64,000 bases of DNA from an uncultured Tateyamaria sp. (GTDB taxonomy: Bacteria; Pseudomonadota; Alphaproteobacteria; Rhodobacterales; Rhodobacteraceae): positions 1-64,000 of the forward strand of contig NZ_CANLVZ010000003.1 in assembly GCF_947494755.1 (NCBI RefSeq). Direction: 5' to 3'. The notes below the pieces were generated by a model. That model saw only the letters and a list, made by a program, of their open reading frames with translations. It was not told where the DNA came from and ran no database searches. Of this stretch, positions 1 through 64,000 are shown one piece after another. The translations under genes were made by a program, and so were the position numbers. Position 1 is the stretch's first letter. Every line of letters begins with the position of its first letter.

Positions 1-105
1 ATGCTAACCGGTCAGAAGAGGACCAAAACCTGAACAGAGCTAACTTATAAACACGGACTCTCAGGGGAGCAGGTCAGCAACTGAAAAACATACCAAAAAC
101 GAGAA

Positions 106-894
106 CTACTGGCTTAGCAGAGTCAATGCGATCTGAGCACCTGAAGATCCGGAACCAAACGCACTTATCTGAGCGCGGGCGAGGTATGTTGTGATGAGCC
201 GGTCGAGATTTTCAGGCTCAACAAATTCCGATGGATCCGACACTCCAAAGATACGTTCGGTCCTGTCCTGAAACACTCCCAATTGCTGATCGATATCAGC
301 TTGACCAAACCCATCTGGCAAGCCCAAAGCAGTCTCAAACAGGGTTCGCAAAGGCAGTTGCCCCATAATACTGAACCACTTTTGCGCCTCACTACCCGAA
401 CCGCCTACAACGTCGCCAAGAGTTCGTTCAGCATACAGGGCGATCCGCATCGTTTCGTCCTGATTGCCAGCGGCAATCTCAAAACTGTTCGCTTGATATT
501 GAGCAATAATTTTCTCGGCAAAATCAGGAGCCAATGCGCCCCGAACCTCACCAGGACCCAAACCAAATGCCGCCGAAAAATCTCGATAACGGGAATCGGT
601 AAAACGATTGGCCAGAGCGTCATCTGCCGTCGTCCCATCGCTTAACATCTTTTCGATGAAAAAGCGGTTGTTGATATCGTCCTGAAGACCGAAGGCACCG
701 AGCGCCACGGTCAGAAGTTGACGATCAGCCACTAAATCCTGCGCCGAAGTCACTGACCCTATTTTCTCAGCAAAATGATCCTTATCGCGCTTTAACTGGG
801 CGGATTGATTGAAGGCGGCAGATTGCTGATCGTAAGTTCTTTGCAGGAATTGCCAACCGATCAAACCGGACGAAATCAGGACAGGCTGATACAC
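106..894 (-). CDS. DUF1217 family flagellar-cluster protein
   Basis: A protein of about 262 aa with the DUF1217 layout. The N-terminal stretch GLIGWQFLQRT is typical of this family, which is found beside flagellar genes in Rhodobacterales; its molecular role is not established. The reading frame stays open upstream to 930, but that would overlap flbT. A GTG at 892-894 has a good ribosome site (GGAG, nine bases away) and begins right after the flbT stop, so I chose it. It is the last gene of a leftward run flagellin-flaF-flbT-DUF1217. No transmembrane segment is evident. Family assignment is fairly secure; function is inferred only from context. Confidence 0.8.
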   Translation of the reverse strand: MYQPVLISSGLIGWQFLQRTYDQQSAAFNQSAQLKRDKDHFAEKIGSVTSAQDLVADRQLLTVALGAFGLQDDINNRFFIEKMLSDGTTADDALANRFTDSRYRDFSAAFGLGPGEVRGALAPDFAEKIIAQYQANSFEIAAGNQDETMRIALYAERTLGDVVGGSGSEAQKWFSIMGQLPLRTLFETALGLPDGFGQADIDQQLGVFQDRTERIFGVSDPSEFVEPENLDRLITTYLARAQISAFGSGSSGAQIALTLLSQ

Positions 895-895
895 G

Positions 896-1300
896 TTATT
901 GTACTCCGGTGGATAGCATACGCTCTTCACGAGGCAGCAACGTTCTAAGGGCCTTCAGGCAGCGATAGTGGTCATCCTGAACCAATGCATGAGACGCAAT
1001 GTCGAGATGTTTGCGGCTGTCTGGATCAATGAACACCTGGCTCAACTCTTCAATGCTTCGCAAGAGTGAGCGTCGGCTGTCGCCTCGATCTGCATCGCCT
1101 GACAGAACCAACTGCACCGCATAGCATACCCGACGTACAGGCGTTTTCGCATCCTCAGGATGAATAGCGTCCCGCAGCCTTAGAATATGTGCGTCCGGCG
1201 TCATGATCGCCAAACGGCTCCGGCGGTCCCCGTTTTCAATAACCGCGCCATTGATCAAAACGCGCTCTTTCGGGCTCAGCTTCAGTATAAGACCACTCAT
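896..1300 (-). CDS. flbT: Flagellar biosynthesis repressor FlbT
   Basis: A 134-aa protein beginning MSGLILKLSPKERVLINGAV, which matches the FlbT family in length and N-terminus. In Caulobacter FlbT acts post-transcriptionally on the 5' untranslated region of flagellin mRNA, coupling flagellin synthesis to assembly of the hook-basal body. Here it overlaps the end of flaF by four bases (ATGA type) and lies downstream of the flagellin gene on the same strand, the usual alphaproteobacterial arrangement. The target flagellin mRNA carries a short perfect hairpin near its ribosome site (3041-3053), which may be relevant to this control. The assignment is confident; the mechanism in this organism is inferred from Caulobacter. 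Confidence 0.93.
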   Translation of the reverse strand: MSGLILKLSPKERVLINGAVIENGDRRSRLAIMTPDAHILRLRDAIHPEDAKTPVRRVCYAVQLVLSGDADRGDSRRSLLRSIEELSQVFIDPDSRKHLDIASHALVQDDHYRCLKALRTLLPREERMLSTGVQ

Positions 1301-1674
1301 GTTGCCGGGCCCTCGCTTTTCAGGCCTCGTAAAACAGCCATATTGATTTCCAACAAGGGCAGAACCGATACCTTCTCGCGAAGGATTCGCCGCGTGTAAT
1401 GACTGGTAAATTCCGATAGATACAGCACACGTGCCTTTAGCTCGTGCGGCAACGGATTGTTCGCATCAGCGATATCGACCACCAGAGCCGTCCACAGCCG
1501 CTGGTTCCGATGCAACGCTTCAGCATATCCCGCAAAGTTCTTTTTGCTATCCTGCGCCCGGTCGCGCAGTTCTTGAGTAACACGCGCGATCACTTGATAT
1601 TCGGCCCGACGATCGCTTCGGGTTGACGTTGCATTTTCCGCATAGCCACGCATAGCTTGAGAAGTCGCGTTCAC
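1297..1674 (-). CDS. flaF: Flagellin synthesis regulator FlaF
   Basis: A 125-aa protein of the FlaF family, with the typical pattern of a short basic N-terminus followed by an alpha-helical body (RVTQELRDRAQ, HRNQRLWTALVVDI). FlaF works together with FlbT in alphaproteobacteria, where it is needed for flagellin translation or secretion. It is separated from the upstream flagellin by 69 bp that contain a strong stem-loop, and its stop overlaps the flbT start. Start choice at 1674 rests on the whole frame resembling the family. No oddities seen. Confidence 0.9.
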   Translation of the reverse strand: MNATSQAMRGYAENATSTRSDRRAEYQVIARVTQELRDRAQDSKKNFAGYAEALHRNQRLWTALVVDIADANNPLPHELKARVLYLSEFTSHYTRRILREKVSVLPLLEINMAVLRGLKSEGPAT

Positions 1675-1707
1675 ACGATCACCTGTTCCATTGGAATGAA
1701 ATGAGTT

Positions 1708-1735
1708 GGCGAGGCACCAAAAACAGCGCCTCGCC
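1708..1735 (-). terminator. Stem-loop between flagellin and flaF
   Basis: GGCGAGGC at 1708-1715 pairs with GCCTCGCC at 1728-1735 (8 bp, 12-base loop). It follows the flagellin stop on the minus strand. There is no clear U-tract after the stem, so it may be a partial terminator or an mRNA 3' stabiliser that lets flagellin be made in excess over FlaF and FlbT. Confidence 0.5.
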
Positions 1736-1743
1736 TGGATTGC

Positions 1744-3021
1744 TTAACGGAACAACGACAGGATTGTCTGTGGTGCCTGGTTCGCGATCGACAGCGACTG
1801 AACACCCAACTGTTGCTGCGTCTGCAGGGCCTGCAGGCGAGCAGAGACCGCTTCCATATCAGCGTCAACAAGCGAACCGATACCGGATTTCAAGGAGTCC
1901 GTCAGCTTGCTGACAAATTCGGATTGCGTTTCAATCCGCCCCTCAACAGAACCAAATGCTGCTGCTGCATCAATTGCGGTATTGATAAGCGTCTCGATCG
2001 ACGTCAGCGCAGCAGTTGCACCTGCGTCGGTCGTCACGTCAACGGCCTGCAACGCTGCCAACCCACCGGAACTTGTGCCTGCGGTGTTCCCAGCCGTATC
2101 CGCTTCGATCGTCACGGACAGCTCGTTGCCGGCATTCGCACGCGTCAGGCGCACGGTGTCGCCATCAAGTGCTACGGTGTAGTTGGTTTCATTCGTAGCG
2201 GACAGGAAAGCAGATACCTGATTGTACAGATTGGTCGCGACATCCTGGGTGCTGTCATCAGAGTCAGCCACATATTCGAACGTCCGTGCGCCAAGACTGT
2301 TAGCACCAGCTGTGTCATCCAACTGAAGTTGGTACCCAAACCCGTCACCGACCGATGCGATGGCGACATCAACGAAAGATGCCGCGGCGGTCGTCGGTGC
2401 CGCAGTGCCAGAGTTGACTGGCGTCCCGGCACCTTCCGGCGTTGCGTTCACGATTGTTGCGCCAGTATCCGCGCCGGTACCATCATAGACTTGCGTGGTC
2501 ACAGAACCGGACACCGACAGGTTTTGACGTTCCACCGTAATGTCCGAGGCGCTCACGTTGCCACTCGAATTCCGGTCAAGCGATGACAGAATATTGACGT
2601 CATCGGTCGACGTGCCATCAACAAGGTTTAGGCCGTTGAATTGCGCGGCACCAACCACACCTTCGATCTGCTCGCGAAGGGCATTGATATCCGTCTGAAT
2701 CTTATCACGATCCACGTTGGATTCTTGAGCGGCCGTGATCTTGCCTTTGATGTCAACCAACAGGTCAGTCACAGTTTCCGCCGCGTTCCGACCGACGGCG
2801 ACTGTGGATTCGCCAAGGCTCAACCCTTCTGAAATCGCCTTGAAGCCTTTGACATCCGATTCCATAACCTTGGAAATCGCCCAAACGGCAGAGTTGTCTT
2901 TGGCGCTCGATACCGACTTACCTGTCGAAATCTCATTCTGCGTCATCGCCAGATTTTTATTGATCCCTTTAAGGGTTTGCAGCGCAACCATTGCGCTGTT
3001 GTTCGTAAGAATGCTCGACAT
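1744..3021 (-). CDS. Flagellin
   Basis: A flagellin of 425 aa. The conserved N-terminal D0/D1 region (MSSILTNNSAMVALQTLKGI, then NEISTGKSVSSAKDN) and C-terminal D1/D0 region (AVSARLQALQTQQQLGVQSL, ending QTILSLFR) are both intact. Between them, at roughly residues 150-340, lies a threonine-, alanine- and glycine-rich variable region that would form the surface-exposed domain. Two ATGs are possible, at 3027 and 3021. The second has the properly spaced AGGA ribosome site (seven bases) and is preferred. The protein is exported by the flagellar type III system and forms the filament. FlaF and FlbT are encoded just downstream. Confidence 0.95.
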   Translation of the reverse strand: MSSILTNNSAMVALQTLKGINKNLAMTQNEISTGKSVSSAKDNSAVWAISKVMESDVKGFKAISEGLSLGESTVAVGRNAAETVTDLLVDIKGKITAAQESNVDRDKIQTDINALREQIEGVVGAAQFNGLNLVDGTSTDDVNILSSLDRNSSGNVSASDITVERQNLSVSGSVTTQVYDGTGADTGATIVNATPEGAGTPVNSGTAAPTTAAASFVDVAIASVGDGFGYQLQLDDTAGANSLGARTFEYVADSDDSTQDVATNLYNQVSAFLSATNETNYTVALDGDTVRLTRANAGNELSVTIEADTAGNTAGTSSGGLAALQAVDVTTDAGATAALTSIETLINTAIDAAAAFGSVEGRIETQSEFVSKLTDSLKSGIGSLVDADMEAVSARLQALQTQQQLGVQSLSIANQAPQTILSLFR

Positions 3022-3040
3022 ATGCATGTCCTTTTGTCAC

Positions 3041-3053
3041 GGCGCTTTGCGCC
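3041..3053 (-). promoter_or_regulatory. Hairpin in the flagellin mRNA leader
   Basis: A perfect GGCGC-TTT-GCGCC inverted repeat (five base pairs, three-base loop) lies about 20 bases upstream of the flagellin ATG, just before the ribosome site. FlbT in Caulobacter acts on a flagellin leader, so this is a candidate target; that link is inference. Confidence 0.35.
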
Positions 3054-3223
3054 AAGGGTTACGTTTCGACCATCGTGGGCGAAACCGATTGCCGTTCTGA
3101 CAAATGCAGTCCCTATGATCAGGGATGTGCGCCACCCGAATTGAGTGCAGGAAGACCATGCCCCGTTTAGTCCTAACAGATCGCTAAGCGCCGATTTCTC
3201 AATGCCTTAGATTTGAATCAAAC

Positions 3224-3583
3224 CTAGGAACGCTTCTCCAAAGTCCCGCCATCAGCCACCGTTACAGTGCGTTTTTTTCCCAAGGAATCATACGTGTCGA
3301 GCGACTGGCGCACCTGACGAATGCTCGCCAATCGACGCGTCACGGATCGCACGCCATCAAGGGCTGCATCCAATAGCAATTGATTGCGTCGCAGTTTGTC
3401 TTGCAAGGTACCAATATGCGGTCCACCCGGAAAATCAGGGGCATTCAGGTCGTTGATTAAGCTCTCCTTTCGCGAATGCAACCGCGAGATATCGTCCAGA
3501 TTTCCCTCCAGTAAGGCGGCGCGTTCTGTGTCCAGCAGATCATTCAACGAATCGATGGTCGCATGCGCCTGATCATCCTTCAT
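3224..3583 (-). CDS. FlgN-like flagellar export chaperone
   Basis: A 119-aa, highly helical, charged protein with the length and profile of FlgN-type chaperones, which hold hook-associated proteins FlgK and FlgL before export. The N-terminal half (TIDSLNDLLDTERAALLEGN, LHSRKESLINDL) resembles the FlgN pattern of a helix rich in L and E followed by an R/K-E-L repeat. It overlaps the end of the rod-binding gene upstream by 11 bases, so the two are co-translated. Recognition is from architecture and position rather than a decisive motif. Confidence 0.6.
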   Translation of the reverse strand: MKDDQAHATIDSLNDLLDTERAALLEGNLDDISRLHSRKESLINDLNAPDFPGGPHIGTLQDKLRRNQLLLDAALDGVRSVTRRLASIRQVRQSLDTYDSLGKKRTVTVADGGTLEKRS

Positions 3584-3854
3584 GCTGTCGCTCCTTCAGC
3601 GCCTCAAACAGCGCTTCTGCCAGCCCGATACCGCCGGCAGTTACCATTTCTTCAGCCTGTGCTTGTACCAGAAAGGACGAAAATTGATCTTCGCCCGCAC
3701 CACCGCCAAAGGCAGTGCGCGTTTGCCCCAATCCAGCGGCCTTCAACATTTCAGCCAAAAATGTCGCCTCTAACTTCTGCGCGGCATCACGCAACGCGCT
3801 ATCGGTCCGGGCCATGGGTGTGGGGACACGAGGTTGCGCCTCAACAGACTGCAT
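3573..3854 (-). CDS. Rod-binding protein (FlgJ N-terminal domain type)
   Basis: A 93-aa protein equivalent to the rod-binding domain of FlgJ without the muramidase domain. Key stretch: LRDAAQKLEATFLAEMLKAAG, followed by a GGGAGEDQFSSFL segment and a GGIGLAEAL segment near the C-terminus, all typical of this domain. It would act in the periplasm as a rod-assembly scaffold. Separate muramidase and rod-binding proteins are normal in alphaproteobacteria. It is the first gene of a two-gene minus-strand unit with the FlgN-like chaperone and is divergent from fliK. Confidence 0.82.
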   Translation of the reverse strand: MQSVEAQPRVPTPMARTDSALRDAAQKLEATFLAEMLKAAGLGQTRTAFGGGAGEDQFSSFLVQAQAEEMVTAGGIGLAEALFEALKERQHEG

Positions 3855-3970
3855 ACTGAGTTCCTTTCAATTCGATCGATATTTCGGATCATGGACGATG
3901 ATCAGTAAAGAACCGGTAACCATCGCTGCGCCATAGTGCTGTCAACGTGGAAGAAATCCCGGAGACGCGC

Positions 3971-5458
3971 ATGAACCTTACGATCCTGACGGCCTTGACG
4001 GACATGGCGGAAGTGCGCCTGAGACTTCCGGAAACCGAGACGTCGGGCGATGCATTGCTGCCTTTTGCCTCTGTTCTTGAGAACGGGGCTGACGCGTCCG
4101 ATTTGCTGCCTGATGTTGGAAAAGCGACAGTACCGGAACATCGTGAGATGGACGTCGCTTCAAGCGAAGCAGGGCTGGAAACACCCCCTCGCAACGACAT
4201 CCAAGGTCGGGAGGCGGAGGTAACAGCCAGTCCCTCACCGACCGTTCAAATCATCTCTGATGGTGTTGATAATCACGTCGAAACATCGTCGCAGATCAAA
4301 GGTGGGCTTGCACATATTGGCCACGATAACGAACCTGATATCGCAGACCTCCCATCTAAACCTGAAGAACGGTTAGCGGCGGCAGCATCGGATTTGGCCG
4401 CGGTCGAACAACCTACTGCGAAGCCACTGAATTATGTCGAGTCTCGGCCCATCCAGTCGATCGCGGCCGTTGAAAAAGTATCGTCTCGATATTCGACTGC
4501 TGATGCTGGGCAGAGGGTAACTTTCCGACCAGCGGCAAAGCAAGATCAGCCGACCTCCATCCCCCAACCTCCGCCCGCTTTCGGCGATGCTGCGGTAACT
4601 GGCGCAGAACAGCGTATGTCGATTGATGCAGCATCCCCTGCCACACTAACGCCAACGGATCGGCATCTTTCAGGACACAGCGCGACGCTCCTCGGGTCAC
4701 CGAGAGTACCGAACAAGATGTCAGGCTCCAGCCTCATTAAAGATTCCATCGAGTTTTTACCGAATGAGCCAAAGATGGTGGAACGTGCAATTATGGAACG
4801 GGCGGGCCTCACCCCACAGACGGCTGGACCTGCGACATACGACAATGACCCATCAAACGCAGTTTCCGCGCAAAGCAATCCAAGCACAATCCAGCTTGCC
4901 GGTATGACCGACATTTCAACACCGTTGCCCGCTCAGGTCGCATCGTTCGCCACCGGAGCGGCGACATCTATTGAGGGTCCGTTCGAACAAGTCATGTGGG
5001 ATCTTCGACCTTCGGCAGTCCACCACATGCCGACAGTTTTACACACACGCCCGGACCTCCCGCCTCATATCGCACAACAGATTGCGGAAGCGCTGCACAA
5101 AACCCCGGGGAAACCACTGGAGCTCGTACTAAATCCGCCCGAGCTTGGGCGGGTCAGGATGATTCTGTCACCATCTGATGCCGGTATTGTGGTCAGTGTC
5201 GTGGCCGAGCGACCGGAAACGCTGGACCTGATGCGTCGCAATATCGAAGATTTGGGCCGCTCGTTTGAAGAGCTTGGGTACGAGGACATATCGTTCTCAT
5301 TCTCTCAAGGCGATCAAACTGATCAGGACCCCGAAGCGCGCCATCAAGACGGGAACCCGGCGCATACAGCGCCCTTCGAAAATCCGGCCACGATTGTCAT
5401 CCCGGCACTCACGTCAGCACTCAGAATTGCGCCAGATGGCGTCGACATAAGGCTATAA
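3971..5458 (+). CDS. fliK: Flagellar hook-length control protein FliK
   Basis: A protein of about 495 aa with a long, poorly conserved, proline- and serine-rich N-terminal part and a conserved C-terminal hook-length domain at about residues 365-450 (LELVLNPPELGRVRMILSP, followed by RPETLDLMRRNIEDLGRSFE). FliK measures the hook during export and switches substrate specificity from hook to filament proteins. The frame is open from a GTG at 3947, but the ATG at 3971 follows a GGAGA ribosome site at the right distance and is preferred. It precedes flgD by three bases, a usual pairing. Confidence 0.88.
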   Translation: MNLTILTALTDMAEVRLRLPETETSGDALLPFASVLENGADASDLLPDVGKATVPEHREMDVASSEAGLETPPRNDIQGREAEVTASPSPTVQIISDGVDNHVETSSQIKGGLAHIGHDNEPDIADLPSKPEERLAAAASDLAAVEQPTAKPLNYVESRPIQSIAAVEKVSSRYSTADAGQRVTFRPAAKQDQPTSIPQPPPAFGDAAVTGAEQRMSIDAASPATLTPTDRHLSGHSATLLGSPRVPNKMSGSSLIKDSIEFLPNEPKMVERAIMERAGLTPQTAGPATYDNDPSNAVSAQSNPSTIQLAGMTDISTPLPAQVASFATGAATSIEGPFEQVMWDLRPSAVHHMPTVLHTRPDLPPHIAQQIAEALHKTPGKPLELVLNPPELGRVRMILSPSDAGIVVSVVAERPETLDLMRRNIEDLGRSFEELGYEDISFSFSQGDQTDQDPEARHQDGNPAHTAPFENPATIVIPALTSALRIAPDGVDIRL

Positions 5459-5461
5459 ATC

Positions 5462-6124
5462 ATGGAAATTCTTCAAGCACCCAACGCGCAGGCCCCTGCA
5501 CCCGCGACAACAGCGCCCGCCGCCAACGTTCTCAGTTCCGACTTCGAGGTGTTCCTGAAAATGTTGACGGCGCAAGCCGAATATCAGGACCCGCTGGAAC
5601 CAATTGATTCCTCGGAATACGCAGCCCAACTCGCGCAGTTCTCGATGGTCGAGCAACAGGTGACGACCAATGATCTGATGCAACAACTGCTCACGGCACT
5701 GGGCGCAAATGACATGGCAAGCGCTGCAAACTGGATCGGGATGGAGGCGTTGATACAAGGCCCAGCCAAATTTACCGGCGACCCAATCACGATTGCACCG
5801 AACCCGCCCATCGCAGCCAGTGAAGTCGATTTGATCGTGACCAATGCGCAAGGCACGCAGGTGCAACGGCTCGCCTTGCCCTTGGGTGCCGAACCCTTTG
5901 TCTGGGACGGTAAAAAAGCCGATGGATCATCCTTTGAGCCGGGCGAATACACCTTCGAGATCGAAAGCCGCGCGAATGATGCCGTTTTGCTTACCGAACC
6001 TGCGCTGTCCTACAGCCGTGTGACCGAGGCCCGCATTGAAGGTGGCGCAACACTCCTCGTGCTTGGCAGCGGATACCTGATTGAAGCCAGCAACGTAAGC
6101 GGCTTGCGCGAACCACCGGCCTAA
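5462..6124 (+). CDS. flgD: Flagellar hook assembly scaffold FlgD
   Basis: A 220-aa hook-cap protein. The N-terminal region contains the conserved FlgD signature (FLKMLTAQAEYQDPLEPIDS, then YAAQLAQFSMVEQ), and the C-terminal part has the beta-rich FlgD Tudor/Ig-like domain (VWDGKKADGSSFEPGEYTF). FlgD caps the growing hook and is lost afterwards. It starts three bases after fliK. Its stop codon overlaps the stop of the convergent FAD oxidoreductase gene by four bases, an abrupt junction between the flagellar cluster and a polyamine-metabolism operon. Confidence 0.92.
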   Translation: MEILQAPNAQAPAPATTAPAANVLSSDFEVFLKMLTAQAEYQDPLEPIDSSEYAAQLAQFSMVEQQVTTNDLMQQLLTALGANDMASAANWIGMEALIQGPAKFTGDPITIAPNPPIAASEVDLIVTNAQGTQVQRLALPLGAEPFVWDGKKADGSSFEPGEYTFEIESRANDAVLLTEPALSYSRVTEARIEGGATLLVLGSGYLIEASNVSGLREPPA

Positions 6125-7440
6125 CGGATCCAGTCACGCGCCTGAAAAGCAGCATATATCGGCGGCATTACGACACGGCGCTTCGTTCCAAATGGAAAGG
6201 CGCGGGCCGGGTGCCGTATCACGTCAGGACAATCGACTGGCGAATTTTCCAGCACCATGTCCGCCAGAAACCGACCCGTGAGCGTGCCCATAGCGACACC
6301 GTTTCCATGGTACGCAAAGCCTGCCAGCACATGTGGCATGCCAGGCAGCCGCCCAACATATGGCAGAAGATTGCGGGCCAAACAGACCAGTCCAGACCAG
6401 CTATGCGTGATGTCCACATCAGACCACGCCGGAAACATATGCCGGAAATCGCGCATCACGGCAGACCGCGCGTTCTGTTCGGCTGAGACTGACGCGGCCA
6501 GCCCACCCCGCATGCCGAATAGAAACCTTTGATCCGGCATCAGGCGAAAATAGTGCAGCAAATGCCGCGTATCATAGGCCATCTGGTCGGTGAGCCAGCC
6601 CTGACTTTGCAACTCCGCCGCACGCAACGGTCGCGTCACGATAATTGTCGATTGCGCGGGCATATAAAGACCGGCCATCGCCGACGGGATATCCTCGCTG
6701 GAGTACCCGTTTGTCGCGACGATTATCCGCTCGGCCTGCACTGTGCCGGATGGCGTTATGACGCGCGTCGGTTCGACCCTCGTGGTCTGGCTTTGACCAT
6801 AGATCCGCACGCCCAATGTGGTAGCGGCAGTTGCCAGACCGGCCAAATATTTGCGGGGGTTCAACCCAAACCCGATGGGGTTTGTGAAGGCACCGTGAAA
6901 AGGTCCGGACATGCCATGCGCCGCCAAATCGTCTGCCGCGATAATCTCAGGCCTGACGCCATAATTCTCCAGCGTCCGCGCGCCCTCGGTCTCCAACGAC
7001 CGCGCCGCCCTCGGCGTATGCGCAAGGCAGGTTTCGCCGTTTGAATGGCGGTCAACGTCCAGATTGAGCTCAGAGATCAAGCGGTCGACCAGATCAACCG
7101 CTGCCTTTTCGCACTGCCGCCAAGCCAGCCGTGCCACCTTTCCAAAACGTCGATCAAGCGCAGAGTCCGATGCCATCCCGCCGCCCAAACAGCAGAACCC
7201 GCCATTCCGACCAGAGGCACCCCAGCCCAGTGCGTGCGCTTCGAGCAGAACGACAGACGCGCCACCGCGGGCCAAGTGCAACGCAGCGGACAACCCCGTG
7301 AAACCGCCACCCACAATGGCTACATCGCAAACGACCTCACCCTCCAGCTTGGGGCAGACAGGCACGTGCGCCGTTTCATCCCACCAGCATCCATCACGTG
7401 GTCCGGCCCCATAGGCGTAGTCTGCAAAGATGCGTTTCAT
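6121..7440 (-). CDS. FAD-dependent oxidoreductase, gamma-glutamylputrescine oxidase-like
   Basis: A 439-aa flavoprotein of the DAO family. The dinucleotide-binding motif VAIVGGGFTGLSAALHLARG is at about residues 40-60, preceded by a W-rich N-terminus (GCWWDETAHV) typical of PuuB-type enzymes. The C-terminus carries a second FAD-contacting segment (HVLAGFAYHGNGVAMG). PuuB enzymes oxidise gamma-glutamylputrescine; other family members oxidise different amines, so substrate is inferred. It is the last gene of a five-gene operon with a polyamine-type ABC transporter, with a four-base ATGA overlap to the permease upstream, which supports a role in degrading the imported substrate. Confidence 0.82.
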   Translation of the reverse strand: MKRIFADYAYGAGPRDGCWWDETAHVPVCPKLEGEVVCDVAIVGGGFTGLSAALHLARGGASVVLLEAHALGWGASGRNGGFCCLGGGMASDSALDRRFGKVARLAWRQCEKAAVDLVDRLISELNLDVDRHSNGETCLAHTPRAARSLETEGARTLENYGVRPEIIAADDLAAHGMSGPFHGAFTNPIGFGLNPRKYLAGLATAATTLGVRIYGQSQTTRVEPTRVITPSGTVQAERIIVATNGYSSEDIPSAMAGLYMPAQSTIIVTRPLRAAELQSQGWLTDQMAYDTRHLLHYFRLMPDQRFLFGMRGGLAASVSAEQNARSAVMRDFRHMFPAWSDVDITHSWSGLVCLARNLLPYVGRLPGMPHVLAGFAYHGNGVAMGTLTGRFLADMVLENSPVDCPDVIRHPARAFPFGTKRRVVMPPIYAAFQARDWIR

Positions 7441-8255
7441 GTGGCGCGCGCGGCGGCCTGCTCATCCCGTTTGGCGCGCAAGGCCGCGTGTTTGGTGCTG
7501 AGCGATGCCGTGATCACCCCGATCGTGACCAAACCGATCATGATCGTGCTCAGCGCGTTGATCTCCGGACTGACGCCCAACCGCACGGATGACCAGATTT
7601 TCATCGGCAGCGTGGTGGCCGATGGACCGGACGTGAAGGACGCGATGACAAGATCATCGAGGCTGAGCGTGAAGGCCAGCAACCACCCCGATATCACTGC
7701 TGGTGCGATAATCGGTAAGGTGACCAATCGAAAGGAGTCAACCGGCGAAGCGCCCAGATCCAAGGCAGCTTCCTCGAGCGACCGGTCAAACGTCATCAGG
7801 CGGGACGAGACGACGACGGACACAAAGCACATCGAGAATGTCGTGTGCGCCAGAACGATGGTCAGCACGCCGCGGTCCAATCCAATTCCGATGAACAGCA
7901 ACAACAAGGACAAGCCAGTGATCACTTCGGGCATGACGAGCGGCGCGTAGATCATACCGGAAAACAGGGTGCGCCCGAAAAACCGCCCGCCGCGCACCAG
8001 TACATAAGCCGCCATGGTGCCCAACACGGTGGCGATGGTGGATGAGATCACAGCGACCCGTAACGTGACCCATGCCGCGTCCAGAAATGCCTCATTCGAC
8101 AGCAACTCGCCGTACCATTTGGTTGAAAATCCCGCCCAGACTGTCACCAGTTTCGACGCGTTAAAGCTGTAGATCACGAGGATCAGCATCGGCACATAGA
8201 GGAACACGAAACCCAGTGTCAGTGACACCACGTTGAAGGGGCTGAGGCGGTTCAT
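7437..8255 (-). CDS. Polyamine-type ABC transporter permease (PotC/PotI-like)
   Basis: A 272-aa inner-membrane permease with about six transmembrane helices. The start at 8255 is fixed by an ATGA overlap with the upstream permease; the much longer open frame upstream of it is only a shadow. The conserved cytoplasmic EAA loop is visible (LEEAALDLGASPVDSFRLVT). The N-terminal MNRLSPFNVVSLTLGFVFLY is typical of PotC/PotI. It would pair with the permease at 8252-9127, the ATPase at 9124-10251 and the binding protein at 10313-11395. Confidence 0.9.
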   Translation of the reverse strand: MNRLSPFNVVSLTLGFVFLYVPMLILVIYSFNASKLVTVWAGFSTKWYGELLSNEAFLDAAWVTLRVAVISSTIATVLGTMAAYVLVRGGRFFGRTLFSGMIYAPLVMPEVITGLSLLLLFIGIGLDRGVLTIVLAHTTFSMCFVSVVVSSRLMTFDRSLEEAALDLGASPVDSFRLVTLPIIAPAVISGWLLAFTLSLDDLVIASFTSGPSATTLPMKIWSSVRLGVSPEINALSTIMIGLVTIGVITASLSTKHAALRAKRDEQAAARAT

Positions 8256-9127
8256 GTTTCTGCCTCGGCCTGGCGCTGTTCGTTGCGCTGGAAGAGAACG
8301 ATGGGAACAATCAGGATCAGCAACAGGATCACCGCGACCGCCGATGCGACAGGCCAATCGCGGTTGGAAAAGAACTCTTCGAACAATACCTTGCCGATCA
8401 TCAGCGTGCTTGATCCCCCCAACAGCGACGGGATAACGAATTCGCCCAGCGCGGGAATGAAGACGAGAAAACAGCCCGCGATGATCCCGTTCTTGGACAG
8501 CGGAATTGTCACCAGCCAGAACGCCTTGAGCCGCGAGCATCCCAAATCCTCTGCCGCTTCGATCAGCGATCCGTCCAGCCGATCAAGCGCGGAATAGATC
8601 GGCAGGATCATGAAGGGCAGATAGGTATAAACGATCCCGATATAGACGGCGGTGTTGGTGTTCAGAATGGTCAGCGGCTCGCCGATGACCCCTATCCACA
8701 GCAGGAACTGGTTCAGGAACCCTTCGTTGGACAGGATGCCGACCCACGCATAAACGCGGATCAGGAACGACGTCCAGAACGGCAGGATCACCAGCATCAG
8801 CAAAGTGGGCCGCCACTGATCGGGCGCACGCGCCATCGCGTAGGCCATCGGATAGCCGACAATCAGCGTCAGCACCGTCGAAATCAGCGCGATCTGCAAC
8901 GAGCTGAGATAGGCTTTCCAATAGAGGTCGTCCTCGGTCAGAAAGACAAAGTTCTCGAAATCCAGCTGCGACAGCATATTCCAGAAGCCGTCGCGCATGG
9001 TCGGCGTATAGGGTGGAATCGCCAGCGCGATATCAGACAGCGAAATCTTGAAAACGACCAGAAACGGAATCAGAAACAGCGCCAGCAGCCAGATATAGGG
9101 CACCGATATGAGCGTTGCGCGTCTCAT
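8252..9127 (-). CDS. Polyamine-type ABC transporter permease (PotB/PotH-like)
   Basis: A permease of about 291 aa, starting at the ATG that overlaps the ATPase stop (ATGA); an upstream in-frame Met at 9184 lies inside the ATPase gene. The hydrophobic N-terminus (SVPYIWLLALFLIPFLVVFK) and the EAA loop (LIEAAEDLGCSRLKAFWLVT) are clear. It forms the channel heterodimer with the downstream PotC-like protein. The first periplasmic loop is of normal length, in contrast to the homologous permease at 15851-17488. Confidence 0.9.
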   Translation of the reverse strand: MRRATLISVPYIWLLALFLIPFLVVFKISLSDIALAIPPYTPTMRDGFWNMLSQLDFENFVFLTEDDLYWKAYLSSLQIALISTVLTLIVGYPMAYAMARAPDQWRPTLLMLVILPFWTSFLIRVYAWVGILSNEGFLNQFLLWIGVIGEPLTILNTNTAVYIGIVYTYLPFMILPIYSALDRLDGSLIEAAEDLGCSRLKAFWLVTIPLSKNGIIAGCFLVFIPALGEFVIPSLLGGSSTLMIGKVLFEEFFSNRDWPVASAVAVILLLILIVPIVLFQRNEQRQAEAET

Positions 9128-10251
9128 GCGCCCAACAGCACGCCCGCTGTTTTGGTCCAACCGACCCAGACCGGGTCTTCCCACGTAATGCTGCGCCGGG
9201 ACAAACGGCGTGTGTTGGCGGTCTGCGCTTTGATGATCTGACCCCCGGGCAATTCCACGTGATAGGTCGACAGGTTACCCAGATATGCGATGTCGAGGAC
9301 TTTGCCCTCCAACAGATTGTCGACATCATCGGGTTTGGTCGTGTGGATCGCCACTTTTTCCGGGCGCACGGCAAGGTGGGCCTGCTGCCCTTCGGCAAAC
9401 GTCGTCTCCGACACTGCGGTGACGGGTGCGGCACCTTCTTTCCAGGTGAGCGCATACGTATCCGCCCCGGTTGCCGTGACAGTTCCGGTCAGAATATTCA
9501 CATCCCCGATGAAATCAGCGACATAGACGGATGCGGGAGCCTCATAAATGCGATCAGGCGTCGCCACCTGCATGATCCGGCCTTCATCCATCACAGCGAT
9601 GCGCGAGGCGACCGTCATGGCCTCCTCTTGGTCGTGAGTGACGATCACAAATGTGGTGCCCGTCTTTTCCTGAATATCCATCAGCTCGAACTGTGTTGCC
9701 TCGCGCAGTTTGGCATCCAGTGCGCCAAGAGGTTCGTCCAGCAGCAGCAGCTTGGGTGCCTTGGCCAAGGACCGGGCAAGTGCCACACGCTGGCGCTGCC
9801 CGCCGGAAATCTGATGTGGCTTGCGGCGGGCAAGTTTTTCAAGCCGGGTCAGCTTCAGCATCTCTTCGACACGGGCGGATATTGCAGCTTTGTCACTGGT
9901 TTCACGCCGGAGTCCAAAGGCGATGTTGTCCCAGATGCTCAGATGCGGAAACAGGGCGTAGGATTGGAACATCATGTTCACCGCCCGCTTGTTAGCAGGC
10001 ACCCCGGCGATGTCTTTGCCTGCAAGTTCAATGAACCCCTCGGTCGGGTTTTCAAAGCCGGCAAGCATCCGCATCATCGTCGTCTTGCCACAGCCCGACG
10101 GCCCAAGCAGCGCAAAGAATTCCTGTGGATAGATATCAAGCGTCAGATCGTCGATGGCAACGAAAGTGCCAAAGCGTTTCGTGACATTGCGAAACCGTAT
10201 GATCGGCTCGGCGGTCGGAACGTCCCAGGGGGCGAAAACAGTCTCTGCCAA
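9124..10251 (-). CDS. Polyamine-type ABC transporter ATP-binding protein (PotA/PotG-like)
   Basis: A 375-aa ATPase. Walker A (GPSGCGKTT, about residue 50), signature (ISGGQRQRVALARS), Walker B (LLLLDEPLGALD) and the switch His (VTHDQ) are all present. The C-terminal 120 residues form the TOBE-type regulatory domain common to PotA/MalK-type subunits. It is separated from the upstream binding-protein gene by about 60 bp containing a GC-rich hairpin and overlaps the next permease by four bases. Confidence 0.92.
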   Translation of the reverse strand: MAETVFAPWDVPTAEPIIRFRNVTKRFGTFVAIDDLTLDIYPQEFFALLGPSGCGKTTMMRMLAGFENPTEGFIELAGKDIAGVPANKRAVNMMFQSYALFPHLSIWDNIAFGLRRETSDKAAISARVEEMLKLTRLEKLARRKPHQISGGQRQRVALARSLAKAPKLLLLDEPLGALDAKLREATQFELMDIQEKTGTTFVIVTHDQEEAMTVASRIAVMDEGRIMQVATPDRIYEAPASVYVADFIGDVNILTGTVTATGADTYALTWKEGAAPVTAVSETTFAEGQQAHLAVRPEKVAIHTTKPDDVDNLLEGKVLDIAYLGNLSTYHVELPGGQIIKAQTANTRRLSRRSITWEDPVWVGWTKTAGVLLGA

Positions 10252-10275
10252 GGAGGACTCCGTTCAAATAGAGCG

Positions 10276-10300
10276 GGGCGCGAGGCGTATCCCCGCGCCC
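10276..10300 (-). terminator. Intercistronic hairpin between binding protein and ATPase
   Basis: GGGCGCG (10276-10282) pairs with CGCGCCC (10294-10300). There is no U-tract. Such hairpins after binding-protein genes commonly stabilise the upstream message or reduce read-through, so that more binding protein than membrane components is made. Confidence 0.45.
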
Positions 10301-10312
10301 TGGAAGCACAGC

Positions 10313-11395
10313 TTAGGTGCCTGATTTGATCTTGGTCCACATGCGCGTGACGGTCCGCTGTGTTTTGGCGTCATAGGGCGTTGTGGTGTAGAGGTTCTCG
10401 AGCGTGGTTGCGTCGGGATAGATCGCGACATCGCCGATCACGTCTTCGACCAGGAACTCCTGCGACGCCAAGTTGCCGTTGGCGTAATAGACGTAGTTGG
10501 ATGCAGCCGCCATGTTCTGCGCGTCCATGATAAAGTTCAGGAACTTGTGCGCGCCGTCAGGGTTGGGGGCATCCACCGGAATCGCCATATTGTCGAACCA
10601 CATCAGCGCCCCCTCTTTGGGCGCGTAATACTCGATTTCGACCCCGTTCTCGGCCTCTGCCGCGCGATCCCGTGCTTGAAGGATGTCACCCGACCAGCCG
10701 ACGGCCACGCAGATGTCACCGTTTGCAAGGGCGTTGATATATTCCGAGCTGTGGAATTTTTGCACATAAGGCGCAATGTTCGTCAGCACGGGCTCCGCCA
10801 GTTTGATGGTGTCAGCATCCTGCGCATCAGGGTTTTCGCCCAGATAGGCCAGCGCTGCGGGGATCAATTCGGCGGGGGCATCCAGAATGTGCACGCCGCA
10901 GGCCTGCAGTTTTTCCATGTTGGCCGGATCAAACACGAGGGCGAGGGAATCGACCGGGGCATCTTCGCCGAGGATCTCCTGCACCTTGCCGACATTCACA
11001 CCGATGCCCGTGGTGCCCCACATGTAGTTGATCGCGTATTGATTGTCGGGGTCATATTTTGCGACCCGTTCGCTGATCACGTCCCACATGTTAACCGAAT
11101 TGGTTAGCTTGGATTGGTCCAGTTTCTGAAACGCTCCGGCTGCGATCTGGCGTTGCAGGAAGGTGCCCGACGGCACCACCACATCATAGCCCGATCCACC
11201 GGCCAGCATTTTGGTCTCCAGCACTTCGTTGCTGTCGAACACGTCATAGATCAGATCGATGCCGGTCTCTTCTTCGAACTTGGTCAACAGGTCTTCGTCG
11301 ATGTAGTCCGACCAGTTATAAACACGCACTTCTTCGGCCAGCGCGGCACCTGTCAGGGCAAGACCAGCGACTGTGCTCAGCATTAACTTCTTCAT
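10313..11395 (-). CDS. Polyamine-binding periplasmic protein (PotF/PotD-like)
   Basis: A 360-aa secreted solute-binding protein. It has a clear signal peptide (MKKLMLSTVAGLALTGAALA, cleavage before EEVRVYNW). The mature N-terminus VRVYNWSDYIDEDLL is the hallmark of PotF/PotD proteins, with an acidic and aromatic site that binds putrescine or spermidine. Other family marks are GYDVVVPSGTFLQRQ and INYMWGTTGIGVN. It is the first gene of the operon binding protein-ATPase-permease-permease-FAD oxidase and is divergent from the aminotransferase. Putrescine is the likeliest ligand given the neighbours, but this is inference. Confidence 0.9.
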   Translation of the reverse strand: MKKLMLSTVAGLALTGAALAEEVRVYNWSDYIDEDLLTKFEEETGIDLIYDVFDSNEVLETKMLAGGSGYDVVVPSGTFLQRQIAAGAFQKLDQSKLTNSVNMWDVISERVAKYDPDNQYAINYMWGTTGIGVNVGKVQEILGEDAPVDSLALVFDPANMEKLQACGVHILDAPAELIPAALAYLGENPDAQDADTIKLAEPVLTNIAPYVQKFHSSEYINALANGDICVAVGWSGDILQARDRAAEAENGVEIEYYAPKEGALMWFDNMAIPVDAPNPDGAHKFLNFIMDAQNMAAASNYVYYANGNLASQEFLVEDVIGDVAIYPDATTLENLYTTTPYDAKTQRTVTRMWTKIKSGT

Positions 11396-11542
11396 AGTGT
11401 ACTCCCGTCACATGCCCGGTTTGCCGGGTCGCTTGATATGAAATCAACTTTTATTGGTCCCGTCCAGCATGATCGCATAACGGCGATTGACGGCGCGCCC
11501 TTTGCCCATATTCTCCGCAAGTCTCTTACCTTCGAGGTTTCA

Positions 11543-12940
11543 ATGCCCGCGATCACCAATCACCTGCCCACATCCGAATTGCAGGCGCTTGACGCCGCGC
11601 ACCACATGCACCCCTTCACCGCCGGGGGCGAGTTGGCGGCCAAGGGCGCGCGCGTCATCACCCGGGCCAAGGGCGTGTATCTGCACGACAGCGAAGGCAA
11701 TGAAATCCTTGATGCGATGGCCGGCCTGTGGTGTGTGAACATCGGCTATGGGCGCAGCGAGCTTGCCGACGTCGCCGCGCGCCAGATGAAGGAACTACCC
11801 TACTACAACACCTTTTTCCAGACGACGCATGTGCCAGCTATCGCGCTGGCCCAGAAGATCGCAGAATTGGCACCGGGTGATCTGAACCACGTCTTTTTCG
11901 CCGGGTCCGGATCCGAGGCGAACGACACCAACATTCGGATGGTGCGCACCTATTGGGCGATCAAGGGCAAGCCGACCAAGACGATCATCATCTCGCGCAA
12001 AAACGCCTATCACGGCTCCTCCGTCGGGTCGGGCAGTCTGGGCGGCATGACCCCGATGCACGAACAGGGCGGTCTGCCGATCCCCGACATTCACCACATC
12101 AACCAGCCCAACTGGTGGTCCGAAGGCGGCGATATGAGCCCGGAGGATTTCGGCCTCGCCCGAGCGCAAGAGCTGGAGCAGGCCATTCTGGCCCATGGCG
12201 AGGATCGCATCGCCGCCTTCATCGCTGAACCGATCCAGGGCGCCGGTGGCGTGATCATCCCGCCCAGCACTTACTGGCCCGAAATCCAGCGCATCTGTGA
12301 CAAATACGAAATCCTGCTGATCGCGGACGAGGTGATCTGCGGCTTTGGTCGGACAGGCAACTGGTTCGGAAGTGAGACGCTCGGGATCACGCCGCACATC
12401 ATGACGATCGCAAAGGGTCTGTCCTCGGGCTATCAGCCCATCGGCGGATCAATCGTGTGCGACGAGGTGGCCGAGGTCATTGGATCGGGCGAATTCAACC
12501 ACGGCTATACCTATTCCGGCCATCCCGTTGCGTCCGCGGTTGCGCTGGAAAACATCCGCATTCTCGAGGAAGAAAACGTGCTGGATCACGTGCGTGACGT
12601 TGCCATGCCCGCCCTGCACGAGATGTGGCACGGTCTGGCAGATCACCCGATGGTGGGAGAGACGACGATCACAGGCATGATGGGCTCGCTTGCGCTGACG
12701 CCGCACAAGGGCAGCCGCGCCAAGTTCGCGATGGATGCGGGCACCGCAGGGTTCATGTGCCGCGAGCGCTGTTTTGCCAATAATCTGGTGATGCGCCACG
12801 TCTATGACCGGATGGTCATTTCGCCGCCCTTGGTGATCGCGCCGGACGAAATCACCCTGTTGGGCCAGCGCGCGCGCACGGCATTGGATGAGTGTTATGC
12901 GCTGCTCAAAGACGGCGACATGCTGAAACCAGCGGCCTGA
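11543..12940 (+). CDS. Putrescine/omega-amino acid:pyruvate aminotransferase-like class III aminotransferase
   Basis: A PLP enzyme of about 465 aa of the class III aminotransferase family. The PLP-binding lysine lies in TIAKGLSSGYQPIGG and the preceding aspartate in LIADEVICGFGRTG. The N-terminus (HHMHPFTAGGEL) resembles SpuC-type polyamine and omega-aminotransferases. I chose the ATG at 11543, which follows a GAGG ribosome site; the frame stays open 35 codons upstream. It sits between two polyamine-type transporters and is divergent from the binding protein, so it likely deaminates putrescine or a related omega-amine. Exact substrate cannot be told from sequence alone. Confidence 0.85.
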   Translation: MPAITNHLPTSELQALDAAHHMHPFTAGGELAAKGARVITRAKGVYLHDSEGNEILDAMAGLWCVNIGYGRSELADVAARQMKELPYYNTFFQTTHVPAIALAQKIAELAPGDLNHVFFAGSGSEANDTNIRMVRTYWAIKGKPTKTIIISRKNAYHGSSVGSGSLGGMTPMHEQGGLPIPDIHHINQPNWWSEGGDMSPEDFGLARAQELEQAILAHGEDRIAAFIAEPIQGAGGVIIPPSTYWPEIQRICDKYEILLIADEVICGFGRTGNWFGSETLGITPHIMTIAKGLSSGYQPIGGSIVCDEVAEVIGSGEFNHGYTYSGHPVASAVALENIRILEEENVLDHVRDVAMPALHEMWHGLADHPMVGETTITGMMGSLALTPHKGSRAKFAMDAGTAGFMCRERCFANNLVMRHVYDRMVISPPLVIAPDEITLLGQRARTALDECYALLKDGDMLKPAA

Positions 12941-13133
12941 TCGCGGTATTTCAAACCACTCCCTCGCACTAAAATGCACATGATTCCGTTATGCGGCCCG
13001 CCTACCCCTCAAGGACAATTCCCTGAAAGCGTCTGCTTTTTCAGTGAAACCGACCCGATTGCACTATGAAACCCCCATTTTGCAGCCTTGTTGGTTGCAA
13101 CATGCGCGTCGGACCGTTTTACATGTCGCAACT

Positions 13134-13147
13134 GACGGTCAACCGTC
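13134..13147. promoter_or_regulatory. Palindrome, candidate operator of second transporter operon
   Basis: GACGGT-CA-ACCGTC is a perfect 6-2-6 palindrome ending 23 bases before the start of the ATPase gene. It lies in the 230-bp gap 12941-13170, which otherwise shows no gene. It could bind a dimeric repressor or form a small hairpin; no regulator is identifiable here. Confidence 0.35.
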
Positions 13148-13170
13148 GGATATAAAACGGGGAGCCAGAT

Positions 13171-14271
13171 TTGGCCGATACTGCGACCGACCAGGCGTTC
13201 GTCGAATTCGAACGCGTGCAAAAAAGCTATGATGGCGAAAACCTCGTCGTCAAAGATCTGAACCTGTCGATGCCCAAAGGCGAGTTTCTGACCATGCTCG
13301 GGCCATCGGGGTCGGGCAAGACGACCTGCCTGATGATGCTGGCGGGGTTCGAGACGGCCACGCACGGCGACATCCGGCTTGGCGGTGTGTCGATCAACAA
13401 CATTCCGCCTCACAAACGCGGCATCGGTATGGTTTTCCAGAACTACGCCCTGTTTCCTCACATGACGGTCGCCGAAAACCTCAGCTTTCCGCTTGAGGTG
13501 CGCAAGATCGGCAAGGCGGACCGCGAAGAAAAGGTGATGCGCGCGCTTGGCATGGTGCAGATGCAGGATTTTGCCGGGCGTCGGCCCGCGCAGCTTTCCG
13601 GTGGTCAGCAACAACGGATCGCGCTGGCACGTGCGCTGGTGTTCGAGCCCGAACTGGTTCTGATGGACGAACCGCTTGGCGCGCTCGACAAACAACTGCG
13701 CGAAACGCTGCAATTCGAAATCACCCGTCTGGCGCATGATCTGGGGATCACGACCGTTTATGTGACCCATGACCAAACCGAAGCACTGACGATGTCGGAC
13801 CGCGTCGCCGTCTTCGACGACGGGCGCATCCAGCAGCTTGCCCCGCCGGATGCCTTGTATGAGGAACCGCAAAACAGCTTCGTCGCCCAGTTCATCGGCG
13901 AGAACAACACCCTGCTCGGCGTGATCGAAAAGATCAAAGGCGACACCTGCGAGGTGCGGCTGGATGACGGCAGCATCATCGACGCCAAACCCATCAACGT
14001 GACCGAAGTCGGTCAGCGCACCCGCGTATCAATCCGCCCCGAGCGGGTCGAAATCGGCACCGCGCGGCTGACGCCCGATGCGCATACGCTCAAGGCCGAA
14101 GTGCTCGAATTCATCTATATGGGCGATATCTTCCGCACCCGCCTGCGGGTGGCGGGCAACGATGATTTCGTCATCAAGACACGCAATGCCCCCGATCAGA
14201 TCCGCCTGACCCCAGGCACGATGGTCGAAATCGGGTGGATGCCACAGGATTGCCGGGCGCTCGACGCGTAA
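13171..14271 (+). CDS. ABC transporter ATP-binding protein (PotA-like), second system
   Basis: A 366-aa ATPase with Walker A (GPSGSGKTT), signature (LSGGQQQRIALARA), Walker B (LVLMDEPLGALD) and switch His (VTHDQ), followed by a TOBE domain. It starts with TTG at 13171, supported by a GGGGAG ribosome site six bases upstream; no better in-frame ATG is near. It heads a rightward operon ATPase-binding protein-DUF1330-permease-permease. The order differs from the first system, so the two are probably independent acquisitions rather than a recent tandem duplication. Substrate class is polyamine or another small organic cation or acid. Confidence 0.9.
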   Translation: MADTATDQAFVEFERVQKSYDGENLVVKDLNLSMPKGEFLTMLGPSGSGKTTCLMMLAGFETATHGDIRLGGVSINNIPPHKRGIGMVFQNYALFPHMTVAENLSFPLEVRKIGKADREEKVMRALGMVQMQDFAGRRPAQLSGGQQQRIALARALVFEPELVLMDEPLGALDKQLRETLQFEITRLAHDLGITTVYVTHDQTEALTMSDRVAVFDDGRIQQLAPPDALYEEPQNSFVAQFIGENNTLLGVIEKIKGDTCEVRLDDGSIIDAKPINVTEVGQRTRVSIRPERVEIGTARLTPDAHTLKAEVLEFIYMGDIFRTRLRVAGNDDFVIKTRNAPDQIRLTPGTMVEIGWMPQDCRALDA

Positions 14272-14283
14272 GGCAAACTCAGA

Positions 14284-14314
14284 CAGGCCGGGGCGATGCC
14301 CGACGTTCGGCCTG
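14284..14314 (+). terminator. Intercistronic stem-loop before binding protein
   Basis: CAGGCCG (14284-14290) pairs with CGGCCTG (14308-14314), within the 82 bp between ATPase and binding-protein genes. No U-tract follows, so partial attenuation or RNA processing is more likely than full termination. Confidence 0.4.
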
Positions 14315-14353
14315 CAACACTCAACAACGGGCGTAATCAGTGGGAGTAATACC

Positions 14354-15463
14354 ATGAAACTCACCAAGACCCTTCTGGCCTCGACGGCTTTGACGGTTGC
14401 AAGCGGCACTGCCTTTGCCGACGGCCACATGGCCAGCGACATGACACTTGTAAGCTGGGGCGGTGCATACCAGGCCAGCCAGCAAAACGCCTATGTCGCG
14501 CCCTACATCGAAAATAACTCAGGCGTCACAGCCGTATGGGACGAAAGCTCGGCCGAGGCCGTGGCGAAACTGCGCGCCATGAACGAAGCGGGCAACGTCA
14601 CATGGGACGTGGTTGACGTTGTTGCAGCGGACGCGATCCGCCTGTGCGACGAAGGCCTCGCGCTGGAAATCGACGCGGACGAGCAGCTCGCCGCCGCACC
14701 CGATGGCACATCCGCATCGGACGACTTTGGCGATCTGCTGGTCAGCGACTGCTTTATTCCTCAGATCGTTTACTCGACGACCTTTGGCTATCGCACCGAT
14801 CTGGTTGGCGACACGCCCCCAACTGAAGTCTGTGCCGTTTTCGACACCGAAACCTATCCAGGCAAGCGGTCCCTCGAAAAGCGCCCGATCAACAACATGG
14901 AATGGGCTCTGCTTTGTGACGGTGTGGCCAAGGAAGACGTCTATGACGTTCTGGGCACGCCCGAAGGTCAGGACCAGGCGCTTGCCAAACTCGACACCAT
15001 CAAGGACGACGTGATCTGGTGGTCGGCCGGTGCGGACACGCCCCAACTGCTGGCCGATGGCGAAGTCATCATGGGGTCGACCTATAACGGTCGTCTGTTT
15101 GCTGCCATCGAAGAGCAGAAGCAGCCCATCGCCATGCTTTGGGACGCGCAGGTGTTCGACCTTGACGGTTGGATCATTCCAACAGGTCTGAGCCCCGAGC
15201 GTGAAGCCCGCGCGCTGGACTTCATCAAGTTCGCGACCGACACACAGCGTCTGGCGGATCAAGCCAAGTACATCTCGTACGGCCCTGCCCGCGCCTCGTC
15301 CGCACCACTGGTCGGTCAGCACGCCGAGCTGGGTATCGACATGGCACCACATATGCCAACCGATCCCGACAACGCCAAGAACACGTTCCTCTACAACTAC
15401 GAGTTCTGGGCTGACTATCGCGATGACATCGACGCCAAATTCCAGGCGTGGCTGGCTCAATAA
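14354..15463 (+). CDS. Extracellular solute-binding protein (PotD/PotF family), second system
   Basis: A 369-aa periplasmic binding protein with a signal peptide (KTLLASTALTVASGTAFA, mature end near DGHMASD). The mature N-terminus MTLVSWGGAYQASQ is typical of family members that bind polyamines or related compounds, and WDVVDVVAADAIRLCDEG follows. It has two clusters of Cys (around residues 97, 134 and 157, 196), so disulfides are possible. It is flanked by stem-loops on both sides, consistent with differential expression in the operon. The ligand is not determined; it lacks the exact PotF N-terminal pattern of the first system. Confidence 0.87.
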   Translation: MKLTKTLLASTALTVASGTAFADGHMASDMTLVSWGGAYQASQQNAYVAPYIENNSGVTAVWDESSAEAVAKLRAMNEAGNVTWDVVDVVAADAIRLCDEGLALEIDADEQLAAAPDGTSASDDFGDLLVSDCFIPQIVYSTTFGYRTDLVGDTPPTEVCAVFDTETYPGKRSLEKRPINNMEWALLCDGVAKEDVYDVLGTPEGQDQALAKLDTIKDDVIWWSAGADTPQLLADGEVIMGSTYNGRLFAAIEEQKQPIAMLWDAQVFDLDGWIIPTGLSPEREARALDFIKFATDTQRLADQAKYISYGPARASSAPLVGQHAELGIDMAPHMPTDPDNAKNTFLYNYEFWADYRDDIDAKFQAWLAQ

Positions 15464-15473
15464 ACCGGTCCAG

Positions 15474-15492
15474 GGCGCAGGTCACCTGCGCC
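15474..15492 (+). terminator. Strong hairpin after binding protein gene
   Basis: GGCGCAGG (15474-15481) pairs perfectly with CCTGCGCC (15485-15492) around a three-base loop, ten bases after the binding-protein stop. Only a short TT follows. It probably stabilises the binding-protein message and limits transcription into the DUF1330 and permease genes. Confidence 0.55.
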
Positions 15493-15563
15493 TTACGATT
15501 CTGAACAACGGCAAGGCGCGTACCTCGTGCCTTGCCACTTCCACCCCCCACCGGGAGACGACG

Positions 15564-15851
15564 ATGCCCAAAGGTTACATCATCGGCCACATCACTGTGA
15601 ACGATCCTGAGACGTACAAGACGTATATCGAAAAGGACACGCCGATCCTGACCCGCCTTGGTGCCGTGCCCATCGTGCGTGGTGGACAATCCACAACGAT
15701 GGAAGGCGAAACCCAGAACCGCCACGTCGTATTCGAATTTCCGTCATACGAGGCCGCGGTCGCCGCCTACAATGACCCCGAATATCAAGAGGTGGCCAAG
15801 ATCCGCCACCGCTCTGCCACGTCCACCATTCTTGTCGTGGAGGGTGTGTGA
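15564..15851 (+). CDS. DUF1330 family protein
   Basis: A 95-aa protein of the DUF1330 (dimeric alpha-beta barrel) family: MPKGYIIGHITVNDPETYKT at the N-terminus, RGGQSTTMEG in the middle and NRHVVFEFPSYEAAVAAYND near the end are the conserved segments. Biochemical function is unknown. A GGGAGA ribosome site precedes the ATG. Its stop overlaps the permease start in TGATG, so it is translated together with the transporter. This suggests a role linked to the transported substrate, but that is inference from position. Confidence 0.85.
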   Translation: MPKGYIIGHITVNDPETYKTYIEKDTPILTRLGAVPIVRGGQSTTMEGETQNRHVVFEFPSYEAAVAAYNDPEYQEVAKIRHRSATSTILVVEGV

Positions 15852-17488
15852 TGGCCGAGGCCATGCTGGCCGCTGACGGCACCCCGCTGAAACGCAGTCT
15901 GGCCCGCGCCCTGCGCCGGCAGAAGCTGCGCGCGCTGATGCTGATCGCGCCCTTGCTGATCTTCGTACTGATCACTTTCATCGTGCCCATCGGGTCGATG
16001 CTGTTCCGCTCGGTCGAGAACGAGATGGTCGGCAACACGCTACCCTACACGGTCGAGGCGCTCGCTGAATGGGATGCGGATGCCGAACCGTTGCCTTCCG
16101 AAGACACGTTTCAGGCGATGTTCTTTGATATGTTCCTCGCGGCCGAGGCCAAGCGGCACACGCGACTCGGCACACGCCTGAATTACGAGACCACCGGTCT
16201 TTCGTCGCTGTTCCGTCAATCCGGGCGCCAGTTGGATGACGTGGCAGACATTTCCTACGAACCGCTCGAAGATTTCGACGCCGCATGGGACGACGGCGAG
16301 ACGTGGTATGCGCTGATGAATGCGCGTCAGACCGCTGACGATGCGCTGATGGCGCAGCAACGGGCGCGGGTTGCGGCGCTGACTGACAATGAAACGAATA
16401 GCGAAGTCAACTTTGCCCCCGACGCCGAAGTGGCTGCCTTACTGCCCCTCGCCGCACGCGAATACACCGCATGGGCCGTTTACGTGGCCACTCAGGACGG
16501 GCGCGACCCCGCCACCCGTGACCCATGGGAGGCTGTCGCCCCCGCCCTGCTGATTGACCTGCAAACCGCGGATCTGAGCGGCTATGCAGGGCCCGAAGCT
16601 GACAGACTGCGCGCGGTGCAAGCGGCCAACCTGCCGGTTGCCAACTTTGTCGATGCGTTTGTCGATATGGACGAAGACTGGGGCACCCAAGTGCCGTGGG
16701 AAACGATCCAGACCCATTCCAGCACCTATACCAGCGGCTATTTCCTGAACGCGGTTGATGCGCAAAAGACGGCGGACGGCGTCTCATGGCAGCCCGAAGA
16801 CAAGCAGATCCTGATCACGCTGTTCGTGCGCACGATCTGGATGTCGCTGCTGATCATGGGCTCGTGCATCCTACTCGGCTATCCGATCGCGTGGCTGCTG
16901 GCGAACCTGCCGATGCGCAAGGCGAACCTGCTGCTGATCCTCGTACTGCTGCCGTTCTGGACGTCACTGCTGGTGCGTACTTCGGCGTGGAAAGTGATGC
17001 TGCAACAGCAAGGGGTGATCAACGATGTGCTGGTCTGGATCGGTCTGGTGGCTGACGACGGCCGACTGATTATGATCAACAACCAGTTCGGCACTATCGT
17101 GTCGATGACGCACATCCTCCTGCCTTTCATGATCCTGCCGATGTATTCGGTGATGCAGACGATCCAGCCCAGCTATCTGCGGGCGGCCAAGTCACTGGGC
17201 GCAACCAATTGGACGGCGTTCTGGCGGGTCTATTTCCCGCAGTCGGTGCCCGGAATCGGGGCGGGCTCGATCCTCGTCTTCATCCTTGCCATCGGCTACT
17301 ACATCACGCCCGAAATCGTGGGTGGGACCAAGGGCGTCTTCATCTCGAACCGGATCGCCTATCACATCTCGTCTTCGCTCAACTGGGGGCTGGCGGCCGC
17401 ACTTGGGTCAATCCTGCTGGCGGCGGTGCTGATCCTTTATTGGGCCTATGACAAGATCGTGGGCATCGACAATGTTAAGCTGGGGTAA
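15851..17488 (+). CDS. ABC permease with large periplasmic insert (PotB-like)
   Basis: A 545-aa permease, nearly twice the usual 280-310 aa. Helix 1 lies at about residues 28-48 (MLIAPLLIFVLITFIVPIG). It is followed by about 265 mostly polar and acidic residues before the next helix (ILITLFVRTIWMSLLIMGS, about residue 318 on), after which a standard PotB-like core follows with the EAA loop (YLRAAKSLGATNWTAFWRVY). In ordinary PotB proteins this first loop is only some tens of residues. The insert would lie in the periplasm, where the binding protein docks. The start at 15851 overlaps the DUF1330 stop (TGATG). The frame is intact, so this is a real elongated protein rather than a fusion error. 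Confidence 0.88.
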   Translation: MAEAMLAADGTPLKRSLARALRRQKLRALMLIAPLLIFVLITFIVPIGSMLFRSVENEMVGNTLPYTVEALAEWDADAEPLPSEDTFQAMFFDMFLAAEAKRHTRLGTRLNYETTGLSSLFRQSGRQLDDVADISYEPLEDFDAAWDDGETWYALMNARQTADDALMAQQRARVAALTDNETNSEVNFAPDAEVAALLPLAAREYTAWAVYVATQDGRDPATRDPWEAVAPALLIDLQTADLSGYAGPEADRLRAVQAANLPVANFVDAFVDMDEDWGTQVPWETIQTHSSTYTSGYFLNAVDAQKTADGVSWQPEDKQILITLFVRTIWMSLLIMGSCILLGYPIAWLLANLPMRKANLLLILVLLPFWTSLLVRTSAWKVMLQQQGVINDVLVWIGLVADDGRLIMINNQFGTIVSMTHILLPFMILPMYSVMQTIQPSYLRAAKSLGATNWTAFWRVYFPQSVPGIGAGSILVFILAIGYYITPEIVGGTKGVFISNRIAYHISSSLNWGLAAALGSILLAAVLILYWAYDKIVGIDNVKLG

Positions 17489-17493
17489 CTGAC

Positions 17494-18378
17494 ATGGGCC
17501 TTCCACCATATGCGACGCTCGGTCAGCGGATCTGGTATTACAGTTTCCGGGTGATTTGTGGCCTGATCTTCTTCTTTCTGATCGCGCCCATCATCGTCGT
17601 CATGCCGCTGTCGTTCAACGCGCAAGATTTCTTTACCTTTACGCCTGAAATGCTGCGGCTCGATCCCGCGGGATACTCACTCAAGCATTACGAAGACTTC
17701 TTCACCAACCCGCAATGGCAGTTGGCGATGAAGAACTCGCTGATCATCGCGCCCATCGCGACGATCATATCGGTCAGCCTTGGCACATTGGCTGCCATTG
17801 GTCTGTCGCAAAGCCATGTGCCGCTCAAAGGGACGATCATGGCCATCCTGATCTCGCCCATGATCGTCCCGCTGATCATCTCGGCCACGGGAATGTTCTT
17901 TTTCTACTCGTCCTTGGGCAACTGGATGGAAAGCACGCTCGGCCTCGACAAGGGGTTCGTAGGCTATGTGAAGGTCATTCTCGCGCATGCGGTGCTTGGC
18001 ATTCCGTTCGTGATCATCACGGTGACGGCAACGCTGGTGGGCTTTGACCGCTCGCTCACGCGGGCCGCCGCCAACATGGGCGCGGGGCCGGTGACGACGT
18101 TCTTCCGCGTACAGATGCCGCTGATCCTGCCGGGTGTGATTTCAGGCGGGTTGTTTGCGTTCATCACGTCCTTTGACGAAGTGGTGGTGGTGCTGTTCGT
18201 CGGCTCGGCCAGCCAGAAAACACTACCATGGCAGATGTTCATCGGCCTGCGCGAACAGATCAGTCCGACGATCCTGGCCGTTGCAACAATCCTCGTGGTG
18301 ATCTCGATCTGCCTGCTGACCACGGTCGAGTTACTGCGGCGGCGGTCCGAACGGCTGCGCGGGATGTCGCCCGGTTAA
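17494..18378 (+). CDS. ABC transporter permease (PotC-like), second system
   Basis: A 294-aa inner-membrane permease with about six helices and an EAA loop (LTRAAANMGAGPVTTFFRVQ). It begins five bases after the stop of the long permease and completes the transporter. The first loop is of normal length. Its end overlaps the convergent transglycosylase gene by four bases at 18375-18378. Confidence 0.9.
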   Translation: MGLPPYATLGQRIWYYSFRVICGLIFFFLIAPIIVVMPLSFNAQDFFTFTPEMLRLDPAGYSLKHYEDFFTNPQWQLAMKNSLIIAPIATIISVSLGTLAAIGLSQSHVPLKGTIMAILISPMIVPLIISATGMFFFYSSLGNWMESTLGLDKGFVGYVKVILAHAVLGIPFVIITVTATLVGFDRSLTRAAANMGAGPVTTFFRVQMPLILPGVISGGLFAFITSFDEVVVVLFVGSASQKTLPWQMFIGLREQISPTILAVATILVVISICLLTTVELLRRRSERLRGMSPG

Positions 18379-19730
18379 CGCAACGCCTTGAGCAAGGTCA
18401 GCGACGCATAGCCATCGGCTGCCAAGCCTTTGGACTTTTGAAACGCGCGCACCGCGTCGAGCGTTTTCGGGCCGATCTTGCCATCCACCCCTTGGGTGTC
18501 GAATCCGGCAGCAGTCAGTAAGCGCTGCATTTCCTGGCGTTCGTCAAATGTCAGCGCGCGATCCCCGCGCGGCCATGACGCCTGAATGGCCGGGCCACCA
18601 CCGATGCGATCGCTAAGATGGCCGACCCCGATCACGTAGGCATCTGCCGCGTTGTACCGTTCAATTACGGCAAAGTTCTTGAATACCATGAACGCCGCAC
18701 CCTTGCCGCCCGCCGGCAGCAGGATCGCCCCGGCACCGTGGTTCGGGACATCTGCACCATTCATGGCGGTGACCCCCAACGCGGCCCACTCGCCGGGCGT
18801 CTTGGTGATTTTCCGGCTGGCCAACGCATAGTCGAAATTGGCGGGCAGCTTTACCTCGACACCCCAAGGCTGGCCTTTGACCCAGCCGAATTTGGCGAGA
18901 TAGGCGGCGGTCGATGCCAGCGCATCGCTTGGATCATCCGCCCAGATGTCGCGCCGCCCGTCGCCTGTAAAGTCGACGGCATAGTCCAGATAAGACGTCG
19001 GGATAAACTGCGTGTGCCCCATCGCCCCGGCCCATGAACCAGTCATGTTGCGCGGGGAGGTATCGCCGTTCTGAAGGATCTTGAGCGCAGCAACCAACTG
19101 CTGCTCAAAGAACGCGCCACGCCGCCCGTCATATGCGAGCGTCGCAAGGCTTTGCACCACGTCATTCTTGCCGCGAAAGGTGCCATAATTGCTCTCAAGA
19201 CCCCACACGGCGACAACGACTTCCTTTTCGACGCCATAGCGCGCCTCGATCGCGTCAAGCTGGCTGCGATGTTTGACCAGAGCCGCTTTACCGTTTTCAA
19301 CCCGGCTGTCAGAGGCGGCACTGTCGAGATAGTCCCAAATCGTCTTGGTGAACTCCGATTGGTTGCGGTCGCGCTTGATCACATCAGGGTCGTAGCGCAC
19401 GCCACGGAACGCCTGACCAAAGGTGGTTGCATCGATGCCCTGACTGATCGCTCGGCCCCGAAACACCTCGATCCACTGTTGAAAACCTGCATCTGCCGCC
19501 GTCTTTTCGACGGGTGGCGGCGCGGCTTGACTGATCGCCTGGGGGCGCAGCTGCGGGCGCAACACGGCGGCATCAAAGGTTGCTAAAACAACGGATACGG
19601 ATGTTTGCGTGAGGGGTCGCAATTCGGGTCTGATCGACTGCGGAATGCCCTGCGCCATCGTGTCATGCGCGACGAAAATGGCACCACAAAGTGCCCCAAG
19701 GGTGACTGCCCACCGCATATTATGCCTCAT
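18375..19730 (-). CDS. Lytic murein transglycosylase (MltB-type) with peptidoglycan-binding domain
   Basis: A 451-aa secreted enzyme. It has an N-terminal signal sequence (WAVTLGALCGAIFVAHDTMA), a variable linker, then an SLT_2/MltB catalytic domain at about residues 80-375. The catalytic Glu is E179 in VWGLESNYGTF, and MGHTQFIPTSYLDYAVDF follows. A PG_binding_1 domain forms the C-terminal 60 residues (VDGKIGPKTLDAVRAFQKSK). It cleaves the glycan strands of peptidoglycan in the periplasm, making 1,6-anhydro ends. The alternative start MRWAVT is four codons further in. Confidence 0.92.
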   Translation of the reverse strand: MRHNMRWAVTLGALCGAIFVAHDTMAQGIPQSIRPELRPLTQTSVSVVLATFDAAVLRPQLRPQAISQAAPPPVEKTAADAGFQQWIEVFRGRAISQGIDATTFGQAFRGVRYDPDVIKRDRNQSEFTKTIWDYLDSAASDSRVENGKAALVKHRSQLDAIEARYGVEKEVVVAVWGLESNYGTFRGKNDVVQSLATLAYDGRRGAFFEQQLVAALKILQNGDTSPRNMTGSWAGAMGHTQFIPTSYLDYAVDFTGDGRRDIWADDPSDALASTAAYLAKFGWVKGQPWGVEVKLPANFDYALASRKITKTPGEWAALGVTAMNGADVPNHGAGAILLPAGGKGAAFMVFKNFAVIERYNAADAYVIGVGHLSDRIGGGPAIQASWPRGDRALTFDERQEMQRLLTAAGFDTQGVDGKIGPKTLDAVRAFQKSKGLAADGYASLTLLKALR

Positions 19731-19787
19731 GCTCGCTTGTTTCGCGTTGCTTCCAATCTAGCGACTATCGCGCAATCCGCAAAGGCA

Positions 19788-20507
19788 TCAATTGTCGGCA
19801 GTGCGGTCCTTCGCCACCTCATGCACTTCCGCGCGCAGCCGGGCCAGATGATCGCGCAGCAGGGACACCCGGTGCGGACGAAAGCTGTCGCGGGTCACGA
19901 GCAACTCATCCATGCGATCCAATCGAAAGGCCCGAAAGTCCTCGCGCAGCATGCACCACGCCAACAGCATGTTGGTGCTTTCCATATATACGATCCCAAG
20001 CGGCTTGACGGTGCGCGTCGTCTGATCTCCTTTGGCGTCCTGATAAGCAAAATGAATGCAGACCTCGTCCCAAGCGGCCTGGCGCAACTTGCCCACGTCA
20101 ATACGCGGCGGATCTGGCCGCCAATAGCGGCGCGCGTCGAGAACAGCGTGTTTCAGGCGATGCGCTTGTCTGGGTGGTACCCGCGCCTGAATTTTTGCCA
20201 GAGCCGATGTCGCCGCCCTGGCCAAGGCCGGATCCCCAATCACCGCCACATCGCGCAAACCCAGAACCAACGCCTCCAACTCATCATCTTCAAAGCCAAG
20301 AGGGGGTAGAGTCGCATCTTCGATCAGGGTGAAACCAAAGCCCGCTTCGCCATCGATCACCGCCCCAAGGCCCCGTAATTCATCAATGTCGCGGTAGATC
20401 GTACGCAAGGACACATCCATCTCGAACGCCAGCGATTGCGCGGTGATGGGCGGGGCCATGCGACGCAGCGTTTGCATCAATTGGAACAGGCGATGGGTGC
20501 GAGTCAT
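19788..20507 (-). CDS. YafY-type HTH/WYL transcriptional regulator
   Basis: A 239-aa regulator with an N-terminal HTH_11 DNA-binding domain (MTRTHRLFQLMQTLRR, then SLRTIYRDIDELRGLGA) and a C-terminal WYL-type ligand-sensing domain (CIHFAYQDAKGDQTTRTVKP). The family often responds to nucleic acids or small ligands and can control DNA-damage, defence or metabolic genes. I chose the start at 20507 (MTRTHRLF) because the family begins there; an ATG six codons upstream is also open. No obvious target gene sits next to it. Confidence 0.85.
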   Translation of the reverse strand: MTRTHRLFQLMQTLRRMAPPITAQSLAFEMDVSLRTIYRDIDELRGLGAVIDGEAGFGFTLIEDATLPPLGFEDDELEALVLGLRDVAVIGDPALARAATSALAKIQARVPPRQAHRLKHAVLDARRYWRPDPPRIDVGKLRQAAWDEVCIHFAYQDAKGDQTTRTVKPLGIVYMESTNMLLAWCMLREDFRAFRLDRMDELLVTRDSFRPHRVSLLRDHLARLRAEVHEVAKDRTADN

Positions 20508-20559
20508 TGGGCGACCATAGCACACGTCCTGTCAGAATATGACAGGACGTGCAGCTTGA

Positions 20560-22812
20560 TCACCGCTTGCGACTGACCTTGCGCTTGGTCTTGTCACTGC
20601 GTCGTTTGGCCTTCGTCGGCTTGCGGCGCGGACTGCGACCCGCCGGGCTGCTGCGCCCCTTGGGCAGCGATTTGCCATCCAGCGCCAGCAGTTCGAGCGC
20701 GACACCACCCGTGACCGGCACCGCCTCAGTCAGACGCACAGTGGCGCGCTGCCCAATACTGATCACCATGCCAGTGTCGGACCCCATGAGCGTGTTCGCC
20801 TCTCGGTCAAAATGGAAGTATTCCGCTCCGATGGAGCGCATCGGCACAAGGCCATCCGCCCCGCTGCCGTCCAGCTTCACAAAGATCCCGAACTTGGCGA
20901 TCCCCACCACGCGACCTTCGATTTCGTCCCCGACACGTTCGCTCAGATAAGCAGCAAGGTAGCGATCGGTCGTATCCCGTTCGGCCATCATGGAACGGCG
21001 TTCGGTGTCTGAAATATGCGTGCCGGTCTTTTCCAGCACCTCGACATCCTCGGCCCGCAGACCGTCCTTGCCCCATCCATGGGCAGTGATCAGGGCGCGA
21101 TGCACGATCAGGTCGGCATAGCGGCGAATGGGCGACGTGAAATGCGCATAGATTTTCAGGGCGAGCCCGAAATGCCCGAAATTCTGCGGCCCGTAATAGG
21201 CTTGCGTCATGGACCGCAGAGTCGAGATGTTGATCAATTCCGCATCGTCAGTATCGCGCGCCTGTGCCAGCAAACGGTTCAGATGCGCGGTTTTCAGCAC
21301 CTGCCCTTTGGCCAAGTTCAGACCCGCGGCCTGCGCAACCTCACGCAAACTGTCGAGCTTGTCTTGCGCAGGTTCCTCATGCACCCGGAACAGCAAAGGC
21401 TGTGACTTGGCAATCAACGTCTCCGCCGCCGCCACATTGGCCAGCACCATGAATTCTTCGATCAGCTTGTGCGCATCCAGCCGGTCCTTGAAATTGACCG
21501 AACTGACGGTGCCATCCTCATCCAGCACGATTTGACGTTCCGGCAGGTCCAACTCAAGCGGTTGGCGTAGTTTTCGTGCCTCAAGAAGGGCAGCGTAAGC
21601 GGCGTAGAGCGGCTGCAAAACAGGCTCTAACAAGGGCTTTGTCCGCTCGGTCGGCATGCCATCCATCGCCGCCTGCACCTCTTCGTAGTTCAGGGATGCA
21701 GGTGAGCGCATCAACCCACGATGAAAGCTATGGTCGATCTTTTCCCCTTGGGCATCAATCTGCATCCGCACAGCGATACAAGCGCGCGGGACTCCTTCGT
21801 GCAGAGAACACAGATCACCTGATAAGCGATCCGGCAGCATCGGCACCACGCGGTCGGGAAAATATGTTGAGTTACCCCGCTTCTTCGCCTCGCGATCCAA
21901 GGCAGAGCCGGGCGTGACATAGGCCGCCACATCCGCAATCGCGACCCAGATGATGTGGCCGCCCTTATTCTTGGGATCGTCATCGGCATGGGCATAGCAC
22001 GCATCGTCATGATCGCGCGCATCCCAGGGGTCAATCGTGATCAAAGGCATGTCGCGCAAATCTTCGCGCCCTTTCAGACCGACGGGTGTTTTGGCATCGG
22101 CTTCGGCGACGACCTCATCGGGAAAGCTGTCTGGAATCCCATGTTCATGGATCGCAATCAACGACACAGCCTTGGGCGCAGAAGGATCGCCCAAACGATC
22201 CACAACACGGGCGCGTTGCAGGCCAATACGTGATTTGGGGCCTGCTTGTTCCGCCTCAACCAACTCGCCGTCTTTGGCCCCGCCCGTCGCGTCCGCAGCA
22301 ACCGACCATTCCCTATCTGTGCCCTTGCTGACAGGCACAATGCGCCCGCCTTCGGCCGTTTTGCGGAACACGCCCAGCAAACGTGCAGGGTTCGTGCCGA
22401 TCCGCCGGATCAGCCGCGCCTCATAATGATAGTCTTGCCCGCTCACCAAAGTCAGGCGGGCCAGAATACGATCCCCGGCCCCCAACGCCGGATCCGAAGC
22501 GCGTGTGATAATCAGGATTTTCGGCTCAACCCCTGTGCCGTGCCATTCCATCGGCCGTGCAAACAGATCGCCATCATCGTCAGGCGCGTTGACCAGCAAG
22601 ACACTGACGGGCGGCAGCCGGTCCGGATCGTTGTAGGATTTCTTGCGCTTTTCCAAATGCCCTTCATCCGCCAACTCCTTGAGCAGACGTTTGAGGTCGA
22701 TGCGCGCGGCCCCCTTGATGCCGAACGCCTTGGCAATATCACGTTTGGCGGTCAGGGTCGGGTTGGCGGCAATCCAGTCAAGGATTTCGGGTTTTGTCGG
22801 AATACGGGTCAT
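20560..22812 (-). CDS. rnr: Ribonuclease R
   Basis: A 750-aa 3'-5' exoribonuclease. It has an N-terminal helix-turn-helix (about 1-70), cold-shock domains (about 75-225), the RNB catalytic domain (about 235-575) with the metal-binding motif TIDPWDARDHDDA, and an S1 domain (GDEIEGRVVGIAKFGIFVK) followed by a basic tail rich in K and R. It degrades structured RNA. The start at 22812 (MTRIPTKPEILDWI) matches family starts; the frame is open 50 codons upstream but that region overlaps the next gene. Confidence 0.93.
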   Translation of the reverse strand: MTRIPTKPEILDWIAANPTLTAKRDIAKAFGIKGAARIDLKRLLKELADEGHLEKRKKSYNDPDRLPPVSVLLVNAPDDDGDLFARPMEWHGTGVEPKILIITRASDPALGAGDRILARLTLVSGQDYHYEARLIRRIGTNPARLLGVFRKTAEGGRIVPVSKGTDREWSVAADATGGAKDGELVEAEQAGPKSRIGLQRARVVDRLGDPSAPKAVSLIAIHEHGIPDSFPDEVVAEADAKTPVGLKGREDLRDMPLITIDPWDARDHDDACYAHADDDPKNKGGHIIWVAIADVAAYVTPGSALDREAKKRGNSTYFPDRVVPMLPDRLSGDLCSLHEGVPRACIAVRMQIDAQGEKIDHSFHRGLMRSPASLNYEEVQAAMDGMPTERTKPLLEPVLQPLYAAYAALLEARKLRQPLELDLPERQIVLDEDGTVSSVNFKDRLDAHKLIEEFMVLANVAAAETLIAKSQPLLFRVHEEPAQDKLDSLREVAQAAGLNLAKGQVLKTAHLNRLLAQARDTDDAELINISTLRSMTQAYYGPQNFGHFGLALKIYAHFTSPIRRYADLIVHRALITAHGWGKDGLRAEDVEVLEKTGTHISDTERRSMMAERDTTDRYLAAYLSERVGDEIEGRVVGIAKFGIFVKLDGSGADGLVPMRSIGAEYFHFDREANTLMGSDTGMVISIGQRATVRLTEAVPVTGGVALELLALDGKSLPKGRSSPAGRSPRRKPTKAKRRSDKTKRKVSRKR

Positions 22813-22843
22813 GAACGCGAGGTAGCACGCACACTGTGGGTCG

Positions 22844-23413
22844 TCATGGCAAATCGTCGATGGTGTCCACATCTGCAAGCATGTCGACCAGACCGATCCG
22901 GTAAGGTACGAGAGCGGCGCGGCTGTCTGCAAGCGCATGCTCTGACGACCAACGCACGCCAATCAATGCGCCTTTCCTTAATTTAGAGCCTGTTTTGACA
23001 CCAATCAGCCAATACCCCCCGTCCGGTGCGGGTCCAAAGACGGCGTCATGATCGCCAAGGGTGGCAAACGCTTTGGCAAGACCTGTACGCGTAATCCCCG
23101 GCACATCCGCGCCAATCACGCAGACAGGACCAGCCGCGCGGCGCATCATCCGCGCCATCCGATCGCCCAATGATCCGCTGCCTTGGGGCCATCTGTCGAA
23201 CCGCGCGGGCCAAACGCGGCTGCGCAGCCCTTCAACGTCGGGGGCCACCGCGAGTACGATCCGCCAACGCGGATCCTCAATCCTGCGCAGCAATCGCGCG
23301 ACCTGATGGCGAAACCACCACGCGGCCGCCGTCATCCCGATATCGCGACCCAATCGAGTTTTAACACGCCCCGCGCGCGGCACTTTGAGCATGACGACAA
23401 GGGTCGGTTTCAC
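22844..23413 (-). CDS. TIGR04282/DUF2064 family glycosyltransferase-like protein
   Basis: A 189-aa protein of the DUF2064 (TIGR04282) family. The N-terminal LVVMLKVPRAGRVKTRLGRD and the VCVIGADVPGITR and VFGPAPDGGYWLIG motifs are diagnostic. It resembles the nucleotide-sugar-binding fold of A-type glycosyltransferases, but its reaction is unknown. It lies between rnr and a GNAT gene on the same strand and overlaps the GNAT stop by four bases. Confidence 0.87.
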   Translation of the reverse strand: MKPTLVVMLKVPRAGRVKTRLGRDIGMTAAAWWFRHQVARLLRRIEDPRWRIVLAVAPDVEGLRSRVWPARFDRWPQGSGSLGDRMARMMRRAAGPVCVIGADVPGITRTGLAKAFATLGDHDAVFGPAPDGGYWLIGVKTGSKLRKGALIGVRWSSEHALADSRAALVPYRIGLVDMLADVDTIDDLP

Positions 23414-23832
23414 AGATCGCGTTCCATATCCCGGTGTGCGATCCCTGCATCATCATAGATCGGACCGTAGGCAGCAAAGCCTAGCCGTTCGTAGAAGGCA
23501 AGCGCATGCACCTGAGCGCCCAATTTGGCCTTACGAATGCCCGTCTGCGCCCGCGCCACATCCATGCAGGCACGAATGATGGCCGCACCCAGGCCAGTGC
23601 CACGCGCGTCTTTCAACACGCAGACGCGGCCAATCTTGGCCGTGCCATCACCGATCAATATCCGTGCGCATCCCATCGCCACGCCGTCCACATGCGCGAG
23701 CACGTGCAAGGCCTCCGCATCATGCCCATCCACCTCGTCAGCCTCACTGACGCCTTGTTCTTCGATAAAAACGGCGCGGCGTAGCGCATGACAGGTCGCG
23801 ATGTCGTCGGTCTGCCGGATCGCCCATGTCAT
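23410..23832 (-). CDS. GNAT family N-acetyltransferase
   Basis: A 140-aa acetyltransferase with the GNAT fold. The acetyl-CoA binding segment [20 protein letters not shown] (Q/RxxGxG/A pattern) is at about residues 70-90, and the C-terminal YERLGF motif is present. The N-terminal half ([14 protein letters not shown]) resembles the ElaA/YjcF subgroup. The substrate is unknown. It overlaps dapE by four bases upstream and the DUF2064 gene downstream, so the three are one operon. Confidence 0.87.
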
Positions 23833-24974
23833 CCGAAATAGTCCCTGAGGATACGCGCATAGATCGCTTTAAGTTGGTGGATATGATCGACGCGCACATG
23901 TTCATCAACCTTGTGCATCGACTGCCCGACGAGGCCGAATTCAACCACAGGGCAGTGATCCTTGACAAAGCGGGCGTCGGACGTTCCACCAGACGTGCTG
24001 AGCGCCGGAACCCGCCCGGTTTCCGCCTCAACCGCGCGGGCGATCATGTCCGAAAGCGCTCCGGGAGGGGTCAAAAAACTCTCGCCCGACACTTTGACGT
24101 CCATATCAATCTCAACCCCGAAGGCTGTGGCGACCGCATCGGCTTGGGCCTTCAACCACGCAGTCAGGCTGTCGCCGCTATGGGTGTCGTTGAAGCGGAT
24201 ATTGACCGTCGCCTTGGTTTGGGCCGGGATCACATTGGTGGCCGGGTTGCCTGTATCGACTGTGACCACCGCCAAAGTGGACGGGTCGAAATGCGCGGTC
24301 CCATCGTCGAGTTTGTGAGAGGCAAGCTGATCCATCAACCGCATCATGGGGTTCAACGGATTGTTGGCGCGGTGCGGGTAGGCAGAATGCCCCTGCACGC
24401 CCGTGATGGTGATCCATGCGGTCATCGAACCACGGCGTCCGATCTTGATCATGTCGCCCATGTTTTCAGGGCAGGTCGGCTCGCCCACAAGGCAGACATC
24501 CATCGCCTCATCATGCTCGGATATATACTCTAACAAGGCGATTGTGCCGTCCGTGGCATCGCCTTCTTCATCACCGGTGATGGCGATGATGATGGCACCG
24601 TCGGGCGGCGTGGATTGTACGAAATCGATAGTGGCAGCGGCAAAGGCGGCCACGCCCGACTTCATATCGGTGGTGCCACGCCCGTACATGATCCCGTCCT
24701 TAATCTCGGCCCGAAAGGGAGGCATCGACCAAGATGCAGCGTCGCCAATCGGCACAACATCCGTGTGACCATTGAACCCAAAGGTGCGCGTGTGCCCCTT
24801 GGGCCCCCACCGCGCGAACAGATTGCGAATGGCACCCCGATCCGCCCACGCGCACTCAAACCCCGCATCGCGCAACAGATCATGCAAGATATCAAGCGCC
24901 CCGGCATCCTCAGGGGTGACCGAGGCACAACGCACAAGATCGGCAGTCAATTGGGCGGGATCAATACCAGGCAT
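23829..24974 (-). CDS. dapE: Succinyl-diaminopimelate desuccinylase
   Basis: A 381-aa M20-family metalloenzyme of the lysine/diaminopimelate pathway, removing succinate from N-succinyl-LL-diaminopimelate. The metal-binding segments are [29 protein letters not shown] and [13 protein letters not shown], with a late His near the C-terminus ([14 protein letters not shown]). The start at 24974 is preferred because a GGAGA ribosome site lies five bases upstream; the frame stays open another 48 codons. dapD, the gene for an earlier step, is about 3 kb away (28214-29041), with the Hint-domain genes in between. Confidence 0.93.
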
Positions 24975-25039
24975 GCGGTCTCCAATCATGGGTTGTGGCC
25001 AAAAGGACGCGATTGCAAACCCTTGCGGCCACGAAAGAG

Positions 25040-25054
25040 TTAACAGCCTGTTAA
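25040..25054. promoter_or_regulatory. CtrA-type binding site TTAA-N7-TTAA
   Basis: A perfect match to the full CtrA consensus, TTAA (25040-25043), seven bases, TTAA (25051-25054). It lies in the 243-bp gap between dapE (leftward) and the Hint-domain gene (rightward, start 25218). CtrA controls motility, gene-transfer-agent and surface genes in Rhodobacterales, so regulation of the Hint gene is the likelier role. The site is a sequence match only. Confidence 0.5.
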
Positions 25055-25156
25055 AAGCTGTGCTAGAGTCGGCGCAATAATATGACCCGAGGCAGGGCAT
25101 CAGCAGTCCGGTCGCCAACGTGCGACCACACCAAGTGCAAAAAACGCACGTCGAGA

Positions 25157-25175
25157 CACGCAGGCTAACTGCGTG
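25157..25175 (+). promoter_or_regulatory. Leader hairpin upstream of Hint-domain gene
   Basis: CACGCAG (25157-25163) pairs with CTGCGTG (25169-25175) over a five-base loop. It lies 42 bases before the chosen start. It has no U-tract; it may be a leader structure or the end of an upstream small transcript. Confidence 0.3.
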
Positions 25176-25217
25176 CGCTGCAACCGTTCTGCCGTCAACA
25201 TTTGGGGTGGGCAGGAT

Positions 25218-26801
25218 ATGGTTGCGGCATCGGAACTTCCGATTCAGACGGTACGCGAGGGCGTTGACGCCACGGATATGGCGAGCACGATTTTTGGCAC
25301 TGGCGTGCAGGTCGTTTCAGCGTCCTATACCGGCGACCGCGACAGTGCGGGGATCTATACGGACGGTGATACGGTCGCGCCGGGGGTCACGCCCGGCAAT
25401 ACCGGCGTCATCCTGTCGACAGGTGATGCCGAAGATTTCACCAACTCGTCCGGGAACGCGAACCAGTCCGGCAACACCTCGACCAACTCATCGGGCCCGA
25501 ACAACAATTCCCAGTTCAACGCGGCCGCTGGCACGCGCACCTTCGACGCGTCGTATCTAGACGTCGATTTCATTCCCGACGGCAACGTCATGACGATGCA
25601 GTTCGTGTTCAGCTCAGAGGAATACCCGGAATTCCAGAACTCGATCTATCAGGATTTCGTCGGTGTCTGGGTCAACGGACAACTTGTCGAGATGGACGTG
25701 GGCGATGGGGACACGGACCCGGGCAACATCAACACCACAAACAACATCAACATGTTTGTCGACAACTCTGACAGCGACTTCAATACCGAGATGGACGGGT
25801 TCACCATCACCATGACCCTGACGATGGTGGTTAATCCGAACGTCGTGAACTCGATCCGGATCGGGATTGCTGACGTTTCTGACAACAGCTACGATTCAAA
25901 CCTGCTGATCGCCGGGAATTCCGTGCAGACCTCTCTGGTTGCGATCTCGGACGATGTGAACGTCTTTCCTGATGGCACCACCTCCTTCAACGTCCTCGAC
26001 AACGATATCGCGCCGACCAGCAGCACGCTGACGGTCACCCATATCAACGGGCAGGCTGTTTCTGTCGGGGATACGATCACCCTACCAACCGGCCAGGTCG
26101 TCACCCTGGGCGCAAACGGCATGCTGACCGTCACCGGCGACGGCAACATCGAAGACTTCAACTTCACCTATTCGATCACCGACGGGGTCAACACCGATAC
26201 AGGGTTCGTCAACGCCACCTCAATCCCATGCTTTGTGGCCGGTACGATGATTGCCACGCCCGAAGGCGACAGGATGGTCGAGGATTTGCAGGCCGGTGAT
26301 CTGGTGCTGACCAAAGACGATGGTGCCCAACCCCTGCGCTGGATCGGCATGCGCGCTGTTCCGGCCGAGGGCAATCACGCCCCGATCCTGATTCGCGCGG
26401 GCACGTTTGGAGCCCATAACGACATTATGGTGTCACCACTGCACCGCGTGTTGATCCGTGACAGTTTGGCCGAGTTACTGTTTGGCGAGCCCGAAGTTTT
26501 GGTGGCCGCCAAGGATCTGGTGAACGACCGATCCGTCATTCAGCAGCCGGGCGGCAATGTCACCTATGTCCACCTCATGTTCGACAAACATCAGGTCGTC
26601 TTTTCCGAAGGGTTGGCCACCGAAAGTTTCCTGCCCGGCCCCCAGACGACCAAAAGCTTCGAGCAGCAGGTCGTGGCCGAGATATGTTCGATTTTCCCTG
26701 AGTTAGACCCACATACCGGTGCCGGATACAGTCCTGCCGTCCGCCGGACCCTCAAGGCATACGAGGCCACGCTGTGGCGCAAGGCGAGTGCTGCTGCGTG
26801 A
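25218..26801 (+). CDS. Choice-of-anchor L and Hint domain surface protein
   Basis: A protein of about 527 aa. Residues about 1-220 match the choice-of-anchor L domain ([50 protein letters not shown]). A short cadherin-like or VCBS-like beta domain follows ([20 protein letters not shown]). A Hint_2 domain begins at about residue 335 with the conserved [20 protein letters not shown], including the autoprocessing Cys, and runs on with VSPLHRVLI and a C-terminal Hint region. Such proteins are thought to be secreted, perhaps self-processing, in marine Rhodobacterales; the function is not established. The composition, rich in D, N and T, fits an extracellular protein. There is no classical signal peptide, so another secretion route is likely. 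I chose the ATG at 25218. Confidence 0.85.
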
Positions 26802-27877
26802 TCTGGACGGGGCTGTGTGATCACCAGAACGGGCGGTATGCGCCCTCGGGTCTGGGTATCCAACGGGCCAACGCGCCTGCGCGCGAGGCGATGACCCGCG
26901 GCACGCTGATGTTTGAAACGAACATGGCCGGGCATGTGCGTCCCCATGATCTGTTGGGCGTGGCGCATCCTGTGCCTTGGGCGCGCGAGCTGATCTTTCG
27001 CGCCATTCCCGGCGGCGGGATCGCGATGGTGCATCGCCACAACGACACCATCAATCACGCCGCGATCCGGTGGACGGGCGATGGGCGGGCCCACACGCTG
27101 CGCGTCACCTACGCCTGGGACACATCAAAAGACTGGGCGCGGCTTGCGCTGGAACAACCCGAACGCGCCCAAGTGGTGTCGAACACGGTACATGCCCCCA
27201 ACCCGCTCTTGGCGCAGGATATGCGCGATCTGATGTTGGGTCGCGGCGCGCATACCTTGTCGCGCGAGGTGTTGTTCGCAGCCATCTCACCTGACATCTT
27301 CCCGATTGGTCCGACGCCAAGCCTGCACCCTGCCACACCCATTGCTACCCCAAACGGATATCGCCCAGCCGAGACCTTGCGGCGTGGTGATACCGTGATG
27401 ACAGCGGTGGGTGACATCGTGCCTGTACTGCACACCGTGCGCCAATCCGTTCCGGCCCGGGGCAGCTTCAGGCCAGTGCGCTTGCAGGCCCCCTATTTCG
27501 GGCTGGCCCGCGACATTGTGGTGTCACCTGAACAGCGGCTTGTGTTGCGGGGATCAGACGTCGAATACATCTTTGGGCAGGAGGCGGTTCTGGTGCCTGC
27601 CCGGCACATGGTCAATGGACACGCGGCAATCTGGGCAGCACCTCAAACAACCGCCGACTATGTGCAAATCCTGTTGCCCGGCCACGAAGCGTTGGTGGCC
27701 GCCGGATGCGCTCTGGAAAGTCTCTATATCGGGCGATTGCGCCGAAACGAGCGCGACCTGAGCGCCAGCATTCTGGCCGATATGCCCAGCCGATTACTGC
27801 CCGAACATGCCAAGCCCATCCATCAGGTGTTGCGTCAGTTCGAAGCGATCACGCTGGTTGAACAGCGCGCGGCCTAG
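26798..27877 (+). CDS. Hint_2 domain protein lacking the catalytic Cys
   Basis: A protein of about 359 aa. The start is the GTG at 26798, which overlaps the stop of the preceding gene by four bases (GTGA). The N-terminal half (RGTLMFETNMAGHVRPHDLL, then LRVTYAWDTSKDWARL) is a domain seen in other Rhodobacterales Hint proteins. A Hint-like region starts at about residue 180: where the first protein has [11 protein letters not shown], this one has SLHPATPIATP, so the nucleophilic Cys is Ser and the motif is altered. VSPEQRLVLRG stands where VSPLHRVLI is expected, so the His is also lost. It may be catalytically dead or act as a partner of the first protein. The two genes are translationally coupled. 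Confidence 0.8.
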   Translation: MIWTGLCDHQNGRYAPSGLGIQRANAPAREAMTRGTLMFETNMAGHVRPHDLLGVAHPVPWARELIFRAIPGGGIAMVHRHNDTINHAAIRWTGDGRAHTLRVTYAWDTSKDWARLALEQPERAQVVSNTVHAPNPLLAQDMRDLMLGRGAHTLSREVLFAAISPDIFPIGPTPSLHPATPIATPNGYRPAETLRRGDTVMTAVGDIVPVLHTVRQSVPARGSFRPVRLQAPYFGLARDIVVSPEQRLVLRGSDVEYIFGQEAVLVPARHMVNGHAAIWAAPQTTADYVQILLPGHEALVAAGCALESLYIGRLRRNERDLSASILADMPSRLLPEHAKPIHQVLRQFEAITLVEQRAA

Positions 27878-28221
27878 GCCTCGTCAAAGAAGGGCGTGAC
27901 CTGCGCCACGATCACCGCATTCTCGGCCAGTGCGCGCGCCATCAGGTCCCGCTCTTCGTCGCTGATCTCATGCCCTTCAGCCTCACGTTCAGCCAAGGTG
28001 CCATAGCCGGTGACATCCAGTGGGGCGGTGTCTGCCTGCTTGAGCAGCGCCACGGTCTCGCGCACCGCTTCGGCCTCGTCTACACCACTGGCAAAGCACA
28101 TCAAGGCAGCGCCAGTCGCACCATCCGGTAGACCGTCCCCATCTTTGCGCCCGATCTGCACCAGCAAGGTAAAGACCTGCTGGCGCGACGGCTTCTTTGA
28201 CTTTTTGGGCGTGTCAGTCAC
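27874..28221 (-). CDS. Conserved hypothetical protein next to dapD
   Basis: A 115-aa acidic protein, starting at a GTG at 28221 that overlaps the dapD end by eight bases. Its sequence has a basic N-terminus ([20 protein letters not shown]) and an acidic helical C-terminus ([20 protein letters not shown]). I do not recognise a named domain. It is convergent with the second Hint gene, overlapping it by four bases. Function is unknown; the operon position suggests expression with dapD. Confidence 0.6.
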
Positions 28222-29041
28222 GCAGCAACTCGTTGATCGACGTTTTGGAACGTGTCCGCGCATCGACCTTTTTCACGATGACCGCGCAGTAAAGGTTCAC
28301 ACCGTTCTTGGATGGCATGGATCCGGCCACAACCACCGATCCCGCCGGTACTTCACCATAGGTGAACTCGCCCGTCTCGCGGTCCACGATCTTGGTCGAC
28401 TGGCCGATGAACACGCCCATACCCAGCACAGACCCCTCACGCACGATGCAGCCCTCAACGACTTCCGATCGCGCCCCGATAAAACAGTTGTCTTCGATAA
28501 TGGTTGGCCCCGCCTGCATCGGCTCAAGCACGCCGCCAATGCCCACACCACCGGACAAATGTACGTTCTTGCCGATCTGGGCGCAGGACCCGACCGTGGC
28601 CCACGTGTCGACCATCGTGCCCTCATCCACGTAAGCGCCAAGGTTGACAAAGGACGGCATCAGCACGACGCCCGGCGCGATGAAGGCCGACTTGCGCACA
28701 ACACAATTCGGGACTGCGCGAAAGCCCGCGCCTTTCCACTGATCGTCGCCCCAGCCCTTGAACTTGCTGTCAACCTTGTCCCACCAGCCGCCGGCCTGAG
28801 GGCCACCATCCTGACGCTCCATATCCTTGATGCGGAACCCCAGCAGGACCGCCTTCTTGGCCCATTGGTTCACATGCCAGTCACCGCTGTCCTGACGCTC
28901 GGCGACGCGCAGCTTGCCACTGTCCAGCGCGTTCAGCGTATCCTCGATGGCGTCACGGGTTTCGCCTGTGGTCGCGGGCGTGATCGTGTCGCGCGCCTCC
29001 CAGGCTGCCTCAATCGCGGTTTCAAGCTGTGCGTTCGACAT
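28214..29041 (-). CDS. dapD: 2,3,4,5-tetrahydropyridine-2,6-dicarboxylate N-succinyltransferase
   Basis: A 275-aa enzyme of the diaminopimelate/lysine pathway that succinylates tetrahydrodipicolinate using succinyl-CoA. The C-terminal two thirds show hexapeptide repeats of the left-handed beta-helix ([55 protein letters not shown]). The N-terminal helical domain ([15 protein letters not shown]-like) is complete. It trimerises in the cytoplasm. It forms an operon with the hypothetical gene at 27874-28221 and is divergent from the LOG gene. Confidence 0.95.
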
Positions 29042-29166
29042 GCGGAATCCCTCCAGAAATGGTCGCCGCGCTTAGACAACAATCAACCGCGCCATGCAAT
29101 CACATCTGGGCAAGGCGGGCAGGCCACGCTACCCCTTGTCCCAAGCCTTGAAAGGACCATGATCAG

Positions 29167-30009
29167 ATGAAAGACGACCGCCAAAGCCCCTTCCGCGATG
29201 CGCACACAGACCGCAAAGCCGCCGAAGGAGTACCGGACACGCCCCAAACCCGCTCGCCCGCCTATGGATTGGCGTTCGCAGATGATGAGTTCATGTGCCG
29301 CGATGAATTGCGCCCTGTGCGCTTGCAGCTCGAACTGCTCAAACCCGAAATGCTGATGAACGAGGCAGGCATTGAATCGACCATCGTGCTGTTCGGCGGC
29401 GCGCGGATCCCCGACCCCGACCACAAAGATCAGGCGCGCACCAAAACGCTGGCTGACCTGTCGGACTATTATGAAGAGGCGCGGACGTTCTCACGGTTGA
29501 TGACTGAAAAGTCCAAACAAAGCGGAGGCAAACAAAACGTCATCGTCACCGGCGGCGGGCCCGGTGTGATGGAGGCTGGAAATCGCGGGGCCTACGATGC
29601 GAACGGTGCCTCAATCGGGTTGAACATTGTGCTGCCGTTCGAACAGGCCCCGAACGCCTATGTGACGCCGGACTTGTGCTTCAACTTCCACTATTTCGCG
29701 ATCCGCAAGATGCACTTTCTCATGCGCGCGCGGGCCATCTGCGTATTCCCCGGCGGATTCGGCACGCTGGACGAGTTGTTCGAGGCCCTGACATTGATCC
29801 AGACCGGCCGCATGGAACGGGTGCCGTTCCTGCTCTTTGGCAAGGCGTTCTGGAATTCGATCATCAACTGGGACGCGCTGTCTGATGCAGGTACGATTTC
29901 GGCCGATGACCTGGACCTGTTCCGCTTCGTCGACACAGCCCAAGAGGCGATCGACATCATCGACGCATGGGGCCCGACCGACAAACGCGGTGAGGTGCCC
30001 GGGCGTTGA
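29167..30009 (+). CDS. LOG family protein (TIGR00730 Rossmann fold)
   Basis: A 280-aa protein with the family hallmark FPGGFGTLDELFEAL (PGGxGTxxE) at about residue 195-210 and TGGGPGVMEAGNRGAYD at about 120-140. LOG proteins include cytokinin riboside 5'-monophosphate phosphoribohydrolases and other nucleotide 5'-monophosphate nucleosidases; the exact substrate here is unknown. It is longer than the basic 180-220 aa LOG enzymes because of an N-terminal extension of about 70 residues (EFMCRDELRPVRLQLELLKP) that is typical of the longer bacterial subgroup. It is divergent from dapD. Confidence 0.88.
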   Translation: MKDDRQSPFRDAHTDRKAAEGVPDTPQTRSPAYGLAFADDEFMCRDELRPVRLQLELLKPEMLMNEAGIESTIVLFGGARIPDPDHKDQARTKTLADLSDYYEEARTFSRLMTEKSKQSGGKQNVIVTGGGPGVMEAGNRGAYDANGASIGLNIVLPFEQAPNAYVTPDLCFNFHYFAIRKMHFLMRARAICVFPGGFGTLDELFEALTLIQTGRMERVPFLLFGKAFWNSIINWDALSDAGTISADDLDLFRFVDTAQEAIDIIDAWGPTDKRGEVPGR

Positions 30010-30012
30010 TGA

Positions 30013-30222
30013 TCAGGCGGCGACGCTTGGCAGGACGCACACGTCGATGCGGTGGGGCAGAGTTTCCACCATGTCGCCCGCATCTGTTTCGCGGATGGAG
30101 AAACCATAGCCGGCAAGCCGGTGCTTCCATTCGCGGCGCGACAAGGCAATCTCGCGTTCGCGTGTGACAAGGTCCACGATGTGTGCGTGGGCGAATTCGT
30201 CTTGGTTCGTAATAATCGACAT
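30013..30222 (-). CDS. Small conserved hypothetical protein
   Basis: A 69-aa protein starting MSIITNQDEFAHAHIVDLVT, with a helical first half and a C-terminal half with charged and aromatic residues (WKHRLAGYGFSIRETDAGD). I recognise no domain. The chosen ATG at 30222 has AGGAAATGGAGACC-like purine-rich sequence upstream, a good ribosome site. It ends three bases from the LOG stop (convergent). It looks like a genuine small gene given its ribosome site and balanced composition, though function is unknown. Confidence 0.55.
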   Translation of the reverse strand: MSIITNQDEFAHAHIVDLVTREREIALSRREWKHRLAGYGFSIRETDAGDMVETLPHRIDVCVLPSVAA

Positions 30223-30343
30223 GGGTGGTCTCCATTTCCTCATTCCCTGAGGGTCACCCTGTCGTGCCTCCATGGCACCAATCGTTCATGATTTGGAAAT
30301 TGTTGGGGCCAATTGTGGCGCGCTCGGGAACAGTGGCCGCCGC

Positions 30344-31519
30344 TTACCCCAACCCGGCCTCTGCCGCGATCTGCGCACGAGACTTGCGGGCCCGCTCCGT
30401 CGCGGACTTCAACTGCCCGCAGGCCGCCATGATATCCTCGCCCCGCGGCTTGCGGATCGGGCTCGCATAACCCGCCTGGTAGATGATGTCGGCAAAGGCG
30501 CGAATGCGATTGTTGGACGACCGGGTATAAGGCGCACCGGGCCATTCGTTGAACGGGATCAGGTTGATCTTGGCCGGGATGCCGTCGATCAACTTGATCA
30601 GGCGGCGCGCGTCCTCGTCCGTATCATTCACCCCGTTGAGCATTACGTATTCAAAGGTGATCCGTTCAGAATTCGACACCTTGGGATAGGCGCGTAAGGC
30701 CTCAAGCAGCGCCTCGATATTCCAGCGCTTATTGATCGGGACCAGCTTGTCGCGGACCTCGTCCGTGGTGGCGTGAAAAGACACGGCCAACTGGCAGCCA
30801 ATCTCTTCGGCGGTGCGGGCAATCTCGGGGACCACGCCGCTGGTCGATAACGTAATCCGACGGCGCGAAAGCTGAATGCCCTCGGCATCCATCGCAATCT
30901 TCATCGCATCCCGCACGTTCTCGAAATTATAGAGCGGCTCGCCCATGCCCATCAACACGATGTTCGACAGCAAACGCGTTTCATCCTTGGGCGCGCCGGG
31001 TGTAGGCCACTCCTCCAGATCGTCGCGGGCCATCATGACCTGCCCGACGATCTCGGCCGCCGTCAGATTGCGCACCAGCTTTTGGGTGCCGGTGTGGCAG
31101 AACGAACAGGTTAGCGTGCAACCGACCTGGCTCGAGATACACAGCGTGCCGCGCCCCTCTTCGGGAATATAGACAACTTCCACTTCGTGCCCACCGGCGA
31201 TACGCACCAGCCATTTGCGGGTGCCATCTTCGCTGACCTGCTTGGACACGACCTCGGGAATCTCAATCACGAACCGCTCGGCCAGTTCGGCGCGATAAGC
31301 TTTGGAGAGGTTCGTCATGACATCAAAATCACGCACGCCCCATTGGTAAATCCACTGCCAGATCTGCCCGACACGCATCTTGGCCTGCTTTTCCGGCGTG
31401 CCATTGGCGATCAACACATCGCGCATCGCGTCGCGGGTCAGACCGACCAGGTTGACAGGCCCCTCCGGCAGCTTCCGGGGGATCGTCAAAACATCCTGAG
31501 TGATCGGCGCGTCAGCCAT
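30344..31519 (-). CDS. rlmN: 23S rRNA (adenine2503-C2)-methyltransferase / tRNA A37 methyltransferase
   Basis: A 391-aa radical SAM enzyme that methylates C2 of A2503 in 23S rRNA and of A37 in some tRNAs. The 4Fe-4S motif [11 protein letters not shown] is in the sequence [16 protein letters not shown], and the C-terminal Cys-bearing end ([14 protein letters not shown]) provides the second catalytic Cys. The N-terminal domain ([21 protein letters not shown]) is complete. It reads as a single-gene unit. The gap 31520-31650 upstream holds a terminator-like hairpin for the next gene. Confidence 0.95.
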
Positions 31520-31625
31520 GGCAAAGGTCCAGATAGGTAAGGTGATGCGCCCCTATATAGGAAAGGTGCAGGCAAGCACAAAGGGATTCGCCCACACCTT
31601 CCTTTCGCCAAAAATACCTCGGGGT

Positions 31626-31642
31626 CTGGGGCAGCGCCCCAG
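31626..31642 (-). terminator. Hairpin CTGGGGC-AGC-GCCCCAG (repeat copy 1)
   Basis: Seven-bp perfect stem with a three-base loop. On the minus strand it is followed after about 11 bases by TATTTTTGG, so it can end transcription of the gene at 31651-32217. The same unit occurs at 34125-34141. Confidence 0.55.
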
Positions 31643-31650
31643 TCCGACGT

Positions 31651-32217
31651 CTATTCAGCCGCAATCGCCCTGGGTTCCCAGGCGAACGGGGCAAAGGCCG
31701 CATCGGTGGGTGTTTCAAAGACCGCATTGGTGAAATTCGACATAACCTTCTGGGCATAGATCAGGATCGTATCCAGAATTGCACGTTCACCGTATCCAGC
31801 GGCCTCGAACGCAGCGATTGCATCGGCTCCGGGACGGCCATGGCTTTCGCGCAGGGCCAGTGTGAAGGTGCGCAAGGCTTCCAACTTGGCGGGCAACGGA
31901 GTCGCGTCACGCAGAGCGTTCACAATGGCGTCGTCGATCTTTTCCATCTTGGCGATGCCGGTGTGGGCGGGCACACAATAGTGACAGGTGTTGGCGACGT
32001 TGACGGTCATCCAAACCACGGTGCGTTCTTCGGGGCTAAAGGCCGTGCCCTCGATCGCAAGACGGTGCAGCTGCTGGTAGCCTTCAAGCAAGCCGGGGCT
32101 TTCTGCCATCACACCATGCAGACTGGGCAGGCGACCAAAGGCTTTGATAGATTTTTCGAGCAAGGGTTTGGACGCCTCTGGGGCTGTGTCCAATGTGTGT
32201 ACTGTTGTGGTGACCAT
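31651..32217 (-). CDS. Carboxymuconolactone decarboxylase / AhpD-like protein
   Basis: A 188-aa protein of the CMD/AhpD family. The active-site CxxC is in NVANTCHYCVPAHTGIAK at about residue 78-95, with the following His of the proton-relay motif. The family includes AhpD peroxidase partners and other redox proteins. The start at 32217 (MVTTTVHTLD) is chosen because a GGAGA-like site lies upstream; an in-frame extension to 32277 is not supported. It lies upstream of the repeat hairpin and downstream of the ialB-like gene, on the same strand. Confidence 0.85.
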   Translation of the reverse strand: MVTTTVHTLDTAPEASKPLLEKSIKAFGRLPSLHGVMAESPGLLEGYQQLHRLAIEGTAFSPEERTVVWMTVNVANTCHYCVPAHTGIAKMEKIDDAIVNALRDATPLPAKLEALRTFTLALRESHGRPGADAIAAFEAAGYGERAILDTILIYAQKVMSNFTNAVFETPTDAAFAPFAWEPRAIAAE

Positions 32218-32300
32218 GTCGGTCTCCTTTTCGTGTCTGTGGCGTTGTCCGATGAATGATAGGTAATAAGGGACCACCCAGTTCCCAATAGGCTGAAATG

Positions 32301-32332
32301 CAAAAGCGACCGTGCATCACTGCACAGTCGCT
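32301..32332 (-). terminator. Rho-independent terminator after ialB-like gene
   Basis: AGCGACTGTGCA (32321-32332, minus strand) pairs with TGCACGGTCGCT (32305-32316) around a GTGA loop, with one G-U pair. It is followed on the minus strand by a TTTT tract (32302-32305). It is positioned 28-59 bases after the ialB-like stop, so it is a convincing terminator. Confidence 0.75.
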
Positions 32333-32359
32333 CACGCATTTTTGATTTCGAAGGCGGGC

Positions 32360-32902
32360 TTAGCCGCCGCAGCGGCCCTCAGCATCCTCGACCGCTGCGG
32401 TAAAGCCAAGCAGCGAGAACGTGTCCTTGGTCGTTGTGCCGCGGCTCGACACGCCAGTGACGATGGCGTCTGAACCACGCTTCATCGCGGTCACAATCTT
32501 GGCGTCATCCGCGGCGGTCGCAGGCCATGCCCACTCCCCGTCGGTGAACAGCTCGAACTCATTGCCGCTGATGTTGATGTTCACAGTCGACCCGGACCGG
32601 AACGGGTAGCCACCGGTAAAGGCAACCTGCCCCTTGGCTTGGGCACTGGGTCGATAAAAGACCATCAACAGGATTTGGCCACGGGTCGCCGCAACAACGC
32701 GACCCTCGCGGGTGTTCACCGTTTCCTTGGGTGTCGCAACGCCCCAGCATTCGGTCGGGTTGTCTTCGACGAACACGCTCCAGTCGGTTTTGGCGGCCAC
32801 CCGGTTCGTGCTCTGATCCTGAGCAAAGGCCGCACCGGACATAAGCGACAACGCGCCTACAGTGATGGCCATGCCCCGCAATATTCTAGATGTCATTCCC
32901 AT
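32360..32902 (-). CDS. Invasion-associated locus B (IalB) family protein
   Basis: A protein of about 180 aa with a signal peptide (LRGMAITVGALSLMSGAAFA, cleaved before QDQSTN) and the IalB domain: DWSVFVEDNPTECWGVATPK, then LLMVFYRPSAQAKGQVAFTG. Cys residues at the start of the domain and at the very C-terminus (DAEGRCGG) probably form a disulfide. In Bartonella the family is tied to erythrocyte invasion, but free-living alphaproteobacteria carry it widely, so its role here is unknown. The start at 32902 is preceded by GGAGG at the right distance; the frame stays open far upstream but without family sequence. Confidence 0.85.
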   Translation of the reverse strand: MGMTSRILRGMAITVGALSLMSGAAFAQDQSTNRVAAKTDWSVFVEDNPTECWGVATPKETVNTREGRVVAATRGQILLMVFYRPSAQAKGQVAFTGGYPFRSGSTVNINISGNEFELFTDGEWAWPATAADDAKIVTAMKRGSDAIVTGVSSRGTTTKDTFSLLGFTAAVEDAEGRCGG

Positions 32903-33078
32903 AGTCACAGCCTCCAAGCTGTAAGTAACCTCAATACCTGCACCGCCCCAGGGCACGCCATTTTCAGCGCATTCTCTTGCAAGGGCGGCATTTCTTCTCG
33001 ACAAGTGGCACATTAGCGCGAAACGCGCGACGCAGGAAAGATGAATTGGCGAGTTTTCGCGCAACTGTGAGGGAAAAG

Positions 33079-34071
33079 ATGACGCATCCGGCCCATGACG
33101 CTGTAACGCTTGCCGAAATATGGCGTGGACCGTTCCTTGAAAGCGCGCATTTGGGGCACGCGGTGGTCTGCGATGACAGCGGGCAGATCGTGCATGCCTG
33201 GGGCAATCCGGACGCGGTGGTCTTGCCCCGCTCGTCGTCAAAAATGATCCAGGCCCTGCCCCTGATCGAAAGTGGGGCCGCCGCAGCGCACAACCTCACA
33301 CCCGAACATCTCGCGCTGGCCTGCGCCTCGCACCAAGGGGCCACGATCCATTCGGAAAAGGTCGGCGCGTGGATGGACCACCTCGGGCTCGGCGATGATG
33401 ATTTCCGCTGCGGCCCGCAACCCTCTCGGGACGACGATGTGCGCGACGCGATGATCCGCGCGCACGAAACGCCCTGTCGTATTCACAACAACTGCTCGGG
33501 CAAACATGCAGGCTTTCTCACGCTTGCCAAGCACCTCGGCGCGGGCCCTGAATATGTTGACCCGTCTCATCCTGTGCAAACCGCTGCTCTCGAAGCGTTC
33601 GAGCGGATGACCGACGAGACCTCACCGGGGTTCGGCATCGACGGTTGTTCGGCACCGAACCATGCCTGCACCCTGCACGGCATGGCGCGCGCGATGGCCA
33701 AATACGCGATTGCGCCGGATGACAGCCCGCAAGGCCAGTTGCGCAACGCCATGGCCCAGCATCCTGATCTGGTCGCGGGCGAAAGGCGGGCCTGCACCCG
33801 GCTCATCCGCGCGATGGGCGGGCGCGCGGCGATCAAGACGGGGGCCGAAGGGTACTTCATCGCAATTCTGCCGGATCAAAAGCTGGGCGTCGCGCTCAAG
33901 ATCATCGACGGTGCCACCCGCGCCAGCGAGTGCGCGATTGCGCAGATCCTTGTGAAACTCGGCGCACTCGACCCCGACCACCCCGAGGCTTTGGCCTACA
34001 CCAACGGCCCCATCCACAACTTCGCGGGCCTGCACACAGGATACCTGCGGGCCGCACCCACACTGATCTAG
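33079..34071 (+). CDS. Asparaginase (AnsA-type, PF06089 family)
   Basis: A 330-aa enzyme of the bacterial type of L-asparaginase first seen in Rhizobium etli, unrelated to the E. coli enzymes. Conserved segments include VLPRSSSKMIQALPLIESGA (the Ser-Ser-Lys catalytic region), HNNCSGKHAGFLTLAKHLGA and DGCSAPNHACTLHGMARAMA. The start at 33079 has a GAGGG ribosome site; the open frame extends 34 codons upstream without family sequence. It hydrolyses asparagine to aspartate and ammonia. Its stop codon overlaps the first hairpin of the GGCGGA repeat family. Confidence 0.85.
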   Translation: MTHPAHDAVTLAEIWRGPFLESAHLGHAVVCDDSGQIVHAWGNPDAVVLPRSSSKMIQALPLIESGAAAAHNLTPEHLALACASHQGATIHSEKVGAWMDHLGLGDDDFRCGPQPSRDDDVRDAMIRAHETPCRIHNNCSGKHAGFLTLAKHLGAGPEYVDPSHPVQTAALEAFERMTDETSPGFGIDGCSAPNHACTLHGMARAMAKYAIAPDDSPQGQLRNAMAQHPDLVAGERRACTRLIRAMGGRAAIKTGAEGYFIAILPDQKLGVALKIIDGATRASECAIAQILVKLGALDPDHPEALAYTNGPIHNFAGLHTGYLRAAPTLI

Positions 34072-34089
34072 GCGGACAACATGTCCGCC
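34071..34089. repeat. GGCGGA-type palindromic unit, copy 1
   Basis: GGCGGACA (34071-34078), ACA loop, TGTCCGCC (34082-34089), followed by TTAC. It starts at the last base of the asparaginase stop. It belongs to a family of four units described at 49487, 49528 and 51183. Confidence 0.6.
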
Positions 34090-34124
34090 TTACACATTTC
34101 TTTTGTCCGAAAATACGGCGGGGT

Positions 34125-34141
34125 CTGGGGCAGCGCCCCAG
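34125..34141 (-). terminator. Hairpin CTGGGGC-AGC-GCCCCAG (repeat copy 2)
   Basis: Identical stem and loop to 31626-31642, with conserved flanks (AAAATAC before, GTC after). On the minus strand it directly follows the serB stop and is followed by TATTTTCGG, so it probably ends serB transcription. Confidence 0.6.
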
Positions 34142-35020
34142 TCATCCCTCAATGAATTCGGACCGTGCATAGCCCTGCAAAAACAGCAGCGCCGTCAAAT
34201 CCCCAAAATTCACCCGGACATCACATTGCGCCGCGACACTCGGCTTGGCATGCAGCGCAACCCCCATTCCCGCGCGATGCAACATGCCCAGATCATTGGC
34301 ACCGTCCCCAACAGCCAAAACATCCGAAGCGCCAAGACCCAAACGGGCTGTAATCTCCTCCAGCGCATCAACCTTGGCCTGCTGTCCAAGGATCGGCCTT
34401 CCGACCTCACCCGTCAAAACGCCGTCCGAAGACAGCAGCGTATTGGCGCGGTTCTCATCAAAGCCCAACTCCGCCGCGACTGCGGATGTAAACGCCGTGA
34501 ACCCACCCGAGACGAGGGCGGCATAGGCTCCTCCCGCCTTCATCGTGGCCAACAAGGTCGCCCCACCCGGCGTCATGGTAATGCGGTCGCGCAAAACCTC
34601 CGCAATCACGCTTTCAGGCAAACCTGCCAGCAACCCGACACGCTCGACAATAGCCGCTTCAAAGTCCAGCTCGCCATTCATGGCCCGAGCGGTGATGTCC
34701 TTTACCCTGTCGCCGACACCGGCCACGTCCGCCAGTTCATCGATACACTCTTGCTGGATCATGGTGCTGTCCATATCGGCAATCAGCATCCGCTTGCGTC
34801 GCCCCTCAAAGGGCAGCACGACCAGATCGACACCATGCTCCCGCACGTCGCTCCAAACGTCCCATCGATTGTCGGAGATTGCGGGCAAGGTGAATGCGGC
34901 GGCCTCATCAACCGCCAACCATTGCACATCCCCCCCGCCCCACGCGTTGCGCAACGCGTCCACCATCGCAGGATTCAGCGACGGGCGGGCAGGGTTCGTC
35001 AAAAGCGTACACACAAACAT
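34142..35020 (-). CDS. serB: Phosphoserine phosphatase SerB
   Basis: A 292-aa HAD-family phosphatase of the last step of serine synthesis. The catalytic motif I is LIADMDSTMIQQECIDELAD at about residues 80-100, motif II is ALVSGGFTAF, and motif III/IV is VLAVGDGANDLGMLHRAGMG. The N-terminal ACT-like part of about 70 residues is typical of alphaproteobacterial SerB. The start at 35020 (MFVCTLLT) fits the family. Its upstream region now abuts the left end of an integrated element; in the ancestral state it was probably divergent from serC. Confidence 0.94.
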   Translation of the reverse strand: MFVCTLLTNPARPSLNPAMVDALRNAWGGGDVQWLAVDEAAAFTLPAISDNRWDVWSDVREHGVDLVVLPFEGRRKRMLIADMDSTMIQQECIDELADVAGVGDRVKDITARAMNGELDFEAAIVERVGLLAGLPESVIAEVLRDRITMTPGGATLLATMKAGGAYAALVSGGFTAFTSAVAAELGFDENRANTLLSSDGVLTGEVGRPILGQQAKVDALEEITARLGLGASDVLAVGDGANDLGMLHRAGMGVALHAKPSVAAQCDVRVNFGDLTALLFLQGYARSEFIEG

Positions 35021-35114
35021 GGGCAAGTTTCCGAAAGGCGACGGGCATGTCGCAAATAAATCAACAAGCGGCGCTATAGCCCTCAAACGCGGCTTGCACC
35101 ACCCCGCGCGGCAG

Positions 35115-35153
35115 CGTACGTCCGGCGGCGGGACACCCTTCCCCAACGAAGGG
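35115..35153 (+). repeat. attL: left copy of 39-bp direct repeat
   Basis: This 39-bp segment is repeated at 48279-48317 in the same orientation with two mismatches (positions 35119 and 35129). The last 24 bases (35130-35153, beginning GGGACACCCT) are identical. The right copy is part of the serC leader. Here the copy lies 95 bp from serB and 67 bp from the integrase stop, in opposite orientation to serB. I read it as the host-side attachment junction left by site-specific integration. Confidence 0.82.
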
Positions 35154-35212
35154 TCCAATTCATTGCTATATTTCCTTTTATTTACAGATACTTGATCGAA
35201 AGCTGCTTTCGT

Positions 35213-35233
35213 CTTGTGTCTATTTTGTGCCAA
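35213..35233 (+). repeat. Candidate integrase arm site, left
   Basis: The 21-bp sequence starts CTTGTGTC and ends TTTGTGCCAA; it is 19/21 identical, in the same orientation, to 48167-48187. It overlaps the end of the integrase gene, 59 bp inside the core repeat. Paired subterminal repeats of this kind are common arm-binding sites of tyrosine integrases. Confidence 0.5.
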
Positions 35234-36185
35234 AAAGCACATCTGTGACGGTCGGATCATCCATCGCGTGCGCATAGAATTTCATAACTGTTCCAACGTC
35301 TTTCCAACCACCACGTACCGCGACAGTCTTTGGGTCTATCCCGGCCTGCAGCATCGAAGTTGCAAATCCGTGGCGGCAACAGTGGGGCGAGAGCTTTTCG
35401 ATGCCCGCTCGCTCGATGACGTTGTTCCAGACCTGCCCCACGCTTTCGCCAGAGGCATACTGAAACACCAAACTGTCAGGTTTACGGTTTGAAGGAATGT
35501 TCGCCAATGCCGCGATGACTGGCGGCGACAGGTGCGCAATGCGTTGGTCATCGATTTTGGTTTGATTGATCACGGCCTTCTTCTGAAACAGCTCAACGTC
35601 ACCCCAAGTTAAAGCACATGCCTCACCACGTCGCGCTCCCGTGCCAAACATAAACAGGCACAGCGCAGCCAAGTGATGTAGCTCATCTTGTACCGCTTGC
35701 TGCGCGAAAGCTTCTACCCACCCCCGTGTTGCAGGGGTCTTTCTCTTGGCTTTGACCTTGAACCGTTTAACCCTGATCCGTGCGCACCATTCCAAATCCG
35801 CTGCGTAGTTGATGATCGCTTGCGCCGGTACTATGCCTTGACGGTTCAAAGTGGCATTGGCCGCGCCAGGATACAATTTGCGGGCCATTTGGCGGATAGC
35901 CTCGCCGTTGATCTTTGGGACAAGCGTGTCCTTCCAATAGTCCTCAACGCGATCAAGAAACCGGTCGTCACGCGCTGCCTGCCTATAAGCAATTGCGGCT
36001 TGGGCAAACGTCAGCGTTGCGCCCGGTCCATCAAGATGACTTTGCCACGCTTTTGTTTCGATTTCTGCTGCGATCCTCTCTGCGATCCTCTTGTCCGCTG
36101 TTCCCGTAGGGCCTCGTAGTCGCCTACCGGCAACTGTGCCTCTGTAGCTATAGAGCTTGTTCCGTTTGAAGACTTTGAGCGGCAT
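35220..36185 (-). CDS. Tyrosine recombinase / phage-type integrase
   Basis: A 321-aa integrase. An N-terminal arm-type segment (MPLKVFKRNKLYSYRGTVAG) is followed by a SAM-like core-binding domain and the catalytic domain. Visible catalytic residues are Arg in FGTGARRGEACAL, His-x-x-Arg in HCCRHGFATSML, and Trp/His near KDVGTVMKFYAHAM with the Tyr in that same segment. It lies at the end of the element with its 3' end 67 bp from attL, the usual orientation. Upstream, the HTH gene at 36011-36355 overlaps its first 175 bases in another frame. The start at 36185 is the first family-like Met. It would catalyse integration and, with an excisionase, excision. Confidence 0.9.
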   Translation of the reverse strand: MPLKVFKRNKLYSYRGTVAGRRLRGPTGTADKRIAERIAAEIETKAWQSHLDGPGATLTFAQAAIAYRQAARDDRFLDRVEDYWKDTLVPKINGEAIRQMARKLYPGAANATLNRQGIVPAQAIINYAADLEWCARIRVKRFKVKAKRKTPATRGWVEAFAQQAVQDELHHLAALCLFMFGTGARRGEACALTWGDVELFQKKAVINQTKIDDQRIAHLSPPVIAALANIPSNRKPDSLVFQYASGESVGQVWNNVIERAGIEKLSPHCCRHGFATSMLQAGIDPKTVAVRGGWKDVGTVMKFYAHAMDDPTVTDVLFGTK

Positions 36186-36355
36186 TCCATCGCCTCCATA
36201 AACGTGACCACATGATGATCCAACATAATGACTTTCTGACCAATTTTGCAAAAGCATCCGAGTTCGCGGACAGTGTCCGACACGAATCGTGGAGAAGCGG
36301 TAAGACGCTTCGCGAGGGCACGCGGCGTCGTATGTGATGGCAAAATATCACTCAT
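36011..36355 (-). CDS. Small HTH protein overlapping the integrase start
   Basis: A 114-aa protein whose first 60 residues (MSDILPSHTTPRALAKRLTA, then FVSDTVRELGCFCKIGQKVI) look like a winged HTH of the excisionase type; the C-terminal third is basic and low in complexity (QRGSQQKSKQKRGK). Its last 175 bases overlap the beginning of the integrase gene in a different frame. It starts within the last eight bases of the preceding HTH gene, so the three are translationally linked. The coupling supports it as real, but the extended overlap leaves doubt; it could be shorter. Confidence 0.55.
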   Translation of the reverse strand: MSDILPSHTTPRALAKRLTASPRFVSDTVRELGCFCKIGQKVIMLDHHVVTFMEAMECRSKSSNGTSSIATEAQLPVGDYEALREQRTRGSQRGSQQKSKQKRGKVILMDRAQR

Positions 36356-36554
36356 TTTCCGGCACCTCGACCTGGCATGGCTCGACCATGTTCCGTGCGA
36401 TGTATTCATGAATAGCGTTCTGAGGCAGAAGGAAATTTGCCCCATTTCTCAAGAACCTAATGCTTCTCGTCGAGATCAATTTCCTGATCCGCTTCTCTGG
36501 CCAACCTGTCTCAGCTGCCAATTGTCTAGGGGTAAGCAGGGTACATTCGTTCAT
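36348..36554 (-). CDS. Small HTH protein, excisionase-like
   Basis: A 68-aa protein with one helix-turn-helix: LLTPRQLAAETGWPEKRIRK, followed by ISTRSIRFLRNGANFLLPQN, the usual pattern of AlpA/Xis-like DNA-binding proteins. It would act as a recombination directionality factor or a regulator of the integrase. It is the first gene of the minus-strand unit that ends with the integrase and is divergent from the XRE gene across an intergenic region of 90 bp. Confidence 0.75.
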   Translation of the reverse strand: MNECTLLTPRQLAAETGWPEKRIRKLISTRSIRFLRNGANFLLPQNAIHEYIARNMVEPCQVEVPENE

Positions 36555-36628
36555 AGTTCTTTCCTCTTGATCAAATAGTAGTATGATTAGACAGAACGCG
36601 TCACATTAGGTTACGTTAGTCCAAATAT

Positions 36629-36641
36629 GGGAACATTTGTC
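36629..36641. promoter_or_regulatory. Imperfect palindrome in the element's control region
   Basis: GGAACATTTGTCC is a near-palindromic 13-mer just before the proposed XRE start. It lies in the divergent region between the excisionase-like gene and the XRE gene, the right place for a repressor operator. Support is modest. Confidence 0.3.
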
Positions 36642-36644
36642 CGC

Positions 36645-37052
36645 ATGTCAACTGTGTTGATTGGGATAGGCCAAAGGATGCTCAGCGTACGCAGCCAATT
36701 GGGCTATCCTCAAAGCAAGGTCGCCGCGATACTTGGGATCGCCGACAAGTCCTATAAAAATTATGAGCTTGAAAGACGGGAGTTACCGCTCTCGATCGCA
36801 GTCAAGTTTTGCGAAGAATTCGACAAGAACCTTATTTGGCTGGTCTATGGGATTTCCGTTCCTGACAGTGAGCAGTCGGCGCGTCTGGCCGGGGAAACCG
36901 CTCAGGCCGTTTTTGATCATGCCGATGCGAATGACAGATCGTTTTCCAGCGCGGAAATTCAGAAATACACCCACTACATCTTTGAGCAATCCCTCTCAAA
37001 AGGCACGTCGCCGCAAAGCGAAGCAAAGCTGTTCTTTTCGGCTATTGGATAA
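36645..37052 (+). CDS. XRE-family regulator of the element
   Basis: A protein of about 135 aa with an N-terminal HTH_3 domain (GIGQRMLSVRSQLGYPQSKV, ILGIADKSYKNYELERRELP, then FDKNLIWLVYG), which resembles phage CI-type repressors. The C-terminal part (residues about 75-135) is a helical extension with no known domain. It is divergent from the HTH-integrase unit, so it probably represses excision and its own transcription. ATGs at 36627 and 36645 are both possible; neither has a strong ribosome site. I prefer 36645 because the family begins there. Confidence 0.75.
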   Translation: MSTVLIGIGQRMLSVRSQLGYPQSKVAAILGIADKSYKNYELERRELPLSIAVKFCEEFDKNLIWLVYGISVPDSEQSARLAGETAQAVFDHADANDRSFSSAEIQKYTHYIFEQSLSKGTSPQSEAKLFFSAIG

Positions 37053-37065
37053 GGCGAGCAACCCG

Positions 37066-37335
37066 ATGAAGCATCTGAAAGACCCGAACACGCCGATCAA
37101 TAAATTCGCCAACTCTCTGCGCCTGATGGGTATCCTGCTTCTGGTAGCCAGTAGCATTGGCTTTATCTCTTATCGTTCAGACACGGGCAATTTCTGGGAT
37201 ATCTATACACTGTTCCTACTGCACCTAGCTGTCGCAGGGGGCATCCTCGCATTTGTTGGTGAAACGCTTTGGAAAATCCTCATCACAAACAGCGATGTTT
37301 CCCGCCGCAAGTTCTATTTTTATGACGAGAAATAG
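37066..37335 (+). CDS. Small membrane protein of unknown function
   Basis: An 89-aa protein with two predicted transmembrane helices (LMGILLLVASSIGFISYR and LFLLHLAVAGGILAFVGETL) joined by a short loop (SDTGNFWDIYT), and a basic C-terminal tail (SRRKFYFYDEK). It begins 13 bases after the XRE stop with AAGG/GAG purines upstream, so it is probably in the same transcript. No domain recognised. It could be a regulator-linked membrane protein or a cargo gene. Confidence 0.55.
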   Translation: MKHLKDPNTPINKFANSLRLMGILLLVASSIGFISYRSDTGNFWDIYTLFLLHLAVAGGILAFVGETLWKILITNSDVSRRKFYFYDEK

Positions 37336-37410
37336 TTGGCGGACCTGCCCAAAATCGACCGATCTGGCTTAGCGCAGCCCCCTTCATGCGAGGAACAACA
37401 TTGATCGAGG

Positions 37411-38619
37411 TTACAGATTAACGAAAAACTGGATAATCACTGCATTGGCTAGGTCGACGAAGAACGCTGAGACAAGCGGCAAGACGATAAATGCAAGCGG
37501 TGCGGGACCGTAACGTTTTGTCACGGATGACATGTTTGCAATCGCGGTTGGCGTGGCCCCAAGTGTGAACCCTGCGAAACCTGCGCTGAGCACCGCACCT
37601 TGATAGTTGCTGCCCATCAGACGAAAGAAGATGAGTAGGATAAACGCGACCGTCATCACAACTTGCAGCACCAGAACGGCCAAAATCGGCCCGCCCAATT
37701 CTGCGAGGGTCCAAAGCTGAAGACTCATCAAGGACATCGCCAGAAACACCGACAGACAGTAGTCTGAAATGACCGCAAGAGACTTGGTACGTGCAGGCCA
37801 TGTGATTGAAGGCATGAGGTAAGGAATGGTGTTGGACATGACGATGCCAACCAGCAGGCAGGGAACGAACAAGGGCAGCTTCACGCCAGCCTCAATAATC
37901 CCCAGATGCACGATGTAGCCCAGCAAGATCGCCACATGCACGGCGAGCATGCCGCGCATCAGGCTGACATGGTTGATAAGGTCGTCAGGGTTCTCCTTGT
38001 CGTCAAACTCAAGGCCAACAATCGGCTCATCAGCCTGATCGCTTTGTAGGCTGTTACGGTCGATCAGGCGCTTTGCAATCGGCCCTCCCAGCACTGCGGC
38101 AAGGATCAGACCCAACGTTGCAGCGGCCACACCCGTTTCGGGTGCTGCGCCAAACCTGGTCAGCTCTTCAATTTGCGGGCCCCATGCAATCGCTGTGCCA
38201 TGCCCCCCTATCAGCGAAGCAGAGCCCACCAGAACGGATGTGGCGGCGGGCAAGCCAAACAGGGTAACACCCAACAGACCCACAACATTTTGCAGAACCA
38301 TGAAGGCAAGTGTCAGCCCGAGAAGGAGCAAAAGGAGACGGCCCCCTTTGAACAGGTCCGCAATTTGTGCATTCAGCCCAATGGTCGCAAAAAACACCAC
38401 AAGCAGATAGTCGCGAACCTCTAAGTCAAACGTAATTTGTTGCCCCGTGATGGCAAAGAAGCCCCATGTAAGCAGTGCGACGGCAAGGCCACCTGAGACC
38501 GGCTCGGGGATGTTGTAGTCTCCCAAGACAGCGATCTTGCGAGTCAGAAAGGCTCCGAGGAAAAACACCACAAAGCCCAATGTGACAGAGATAAAGGCCG
38601 GGACAATGATTTCTGGCAC
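37411..38619 (-). CDS. gltS: Sodium/glutamate symporter
   Basis: A 402-aa inner-membrane Na+:glutamate symporter. Around ten to twelve hydrophobic segments are seen, with the family motifs YNIPEPVSGGLAVALLTW, FFATIGLNAQIADLFKGG and LIGGHGTAIAWGPQ near the substrate sites. It is cargo of the mobile element, alone on the minus strand, with the RND genes upstream. A role in uptake of glutamate under low-nutrient conditions is plausible but not shown. Confidence 0.9.
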   Translation of the reverse strand: MPEIIVPAFISVTLGFVVFFLGAFLTRKIAVLGDYNIPEPVSGGLAVALLTWGFFAITGQQITFDLEVRDYLLVVFFATIGLNAQIADLFKGGRLLLLLLGLTLAFMVLQNVVGLLGVTLFGLPAATSVLVGSASLIGGHGTAIAWGPQIEELTRFGAAPETGVAAATLGLILAAVLGGPIAKRLIDRNSLQSDQADEPIVGLEFDDKENPDDLINHVSLMRGMLAVHVAILLGYIVHLGIIEAGVKLPLFVPCLLVGIVMSNTIPYLMPSITWPARTKSLAVISDYCLSVFLAMSLMSLQLWTLAELGGPILAVLVLQVVMTVAFILLIFFRLMGSNYQGAVLSAGFAGFTLGATPTAIANMSSVTKRYGPAPLAFIVLPLVSAFFVDLANAVIIQFFVNL

Positions 38620-38695
38620 AGTGATTTCCTTTTAGCACGCGAGCGTGGAAGACGCTGAAGGTTCGCCCCGACAACCTAATGCGCAGATCCGTTTG

Positions 38696-41600
38696 TTAAC
38701 CTTCGGCAGTTTCCTCTTGGCGCACACGGAAGAAAATCGCGTAGAGCGCGGGGACGACAATCAAGGTCAGAATTGTCGCAAAGCTAAGTCCGCAGATAAT
38801 GACCACCGCAAGCGACTTAAAGAACGGGTCCCACAACAACGGCACCACGCCCAAAACGGTGGTCAATACGCCCAAGGACACCGGCCTGACACGGCTGACA
38901 GCCGCATCTATGACGGCAGCCATACGTGCCTTGCCATCCGCAATTTGCGTGTCCGTCTCGTCAATCAGAACAATCGCGTTCTTGATCAACATGCCCGTCA
39001 GCGACAGGATGCCGAGGATTGCCATAAACTCCAGCGGCGTTTGCGTGCCGGCAAGACCGTAGATCACACCAATCAACGCCAATGGCACGGCCAGCCAGAT
39101 GATGATTGTTTGCCGCCATGCATTAAACAGGAACAAGACCACGATGAACATTGCCCCAAACCCGATGGGCATAGTCGATGCGAGGCCTGCGTTGGCCTCT
39201 TGAGAGCTGCCAAACTCACCCTTCCATTCCATGCTGTAACCGGGGGGCAGAGCAATGCCTTCGATGGGGCCCTTCACGGCTTCAAACAGATCACCCGATA
39301 GAACACCCGGCGCATTGTCCGATTGCGCAGTGATCGCCAAAGCCCGGTCGATACGGCGCAGATTGCCTGCCTCAAACACAATGTCAAAGCGGTCGACAAC
39401 TTGGCTGATCGGTATATATCGGCCAATCGCCGCGCTGTAGACTTGGATATCACGCAACTGGCCGATGTCGTTGCGCGCGTCTTCAACGGGGCGCATGACC
39501 ACATTACGCAATTCATCACGTTCGCGGTAAACGCCAAGGGTTGTGCCCGTCAGATGGCTGTAAATTGCATTGGAAATCTCGCCCTGAGTCAGGCCCAAAC
39601 GGCGCGCGTTTTCGATGTCGATGACGGGACGTACGACCTGTACCTGTTCGCGCCAGTCGTCTTTGACAGCCACGGCACCGGCTTGCGACATGATCGTTTT
39701 CGCCTGTGCGGCTAGATCGCGCAGAACAGCTGGTTCTGGACCAAAGAACCGCGCCTCCAACTTGGAGCCCCCACCCGGACCCAAAACGAACTTCCAAACT
39801 TTCGTGTTGGATTCAGGGTATGCCTCATCAATGTAAGCCTGCAAATCCGTGCGCAGCCCGTCGATGATGGTATAGTCTTCGACATCCACCAAAATCTGAC
39901 CATAGGCCGGATTTCCGCCCTCTGCTTCATAGATCAGCATAAAGCGCAGATGACCGCCACCCACGACTGTGTTAGTCCCTGTCACGCCCTCTAACCCACG
40001 CGCGTATTCTGCGATTTCAGTCAGATCAGCTTGAGTGTTCGCAATGTCGGCCCCTTGCGGTAGGAAATAGTCGATCACGAACTGATCGCGTGTGGACGAC
40101 GGAAAGAACCCCGCCGGGACGGCACCGAACATTGCAATGGCCGATACAAAAAGCGCCACAGTGATGCCGACGGTGATCCAGCGCACCTTGATCGCAAGCG
40201 CCAGAAACGCGCGGTAGACATTGAGGAACGCGTTCTCTTTGGGCTCGGCGTCCGCTTGGCCCTGCTTGAGCAACACGGTGCAATAATAAGGCGTGAGCCA
40301 GATCGCCACGAGCCATGAGAACAGCAAGGCAATGCCGATGGTCCAGAACAGGCTTCCTGCATACTCGCCCGTGTTGTCAGGCGAAAACCCGATGGGAGAG
40401 AACGCTAGGGTGCCAACAACCGTGCCGCCCAAGAGCGGCCACATGGTTTGCTTGACGATAGCGCGCGATGCTTTTGCGGCGTCTTCCCCGCGCTGCACGC
40501 GCACCAGCGTGCCTTCGACGACCACAATAGCGTTGTCCACCAGCATGCCCAAGGCGATGATCAGCGCACCCAGCGAAATACGCTGCATGTTGAGACCATA
40601 AAGGTACATCCCAAAGAGCGTGCCCGCTATGGTCACAAGCAAAATGCCACCCATCAGGATGCCAGAGCGCAACCCCATAAAGATCAGCAACGTGCCAACC
40701 ACGATGGCCAATGCTAGTGCGACGTTGACGACGAAATCATCCACAGATGATTTTACCGCAGCGCCTTGATCCGAGATCGGCAATACCTTGATGCCAATCG
40801 GGCGTTCATCAAATAATTCAGCAATCCGGTCTTTGACCGCATTGCTCATGTTCACGACATTACCGCCACGTGTGTTGGAAATGCCCAGACCGATGGCTGG
40901 TTCACCATTGCGAAACAACAGAGTACTTGCAGGCTCTTTCAGTCCGCGCGACACTGTCGCAATGTCTCCCAGACGGAAAGATGTGCCGCTCTGTGCGTTT
41001 GTAATCAGAAGGTTCTGGATTGCATCAATCGATCCCACCGCACTTTCTGGCCGTACTGAAAGACGCGACAGACCCGCTTTGATCGACCCGGCTGGTGTGA
41101 CAAGGTTTTGCCCCTCCAACAGTTGCTGGATCTGTCCCGGTGACAGGCCAAGTTCGGTCAGCCGCGCAGGGGCATATTCGACATAGATGACCTCTTCCTG
41201 CACACCATTCAAAACTACCTTCGAGACGCCATCCACCGTGACCAGTTCGCGCTGTAAATCTTTGGCGTATTCATAGAGATCAGTGATCGTGAACCCTTCA
41301 CCCGTGATCGCGTAATACTGGGCATAGACATCGCCAAAGTCGTCATAGACCTGAGACCCAAGCGCATTCGGCGGTAGTTGCGATTGCGCATCCGATATCT
41401 TGGCGCGCATCTTTGAAAAGACCTGATCCAGCTCGGTGTAGCCAGGCGTTGCTGCAATCGTAAATTCGACCGTGACGGTGCTGAGGCCGGGAGAAGACAC
41501 AGAACGGACTTCATCAATTCCCTGCAATTGCTGCAACGCGTTTTCCACAACTTCGGTCACTTCCTCGGCGACTTCCTCGGCTGAGGCACCGGGATAGGGC

Positions 41601-41746
41601 GTTACAATCTGCGCCTGCCGGATGACAAACTCGGGGTCTTCAAAACGCGGCAGCACCGTATAGGCAAAATACCCAGCAAAAAGGATCAAAATAGTCGCAA
41701 CGGCGGAGATCAGGCGCTTTTCCAGCGCGAACCGGGCCAAATCCAT
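38696..41746 (-). CDS. RND efflux transporter, inner-membrane pump (HAE family)
   Basis: A 1016-aa RND pump with the normal twelve-helix layout and two large periplasmic loops. The helix 4 motif GMLVDNAIVVVEGTLVRVQR carries the Asp that relays protons; the second-half helix motif LTGMLIKNAIVLIDE is also present. The sequence fits multidrug or hydrophobe efflux pumps of the AcrB/MexF type rather than metal pumps. The adaptor is encoded four bases upstream. No outer-membrane channel is in the window, so it probably works with a chromosomal TolC homologue. Substrate unknown. Confidence 0.92.
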   Translation of the reverse strand: MDLARFALEKRLISAVATILILFAGYFAYTVLPRFEDPEFVIRQAQIVTPYPGASAEEVAEEVTEVVENALQQLQGIDEVRSVSSPGLSTVTVEFTIAATPGYTELDQVFSKMRAKISDAQSQLPPNALGSQVYDDFGDVYAQYYAITGEGFTITDLYEYAKDLQRELVTVDGVSKVVLNGVQEEVIYVEYAPARLTELGLSPGQIQQLLEGQNLVTPAGSIKAGLSRLSVRPESAVGSIDAIQNLLITNAQSGTSFRLGDIATVSRGLKEPASTLLFRNGEPAIGLGISNTRGGNVVNMSNAVKDRIAELFDERPIGIKVLPISDQGAAVKSSVDDFVVNVALALAIVVGTLLIFMGLRSGILMGGILLVTIAGTLFGMYLYGLNMQRISLGALIIALGMLVDNAIVVVEGTLVRVQRGEDAAKASRAIVKQTMWPLLGGTVVGTLAFSPIGFSPDNTGEYAGSLFWTIGIALLFSWLVAIWLTPYYCTVLLKQGQADAEPKENAFLNVYRAFLALAIKVRWITVGITVALFVSAIAMFGAVPAGFFPSSTRDQFVIDYFLPQGADIANTQADLTEIAEYARGLEGVTGTNTVVGGGHLRFMLIYEAEGGNPAYGQILVDVEDYTIIDGLRTDLQAYIDEAYPESNTKVWKFVLGPGGGSKLEARFFGPEPAVLRDLAAQAKTIMSQAGAVAVKDDWREQVQVVRPVIDIENARRLGLTQGEISNAIYSHLTGTTLGVYRERDELRNVVMRPVEDARNDIGQLRDIQVYSAAIGRYIPISQVVDRFDIVFEAGNLRRIDRALAITAQSDNAPGVLSGDLFEAVKGPIEGIALPPGYSMEWKGEFGSSQEANAGLASTMPIGFGAMFIVVLFLFNAWRQTIIIWLAVPLALIGVIYGLAGTQTPLEFMAILGILSLTGMLIKNAIVLIDETDTQIADGKARMAAVIDAAVSRVRPVSLGVLTTVLGVVPLLWDPFFKSLAVVIICGLSFATILTLIVVPALYAIFFRVRQEETAEG

Positions 41747-41750
41747 CTGA

Positions 41751-42998
41751 TCAGTTCCCCACGCGTGTGATCGGGCGGATGGTCATTCCGTCGATGATCT
41801 CGCTGACACCTGCGGACACGATCGTCTCGCCACCAACAAGGCCTTCGCTGATCACCACGCTGTCGCCTGCAGCCTCTCCCAATGAAACCTGTTGCGCGGA
41901 TACTCTTCCATCTGCGGCCACCAGCCAGACAAATGGAGATCCATCGGGTCCGGCCGCAATGGCAGACAGGGGCGCGCTGACTTGTGCGGCTGACCCTTGG
42001 GTTGATGAAATCACACTCGCCACCATGCCGGGCAGGATCACGGCGCCCTCAGGCACAGTCACAGATACGCGGCCCCGATAGGTTTGCGTTGCACTGTCAG
42101 CCTGAACAGAAAATTCGACCAGTTCGGTTTCAAATTCCTGTCCACGTAGAGAATTGAAGGTGGCAGTGTTGGTGATGCTGTCAGGCCCATTTCGGGTCAG
42201 CTCGGTCACATCAAGGCTGGGAATGTCAAAGGCCAGATGCACAACTTCTAACCGCTGAAGCAAGGCGATGCTTTGTCCCGCAGACACGTTTGCGAAATTT
42301 TCAATATCCCGGCGCGCAATGATGCCATCAAAAGGGGCGGTCAGCGTGGCGTCTGACAGGTTATCCCGGGCCACTTTGATTTGGGCGTCAATGCCGCGCA
42401 AAGCGGCCTCGGCACCTGCAATCTCTTCAGGTCGTCCGCCAATCTCCCCAATCCGCAACTGCTCTTGTTGCGCGCGCAAATTCGCCTGTGCAACCCGCGC
42501 TTCTGCCTGCGCGCCTTCAACCTGCGCCCGCGTCGCCACGCCGCGTTCCAGCAGTGTTTCAGCCCTGCTCAATGCGTCCGCAGTCTGCTCGACTTGCGCC
42601 TGAGCAGAGGCAACCGCTGCTTCTAGCGCGGATATCTCTTCTGGCCTAGCACCTGCTTGCAAGGCCTCTAGTTGCGCAGTTGCCTGATCACGACTGCTTT
42701 GAAGCTGGGATATCTGGTTCTCAAAATCCCGTGTATCAATCTGGGCGATTGTATCGCCCGCACTCACATTTGATGCCGCCCGAATAGGCAGATCAATGAT
42801 TTGCCCAGAGACCTTGAAGGACAGTTCAATCTCTTGAGATGGCAAGACGACAGCTGGGTATTTGCGCGAGATGACGGTATCCGAAGCTGTCACAGTCGCC
42901 ACTTTGGCCGGGCGCGGCGTTGCCTCTTGCGCAACAGCGTCAGTGCTCACCAATACACCGATCAAACCCAAGATTCCGAAAATGCTGTTTTGCGCCAT
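41751..42998 (-). CDS. RND efflux periplasmic adaptor (membrane fusion protein)
   Basis: A 415-aa periplasmic adaptor with an N-terminal signal sequence (ILGLIGVLVSTDAVA). It shows the lipoyl-type halves (VSGQIIDLPIRAASNVSAGD and ATLTAPFDGIIARRD), a long coiled-coil hairpin between about residues 95 and 215 (ALEAAVASAQAQVEQTADAL), and a C-terminal beta-barrel. It bridges the pump with an outer-membrane channel. It is the first gene of the two-gene operon and is divergent from the channel gene. Confidence 0.9.
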   Translation of the reverse strand: MAQNSIFGILGLIGVLVSTDAVAQEATPRPAKVATVTASDTVISRKYPAVVLPSQEIELSFKVSGQIIDLPIRAASNVSAGDTIAQIDTRDFENQISQLQSSRDQATAQLEALQAGARPEEISALEAAVASAQAQVEQTADALSRAETLLERGVATRAQVEGAQAEARVAQANLRAQQEQLRIGEIGGRPEEIAGAEAALRGIDAQIKVARDNLSDATLTAPFDGIIARRDIENFANVSAGQSIALLQRLEVVHLAFDIPSLDVTELTRNGPDSITNTATFNSLRGQEFETELVEFSVQADSATQTYRGRVSVTVPEGAVILPGMVASVISSTQGSAAQVSAPLSAIAAGPDGSPFVWLVAADGRVSAQQVSLGEAAGDSVVISEGLVGGETIVSAGVSEIIDGMTIRPITRVGN

Positions 42999-43073
42999 AA
43001 TAATTGCCCCTGGATGTCGTCTGTGTCTCTATCTCTATAGATCAAGTCTTAGAAACAAACCAAGGAACGTGCT

Positions 43074-43523
43074 ATGGGTGCCGTCCAACAAATACTTCTC
43101 GGAACCGGACTGTTGACGTTCAGCGCCCTGGTTCATGTTGGTGCTATCGCACTTAGCATTCCGCATTTTTCAAAGGTTGCAGGGCTTTTTGGGGTTAGAA
43201 GGTGGTCGCGACTGCGGGTCGTGGCATTGCTCTCATTCAGCATTTTCGTGCTTATTCTAGCGCATACATTGCAGGTTTGGACATGGTCATTGCTCTTTTC
43301 GCGGATCACCGATTTACCTGACCTTGTGACAAGCTTTTACTTCGCCACGGTGACATACACGACACTTGGATACGGTGACATCGTGTTGGGTCCAGACGCG
43401 CGCATCGTTGCCACGTTCTGCGCGATCACGGGTTTGCTGACCTTCGGGATCAGTACAGCCTTTCTGATTGGCGTTTTGTCTCGGGTGTTGCCGGATGTTT
43501 TTGAAGGCAGTGAAGAGAATTGA
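43074..43523 (+). CDS. Small potassium-channel-like membrane protein
   Basis: A 149-aa protein with three or four transmembrane helices; the last two flank a pore loop containing the selectivity filter TLGYGD (in TVTYTTLGYGDIVLG). The Ion_trans_2 pattern suggests a potassium channel subunit. It is compact, has no cytoplasmic regulatory domain, and would assemble as a tetramer. It is divergent from the efflux adaptor gene in the mobile element; the 238 bp downstream of it (43524-43761) hold no gene I can recognise and probably carry the promoter of the ATPase gene. Confidence 0.85.
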   Translation: MGAVQQILLGTGLLTFSALVHVGAIALSIPHFSKVAGLFGVRRWSRLRVVALLSFSIFVLILAHTLQVWTWSLLFSRITDLPDLVTSFYFATVTYTTLGYGDIVLGPDARIVATFCAITGLLTFGISTAFLIGVLSRVLPDVFEGSEEN

Positions 43524-43761
43524 TCTTTGTGAGAACTTCACCCTGATCCATCGGGCATTGAGGTCTTCGTTTAGCCCGGCATTTCGATGCACTTCGGATG
43601 CAAGCCTAGGGTCTGGTCACCTTGCGCTTGGATGTTCAGTTAGCTAAAGATCACTGCAAATCTGATCGGTCCGGCTGATAAAATGACGCAAATAGATGTT
43701 ACATATCAGCACCCTGAGGCATGGCGTTGTGATAGGATCACGACCGTGATACTAACCCGAC

Positions 43762-45204
43762 ATGCTTGAAATATCACAATCAGACATCCTGAAGAGCCTC
43801 AAAAGAGACAATCCTTGGTGGGATGCAGAATACGCTATTCCAGACGGATCAATCGAAAAGTACCGATCCTACTTTAGGCCTTTTTGTGAGTTATCGCTCG
43901 ACTGGTCCGTAAATCGTTCGACAATTCTTATGGGGCCACGCCGTGTCGGAAAAACCGTCATGCTCCGTCAAATGATCGAAGAGGCGCTACGTGATGGATT
44001 TGACAGAACGCGAATCTTGTTCGTGTCCATCGACACACCCCTCTATAGTGGCATGCCCCTTGACCGGTTGATCTCACTTTTTGAAGAAGTGACGGGTCAG
44101 GGTTCGGATGAACGTCGCATTATAATCTTCGATGAGGTTCAGTACCTCAAGGAGTGGGAAGTCCACTTGAAGGTTCTGACAGATCGACACCCCAAAACGC
44201 GCTTCATCGCATCGGGGTCCGCAGCTGCAGCGCTCAAATTGAAAAGCCAAGAGTCAGGTGCAGGGCGGTTCACCGACTTCTTCCTTCCACCACTTACATT
44301 TGCGGAGTTTTTGGCCTTTCGAGACGTCGAAGACGAATTGATCGAAGCCCGTCAGATGCAAGGCACAATGCGCTATACAACAACCGACATCGAACAATTA
44401 AATATCGAGTTCATCAACTACTTAAACTTTGGTGGTTATCCTGAAGCGGTGCTGAACAAGACGATTCAGGCTGACGTTCAACGTTTTTTGGGGCGCGACA
44501 TCATCGATAAGGTTCTGTTGCGCGATCTGCCAAGCCTCTATGGGATACAGGACATCCAAGAACTCAACCGGCTGTTTACCACGCTGGCCTATCACACAGG
44601 GGAGGAGATCAGCTTGGATGGGCTGGCCCAAAGCTCTGGCGTAGCAAAGAACACGATCACCAAATATCTCGACTATCTGGAAGCAGCATTCTTGATCGTT
44701 CGTGTCAAACGCGTGGACGAAACTGGTAAAACATTCGCTCGGATGCGGAATTTTAAGGTCTATTTGACAAATCCTTCCATGAGAACGGCCCTATTTGCGC
44801 CTGTCGAAGACGGGGATGAGCCAATGGGCGCTTTGGCCGAAACAGCCATCTTTTCGCAGTGGTTCCATTCGAACCAAATGATGAACAACATCCACTACGC
44901 CCGCTGGAAACAGGGTAGAACCTATCTTGAGGTCGACTTGGTGCGTGTGGATGCCGCGCGCCTAAAGCCATCATGGGCATATGAGATCAAATGGTCTGAT
45001 CGCTATGCAGGAGATCAGCCTGGTGAGCTGCGAGGCCTGATCGAACTTGCGAAGAAGCATGCCGATATGCCTTTGCCTGTTGGGGCTACAACCAAAACAC
45101 TAACCTGCGAGACCGAAGTCGATGGCATAACTGTGAGACATTTTCCGTGTGCTTTGCACTGCTATCAAGTTGGCAAAAACGTTGCTGAAGGACGCGCTCC
45201 GTAG
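43762..45204 (+). CDS. AAA ATPase with DUF4143 domain
   Basis: A 480-aa protein of the AAA_14/DUF4143 family. Walker A is GPRRVGKTVMLRQ at about residue 55-65; Walker B is RRIIIFDEVQYLKEW. The ATPase part (about 40-220) is followed by a winged-helix region (LDGLAQSSGVAKNTITKYLD) and the DUF4143 nuclease-like C-terminus (EVDLVRVDAARLKPSWAYEI). Members occur widely and their cellular role is unclear. It is carried by the mobile element and is convergent with mobA, with 12 bp between the stops. Confidence 0.87.
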   Translation: MLEISQSDILKSLKRDNPWWDAEYAIPDGSIEKYRSYFRPFCELSLDWSVNRSTILMGPRRVGKTVMLRQMIEEALRDGFDRTRILFVSIDTPLYSGMPLDRLISLFEEVTGQGSDERRIIIFDEVQYLKEWEVHLKVLTDRHPKTRFIASGSAAAALKLKSQESGAGRFTDFFLPPLTFAEFLAFRDVEDELIEARQMQGTMRYTTTDIEQLNIEFINYLNFGGYPEAVLNKTIQADVQRFLGRDIIDKVLLRDLPSLYGIQDIQELNRLFTTLAYHTGEEISLDGLAQSSGVAKNTITKYLDYLEAAFLIVRVKRVDETGKTFARMRNFKVYLTNPSMRTALFAPVEDGDEPMGALAETAIFSQWFHSNQMMNNIHYARWKQGRTYLEVDLVRVDAARLKPSWAYEIKWSDRYAGDQPGELRGLIELAKKHADMPLPVGATTKTLTCETEVDGITVRHFPCALHCYQVGKNVAEGRAP

Positions 45205-45216
45205 ATTGGAAGCTGT

Positions 45217-46740
45217 TCAATGCGTCATCCCCCGATCCATCTCCACCTCCCGCTCTTCTAGCTCTGTCTTAACCTCTCTTCGGCGGCTTTCGCTAACTTC
45301 AAGCTGGTCTCGAGTTGCCTGCGCAAATTCCCGTAGTTCGAGCCCTCGCTCAACAAGCCGTGCAACGCAGCCACGGACGCCACTTGCGATTGAATGAGCA
45401 CCTACACGCAGGCGGCCAATCCATCCATCTGGCTCTGCATCTTGGTCGTCGAGCGTGCCTCTAACCCGCTCAATTCCTTTGCTGAGACCTCGCAGGCCGT
45501 CACCAACCGCTCTACGCAAGCGAGCAAGTCGCGTTCCAACGCTGTCAGGGGTTTCGTCATCTAGTCCTCCTCGATCTTGATGCATGTCACTGACCTGCCA
45601 CCCAGCGTGCAGGTCCTCAGCCGCGTCTTGGTCGGGTCCAGCACCAGCCACGTCCCGTCCTCCCTGTCGATCCGCGTCAGGCCCAGTTCCGTCAGTTCCG
45701 AGCGCGTCAGTTGGACCGTCCAAAGCAAGCTCGCCGCCATCATCAAGGCGATCCCCGCCAAGAACGTCCCCGTGATCAACCAGGGTGAGATCGTCAGCCA
45801 GCTCTTGTTCTGTCGCAGAAAAGTGCGGGTATCGATCTCGATTGTATGCTGCGCGTTGGTCGCAATGGCGTTCAAATCGGTCCTGAAGCTCTCCAGTTGG
45901 GATGCCATCGAGGCGGCGTAGTCCTGCCGGATCGTGTCCAGCTCCGCATTCAGCTTCTCGCTCAGCCGGGTCGGCTTGCCAGTTTTCATGGAAAATCTCT
46001 CCTTTCAAACGCCAGCGTTCGCCGGTGTTGGGGTCTTGGGCGGTCAGGTAGGCTTTGCCCGTGCGCGGGATGTCGAAGCCCGCATCGACGAGGGCGTCGA
46101 GCATGCTGGCGCGGTCAGTAATCAGACCGACGCTGATCTGATCTTGCAGCCACGCGTGCAGCTCGTCCCGGCCTTGGGCGCGGGTTGGGGTTTCGATGGT
46201 GTCGCGGACCTCTTGGATACGCTCCAGCTCCATCGGGTCGGCCCAGCCGTGGCGCTGGTTCATCACGTCGCGCAGGGTGTCGAAGGCGTTCTGATAGCCG
46301 GGCGGCGCGATGTTCAGGCTTCGGCCCGAGGTCAGCTCCAAGCGCGGTGTGCAGAAATGGAGCTCAACGCGGTCTTCGTGGGTATGTCGGACCCAGAGCA
46401 CGTCATATTGCGTCGGGTCCAGCCCCGCGAAGGCCAGACGCTCAAACCCGTCCATGACCTCGGCCTGCTGTTCCTCGGACGGAGCGTCGGTTGCGGCAAA
46501 GCTGATCACGCCCGCGCGGTAGGTCCACTGGTGGCGGCTGGCGTCGATCAAGGCTTCGGTGCGGTCGGGATTGCCGCGCAGGACCTCGGGCAAGGGTTCG
46601 CGCGTGACGGTCATCGGTTGGCCGCCTGCATCGCGGATCAGGTCGCGGTTGTCGTCATAGGCCAGCACCTTGTCCGCGACGAGGTAGCCGACCGGACCAG
46701 CGCCCGCACCTTTGCCGTTGCGGAAGAACTTGATCAGCAT
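45217..46740 (-). CDS. mobA: MobA-type relaxase (ColE1-like)
   Basis: A 507-aa relaxase. The N-terminus (MLIKFFRNGKGAGAGPVGYL) and the metal-binding segment VRHTHEDRVELHFCTPRLEL (His, Glu, His) resemble ColE1-family MobA (MOBP5, HEN type). The relaxase core is residues about 1-220. From about residue 245 the sequence becomes D-, G- and L-rich and repetitive, because an MobB-like gene is encoded there in another frame; a coiled-coil-like C-terminus follows (LELREFAQATRDQLEVSESR). The start overlaps the mobC stop by seven bases. The protein would nick oriT and pilot the strand. The whole mob order matches ColE1. Confidence 0.87.
   Translation of the reverse strand: MLIKFFRNGKGAGAGPVGYLVADKVLAYDDNRDLIRDAGGQPMTVTREPLPEVLRGNPDRTEALIDASRHQWTYRAGVISFAATDAPSEEQQAEVMDGFERLAFAGLDPTQYDVLWVRHTHEDRVELHFCTPRLELTSGRSLNIAPPGYQNAFDTLRDVMNQRHGWADPMELERIQEVRDTIETPTRAQGRDELHAWLQDQISVGLITDRASMLDALVDAGFDIPRTGKAYLTAQDPNTGERWRLKGEIFHENWQADPAEREAECGAGHDPAGLRRLDGIPTGELQDRFERHCDQRAAYNRDRYPHFSATEQELADDLTLVDHGDVLGGDRLDDGGELALDGPTDALGTDGTGPDADRQGGRDVAGAGPDQDAAEDLHAGWQVSDMHQDRGGLDDETPDSVGTRLARLRRAVGDGLRGLSKGIERVRGTLDDQDAEPDGWIGRLRVGAHSIASGVRGCVARLVERGLELREFAQATRDQLEVSESRRREVKTELEEREVEMDRGMTH
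45561..45989 (-). CDS. MobB-like membrane protein nested in mobA
   Basis: A 142-aa frame lying entirely inside mobA in a different reading frame. It has an N-terminal helical, coiled-coil-like region (LSEKLNAELDTIRQDYAASM, ASQLESFRTDLNAIATNAQH), a strong transmembrane helix (LITGTFLAGIALMMAASLLW) and a C-terminal tail (REDGTWLVLDPTKTRLRTCT). In ColE1-type plasmids mobB is likewise nested inside mobA, and membrane-anchored forms are known, so the match in position and type supports a real gene. Over the same stretch the relaxase frame is low in complexity, as expected if it is constrained by the other frame. Start at 45989; the ribosome site lies in mobA sequence. Confidence 0.72.
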   Translation of the reverse strand: MKTGKPTRLSEKLNAELDTIRQDYAASMASQLESFRTDLNAIATNAQHTIEIDTRTFLRQNKSWLTISPWLITGTFLAGIALMMAASLLWTVQLTRSELTELGLTRIDREDGTWLVLDPTKTRLRTCTLGGRSVTCIKIEED

Positions 46741-47207
46741 CGGCGCGCAGCCTCAACGATCTGGGCAAGCTGGCGTTCGATGGTCAGCAGGCGGCGCGCG
46801 ACGGTCAGGCTGTCGAGGTCGGTGCGGCCAACCAACATCGCGCGGTTCAGCCAGCGGGCGATCTGGTTGAGGTTGCCGCCAATGCGCCCGACGGCCAGCA
46901 CCAGCGTAGGGTCAACGCGGGGAATGGGCTTGCGACGGCGGGCCTCGGTAAGGCCAAGCGCCTCGCGCAGCAGGGTCGCAGCAGGAAGGCCAGCGGCTTC
47001 GGCCTTGGCGCGCAACTGGGCCTTCTCCGCCGATGTGCACCGAAAGACGAAGGTCTCGGTCAGCGGCTCTTTGGTGCGGGCTTTTACCGCACCGGTGGGG
47101 TTCGAAGGGGAGGCTTGCCGCCCCTCGCAAGGTCCCGTGTCAGCAGCGCCAGCGTATGACATGGGTCGCCTTGCTGTTTGCTCTTCGGTGGGATCGGTTG
47201 CGGTCAT
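46734..47207 (-). CDS. mobC: Mobilization accessory protein MobC
   Basis: A 157-aa protein with the MobC/relaxosome accessory pattern: VFRCTSAEKAQLRAKAEAAG, then VAVGRIGGNLNQIARWLNRA (the conserved GxNLNQIAR). Such proteins bind DNA near oriT and help the relaxase open the strands. The start is the ATG that overlaps the upstream HTH gene stop (ATGA); its stop overlaps the mobA start by seven bases. Confidence 0.88.
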   Translation of the reverse strand: MTATDPTEEQTARRPMSYAGAADTGPCEGRQASPSNPTGAVKARTKEPLTETFVFRCTSAEKAQLRAKAEAAGLPAATLLREALGLTEARRRKPIPRVDPTLVLAVGRIGGNLNQIARWLNRAMLVGRTDLDSLTVARRLLTIERQLAQIVEAARRC

Positions 47208-48076
47208 GATCTGAGGCCAGCGGCTTGGATTTGGGCCTGGGTCACCAGCTTTGAAGCGAGCAACGCAGTAACCTGCGGTGCCGTGATGTGTTTGCACATC
47301 GGGCTGCGGCCGCTAATCCAGCAGGCCAGCCGCGCATGGTGATCGGCCTCCAACACCTTCGCCTTTTCTAGGTCTTCCGCTTGCTTATCGACATAGGCCT
47401 GCCAGCGCCGTGACTGAAACCAGTTGTCGGAAAAGCAGACCTTGGAGCGGGTGAACCCTGCGCTGTCGGTGGCGTAGGCTTGGGCGGCTTGCAGCAAGTC
47501 CTCCGGCTTGATCCCTTCCTTCACGGCCTCTTCGATTTGGGCAAGGCAGGCCGCTCTGCCGCGAAGTCGGTCTGGTGGATAGGCTTCCAGAATCTTCTCA
47601 GCCTCCCCCGCCTCGCGCCTGCGCGAAGGAGGTTCCTTTTTAGGTTCAATGGTAAGGTTCCTGTCCCGATTTGAGACTACCCCCGTCTCACTACTGGGAC
47701 TTTTCCCCCGCGTTTTTGAGACGTTTCTCCCCGTCTCATTTTGAGACTCAACCCCGTTGGGACCGCTGCCACCCACCTTCGGGCGCGCACTCGGACCGAG
47801 GGTGATGTCGAGGTGTAACTCATACTGATTGGACCCGCGCCCGCCTTCGCCATCGCCACGGGCATGGCGTGTAACGAGACCGCATTCTTCCAAGGTCGTC
47901 ATATGCCGAAACAGCGTTGCCCGGCCCATCTCGCATTCGTCAGCCAACCGCTGCGCGCTAGGGTTACATTGGCCGGTTTCTTTATTGTGAAAATCCGCCA
48001 GCTGAATCAACACAATCTTAGCGGCGGGTTTCAACCCTTTGACGTTCGCGGCCCAGATCAACGCCATGCCACTCAT
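47204..48076 (-). CDS. HTH protein, replication-initiator-like, of the mob module
   Basis: A 290-aa protein. The N-terminal winged HTH (MALIWAANVKGLKPAAKIVL, NPSAQRLADECEMGRATLFR, HMTTLEECGLVTRHARG) belongs to the HTH_36-type domain found in plasmid and mobile-element proteins. The middle is rich in charged and polar residues, and the C-terminal third (QAQIQAAGLRS end) has helical segments with DNWFQSRRWQAY. It heads the operon HTH-mobC-mobA and reads away from attR. It may control the mob genes or act in replication or recombination; no exact family is recognised. Confidence 0.75.
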   Translation of the reverse strand: MSGMALIWAANVKGLKPAAKIVLIQLADFHNKETGQCNPSAQRLADECEMGRATLFRHMTTLEECGLVTRHARGDGEGGRGSNQYELHLDITLGPSARPKVGGSGPNGVESQNETGRNVSKTRGKSPSSETGVVSNRDRNLTIEPKKEPPSRRREAGEAEKILEAYPPDRLRGRAACLAQIEEAVKEGIKPEDLLQAAQAYATDSAGFTRSKVCFSDNWFQSRRWQAYVDKQAEDLEKAKVLEADHHARLACWISGRSPMCKHITAPQVTALLASKLVTQAQIQAAGLRS

Positions 48077-48166
48077 GACGCCACCTGACCCGCCAGAAAA
48101 GGGCTGATTGCATTAAGCATACCACACGATTCTGCGGCTTGGTGTTGTGGAACAAAACCGGATTTC

Positions 48167-48187
48167 CTTGTGTCAAATTTGTGCCAA
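48167..48187 (+). repeat. Candidate integrase arm site, right
   Basis: 19/21 identical, same orientation, to 35213-35233. It lies in the 202-bp stretch between the mob HTH gene and attR (48077-48278), which shows no gene. That stretch is also the only sizeable gap next to the mob genes, so oriT is likely to be there. An inverted pair CCACA/TGTGG at 48121-48150 is a weak hint. Confidence 0.45.
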
Positions 48188-48278
48188 TAGGAAACATGCG
48201 TTCCTGCATCGTTCTGCAAAAGGCTACATTTACCTTCAAGGCAAACACCTTTGCCTATTGCTGTTTTTACTGGGGTTC

Positions 48279-48317
48279 CGTATGTCCGGCGGTGGGACAC
48301 CCTTCCCCAACGAAGGG
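48279..48317 (+). repeat. attR: right copy of the 39-bp direct repeat
   Basis: Same orientation as 35115-35153 with 37 of 39 bases identical and the last 24 identical. It ends 24 bp before the serC start codon. It contains both leader hairpins described for 48284-48317. The host side of attR is serC and the element side is the mob end. Confidence 0.82.
48284..48317 (+). ncRNA. serC leader RNA (two hairpins)
   Basis: First hairpin: GTCC (48284-48287) pairs with GGAC (48295-48298). Second: CCCTTC (48300-48305) pairs with GAAGGG (48312-48317) over a CCCAAC loop. A serC leader RNA motif has been described for Rhodobacterales upstream of serC; this matches in position and in being a compact hairpin leader, but I cannot compare it with the published model here. 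The structure coincides with the integration core, so insertion leaves it intact. Confidence 0.6.
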
Positions 48318-48341
48318 CGATTATCTGTAAGGATACCAGAA

Positions 48342-49481
48342 ATGGCTACGCAACAACCGGGCACCCGCCCGAACAATCCGCGCTTTTCCTCCGGGCCATG
48401 CGCCAAACCCCCCACACATATCCTGACCGCCTTGGCCGACGCCCCTTTGGGCCGCTCGCACCGCGCCGCCGTCGGCAAAGCCAAGCTGAAAAAGGCCATC
48501 GACGAAACGCGCGAGATCCTCGGTGTACCAGAGGATTACCGCATCGGGATCGTGCCCGCCTCCGACACAGGCGCCTACGAGATGGCGATGTGGTCTCTGC
48601 TCGGGGAACGCCCTGCGGAGATGGTGGCGTGGGAGAGTTTCGGCGCGGGCTGGGTCACGGATGTCGCCAAACAACTCAAGATCGACCACACCGTCCACAC
48701 CGCCGCCTACGGCGAGATCGTGGATATGGGTGCGCTGAACTACGACCACGATGTCTGCTTTACCTGGAACGGCACCACATCCGGCGTGCGGATGCCGAAC
48801 GGCGATGCGATCCCGACGGACCGCGCCGGGTTGACGCTGTGCGACGCGACCTCGGCAGCCTTTGCGATGGACCTGCCGTGGGACAAGTTGGATGTGACCA
48901 CATTCAGTTGGCAAAAGGTGCTGGGGGGCGAGGCCGCGCATGGGATGCTGATTCTGTCGCCGCGCGCCGTTGAACGTCTCGAATCCTACACCCCGCCATG
49001 GCCCATGCCCAAGATTTTCCGTCTGACCAAAGGCGGCAAGCTGATCGAAGGCATCTTTAAGGGAGAGACGATCAACACCCCCTCAATGCTGGCGGTCGAA
49101 GACTACCTCTTCGCGCTCGATTGGGCGAAATCCGTCGGCGGCCTGCAAGGGCTGATCGCACGAGCGGATGCGAACGCGCAGGCCATCGCGGATTTCGTCG
49201 CGCAACATGGCTGGATTGAAAACCTCGCCAGCGACCCGGCCACGCAGTCCACAACCTCGGTCTGCCTCAAGTTCACCGACGACCGGATCACGGATGGCGC
49301 AGCCTTTGCCAAGGCCGTTGCCCAACGGCTCGCGGATGAAAATGTCGCCCTCGACATCGGTGCTTATCGCGATGCGCCCCCTGGATTGCGCATTTGGTGC
49401 GGCGGGACAGTCGAGACGTCGGACATCGAAACGATGCTGCCGTGGCTCGCCTGGGCATTCGAGGCCGAAATCAACGCATAA
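48342..49481 (+). CDS. serC: Phosphoserine aminotransferase
   Basis: A 379-aa PLP enzyme converting 3-phosphohydroxypyruvate to phosphoserine, second step of serine synthesis, also used in pyridoxal phosphate formation. The PLP lysine lies in [38 protein letters not shown] is the typical alphaproteobacterial start, and a TAAGGA ribosome site precedes the ATG at 48342. The open frame upstream of this start runs into leader and element DNA and is not coding. It is in an operon with serA and now lies next to the right end of the element. Confidence 0.95.
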
Positions 49482-49486
49482 CCCCG

Positions 49487-49505
49487 GGCGGAGGACACCT
49501 CCGCC
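49487..49505. repeat. GGCGGA-type palindromic unit, copy 2
   Basis: GGCGGAGG, ACA loop, CCTCCGCC, followed by TTAC. It lies just after the serC stop. Copies 2 and 3 sit together in the 89-bp serC-serA gap. Confidence 0.6.
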
Positions 49506-49527
49506 TTACCCCATCCCCTGTTCGTAA

Positions 49528-49546
49528 GGCGGACGTTTCGTCCGCC
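49528..49546. repeat. GGCGGA-type palindromic unit, copy 3
   Basis: GGCGGACG, TTT loop, CGTCCGCC, preceded by GTAA. Same stem length and spacing as the other copies; 24 bp before the serA start. Such units may stabilise the serC message or limit its read-through. Confidence 0.6.
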
Positions 49547-49570
49547 ATGCTCCATCAAAGGACCACAACA

Positions 49571-51166
49571 ATGGCCCCCAAAGTACTCATCTCCGACAAA
49601 CTCTCGGAAGCCGCGGTTCAAATCTTCAGAGACCGCGGGATCGAAGTCGACTTCCAACCCGACCTAGGCAAGGACAAAGACAAACTCGCCGCGGTGATCG
49701 GCGACTATGACGGCCTCGCCATCCGATCAGCCACGCGGGTCACGCCGACGATCCTCAAGAACGCGACCAACCTCAAGGTGATCGGACGCGCGGGCATCGG
49801 CACGGACAACATCGACAAGGATGCAGCGTCCAAGAAGGGCGTAATCGTAATGAACACGCCCTTCGGCAACATGATCACCACCGCCGAACACGCCATCGCG
49901 ATGATGTTCGCCGTCGCGCGGCAAATCCCCGAAGCCTCGACCTCCACACATGCGGGTAAATGGGAAAAGTCAAAATTCATGGGCACCGAACTGACCGGCA
50001 AGACGCTTGGTGTGATCGGTGCAGGCAACATCGGGGGCATCGTGTGCGACCGCGCGCGCGGGCTCAAGATGAAGGTACTGGCCTTCGACCCGTTCCTTGG
50101 CGAGGAAAAAGCCGCCAAGATGGGTGTCGAAAAGGTCGAACTCGAAGACCTGATCAAGCGCGCCGATTTCATCACCCTGCACGTGCCCAAGACCGAGCAG
50201 ACAGCCAACATGATCACCGCCGAACGCATCGCGATGATGAAACCCGGTGTGCGGATCATTAACTGTGCGCGCGGCGGTCTTGTGGACGAGGCGGCCTTGG
50301 CCGAGGCGCTGAAATCCGGCCATGTGGCGGGTGCCGCCTTTGATGTGTTCGCCGAGGAACCGGCCAAGGAAAACCCACTGTTCAACCTGCCCAACGTGGT
50401 CGTGACCCCCCACCTCGGTGCCGCCACGACCGAAGCGCAGGAAAACGTGGCCCTGCAAGTGGCCGAGCAGATGTCGAATTATCTTCTGACGGGCGCGGTC
50501 GAAAATGCGCTCAACATGCCGTCGGTCACGGCGGAAGAGGCGATGGTCATGGGGCCATGGGTCAAACTCGCCGGGCATCTGGGTGCCTTTGTCGGTCAGA
50601 TGACGGACGAACCCATCAAGGCGATCAACATACTCTATGACGGATCGGTCGCGGCGATGAACCTCGATGCGCTGAACTGTGGCGTGATCGCGGGCATAAT
50701 GAAGCGCGCTAACCCGGACGTGAACATGGTCAGCGCGCCGATCATTGCCAAAGAGCGCGGCATCCAGATCTCGACCACCAATCAGGACAAGTCGGGCACG
50801 TTTGACGGCTATATCAAGGTCACCGTGGTCACCGACAAACGCGAGCGATCAGTGGCTGGCACCGTGTTCAGCGATGGCAAGCCACGCTTTATCCAGATCA
50901 AAGGCATCAACATCGATGCCGAGATCGGAGCCAACATGCTCTACACGACAAACGAGGACGTCCCGGGCATCATCGGCCTGCTTGGTAACACCATGGGCAA
51001 AAATGGCGTGAACATCGCGAACTTTACCCTCGGGCGCGCCAACGAGGGTGGCGAAGCGATTGCGCTTTTGTATGTCGATCACCCAATTCCGGGCGATGTG
51101 CTGAAAACACTGGACGGGACGGGCATGTTTACTCAGGTTAAACCTCTGGAGTTTGACGTCGCCTGA
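49571..51166 (+). CDS. serA: D-3-phosphoglycerate dehydrogenase
   Basis: A 531-aa enzyme of the first committed step of serine synthesis. It has the 2-hydroxyacid dehydrogenase core: NAD-binding VIGAGNIGGIVCDRARGLKM at about residues 145-165, catalytic RIINCARGGLVDEAAL and the His in VVVTPHLGAATTEAQENVAL. A C-terminal extension of about 200 residues contains an intervening domain and an ACT domain (VPGIIGLLGNTMGKNGVNIA), which allows serine feedback in many homologues. Start at 49571 is the first family-like ATG, preceded by AAAGGACC. Confidence 0.96.
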   Translation: MAPKVLISDKLSEAAVQIFRDRGIEVDFQPDLGKDKDKLAAVIGDYDGLAIRSATRVTPTILKNATNLKVIGRAGIGTDNIDKDAASKKGVIVMNTPFGNMITTAEHAIAMMFAVARQIPEASTSTHAGKWEKSKFMGTELTGKTLGVIGAGNIGGIVCDRARGLKMKVLAFDPFLGEEKAAKMGVEKVELEDLIKRADFITLHVPKTEQTANMITAERIAMMKPGVRIINCARGGLVDEAALAEALKSGHVAGAAFDVFAEEPAKENPLFNLPNVVVTPHLGAATTEAQENVALQVAEQMSNYLLTGAVENALNMPSVTAEEAMVMGPWVKLAGHLGAFVGQMTDEPIKAINILYDGSVAAMNLDALNCGVIAGIMKRANPDVNMVSAPIIAKERGIQISTTNQDKSGTFDGYIKVTVVTDKRERSVAGTVFSDGKPRFIQIKGINIDAEIGANMLYTTNEDVPGIIGLLGNTMGKNGVNIANFTLGRANEGGEAIALLYVDHPIPGDVLKTLDGTGMFTQVKPLEFDVA

Positions 51167-51182
51167 CACGGCCTTGTCGTAG

Positions 51183-51201
51183 GGCGGAGGACACCTCCGC
51201 C
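51183..51201. repeat. GGCGGA-type palindromic unit, copy 4
   Basis: GGCGGAGG, ACA loop, CCTCCGCC, followed by TTAC. Identical stem and loop to copy 2. It lies between serA and the metallophosphatase gene. Confidence 0.6.
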
Positions 51202-51232
51202 TTACGGCACATCACTTTTGCAAGGGAACCCC

Positions 51233-51961
51233 ATGACCGGTCCGATCTATGCCGTTGGCGATATTCATGGGCAGTTGAGCGAGCTGGATCATATCCTGTC
51301 TCTGATCGAAAAGGACGGCGGGGCCGATGCCGAGATCGTCTTTCTCGGGGACTACACCGACCGCGGCCCCGACAGCCGCGGCGTGATCGAGCGGCTGATC
51401 GAGGGGCGCGACGCGCAGAGCAACTGGACCTTTATCAAAGGCAACCACGACCGCATGTTCGAGTGGTTCATGCAAGACCCGCTTCGGCACGACCCCTATC
51501 TGATGGTCGAGCTTTACTGGCTGCACCAACGGCTTGGCGGCGATACGACACTTGCCTCCTATGGCGTTGATGCCAGCGGCAAGCAGCGCGAAAAGGACGT
51601 ACAGGCCGAGGCGCGCAACGCGGTCCCCCAGGCCCATCTCGATTTTCTCGCAGACCTGCAACTCACGCACATTGTAGGCGATCTGATGTTCGTCCATGCA
51701 GGCATTCGCCCCGGTATCCCTCTGGCTGATCAGACCGAAGAAGACATGCTTTGGATCCGCCAGCAGTTCCACACTTATACAGGGCCCCACCCCAAGTTGA
51801 TCGTGCATGGGCACACGCCCATCGACCGGCCCACGCATTATGGCAACCGCGTCAACCTTGATACGGGTGCGGGATATGGCAAACCGCTGACAGCGGCGGT
51901 GTTCGAAGGGGACGCCGTGTGGTCGCTGACCGAAAAGGGACGTCAGGCGCTGGCACCCTGA
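51233..51961 (+). CDS. Metallophosphatase (PPP-type serine/threonine protein phosphatase-like)
   Basis: A 242-aa phosphoesterase with the PPP metal motifs: DIHG in YAVGDIHGQLSELD, GDxxDRG in FLGDYTDRGPDSRG, and GNHD in FIKGNHDRMFEWF. Later His residues (VHAGIRP and VHGHTPI) complete the metal site. Bacterial members act as protein phosphatases or as Ap4A hydrolase-like enzymes, so the substrate is unsure. It starts at 51233 after an AAGGGAA ribosome site. The stop is immediately followed by the end of the convergent tdh gene. Confidence 0.87.
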   Translation: MTGPIYAVGDIHGQLSELDHILSLIEKDGGADAEIVFLGDYTDRGPDSRGVIERLIEGRDAQSNWTFIKGNHDRMFEWFMQDPLRHDPYLMVELYWLHQRLGGDTTLASYGVDASGKQREKDVQAEARNAVPQAHLDFLADLQLTHIVGDLMFVHAGIRPGIPLADQTEEDMLWIRQQFHTYTGPHPKLIVHGHTPIDRPTHYGNRVNLDTGAGYGKPLTAAVFEGDAVWSLTEKGRQALAP

Positions 51962-52999
51962 CTAACGCCAGTTCAGCACAACCTTGCCCGATGATCCGCC
52001 TTTCATCGCAGCGAACCCGGCCTCGAAATCCCCCACATCAAAACGGTGCGTGATTACATTGGACACGTCCAACCCGTTTTCCAGCATGGCGATCATCTTG
52101 TACCACGTCTCAAAAATCTCGCGGCCATAGACCCCTTTGATGGTGAGGGCTTTGAAGACAATACGGCTCCAATCCACTGGGGACTTGCCCGGCGGAATGC
52201 CCAGCATCGCAATGCGCCCACCCATGGTCATCGCCTCGACCATCTGATCCAGCGCCGCCTGATTGCCCGACATCTCAAGACCGACATCAAAGCCTTGTTT
52301 CATCTTCAATTCACCAATGACATCGCGCAAATTCCGCTCTGCCACATTGATCGGCACGACGTCTGCAACCTTGGCCGCAAGCGCAAGGCGGTCGGGGTTC
52401 ACGTCCGTAATTACGACATGGCGCGCACCCACATGCCGTGCCACCGCAGCGGCCATGATCCCTATCGGACCGGCACCTGTAACCAGCACGTCCTCTCCGA
52501 TCAGATCAAAGCTGAGCGCGGTGTGTACCGCGTTGCCAAGCGGGTCGAGGATCGCGCCGATATCATCCGACACCTCATCGGGCAGCGGCACAACATTGAA
52601 AGCGGGCAGGCGCAGGTATTCGGCAAAGGCGCCCTGTTCGTTCACGCCGATCCCACGTGTGGCCGGATCAAGGTGGAATTTTCCCGCCCGGCTTTGGCGC
52701 GAGGTTTTGCCAATCAGATGCCCCTCGCCTGAACAGCGCTGACCAAGTGCCAACCCATCTACATTCGCACCTAATTCCACAATCTCACCTGCAAACTCAT
52801 GGCCTGTGATCATCGGTGTCGGCACCGTGCCAGCAGCCCAGTCGTCCCAGTTCCAGATGTGAATATCGGTGCCGCAAATGCCGGTCTTGTTGATGCGGAT
52901 CAGCACATCATCAGGGCCGATCTCGGGCACGGGGGCCGTGACTTTCCAAAGGCCCTCGCGCGGATATGTCTTTTCCAGCGCCGTCATTTGGTTGGTCAT
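51962..52999 (-). CDS. tdh: L-threonine 3-dehydrogenase
   Basis: A 345-aa zinc-dependent medium-chain dehydrogenase. The zinc ligand Cys is in [30 protein letters not shown] holds a further active-site residue, and the cofactor site is [20 protein letters not shown]. It oxidises threonine to 2-amino-3-ketobutyrate with NAD. It is the second gene after kbl in an operon, with an ATGA overlap, so the pair converts threonine to glycine and acetyl-CoA. Confidence 0.94.
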
Positions 53000-54183
53000 G
53001 CGATCACCCCCAACACCTTGCCAACCTTTTCAAAGGCGGTCAGTCCCCGATCCAGATCGGCGCGGGTCAGCGCGGCATTCATCTGCGTGCGGATGCGGGC
53101 CTGTCCGCGCGGCACGACCGGAAAGAAGAAACCTGACACATAGACGCCTTCGTCAAACAGACCTGCGGCCATGTCCTGCGCCAGCTGCGCCTCGCCCAGC
53201 ATGACGGGAATGATGGGGTGTTCGCCCGGCAACAGATCAAAGCCCAAGCGGGTCAGCCCATCGCGCCAATAGGTGGCGTTCTCGAACAGTTGAGCGCGCA
53301 AATCGTCGCCGTCCTCCACCAGCCGGATCGCCTCAATCCCGGCCGCAACAATCGCTGGCGGCAGGGAATTGGAAAACAGATAGGGCCGCGCGCGTTGGCG
53401 CAGCAGGTCAATGACAGGCTGAGGCCCGGCGATATAGCCGCCAATGGACCCGCCCATCGCTTTGCCCAAGGTGCCGGTCAGAATATCGACCTCCACACAC
53501 GCATGGGCCGGAGTGCCCGCACCCTTGGGCCCCATGAAGCCGGTCGCATGGCAATCGTCGACCATGACAAGTGCGCCATATTGATCGGCAAGTGCTTTGA
53601 TCTCGGGCAGCTTTGCCAAATAGCCGTCCATCGAAAACACACCGTCGGTGGCGATCATGATATGGCGTGCACCGTCCGTCTTGGCCTGGCGCAATTGCGC
53701 CTCAAGATCGGTCATGTCCGAATTGGCATAGCGATAGCGTTTCGCCTTGCACAGTCGAATGCCATCGATGATCGAGGCATGGTTCAGCGCGTCGGAAATG
53801 ATCGCGTCCTCTGGCCCGAGCAGCGGTTCAAACAGCCCCCCGTTTGCGTCGAAACAGGCTGCGAACAGGATGGAGTCGTCAGTCCCGAGGAACCGGGCCA
53901 ACCGCGTTTCAAGATCGCGGTGCAAATCCTGCGTGCCACAGATAAATCGAACCGAGGCCATGCCGAACCCGTGACTGTCCATCGCACCCTTGGCCGCTGC
54001 AATCAGGTCTGGATGATCGGCGAGGCCCAGATAGTTGTTGGCACAGAGGTTCAGAACTTCGGCCCCGCCCACATCGATCCGCCCGCCTTGCGCCGAGGTG
54101 ATCATGCGCTCGCGCTTGGTCATGCCATCCGCCTCGATCTGGGCGAGCGTGTCAGTGACATGGGTGAGAAAGGCTTGGGTCAT
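52996..54183 (-). CDS. kbl: Glycine C-acetyltransferase (2-amino-3-ketobutyrate CoA ligase)
   Basis: A 395-aa PLP enzyme of the alpha-oxoamine synthase family. The PLP lysine lies in [20 protein letters not shown]. The segment [20 protein letters not shown] holds the PLP-contacting Asp. It splits 2-amino-3-ketobutyrate with CoA into glycine and acetyl-CoA. The start at 54183 follows a strong AAAGGAG ribosome site. It is the first gene of the kbl-tdh unit and lies just downstream of the XRE-cupin gene on the same strand. Confidence 0.94.
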
Positions 54184-54250
54184 GGGGCGGCTCCTTTGCG
54201 CCACCCTCTAACATATCGGATGTGATTCCCAAATGGAGGAAATCATAATA

Positions 54251-54266
54251 ACGGACAATAATCCGT
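54251..54266. promoter_or_regulatory. Inverted repeat upstream of kbl-tdh
   Basis: ACGGA (54251-54255) and TCCGT (54262-54266) flank six bases in the 94-bp gap between the XRE-cupin gene and kbl. This is where an operator for the adjacent regulator would be expected. It may also be a transcription-linked hairpin. Confidence 0.35.
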
Positions 54267-54277
54267 GAAGACGGAAA

Positions 54278-54838
54278 TCAGGCGTCCTGCACAACCAGGA
54301 ACGCGCGCGCAGGCCGGTCTGCGGTGATCCGGTGCGGGACATCAGCGGCATAGCGGGCCGTGTCCCCTTGACTGACCTTTTCCTGAGCCCCACCGCTGGT
54401 GACAACCAACTTGCCTTCGATCACCGTCAGATGTTCACGCGCACCACGCCGATGCGCTTGGCTGTCGAGCATGCCACCTTCGGTAAAACGCACCTCGTAG
54501 ACTTCGTGCCGCCCGGCATCTTCGGGCGGGCTGAGAATGCGGATCGTGCAGCCAGCCCCCCGGTTTTCGATACTTGGGACGTCGGCCGTGCGCAGCACTT
54601 CGATCTGATCCTGTCCGCCTTCGTCCAGCAGCCCCGCGAAATCGACCTGCAAGGCGCGTGTCAGGTTCCAAAGCGTTGCAATGGTCGGAGAAGACTCGCC
54701 GCGTTCAATCTGGCTGACCATGGACCGGCTTACGCCTGACAGCTTGGCGACTGCATCAAGGCTCAAGCCCTGGGCGCGCCGCGCCTCTTTGAGGCGTGTG
54801 GGCAGCAGCGATAGGATAGCGTCAGTTTCATCCGTCAT
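54278..54838 (-). CDS. XRE-family regulator with cupin domain
   Basis: A 186-aa regulator with an N-terminal HTH_3 (LKEARRAQGLSLDAVAKLSG, VSRSMVSQIERGESSPT) and a C-terminal cupin-like sensor domain (about residues 105-180, ending RITADRPARAFLVVQDA). Such regulators often sense amino acids or amines, for example PuuR-like proteins. Its place directly upstream of kbl-tdh and an adjacent inverted repeat suggests control of threonine breakdown. The start at 54838 was chosen because the family begins there; the open frame goes on upstream. Confidence 0.85.
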   Translation of the reverse strand: MTDETDAILSLLPTRLKEARRAQGLSLDAVAKLSGVSRSMVSQIERGESSPTIATLWNLTRALQVDFAGLLDEGGQDQIEVLRTADVPSIENRGAGCTIRILSPPEDAGRHEVYEVRFTEGGMLDSQAHRRGAREHLTVIEGKLVVTSGGAQEKVSQGDTARYAADVPHRITADRPARAFLVVQDA

Positions 54839-54939
54839 GACGGACAGATGCCCGTGCCGTTGCGTCCCTGTCAAGGTGCGGGGGCTGACATGAACCATGT
54901 GCACCGTCATATTCGACAGCAACCCAAAGGAGAGACCGC

Positions 54940-56121
54940 ATGACCCATGACATCGTAATTCTGGACGGCGCGCGCACGGCCATCGGCACTTTCGGCGGCG
55001 CGCTTGCCGGGACCACTCCGATTGATCTGGGCACCGTGGCGGCCAAGGCCGCGCTCGCGCGGTCCGGGGTCGAAGGTAACCAGATCGGCCATGTTGCCTT
55101 TGGCCACGTGATCAACACCGAACCGCGTGACATGTACCTGAGTCGCGTCGCGGCGATGCAGGCCGATGTGCCGGACACGACCCCGGCGATGAACGTGAAC
55201 CGGCTGTGCGGGTCGGGCGTGCAGGCCATCGTGTCAGTCATTCAGTCGCTGACGTTGGGAGATGCTGAGTTTGGCTTGGCTGGCGGTGCCGAGAATATGT
55301 CGCGCTCGCCCTTTATCGTCCCAGACCAGCGGTGGGGGGCGAAGATGGGCGATGTGCGCACGCTGGACATGATGCTGGGCGCGCTCAATTGCCCCTTCGG
55401 GACAGGTCATATGGGTGTGACGGCAGAGAATGTCGCCGCCGAGCATGATATCACCCGTGCCGATCAGGATGCGTTCGCGATGCAAAGTCAGGAACGGGCC
55501 GCGACCGCCATCGCCGAGGGCCGCTTTGCCAGTCAGATCGTCCCAGTCGAAGTGCGTGTGAAACGCGACACGGTTGCCTTTGAGGTCGACGAACATCCCA
55601 AGGCGACCAGCATGGACGCGCTTGGCGGCTTGCGCCCTGTGTTCAAGAAGGACGGGTCGGTCACGGCGGGCAACGCGTCTGGCATCAATGACGGAGCTGG
55701 GGCCGTTGTTCTGGCGACGGCGGAGGCGGCTGAAAAGGCCGGGTTGAAACCCAAGGCGCGCGTTCTGGGCTATGCTCATGCGGGCGTGCGCCCTGAAGTC
55801 ATGGGTATTGGCCCGATCCCTGCGGTGCGCAATCTGCTGGATCGCACCGGCCTGTCGGCCAGCGATTTCGATGTGGTGGAAAGCAACGAAGCCTTTGCGG
55901 CACAGGCCCTTGCCGTGTCCAATGACCTCGGCTTTGACCCTGCCCGCGTGAACCCCAATGGTGGTGCCATCGCGCTTGGCCACCCGGTCGGTGCGACGGG
56001 TGCAATCATCACCGTGAAGGCGATGTATGAGTTGGAGCGGATTGGTGGATCAAAGGCGCTGATCACCATGTGCATCGGCGGGGGGCAAGGGATTGCGCTG
56101 GCCATTGAACGCATTACTTAA
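54940..56121 (+). CDS. Acetyl-CoA C-acyltransferase (thiolase)
   Basis: A 393-aa thiolase. The first catalytic Cys (C90) is in NVNRLCGSGVQAIV, the His in IALGHPVGATGAI, and the second Cys in ITMCIGGGQGIA. It condenses or cleaves beta-ketoacyl-CoA and could act in fatty acid oxidation or acetoacetyl-CoA formation; sequence alone does not decide. It is divergent from the XRE-cupin gene over about 101 bp, and its strong RBS (AAAGGAGAG) is near the ATG. Confidence 0.9.
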   Translation: MTHDIVILDGARTAIGTFGGALAGTTPIDLGTVAAKAALARSGVEGNQIGHVAFGHVINTEPRDMYLSRVAAMQADVPDTTPAMNVNRLCGSGVQAIVSVIQSLTLGDAEFGLAGGAENMSRSPFIVPDQRWGAKMGDVRTLDMMLGALNCPFGTGHMGVTAENVAAEHDITRADQDAFAMQSQERAATAIAEGRFASQIVPVEVRVKRDTVAFEVDEHPKATSMDALGGLRPVFKKDGSVTAGNASGINDGAGAVVLATAEAAEKAGLKPKARVLGYAHAGVRPEVMGIGPIPAVRNLLDRTGLSASDFDVVESNEAFAAQALAVSNDLGFDPARVNPNGGAIALGHPVGATGAIITVKAMYELERIGGSKALITMCIGGGQGIALAIERIT

Positions 56122-56188
56122 TGGAAAGCGCCGGACCGAGAGCTTTTCACCCCCGGACCCCCGAACGGTATTTTGGTCAAAAGAAGAG
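56122..56188 (-). terminator. Repeat-like G-rich element after ubiB
   Basis: On the minus strand after the ubiB stop the sequence reads TTTTGACCAAAATACC, then a G-rich run (GGGGGTCCGGGGG). This resembles the other 3' elements that pair TTTTG/CAAAA near a GC hairpin (31626, 34125, 60301), though the GC stem here is incomplete. It is the gap between thiolase and ubiB, which are convergent. Confidence 0.35.
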
Positions 56189-57721
56189 TCAGGCGAGCGC
56201 TTCGATAATGAGCGTGAGTGCGCCACCTGCCAGCAGCCCTGCGAACCCGGCGAGCGCCACCCAACGCCAAAAACCGCGCCTTTTTTCGGGGGCGGGGTTG
56301 GATTGGGCGATCAGCGCCTGTTCGACAAGACGTGGCAGGCGCGGGCCAAAGCGGCTGAGGACGCGCGCGGTTTTGTAGAGATCGCTGACAACGGCCTTGG
56401 GGCCGATTGATTTCTGGATATAGTCGGTGACCACCGGCGACGCGACCTGCCAGATGTTCATGTTGGGATTGAGCGAGCGCGCGACCCCTTCGACGACCAC
56501 CATGGTGCGTTGCAACAGGATCAGTTCGGTGCGGGTTTCCATTCCAAAGCGTTCGGTGACTTCGAACAGGTAGCTGAGCAGCCGCCCCATCGAGATTTTG
56601 GAGGCGTCCATGCCAAAGATCGGCTCGCCCACGGCGCGCAGGGCGCGGGCAAATTCATCCACATCCTTGTCGGCGGGCACATACCCGGCTTCGAAATGCA
56701 CCTCGGCGACGCGCTTGTAGTCCTTGCGGATGAACCCAAAGAGGATTTCGGCATAGACCCGGCGGGTGTATTCGTCGATATGCCCCATGATCCCGAAATC
56801 ATAGGCGATGATATCCCCGTTCGGTGCGACCTTGAGGTTGCCCTGATGCATGTCCGCATGGAAATACCCGTCGCGCAGGGCATGCATGAGGAACAGTTTT
56901 AGCACACGTTCGGACAGATCGACCCGATCGTGCCCCGCCGCATCAATGGCCGCGTTGTCGCCCATCGGTACCCCGTCGGCCCATTCCAGCGTCATCACCC
57001 GACGCGCCGAATGCTCCCACCGGATTTTGGGCAGCGCGAACCCGTCATCATTGGCAGTGTTGGCCGCGAATTCACCTGCAGCAGAAGACTCAAGTCGCAG
57101 GTCCAACTCACCCTGCACCACGCCATCGAAATGTTCGATCACCTCCATCGGGCGCAAACGACGCGCGCCGGGGGCAAAGATATCAACGATACGGGCGGCA
57201 AGGTAGAACGCGTCGACATCCTTGGAGAATGCGCGTTCGATGCCGGGACGCAGGACTTTGACGGCGACCTCTTCGCCCGTATCGGCAAGCCGGGCCTTGT
57301 GGACCTGCGCAATGGATGCCGCCGCAACCGGGGCGCTGAATTCGGAGAAGATGGTATCCGTGGGCAGGCCAAGCTCGCGTTGAACTTCGGCCTTGGCCTC
57401 TTCGATGGAGAAGGGCGGCAGCTTGTCTTGCAGCACCCGCAATTGCACCGCCAATTCGTCACCCACCACATCGGGCCGTGTCGACAAAACCTGCCCGAAT
57501 TTGATGTATGCGGGGCCAAGGGCGGTCAATGCGCGGGTGGCGGGCGGCATGGATGGGTCGCCCTTGTAGCCCAGGAACTGGAAGGGCTTACCAAGCGCCT
57601 TCGCCACGAACCGCAGGGCAGGTGGGGCCTCGAACGCGTCGAGCACCAGGTTCATCGCCCCGGTGCGTTCCAGCGTTGCGCCCGTCCGGATCAGACGGAT
57701 GATGTTGTGAGGCCCTCTCAT
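56189..57721 (-). CDS. ubiB: UbiB, ABC1-family atypical kinase of ubiquinone biosynthesis
   Basis: A 510-aa ABC1 protein. Signature KxGQ motif YIKFGQVLSTRPDVVGDELA (about residues 70-90), the Ala-rich AAASIAQVHKARLADTGEEV loop and the ATP site YFHADMHQGNLKVAPNGDII are visible. The C-terminal segment WVALAGFAGLLAGGALTLII anchors it in the inner membrane. It supports the ubiquinone biosynthesis complex as an ATPase-like factor. It lies 10 bp downstream of ubiE on the same strand, a pairing typical of alphaproteobacteria. Confidence 0.95.
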   Translation of the reverse strand: MRGPHNIIRLIRTGATLERTGAMNLVLDAFEAPPALRFVAKALGKPFQFLGYKGDPSMPPATRALTALGPAYIKFGQVLSTRPDVVGDELAVQLRVLQDKLPPFSIEEAKAEVQRELGLPTDTIFSEFSAPVAAASIAQVHKARLADTGEEVAVKVLRPGIERAFSKDVDAFYLAARIVDIFAPGARRLRPMEVIEHFDGVVQGELDLRLESSAAGEFAANTANDDGFALPKIRWEHSARRVMTLEWADGVPMGDNAAIDAAGHDRVDLSERVLKLFLMHALRDGYFHADMHQGNLKVAPNGDIIAYDFGIMGHIDEYTRRVYAEILFGFIRKDYKRVAEVHFEAGYVPADKDVDEFARALRAVGEPIFGMDASKISMGRLLSYLFEVTERFGMETRTELILLQRTMVVVEGVARSLNPNMNIWQVASPVVTDYIQKSIGPKAVVSDLYKTARVLSRFGPRLPRLVEQALIAQSNPAPEKRRGFWRWVALAGFAGLLAGGALTLIIEALA

Positions 57722-57731
57722 CCGCGCGGCC

Positions 57732-58478
57732 TCAGATCTTCCAACCCGAATGCAGCGCAGCGACGCCCATGGTCAGGTTCCGATATTTAGCCTGTTCGAA
57801 CCCGGCAGCGCGGATCATGCCAAGGAATGTCTCCTGGTCCGGGAATTTGCGGATGGATTCGACGAGGTACTGGTAGCTGTCGCGATCATTGGCGATCATC
57901 TGACCCATGCGGGGGATCACGTTGAAGCTGTAAAGGTCGTAGAGTTTCTGCATGCCCTCATTGGGCAGTTGCGAGAACTCGAGGACCATAAGCCGTCCGC
58001 CGGGTTTGAGGACGCGATAGGCTTCGCTGAGGGCTTCCTCAGGGCGGGTGACGTTCCGGATGCCAAAGCTGATTGTGTAGACGTCAAAGCTGTTGTCCTC
58101 AAACGGCAGAGCCATCGCATCGCCGACAACCCAATCAAGGCTGTCGGCCATTTTGTCCGCCTCGGCCCGCTTGCGCCCTTCAACCAGCATCGGTTCGGTC
58201 AGATCCAGTACCGTGGCATGGCCGTGGCCCGCGCGTTTCAGGAACTTGAAGGAAATGTCGCCCGTGCCACCAGCCACATCCAGCAGTGTCTGGCCGGCGC
58301 GTGGCGCAAGCCAGTCCATCATCGCCTCTTTCCAGATGCGGTGGATGCCGACGCTCATTACGTCATTCATCACATCGTATTTCGACGCCACGGAATCAAA
58401 CACGCCGCGCACCCGGCTCGCCTTTTCGCTTTCGGGTACGGTTTCGAACCCAAAATGGGTGGTCTTGTCGTCACTCAT
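57732..58478 (-). CDS. ubiE: UbiE methyltransferase (ubiquinone/menaquinone C-methyltransferase)
   Basis: A 248-aa SAM-dependent methyltransferase. The SAM site [20 protein letters not shown] is at about residues 62-82; [20 protein letters not shown] and [20 protein letters not shown] are UbiE-specific segments. It methylates the quinone ring during ubiquinone synthesis. It is the first gene of the ubiE-ubiB unit and is divergent from mutM across 87 bp. Confidence 0.95.
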
Positions 58479-58565
58479 GCGTCACGTCTTTCCTGTCTGT
58501 CAGGCCTTGTTATAGAGCGCGGGCGGGCATACACAACGTAGCCCTTTTGACGCAGGACCACGCCA

Positions 58566-59417
58566 ATGCCCGAACTGCCAGAAGTTGAAACCGTCCGCCG
58601 CGGGCTGAGCCCTGCGATGACCGGTGCGGTGATCAAGCAGGCGGATGTAAACCGGCCCGACCTGCGCTGGCCGTTTCCGCCCGATATGGCAGATAGGCTG
58701 ACGGGGCAGCAGGTGTTGGGGTTGCGGCGGCGGTCCAAGTATATCCTTGCCGACCTCAGCGGGGGTGAGACGCTGCTGGTCCATCTGGGCATGTCGGGGC
58801 GGATGCTGGTGTCTGGCGATCCGCTTGGGGTCTTTGCACACGAACATCCGGCTGCGGAAAGGCACGACCATGTGGTGCTGCATATGGACAATGGCGCGCG
58901 CATCACCTTCAACGATCCGCGCCGGTTCGGGGCGATGGACCTGATGGACACCGCCACCGCAGACCAGCACAAGCTGCTGGCGGTGCTGGGGCCGGAGCCT
59001 CTTGGCAACGACTTCAACGAAACCCACCTGATCGACGCGTTCCGCAACAAGAACAGCCCGGTCAAATCCGCATTGCTGGATCAGAGAATCGTTGCCGGTC
59101 TGGGAAATATATACGTGTGCGAGGCGCTGTTTCGTGGCGGCATCTCTCCGACGCGCAAGGCGGCAAAGATCGGCAAGGGGCGGGTGGCCGCCCTTGTCCC
59201 GATCATCCGCGATGTGCTGGCAGAGGCGATTGAGGCGGGTGGATCATCGCTGCGGGATTTCCGTCAAGCTGATGGAGAGCTTGGATATTTTCAGCACAGC
59301 TTTGACGTGTACGGGCGCGAGGGCGAGCCTTGCCAAACCGCCGATTGTGCCAACACCATCACCCGGATTGTGCAGTCGGGGCGGTCGTCCTTCTATTGCC
59401 GGTCCTGTCAAACTTGA
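58566..59417 (+). CDS. mutM: Formamidopyrimidine-DNA glycosylase
   Basis: A 283-aa base-excision repair enzyme removing oxidised purines. The catalytic N-terminus after Met is [13 protein letters not shown] with the nucleophilic Pro and Glu. The C-terminal zinc finger [20 protein letters not shown]...CRSC is present, with four Cys. DNA-binding helix segments such as [14 protein letters not shown] precede it. It is divergent from ubiE and forms its own unit, 63 bp upstream of the enoyl-CoA hydratase gene. Confidence 0.95.
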
Positions 59418-59480
59418 CTTGAAACGGGGGCACCTCATGGTAATGCTCGCCCCTTAACGACAACAGATGAAAGCAATCCC

Positions 59481-60257
59481 ATGGCCTATGAGACGATCAT
59501 CGTCGAAATAGAAGACCACATCGCGAAGGTGACCCTGAATCGGCCCGATGCGTTGAATGCGCTGAACGATCAGTTGATGAGCGAGCTTGCGGATGCGATG
59601 GGCGCGGCCCAGGCCGACAGCAAAGTGCGCTGCATTGTGATCACCGGATCGGAAAAGGCTTTTGCGGCTGGTGCCGACATCGCGATGATGAAGGACAAGA
59701 CCTATGTCGAGGTCTTTTCCGAAGACCTGTTTGGTCCTGAAACCGATGCTATTGTGCGGGTCCGCAAACCGGTGATCGCCGCCGTTTCGGGTTATGCGCT
59801 TGGTGGTGGATGCGAATTGGCGATGATGTGTGATTTCATCATCGCATCCGATACGGCCAAATTCGGGCAACCCGAAATCAATCTGGGCGTCATGGCGGGC
59901 ATCGGGGGCACGCAACGCCTGACCCGCGCCGTCGGCAAAGCCAAGGCGATGGATATGAACCTCACAGGCCGCTTCATGGATGCCGAAGAGGCAGAGCGCG
60001 CAGGGCTTGTCAGCCGTGTCGTGCCAGCCAAGAAACTGATGGAAGAGGCAATGGGGGCCGCCGCTAAGATCGCCGAGAAATCCATGATCTCGACCATGGC
60101 CGTCAAAGAGGCCGTGAACCGGTCTTTCGAAGTGCCACTGCGCGAAGGGCTGCTTTTTGAACGGCGCGTGTTCCACTCGCTGTTCGCCACTGAAGACCAG
60201 AAAGAAGGCATGGCCGCCTTCCTCGAAAAACGCGAAGCGCAGTTCCGGGACAAGTAA
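59481..60257 (+). CDS. Enoyl-CoA hydratase
   Basis: A 258-aa crotonase-family enzyme. The oxyanion-hole segment [20 protein letters not shown] and the catalytic Glu region ([22 protein letters not shown], then [20 protein letters not shown]) match enoyl-CoA hydratase. It hydrates trans-2-enoyl-CoA in beta-oxidation. It sits between mutM and rpsT, as in many Rhodobacterales, with a terminator-like hairpin after its stop. Confidence 0.92.
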
Positions 60258-60300
60258 GATCTTCTTTTGACCAAAAAGACCGTGGGGAAGGCCACAGGCC

Positions 60301-60315
60301 GGGGGCAGAGCCCCC
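60301..60315 (+). terminator. Hairpin GGGGGC-AGA-GCCCCC after enoyl-CoA hydratase
   Basis: A perfect six-bp stem with a three-base loop, 44 bases after the hydratase stop. It is preceded by TTTTGACCAAAAA. It resembles the repeat units at 31626 and 34125 but lacks a T-tract on the plus strand, so termination strength is uncertain. Confidence 0.45.
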
Positions 60316-60328
60316 ATCCTGCAAGGTG

Positions 60329-60357
60329 TTGACTCACACCGCGGACAGACCTAAAGA
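60329..60357 (+). promoter_or_regulatory. Candidate sigma-70 promoter for rpsT
   Basis: TTGACT (60329-60334), 17 bases, TAAAGA (60352-60357), placed about 45 bases before the rpsT start. Elements and spacing match a housekeeping promoter. Confidence 0.5.
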
Positions 60358-60402
60358 CGCCACTTCTGAAACTACCGCACCAATAGATTGGGACGAGATA
60401 AT

Positions 60403-60666
60403 ATGGCAAATTCGCCTCAGGCCAAAAAGCGGGCCCGTCAAAACGAAAAACGCTTTCAAGTGAACAAGGCGCGTCGCTCACGCATCCGCACCTATCTGCG
60501 CCGTGTCGAAGAGGCCATTGCCTCTGGTGACAAGGACGCGGCAGGTGCCGCGCTAAAGGCGGCACAGCCCGAGCTGATGCGGGGCGTGACCAAGGGCGTG
60601 TACCACAAGAACACCGTCGCGCGTAAAATGTCGCGTCTATCTGCGCGTGTAAAATCGCTAGGATAG
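60403..60666 (+). CDS. rpsT: 30S ribosomal protein S20
   Basis: An 87-aa ribosomal protein beginning [19 protein letters not shown], highly basic and helical, as expected for S20, which binds 16S rRNA in the small subunit. The start at 60403 rather than the ATG five codons upstream matches the family. It lies immediately before dnaA, as is usual in Rhodobacterales, and is followed by a strong terminator. Confidence 0.95.
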
Positions 60667-60718
60667 CTGGAAATCTGAAGAAATTTGAAAATTTGCCATA
60701 AAAAATGTGCAAGTTGGA

Positions 60719-60746
60719 AGCGTCGCAATTTTGCGGCGCTTTTTTC
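60719..60746 (+). terminator. Rho-independent terminator of rpsT
   Basis: AGCGTCGC (60719-60726) pairs with GCGGCGCT (60733-60740) with one G-U pair and a six-base loop, followed by TTTTTT. It lies 52 bases after the rpsT stop. Confidence 0.8.
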
Positions 60747-61194
60747 GTTTTCCCTATGAAAACAAGGGCTGCGCAGATTCTTTGCGCAAAAAGTCAGAGT
60801 CAAGATTTAAGTTCTATGGACGCACTGCGCGCGAACTTGTTACCACCATCGTGCGATTAGGAATCGCCTTGGGGGGACAGGCCAGACATCGATACGATTG
60901 TTACCGTATTGGTCGACGGAGCGGGTAGACAAGTTTATGCATCCCGCATTTGGAATGGCGCAGCTCAGACTGCCATCCGACCTGTCATAAAAATTGGTGT
61001 ACGGTAGACGCGGAGCGCGTTTGGTCATGTTTTGGCCTGGGCGGGGCGTCTCATCTGTTAAAATCCGAAGGGATCGAGCCCGCTGGCATCTGGCAGCGGG
61101 GTGGGATCGATTTGCCTTCAATACGAACGGGACAGACGAGTCTTCTGGCAGTGGCCAGTTGAGTCTGATGGCAGATATGAATGGTTGGATGACG
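60747..61194 (+). other. Gene-free region upstream of dnaA
   Basis: About 450 bp without a convincing gene. It likely holds the dnaA promoter and leader. A stem-loop (CCCGCTG 61079-61085 with CAGCGGG 61094-61100) is visible. I found no exact DnaA box (TTATNCACA); the closest is TTATGCATC near 60933. It may or may not be part of the replication origin. Confidence 0.5.
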
Positions 61195-62562
61195 ATGACA
61201 AAAGAAAAATGGGGCGAGCTGCGGGAACGGCTGCTGACGACGGTTGGACAGAATAATTACACGACGTGGATTGAACCCCTCGATTTCAGGGACCTTGACG
61301 ATGGGATCGCCACATTTGATGTGCCCACCCACTTTATGGGCAACTATGTCAGCCAGAACTTTTCCGATCTGATCCTTCACGAATTGAAGAACGAGGATGA
61401 CAGCATCCGCCGCCTCAGCTTTTCCGTGCCTGCCAATTCACAAAACCGCCCCAGCGCGATCGATGCGCCTGCCCGCGCGGCCCCGACTGCACCGCCCACT
61501 CCGACCCGCGCGCATGCTGCCCTGTCTGCCGCGCCGCTCGACCGCCGCTTTACCTTTGACACCTTCGTTGTTGGCAAACCCAACGAACTGGCCCATGCCG
61601 CTGCCCGCCGGGTGGCCGAAGGTGGCCCTGTCACCTTTAATCCGCTTTTTCTTTATGGGGGCGTTGGCCTTGGTAAGACGCACCTCATGCACGCCATCGC
61701 ATGGGAGCTTCAGGCCCGCCGGCCCGATCTGAATGTCCTTTATCTGTCGGCCGAGCAATTCATGTACCGCTTTGTGCAGGCCCTGCGCGACCGCAAGATG
61801 ATGGACTTCAAGGAGCTGTTCCGCTCGGTTGATGTGCTGATGGTCGATGACGTTCAGTTCATCGCCGGCAAGGGCTCCACACAGGAAGAGTTTTTTCACA
61901 CCTTCAACGCGCTGGTCGATCAGAACAAACAGATCATCATTTCTGCCGACCGCGCACCGGGTGAAATCAAGGACCTCGAAGATCGCGTGAAGTCCCGCCT
62001 GCAATGCGGTCTGGTGGTCGATCTGCACCCCACCGATTATGAGCTACGCCTTGGCATCCTGCAGTCCAAGGTCGAGCAGCATATGGTCACCTATCCCGAC
62101 CTGCGGGTCGAGGATGGTGTGCTCGAATTCCTCGCCCACCGTATCTCGACCAATGTGCGTGTGCTTGAAGGCGCGTTGACCCGGTTGTTTGCCTTTGCCT
62201 CGCTTGTGGGGCGCAAGATCGACATGGATCTGACCCAGGATTGTCTGGCCGACGTACTGCGCGCATCCGAGCGCAAGATCACGGTCGAGGAAATCCAGCG
62301 CAAGGTCTCTGAACATTACAACATTCGCCTGTCCGACATGATCGGCCCCAAGCGGTTGCGCAGCTATGCCCGACCTCGTCAGGTGGCCATGTATCTGTGC
62401 AAAAAGATGACCTCGCGCAGCTTGCCCGAGATTGGCCGCCGCTTTGGCGGACGTGACCACACCACGGTGATGCACGGCGTCAAGCGGATCGAAGAGCTGA
62501 AACAGCAGGACGGTCAGATCGCAGAAGACCTCGAAATGCTGCGCCGCGCCCTCGAGGCGTAA
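61195..62562 (+). CDS. dnaA: Chromosomal replication initiator DnaA
   Basis: A protein of about 455 aa. Domain I is at the N-terminus (MTKEKWGELRERLLTTVGQ). After a Pro/Ala-rich linker comes the AAA+ domain with Walker A (YGGVGLGKTHLMHA) and Walker B (VDVLMVDDVQFIAG). The DNA-binding domain IV carries the signature GRDHTTVMHGVKRIEEL near the C-terminus. It binds DnaA boxes and opens the origin. Several ATGs between 61168 and 61195 are possible; the family begins at MTKEKWG, so I use 61195 with low certainty about the exact codon. dnaN follows after 168 bp. Confidence 0.95.
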   Translation: MTKEKWGELRERLLTTVGQNNYTTWIEPLDFRDLDDGIATFDVPTHFMGNYVSQNFSDLILHELKNEDDSIRRLSFSVPANSQNRPSAIDAPARAAPTAPPTPTRAHAALSAAPLDRRFTFDTFVVGKPNELAHAAARRVAEGGPVTFNPLFLYGGVGLGKTHLMHAIAWELQARRPDLNVLYLSAEQFMYRFVQALRDRKMMDFKELFRSVDVLMVDDVQFIAGKGSTQEEFFHTFNALVDQNKQIIISADRAPGEIKDLEDRVKSRLQCGLVVDLHPTDYELRLGILQSKVEQHMVTYPDLRVEDGVLEFLAHRISTNVRVLEGALTRLFAFASLVGRKIDMDLTQDCLADVLRASERKITVEEIQRKVSEHYNIRLSDMIGPKRLRSYARPRQVAMYLCKKMTSRSLPEIGRRFGGRDHTTVMHGVKRIEELKQQDGQIAEDLEMLRRALEA

Positions 62563-62586
62563 ATCAGGTCGCACATTCATCACAGC

Positions 62587-62606
62587 GGGTGCCGAATTCG
62601 GTGCCC
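62587..62606 (+). terminator. Hairpin after dnaA
   Basis: A 20-base inverted repeat starting GGGTGCCG and ending GGTGCCC (with two G-U pairs), 24 bases after the dnaA stop, in the dnaA-dnaN gap. It has only a short T-run afterwards (GTTTCG), so it is a partial terminator at best. Confidence 0.4.
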
Positions 62607-62730
62607 GTTTCGCATTTGGGCACCCGGCATCTTGACGCCGATGCCGCTGCACCCGACAAGCAACAAAATGCTTGTGATGCACGGTGGGTAAGCTAGGGTG
62701 CCCGTCCCGATGCTTGGTGGGAGAGCGACC

Positions 62731-63849
62731 ATGAAAATCAGTGTTGAACGCGGTGTGCTGCTGAAAGCCGTCAGTCAGGCGCAGTCTGTGGTCGAGCGTC
62801 GCAATACCATTCCGATCCTTGCCAATGTTCTGATCGAGGCCGAAGGGTCCGACGTGACATTCCGCGCCACGGATCTGGACATCGAGGTCGTGGACAAGGC
62901 CCCGGCTCAGGTCGAGCGTGCCGGAGCCACAACGGTCGCTGCCACCACGTTGCATGAAATCGTGCGCAAACTGCCAGATGGCGCGCTGGTGACCCTGACC
63001 GCCGACAGCGCCGCTGGCCGTCTGGCGGTCGAAGCGGGCCGTTCCAACTTTTCCCTTGCGACGCTGCCCAAAGAAGACTTTCCCGTCATGGCTTCGTCCG
63101 AATACGCGTCGAACTTTTCCGTGCCTGCGCCCAAGCTGCGCCGCCTTTTCGACAAATCCAAATTCGCCATATCTACCGAAGAGACCCGGTATTATCTGAA
63201 TGGCGTCTACATGCATATCGCCGATGGGGATGACGGCAAGGTGCTGCGCTGCGTAGCCACGGACGGACACCGGCTGGCCCGTATCGACAGCGAGTTGCCC
63301 GACAACGCAGGCGACATGCCCGGCGTGATCGTGCCCCGCAAGACGGTGGGCGAGTTGCGCAAGCTGCTGGACGATGACGACATGCAGATTGCCGTGTCGG
63401 TGTCTGAAACCAAGGTGCGCTTCGCCACGCCGGACATCACGCTGACCTCGAAGGTCATTGATGGCACCTTCCCCGACTACACCCGCGTGATCCCGGTCGG
63501 GAACACCCGCAAGATGGAAGTCGATGCGTCCGATTTCGCCAAGGCCGTGGACCGCGTCGCCACCGTATCATCCGAGCGCTCGCGGGCGGTGAAACTGCAA
63601 CTGGATGAGGATCGTCTGATCTTGTCCGTCAACGCCCCAGATTCCGGGGCAGCTGAGGAAGAACTGGCTGTTGCGTACGGTGACGAGCGGCTCGAGATCG
63701 GGTTCAACGCGAAATACCTTCTTGAGATTGCGTCCCAGGTGGACCGTGAGAACGCCGTGTTCATGTTCAACTCCTCCGGTGATCCGACCCTGATGCGTGA
63801 AGGCACGGATCAGTCGGCGGTCTATGTCGTGATGCCGATGCGCGTTTGA
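62731..63849 (+). CDS. dnaN: DNA polymerase III beta subunit (sliding clamp)
   Basis: A 372-aa clamp protein. MKISVERGVLLKAVSQAQSV at the start and the C-terminal VYVVMPMRV are family features; the three clamp domains each span about 120 residues (for example, ATDGHRLARIDSELP in the second). It forms a dimeric ring around DNA. The start at 62731 follows a GGGAG ribosome site; the open frame runs 11 codons upstream. A toxin-like gene starts right after its stop rather than recF. Confidence 0.96.
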   Translation: MKISVERGVLLKAVSQAQSVVERRNTIPILANVLIEAEGSDVTFRATDLDIEVVDKAPAQVERAGATTVAATTLHEIVRKLPDGALVTLTADSAAGRLAVEAGRSNFSLATLPKEDFPVMASSEYASNFSVPAPKLRRLFDKSKFAISTEETRYYLNGVYMHIADGDDGKVLRCVATDGHRLARIDSELPDNAGDMPGVIVPRKTVGELRKLLDDDDMQIAVSVSETKVRFATPDITLTSKVIDGTFPDYTRVIPVGNTRKMEVDASDFAKAVDRVATVSSERSRAVKLQLDEDRLILSVNAPDSGAAEEELAVAYGDERLEIGFNAKYLLEIASQVDRENAVFMFNSSGDPTLMREGTDQSAVYVVMPMRV

Positions 63850-63853
63850 TGTC

Positions 63854-64000
63854 TTGGCGCTCCAGTTCCATCCTCGGCAAGGCACTATAGTCCTCGCCAG
63901 GTTCGACCATGCGTTCAAAGAACCTGAAATGGTGAAGACGCGCCTTGCCGTTGTGGTATCCAAAGATATGCAAGCACGCAGAGGCTTGTGCACAATTGTC
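63854..64000 (+). CDS. PemK/MazF-like toxin, N-terminal part (cut by window end)
   Basis: This frame, open from the TTG at 63854 to the end of the window, encodes at least 49 residues. They include LQFHPRQGTIVLARFDHAF, then KEPEMVKTRLAVVVSKDM and RRGLCTIV. The order HPRxGxI, FxxxFKxPEMVKxRxAVVVS and LCTIV is that of PemK/MazF-type mRNA-cleaving toxins. It starts five bases after the dnaN stop. The start codon is uncertain because no strong ribosome site is seen, and the rest of the gene and any antitoxin are outside the window. Confidence 0.65.
   Translation, partial: MALQFHPRQGTIVLARFDHAFKEPEMVKTRLAVVVSKDMQARRGLCTIV

Follow-up and report, generated by a model that had tools for sequence, protein, structure and literature searches.

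A 13.2-kb probable integrative mobilizable element in the serC leader of an uncultured Tateyamaria sp.

Introduction

Integration into tRNA genes mostly concerns their 3' side. According to the portion of a review that was available (PMC5704250), mobilizable elements with a single tyrosine integrase are found mostly in tRNA genes or at 3' ends, and more rarely at 5' ends. The islands at the 5' end of dusA are the nearest precedent for the site described here. For the serC RNA motif (RF00517), the accessible part of its description (Corbino 2005, PMC1273637) gives two stems, a promoter directly upstream and the ribosome-binding site in the final hairpin. Among the titles and abstract openings listed in searches of an open-access library, none describes a serC-leader integration site; serC is absent from the main texts of PMC13386836, PMC8627217 and PMC11476347, and neither riboswitch nor leader appears as a word in the main text of the review PMC5704250.

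The window analysed here is the whole 64,000-nt stretch. A sequence-only reading of it had claimed an element inserted in the serC leader, with an integrase at one end and mobilization genes at the other. The region is very probably an integrative mobilizable element in this leader, whose integrase would recombine attP with hairpin 1 and whose right end would rebuild the promoter and the leader.

Results

Repeats, flanks and empty sites

A repeat search returned exactly two 39-nt copies (95% identical, 2 mismatches), spaced by 13,164 and without difference over the final 24 nt, which are the direct repeats that the sequence-only reading had pointed out. Judged from sequence, they are the attL and attR of a 13.2-kb element.

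34142 to 35020, minus strand: serB, left chromosomal flank, 92% protein identity to the empty-site serB of the closest relative
35115 to 35153, plus strand: attL, left copy of the 39-bp repeat; it contains hairpin 1 (35136-35153) but not hairpin 2 and is the 5' part of the serC leader, displaced
48279 to 48317, plus strand: attR, 39-bp repeat, with the rebuilt hairpin 1 (48300-48317)
48290 to 48341, plus strand: rebuilt serC leader RNA, RF00517, 72.3 bits, model positions 1-52 of 52
48342 to 49481, plus strand: serC, right chromosomal flank, 94% protein identity to the empty-site serC of the closest relative

The left copy lies beside serB, as had been claimed, and begins 95 bp upstream of its start (35020, minus strand, placed from the serB of relatives), while 24 nt separate the end of the right copy from the serC ATG at 48342. 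By a rough arithmetic estimate made without a tool, the chance of a perfect 24-nt repeat within 16 kb is about 5e-7. Scattering of the repeat across the genome would have spoken against the insertion, and 201 bp around the right copy matched the 4.1-Mb assembly at the two repeat places only. Chance or dispersed sequence was thus ruled out by the repeat and assembly searches. A tRNA was likewise ruled out as integration target, since ARAGORN found none in the whole window.

The empty site of the closest relative aligns to both flanks, with the junction over exactly the 39 bp. In addition, serB and serC are adjacent and divergent, with a single leader, in 15 of 19 same-genus relatives and in 7 of the 10 other-genus loci read. 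The search for empty sites that had been proposed as a check was therefore successful, and the two genes appear to have been divergent neighbours, as claimed.

The serC leader at both ends

Both ends match the Rfam covariance model of the serC leader (RF00517, gathering cut-off 35), the right one immediately upstream of serC and the left one at 35126-35160 with 38 bits, which agrees with the claimed insertion into the leader and with the right repeat lying in it, 24 bp before the start codon. The model scores above its cut-off in 347 of 394 same-family genomes. The putative attB is a short inverted repeat with 6-bp arms and a 6-bp centre, just downstream of the serC promoter.

At the attR junctions, all 126 cells counted for hairpin 1 showed the pair and all 21 sequences had hairpin 2, which was found in 0 of 18 attL sequences. 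The two-hairpin structure rests on the Rfam model and these pair counts and not on RNAfold, whose minimum-energy folds of three single leaders did not yield it; RNAfold gave hairpin 1 in the empty and attL sequences, and hairpin 1 was absent in the attR of the window. The attL centre is one base shorter in 5 divergent elements, a point that counts against the proposed mechanism.

Integrase, arm repeats and regulators

The left end encodes the Phage_integrase (Pfam) protein that had been read there, together with small genes and the left member of a repeat pair.

35215 to 35232, plus strand: left arm-type repeat pair (TGTGTC-N5-TGTGCCA), at a distance of 85 bp from the start of the attL core; it overlaps the stop of int
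35220 to 36185, minus strand: tyrosine integrase, Pfam PF00589 5.8e-25, PHROG integrase
36011 to 36355, minus strand: small protein whose gene overlaps the start of int, candidate recombination directionality factor
36348 to 36554, minus strand: excisionase-like small protein, TIGR01764 excise, 27.3 bits, just below the cut-off of 28.8
36627 to 37052, plus strand: phage-repressor-like HTH regulator, divergent from the int operon, Pfam HTH_19, PHROG transcriptional regulators
48169 to 48186, plus strand: right arm-type repeat pair (TGTGTC-N5-TGTGCCA), at a distance of 125 bp from the start of the attR core

The integrase has the catalytic domain of tyrosine recombinases, with the motifs GARRGE, HCCRH and MKFYAH, which we take to be the catalytic ones. 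Its start is probably at codon 25 of the 345-aa ORF 35220-36257; the integrase ORFs of L110 and L114 contain a stop at about codon 6-7 and none past codon 28. A plasmid search with the integrase found one close relative (55%).

The small protein overlapping the int start gave a tblastn match in 24 of 24 loci with the int 5' part, where some contigs are counted twice and the matched stretch partly overlaps int, which is read in a different frame. It had no Pfam, NCBIfam or PHROG match, so its role as directionality factor is a guess.

The pattern TGTGTC-N5-TGTGCCA has only two matches in the 64-kb window. Across 17 loci scanned, putative arm repeats were found at the near-fixed +85/-125 offsets at one or both ends in 14, the pattern being absent from L111, L115 and L061. 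The left offset is 85 bp in 10 of the 11 elements with the left-end pattern (84 in L110), and the right one 125 bp in 10 of the 11 with the right-end pattern (134 in L060). Such pairs may be the arm-type sites, distinct from the core sites, that attP of a lambda-type (heterobivalent) tyrosine integrase would have.

Recurrence at the site and the role of the integrase

Close homologues of the integrase were found in 15 of 394 same-family genomes, and in all 15 a copy of the leader hairpin lies just past the int stop, which answers the proposed check for related integrases at the same place. The attL copy scores above the Rfam cut-off in only 6 of these carriers, with 6 more at E<=0.001 below the cut-off; among the remaining ones, that of G419 was found at E 0.003 and those of G264 and G300 by sequence only. 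Of the 15 hairpin copies, 11 have serB as neighbour. Among the carriers, 12 of 15 gave two leader matches at E<=0.001, as did 4 of 379 other genomes (Fisher p 3e-17, phylogeny ignored).

These four genomes without a close full integrase (G010, G166, G286 and G313), two of which (G166 and G313) have no int match, could suggest that the repeats are the scar of an ancestral leader duplication or recombination, with the genes between them brought in by IS or homologous recombination and the integrase as a bystander. We consider this very improbable. The leader duplication is tightly linked to integrases of the window type, a link on which the bystander role was discarded, the hairpin copy is constantly 3' of int, and the arm repeats keep near-fixed offsets. 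Moreover, G010 holds a 740-bp remnant between two leader copies, in which the C-terminal end of int (96% identical) is beside the N-terminal end of rep, so that int stands at one end, and G166 still has this rep/mob right end, which is what the loss of int from an element would leave.

Remnants or int-less occupants at the serC leader site (G010, G019 and G166), as well as the in-frame stops of the L056 integrase, raise the question of whether the element of the window is itself a decayed remnant that is no longer mobile. This appears distinctly unlikely, since its int, rep and mob reading frames are open and the 10.2-kb element part of L053 is 98.4% identical at the nucleotide level, whereas the aligned serB part of that genome is 71.9% identical. 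Such a difference implies, from sequence comparison, a recent transfer between genomes of what would be a mobile element.

The occupants differ in content. ColE1-like mobilization genes are found in some, phage terminase and head genes in five, and neither kind, among the ORFs scanned, in others. The five (L060, L109-L111 and L115; 9.6-11.3 kb, same site) show matches to terminase plus portal, capsid, head or prohead protease; no tail family was found among their scanned ORFs (part of the total), and L111 has a head-tail adaptor match.

As a point against the proposed mechanism, no serC leader was seen beside int in the same-family integrase loci L062/L150, L145, L149 and L151-L154; for L154 this is so despite the near identity of its integrase with that of L155/L157, where the leader is present. 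In the integrase tree, which leaves out 9 duplicate or fragmentary rows of 48, the label "other" means that no leader was seen beside int. The tRNA-using label of the outgroup integrases is weak, because it was given by eye from 3'-half-like sequence (L049-L051 and L146) or only by kinship (L048), and ARAGORN found no tRNA beside L048-L051 and L146. As a separate observation, a second hairpin motif (AGGACATCTYGCCCTAACG) lies beside the integrases of the viral contigs L156, L158 and L159; this motif had 0 matches in 289 class genomes.

Cargo and mobilization genes

Between the regulator and the right repeat, the element encodes the following proteins.

37411 to 38619, minus strand: cargo, sodium/glutamate symporter GltS, PF03616 7.7e-102
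38696 to 41746, minus strand: cargo, RND efflux permease, NCBIfam RND_permease_2 1.8e-137, 459.9 bits (curated cut-off 1250)
41751 to 42998, minus strand: cargo, probable RND periplasmic adaptor (membrane fusion protein), assigned by position and sequence, 98.9% nucleotide identity in L053
43074 to 43523, plus strand: cargo, small ion channel protein, PF07885 1.3e-11
43762 to 45204, plus strand: cargo, AAA_14/DUF4143 ATPase, PF13173 and PF13635
45217 to 46740, minus strand: mobA relaxase, ColE1 MbeA-like, NF047848 4.5e-37 over residues 1-263
45561 to 45989, minus strand: mobB-like ORF nested in mobA in another frame, conserved
46734 to 47297, minus strand: mobC/NikA-like accessory mobilization protein, PF21983 1.1e-12, PF05713
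47204 to 48076, minus strand: replication-initiation (O-like, HTH_36) protein, phrog_270 4.1e-25, phrog_391 8.4e-20

The claimed ColE1-type module at the right end was recovered, with an MbeA-family relaxase (128 bits, model cut-off 500), MobC upstream and a nested second mob gene. The Pfam Relaxase score of mobA was 24.0 bits, just short of 24.6; in plasmids, 3665 records match it, of which 3484 are typed mobilizable. The mobB-like ORF, which had no NCBIfam match, is 87-88% identical in L117 and L037, 57% in L108 and 38% in L057. No conjugation pore gene was found among 12 scanned of the 13 main element proteins (small ORFs in part). The region thus combines its own integrase, precise att repeats and an empty site in relatives with relaxase and mobilization genes.

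Promoter-like sequences at the junctions

A promoter-like sequence is present at each junction.

35094 to 35122, plus strand: original serC promoter-like sequence, stranded at attL, -35 TTGCAC (35094-35099), 17 nt, -10 TACGTC (35117-35122)
48258 to 48286, plus strand: element-borne replacement serC promoter-like sequence, -35 TTGCTG (48258-48263), 17 nt, -10 TATGTC (48281-48286)

The stranded sequence has the register of the empty sites, where TTG is at -36 in 20/22 and TA at -13 in 22/22. These 22 were used from the 30 loci L003-L032 (with L042 for L021, the same site); the other 8 were left out, L009 as the window itself, L006 as a remnant and the rest because serB was not nearby. For the junctions, 21 attR and 18 attL sequences were hand-picked. 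Of the attR set, 13 are on the contig of int or an int fragment, 3 belong to int-less occupants (L116, L117 and L037), and 5 are on other contigs of int-carrying genomes and were taken as the matching junction. TTG at -36 with TA at -13 was found in 21/21 serC-side junctions and in the later additions L089 and L091, both on other contigs (23/23). Among additions to the attL set, L110, L111, L115, L122, L114 and L063 fit and L124 is one base off. serC-side sites of uncertain state, included in no count, either fit (L033, L035, L038 and L079) or have TTG one base off (L039/L032).

At its right end, the element brings a -35 that is new, along with a -10 and the left half of hairpin 1, by which serC would probably remain usable. 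Alternatively, this sequence could be kept only by descent or as an integrase-binding stretch, with serC expressed by read-through or from another promoter. The 21 attR upstream sequences form 5 groups at 60% identity with 17 in one group; being mostly homologous, they would owe the promoter conservation in part to descent and perhaps in part to binding by the integrase. TTG also recurs at -43 nearly as often (17/21). We nevertheless judge this alternative unlikely, although it deserves some weight, since the TTG/TA register is the same as at the empty sites and holds in all 5 groups and the 2 added junctions, and putative promoters lie directly before all serC motifs in the accessible part of Corbino et al. 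2005 (PMC1273637).

Discussion

In the proposed mechanism, hairpin 1 of the serC leader would be the partner of attP in recombination by the tyrosine integrase, and the crossover would fall in or beside this hairpin, downstream of the serC promoter. The attB dyad would exist because it encodes the RNA hairpin. Integration would leave the native promoter and the 5' half of the leader on the serB side (attL), while serC would receive, from the right end of the element, a -35 of the element's own together with copied sequence for the -10 box, the 5' leader and the left hairpin 1 arm, so that a complete promoter-like region and leader would be rebuilt before serC (attR); hairpin 2 and the ribosome-binding site would remain chromosomal. 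Excision would probably proceed through the small excisionase-like genes beside int, and transfer through the ColE1-like mob genes with a helper conjugation system.

A wider reading is possible but is offered tentatively. To the integrase family, a cis-regulatory RNA hairpin that is conserved may serve as an inverted repeat already present in the DNA, as the anticodon arm does for tRNA-using integrases. Each adopting lineage would then have to carry a replacement promoter, and by carrying it the elements would take over the transcription of the serine-biosynthesis operon, such that serC expression may be coupled to the state of the element. Conjugative hitchhikers, capsid-encoding satellites and phage-like elements would exploit the same leader.

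The site would extend the range of chromosomal docking sites to a cis-regulatory RNA leader, and it suggests a rule of choice: in almost every host, a conserved RNA hairpin provides a conserved DNA dyad beside a promoter. The comparative set, which includes empty, occupied, tandem and decayed sites, bears on whether an element can take promoter control of a core operon without harm to the host. In addition, the serC leader site may serve as a practical marker for small mobile elements in Rhodobacteraceae.

Comparison with known systems

The terminase/head-gene occupants may resemble capsid-encoding phage satellites (cf-PICI), in which case they would depend on a helper; no such protein is among the scanned proteins of the window element. 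With the integrative mobilizable elements covered in the available text of PMC5704250, the element shares int and relaxase genes. The leader is the same RF00517 motif that the accessible part of PMC1273637 presents as a putative regulator, with no mention there of integration. As with tyrosine integrases of tRNA/tmRNA genes (Islander, PMC4383910, available part), the target is a structured RNA, the split gene is restored and a displaced fragment is left; here, in contrast, displacement and restoration affect the 5' side of the leader, next to the promoter.

The dusA integrases and islands, in the available part of PMC4482086, likewise share a single conserved target, located where a housekeeping gene has its 5' end; the island gives this gene a new 5' end, with putative -10/-35 sequences before and after and a site common to prophages and islands. 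The window integrase does not belong to the dusA-specific family, its target being the serC leader. The dusA site of PMC4482086 lies in coding sequence. The target of the window integrase, in contrast, is a cis-regulatory RNA hairpin that is non-coding, and what is rebuilt there is promoter and leader rather than a protein. Sites of the dusA type at 5' ends were already known; what appears to be new is integrases that use a cis-regulatory RNA leader as attB.

Direct Repeats, Leader Identity and the Empty Site

The two 39-bp direct repeats reported in the sequence-only reading are real, with a spacing of 13,164 bp, and no third copy turned up when the whole assembly was queried with the right-hand one plus its flanking sequence. 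Using Rfam (cut-off 35 bits), the serC leader RF00517 matches both, scoring 72.3 bits at the copy beside serC and 38 bits at the displaced one, and ARAGORN found no tRNA genes in the window.

The proposal that serB and serC had once been divergent neighbors agreed with the relatives: they are so arranged, with one leader, in 15 of 19 same-genus genomes, and are adjacent and divergent with a single leader also in 7 of the 10 loci read from other genera. For the closest relative (G009, locus L042), window positions 33001-35153 align at 88.4% and 48279-51000 at 88.0%, both flank alignments overlapping on the same 39 bp. Among the four same-genus exceptions, serB lies about 2.6 kb from the leader in G007, and G015 has no serB within the 35.6 kb read. 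G019 contains 12.6 kb with the same replication-initiation (rep) and mobilization (mob) genes and no match to the integrase gene (int). G010 has a 740-bp remnant between two leader copies, in which the C-terminal 74 residues of int (96% identical) adjoin the N-terminal 74 residues of rep.

Recurrence at the Same Site

Of 394 same-family genomes, 15 have a close int homologue (E ≤ 1e-60), a number that includes the genome of the window. Two leader matches (E ≤ 0.001) were present in 12 of these 15 carriers vs. 4 of the 379 other genomes (Fisher p 3e-17, genomes treated as independent of kinship). Related integrases do sit at the same place, since all 15 carriers have a hairpin-1 copy just beyond the int stop: six above the Rfam cut-off, six below it at E ≤ 0.001, G419 at E 0.003, and G264 and G300 recognized by sequence only. 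serB adjoins this copy in 11/15, and no serB match occurs in the stretch read for G300 and G351. In G137 (L110) and G194 (L114), attL, the serB-side junction, is preceded by the right end of another element, which points to tandem accretion: elements seem to have accumulated at the serC leader in these genomes.

A leader copy was also detected in 11 of 12 integrase relatives from public genome contigs, although L055, L056, L058 and L059 among them are apparently the same contigs as surveyed genomes. The copy in L061 (Mesorhizobium) scored 27.6 bits, that in L063 is degenerate and lies beside an int fragment, and none was found beside int in L062 (Afipia). Of the viral-contig integrase relatives scanned, 3/13 have a copy (L147, L155 and L157). 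The integrases of L155 and L157 are nearly the same, and L154 lacks a copy despite an integrase nearly identical to that of L155. L148 was not scorable because merely 57 bp are present past int.

L063 and L128, apparently one contig, lie about 31 kb apart, the former with the int fragment and degenerate leader by serB and the latter with an intact leader and an element-type right end; the pair may belong to a larger composite occupant or to a decayed one. G286 has two full serC leaders, both at contig ends (C19:94-145 and C75:1-48), and no close integrase, which may reflect two serC genes or a break in the assembly.

In a Sulfitobacter MAG (L053), 10.2 kb of the element is present at 98.4% nucleotide identity, and its serB is 71.9% identical to that of the window over 672 bp aligned. 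A recent transfer of this part of the element is implied.

Gene Content of Occupants

The window element encodes the integrase, an excisionase-like gene, a phage-type repressor, ColE1-like mob genes and a replication initiator, with GltS, an RND pump, an ion channel and an AAA ATPase as cargo. It also contains an overlapping frame that is conserved in relatives:

45561-45989, mobB-like overlapping ORF of 142 aa, lying within the relaxase gene but read in a different frame

Other occupants measure 7.7 to 17.1 kb, the remnant excepted, and differ in cargo from the window's: L112 has a type III restriction system together with a Mob_Pre-like protein, L108 a pyridine-nucleotide oxidoreductase and L117 a ZnuA-like protein. 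Five serC-site occupants of 9.6-11.3 kb (L060, L109, L110, L111 and L115) gave matches, from part of their ORFs, to terminase plus portal, capsid, head or prohead-protease proteins, and look like candidate capsid-encoding phage satellites.

Junction Anatomy and Promoter-Like Sequences

Junction offsets were counted from the first G of GGGACACC. At empty sites, TTG stands at -36 in 20/22 and TA at -13 in 22/22, forming a -35/-10-like pair separated by 17 nt. At attR, the serC-side junction, both occur together in 21/21, but these upstream sequences are not independent because they form five groups at 60% identity. At attL, each is found in 16/18 and both in 15/18, and two further serC-side junctions (L089, L091) have both. 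TTG at other offsets averages 0.6-2%, with an additional TTG at -43 in 17/21 attR. The window attR reads TTGCTG-17-TATGTC vs. the native TTGCAC-17-TACGTC, with its -10 box within the 39-bp repeat and the -35 from the element itself. Hairpin 1 is paired in 126/126 cells at attR and 103/108 at attL, while hairpin 2 is present in 21/21 attR and 0/18 attL.

The passages of Corbino et al. (PMC1273637) on the serC motif describe two stems, putative promoters immediately ahead of them, and a last hairpin in which the ribosome-binding site would be masked. The layout given there fits a split of promoter and leader between element and chromosome, in which the element would contribute the promoter and the hairpin-1 left arm, and the chromosome the hairpin-1 right arm, the second hairpin and the ribosome-binding site.

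The attL and attR arms differ at left-arm position 3 in G137 and at the last stem base in L109, L111, L118/L119, L120/L121 and L122/L123. Later mutation could have made these differences; taken at face value, they confine the crossover to the interior of hairpin 1, where we infer that it probably occurs. In five divergent elements (L110, L111, L115, L122 and L124), the hairpin center at attL (CCAAC) lacks one base relative to attR, which does not fit the equal overlaps that a recombinase is expected to require.

After integration, the stranded native serC promoter would read, within 35094-35230, antisense into the 3' end of int, and antisense control of int by this promoter is conceivable.

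Arm-type pairs resembling TGTGTC-N5-TGTGCCA occur twice in the 64-kb window, at 35215 and 48169. The scan covered 17 loci, namely the window and 16 relatives. Where a left pair was found, its distance from the core is 85 bp in 10/11 (L110, 84 bp); the right pair, where found, lies at 125 bp in 10/11 (L060, 134 bp). L111, L115 and L061 gave no match to the pattern. The layout of these putative arm pairs is that expected of a lambda-type attP.

Integrase Tree and Possible Target Switching

The serC label requires six changes on the integrase tree, at least four forced by well-supported branches, some "other" labels meaning that no leader was seen beside int rather than a recognized different target. 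These changes suggest that target specificity switched more than once.

Past int in the viral-contig integrase relatives L156 (10979-11079), L158 (10110-10220) and L159 (11024-11130), a different promoter-like sequence and hairpin (AGGACATCTYGCCCTAACG) was observed. This hairpin had no matches in 289 class genomes and is possibly another leader RNA serving as a target.

Comparison with Known Islands

In the open-access literature searched, no description was found of an element that uses a cis-regulatory RNA leader for its attB and supplies a promoter and half a hairpin. The nearest precedent among the literature compared is the dusA family, whose islands, in the relevant passages of PMC4482086, replace the 5' end of the gene and have putative promoters before and after.
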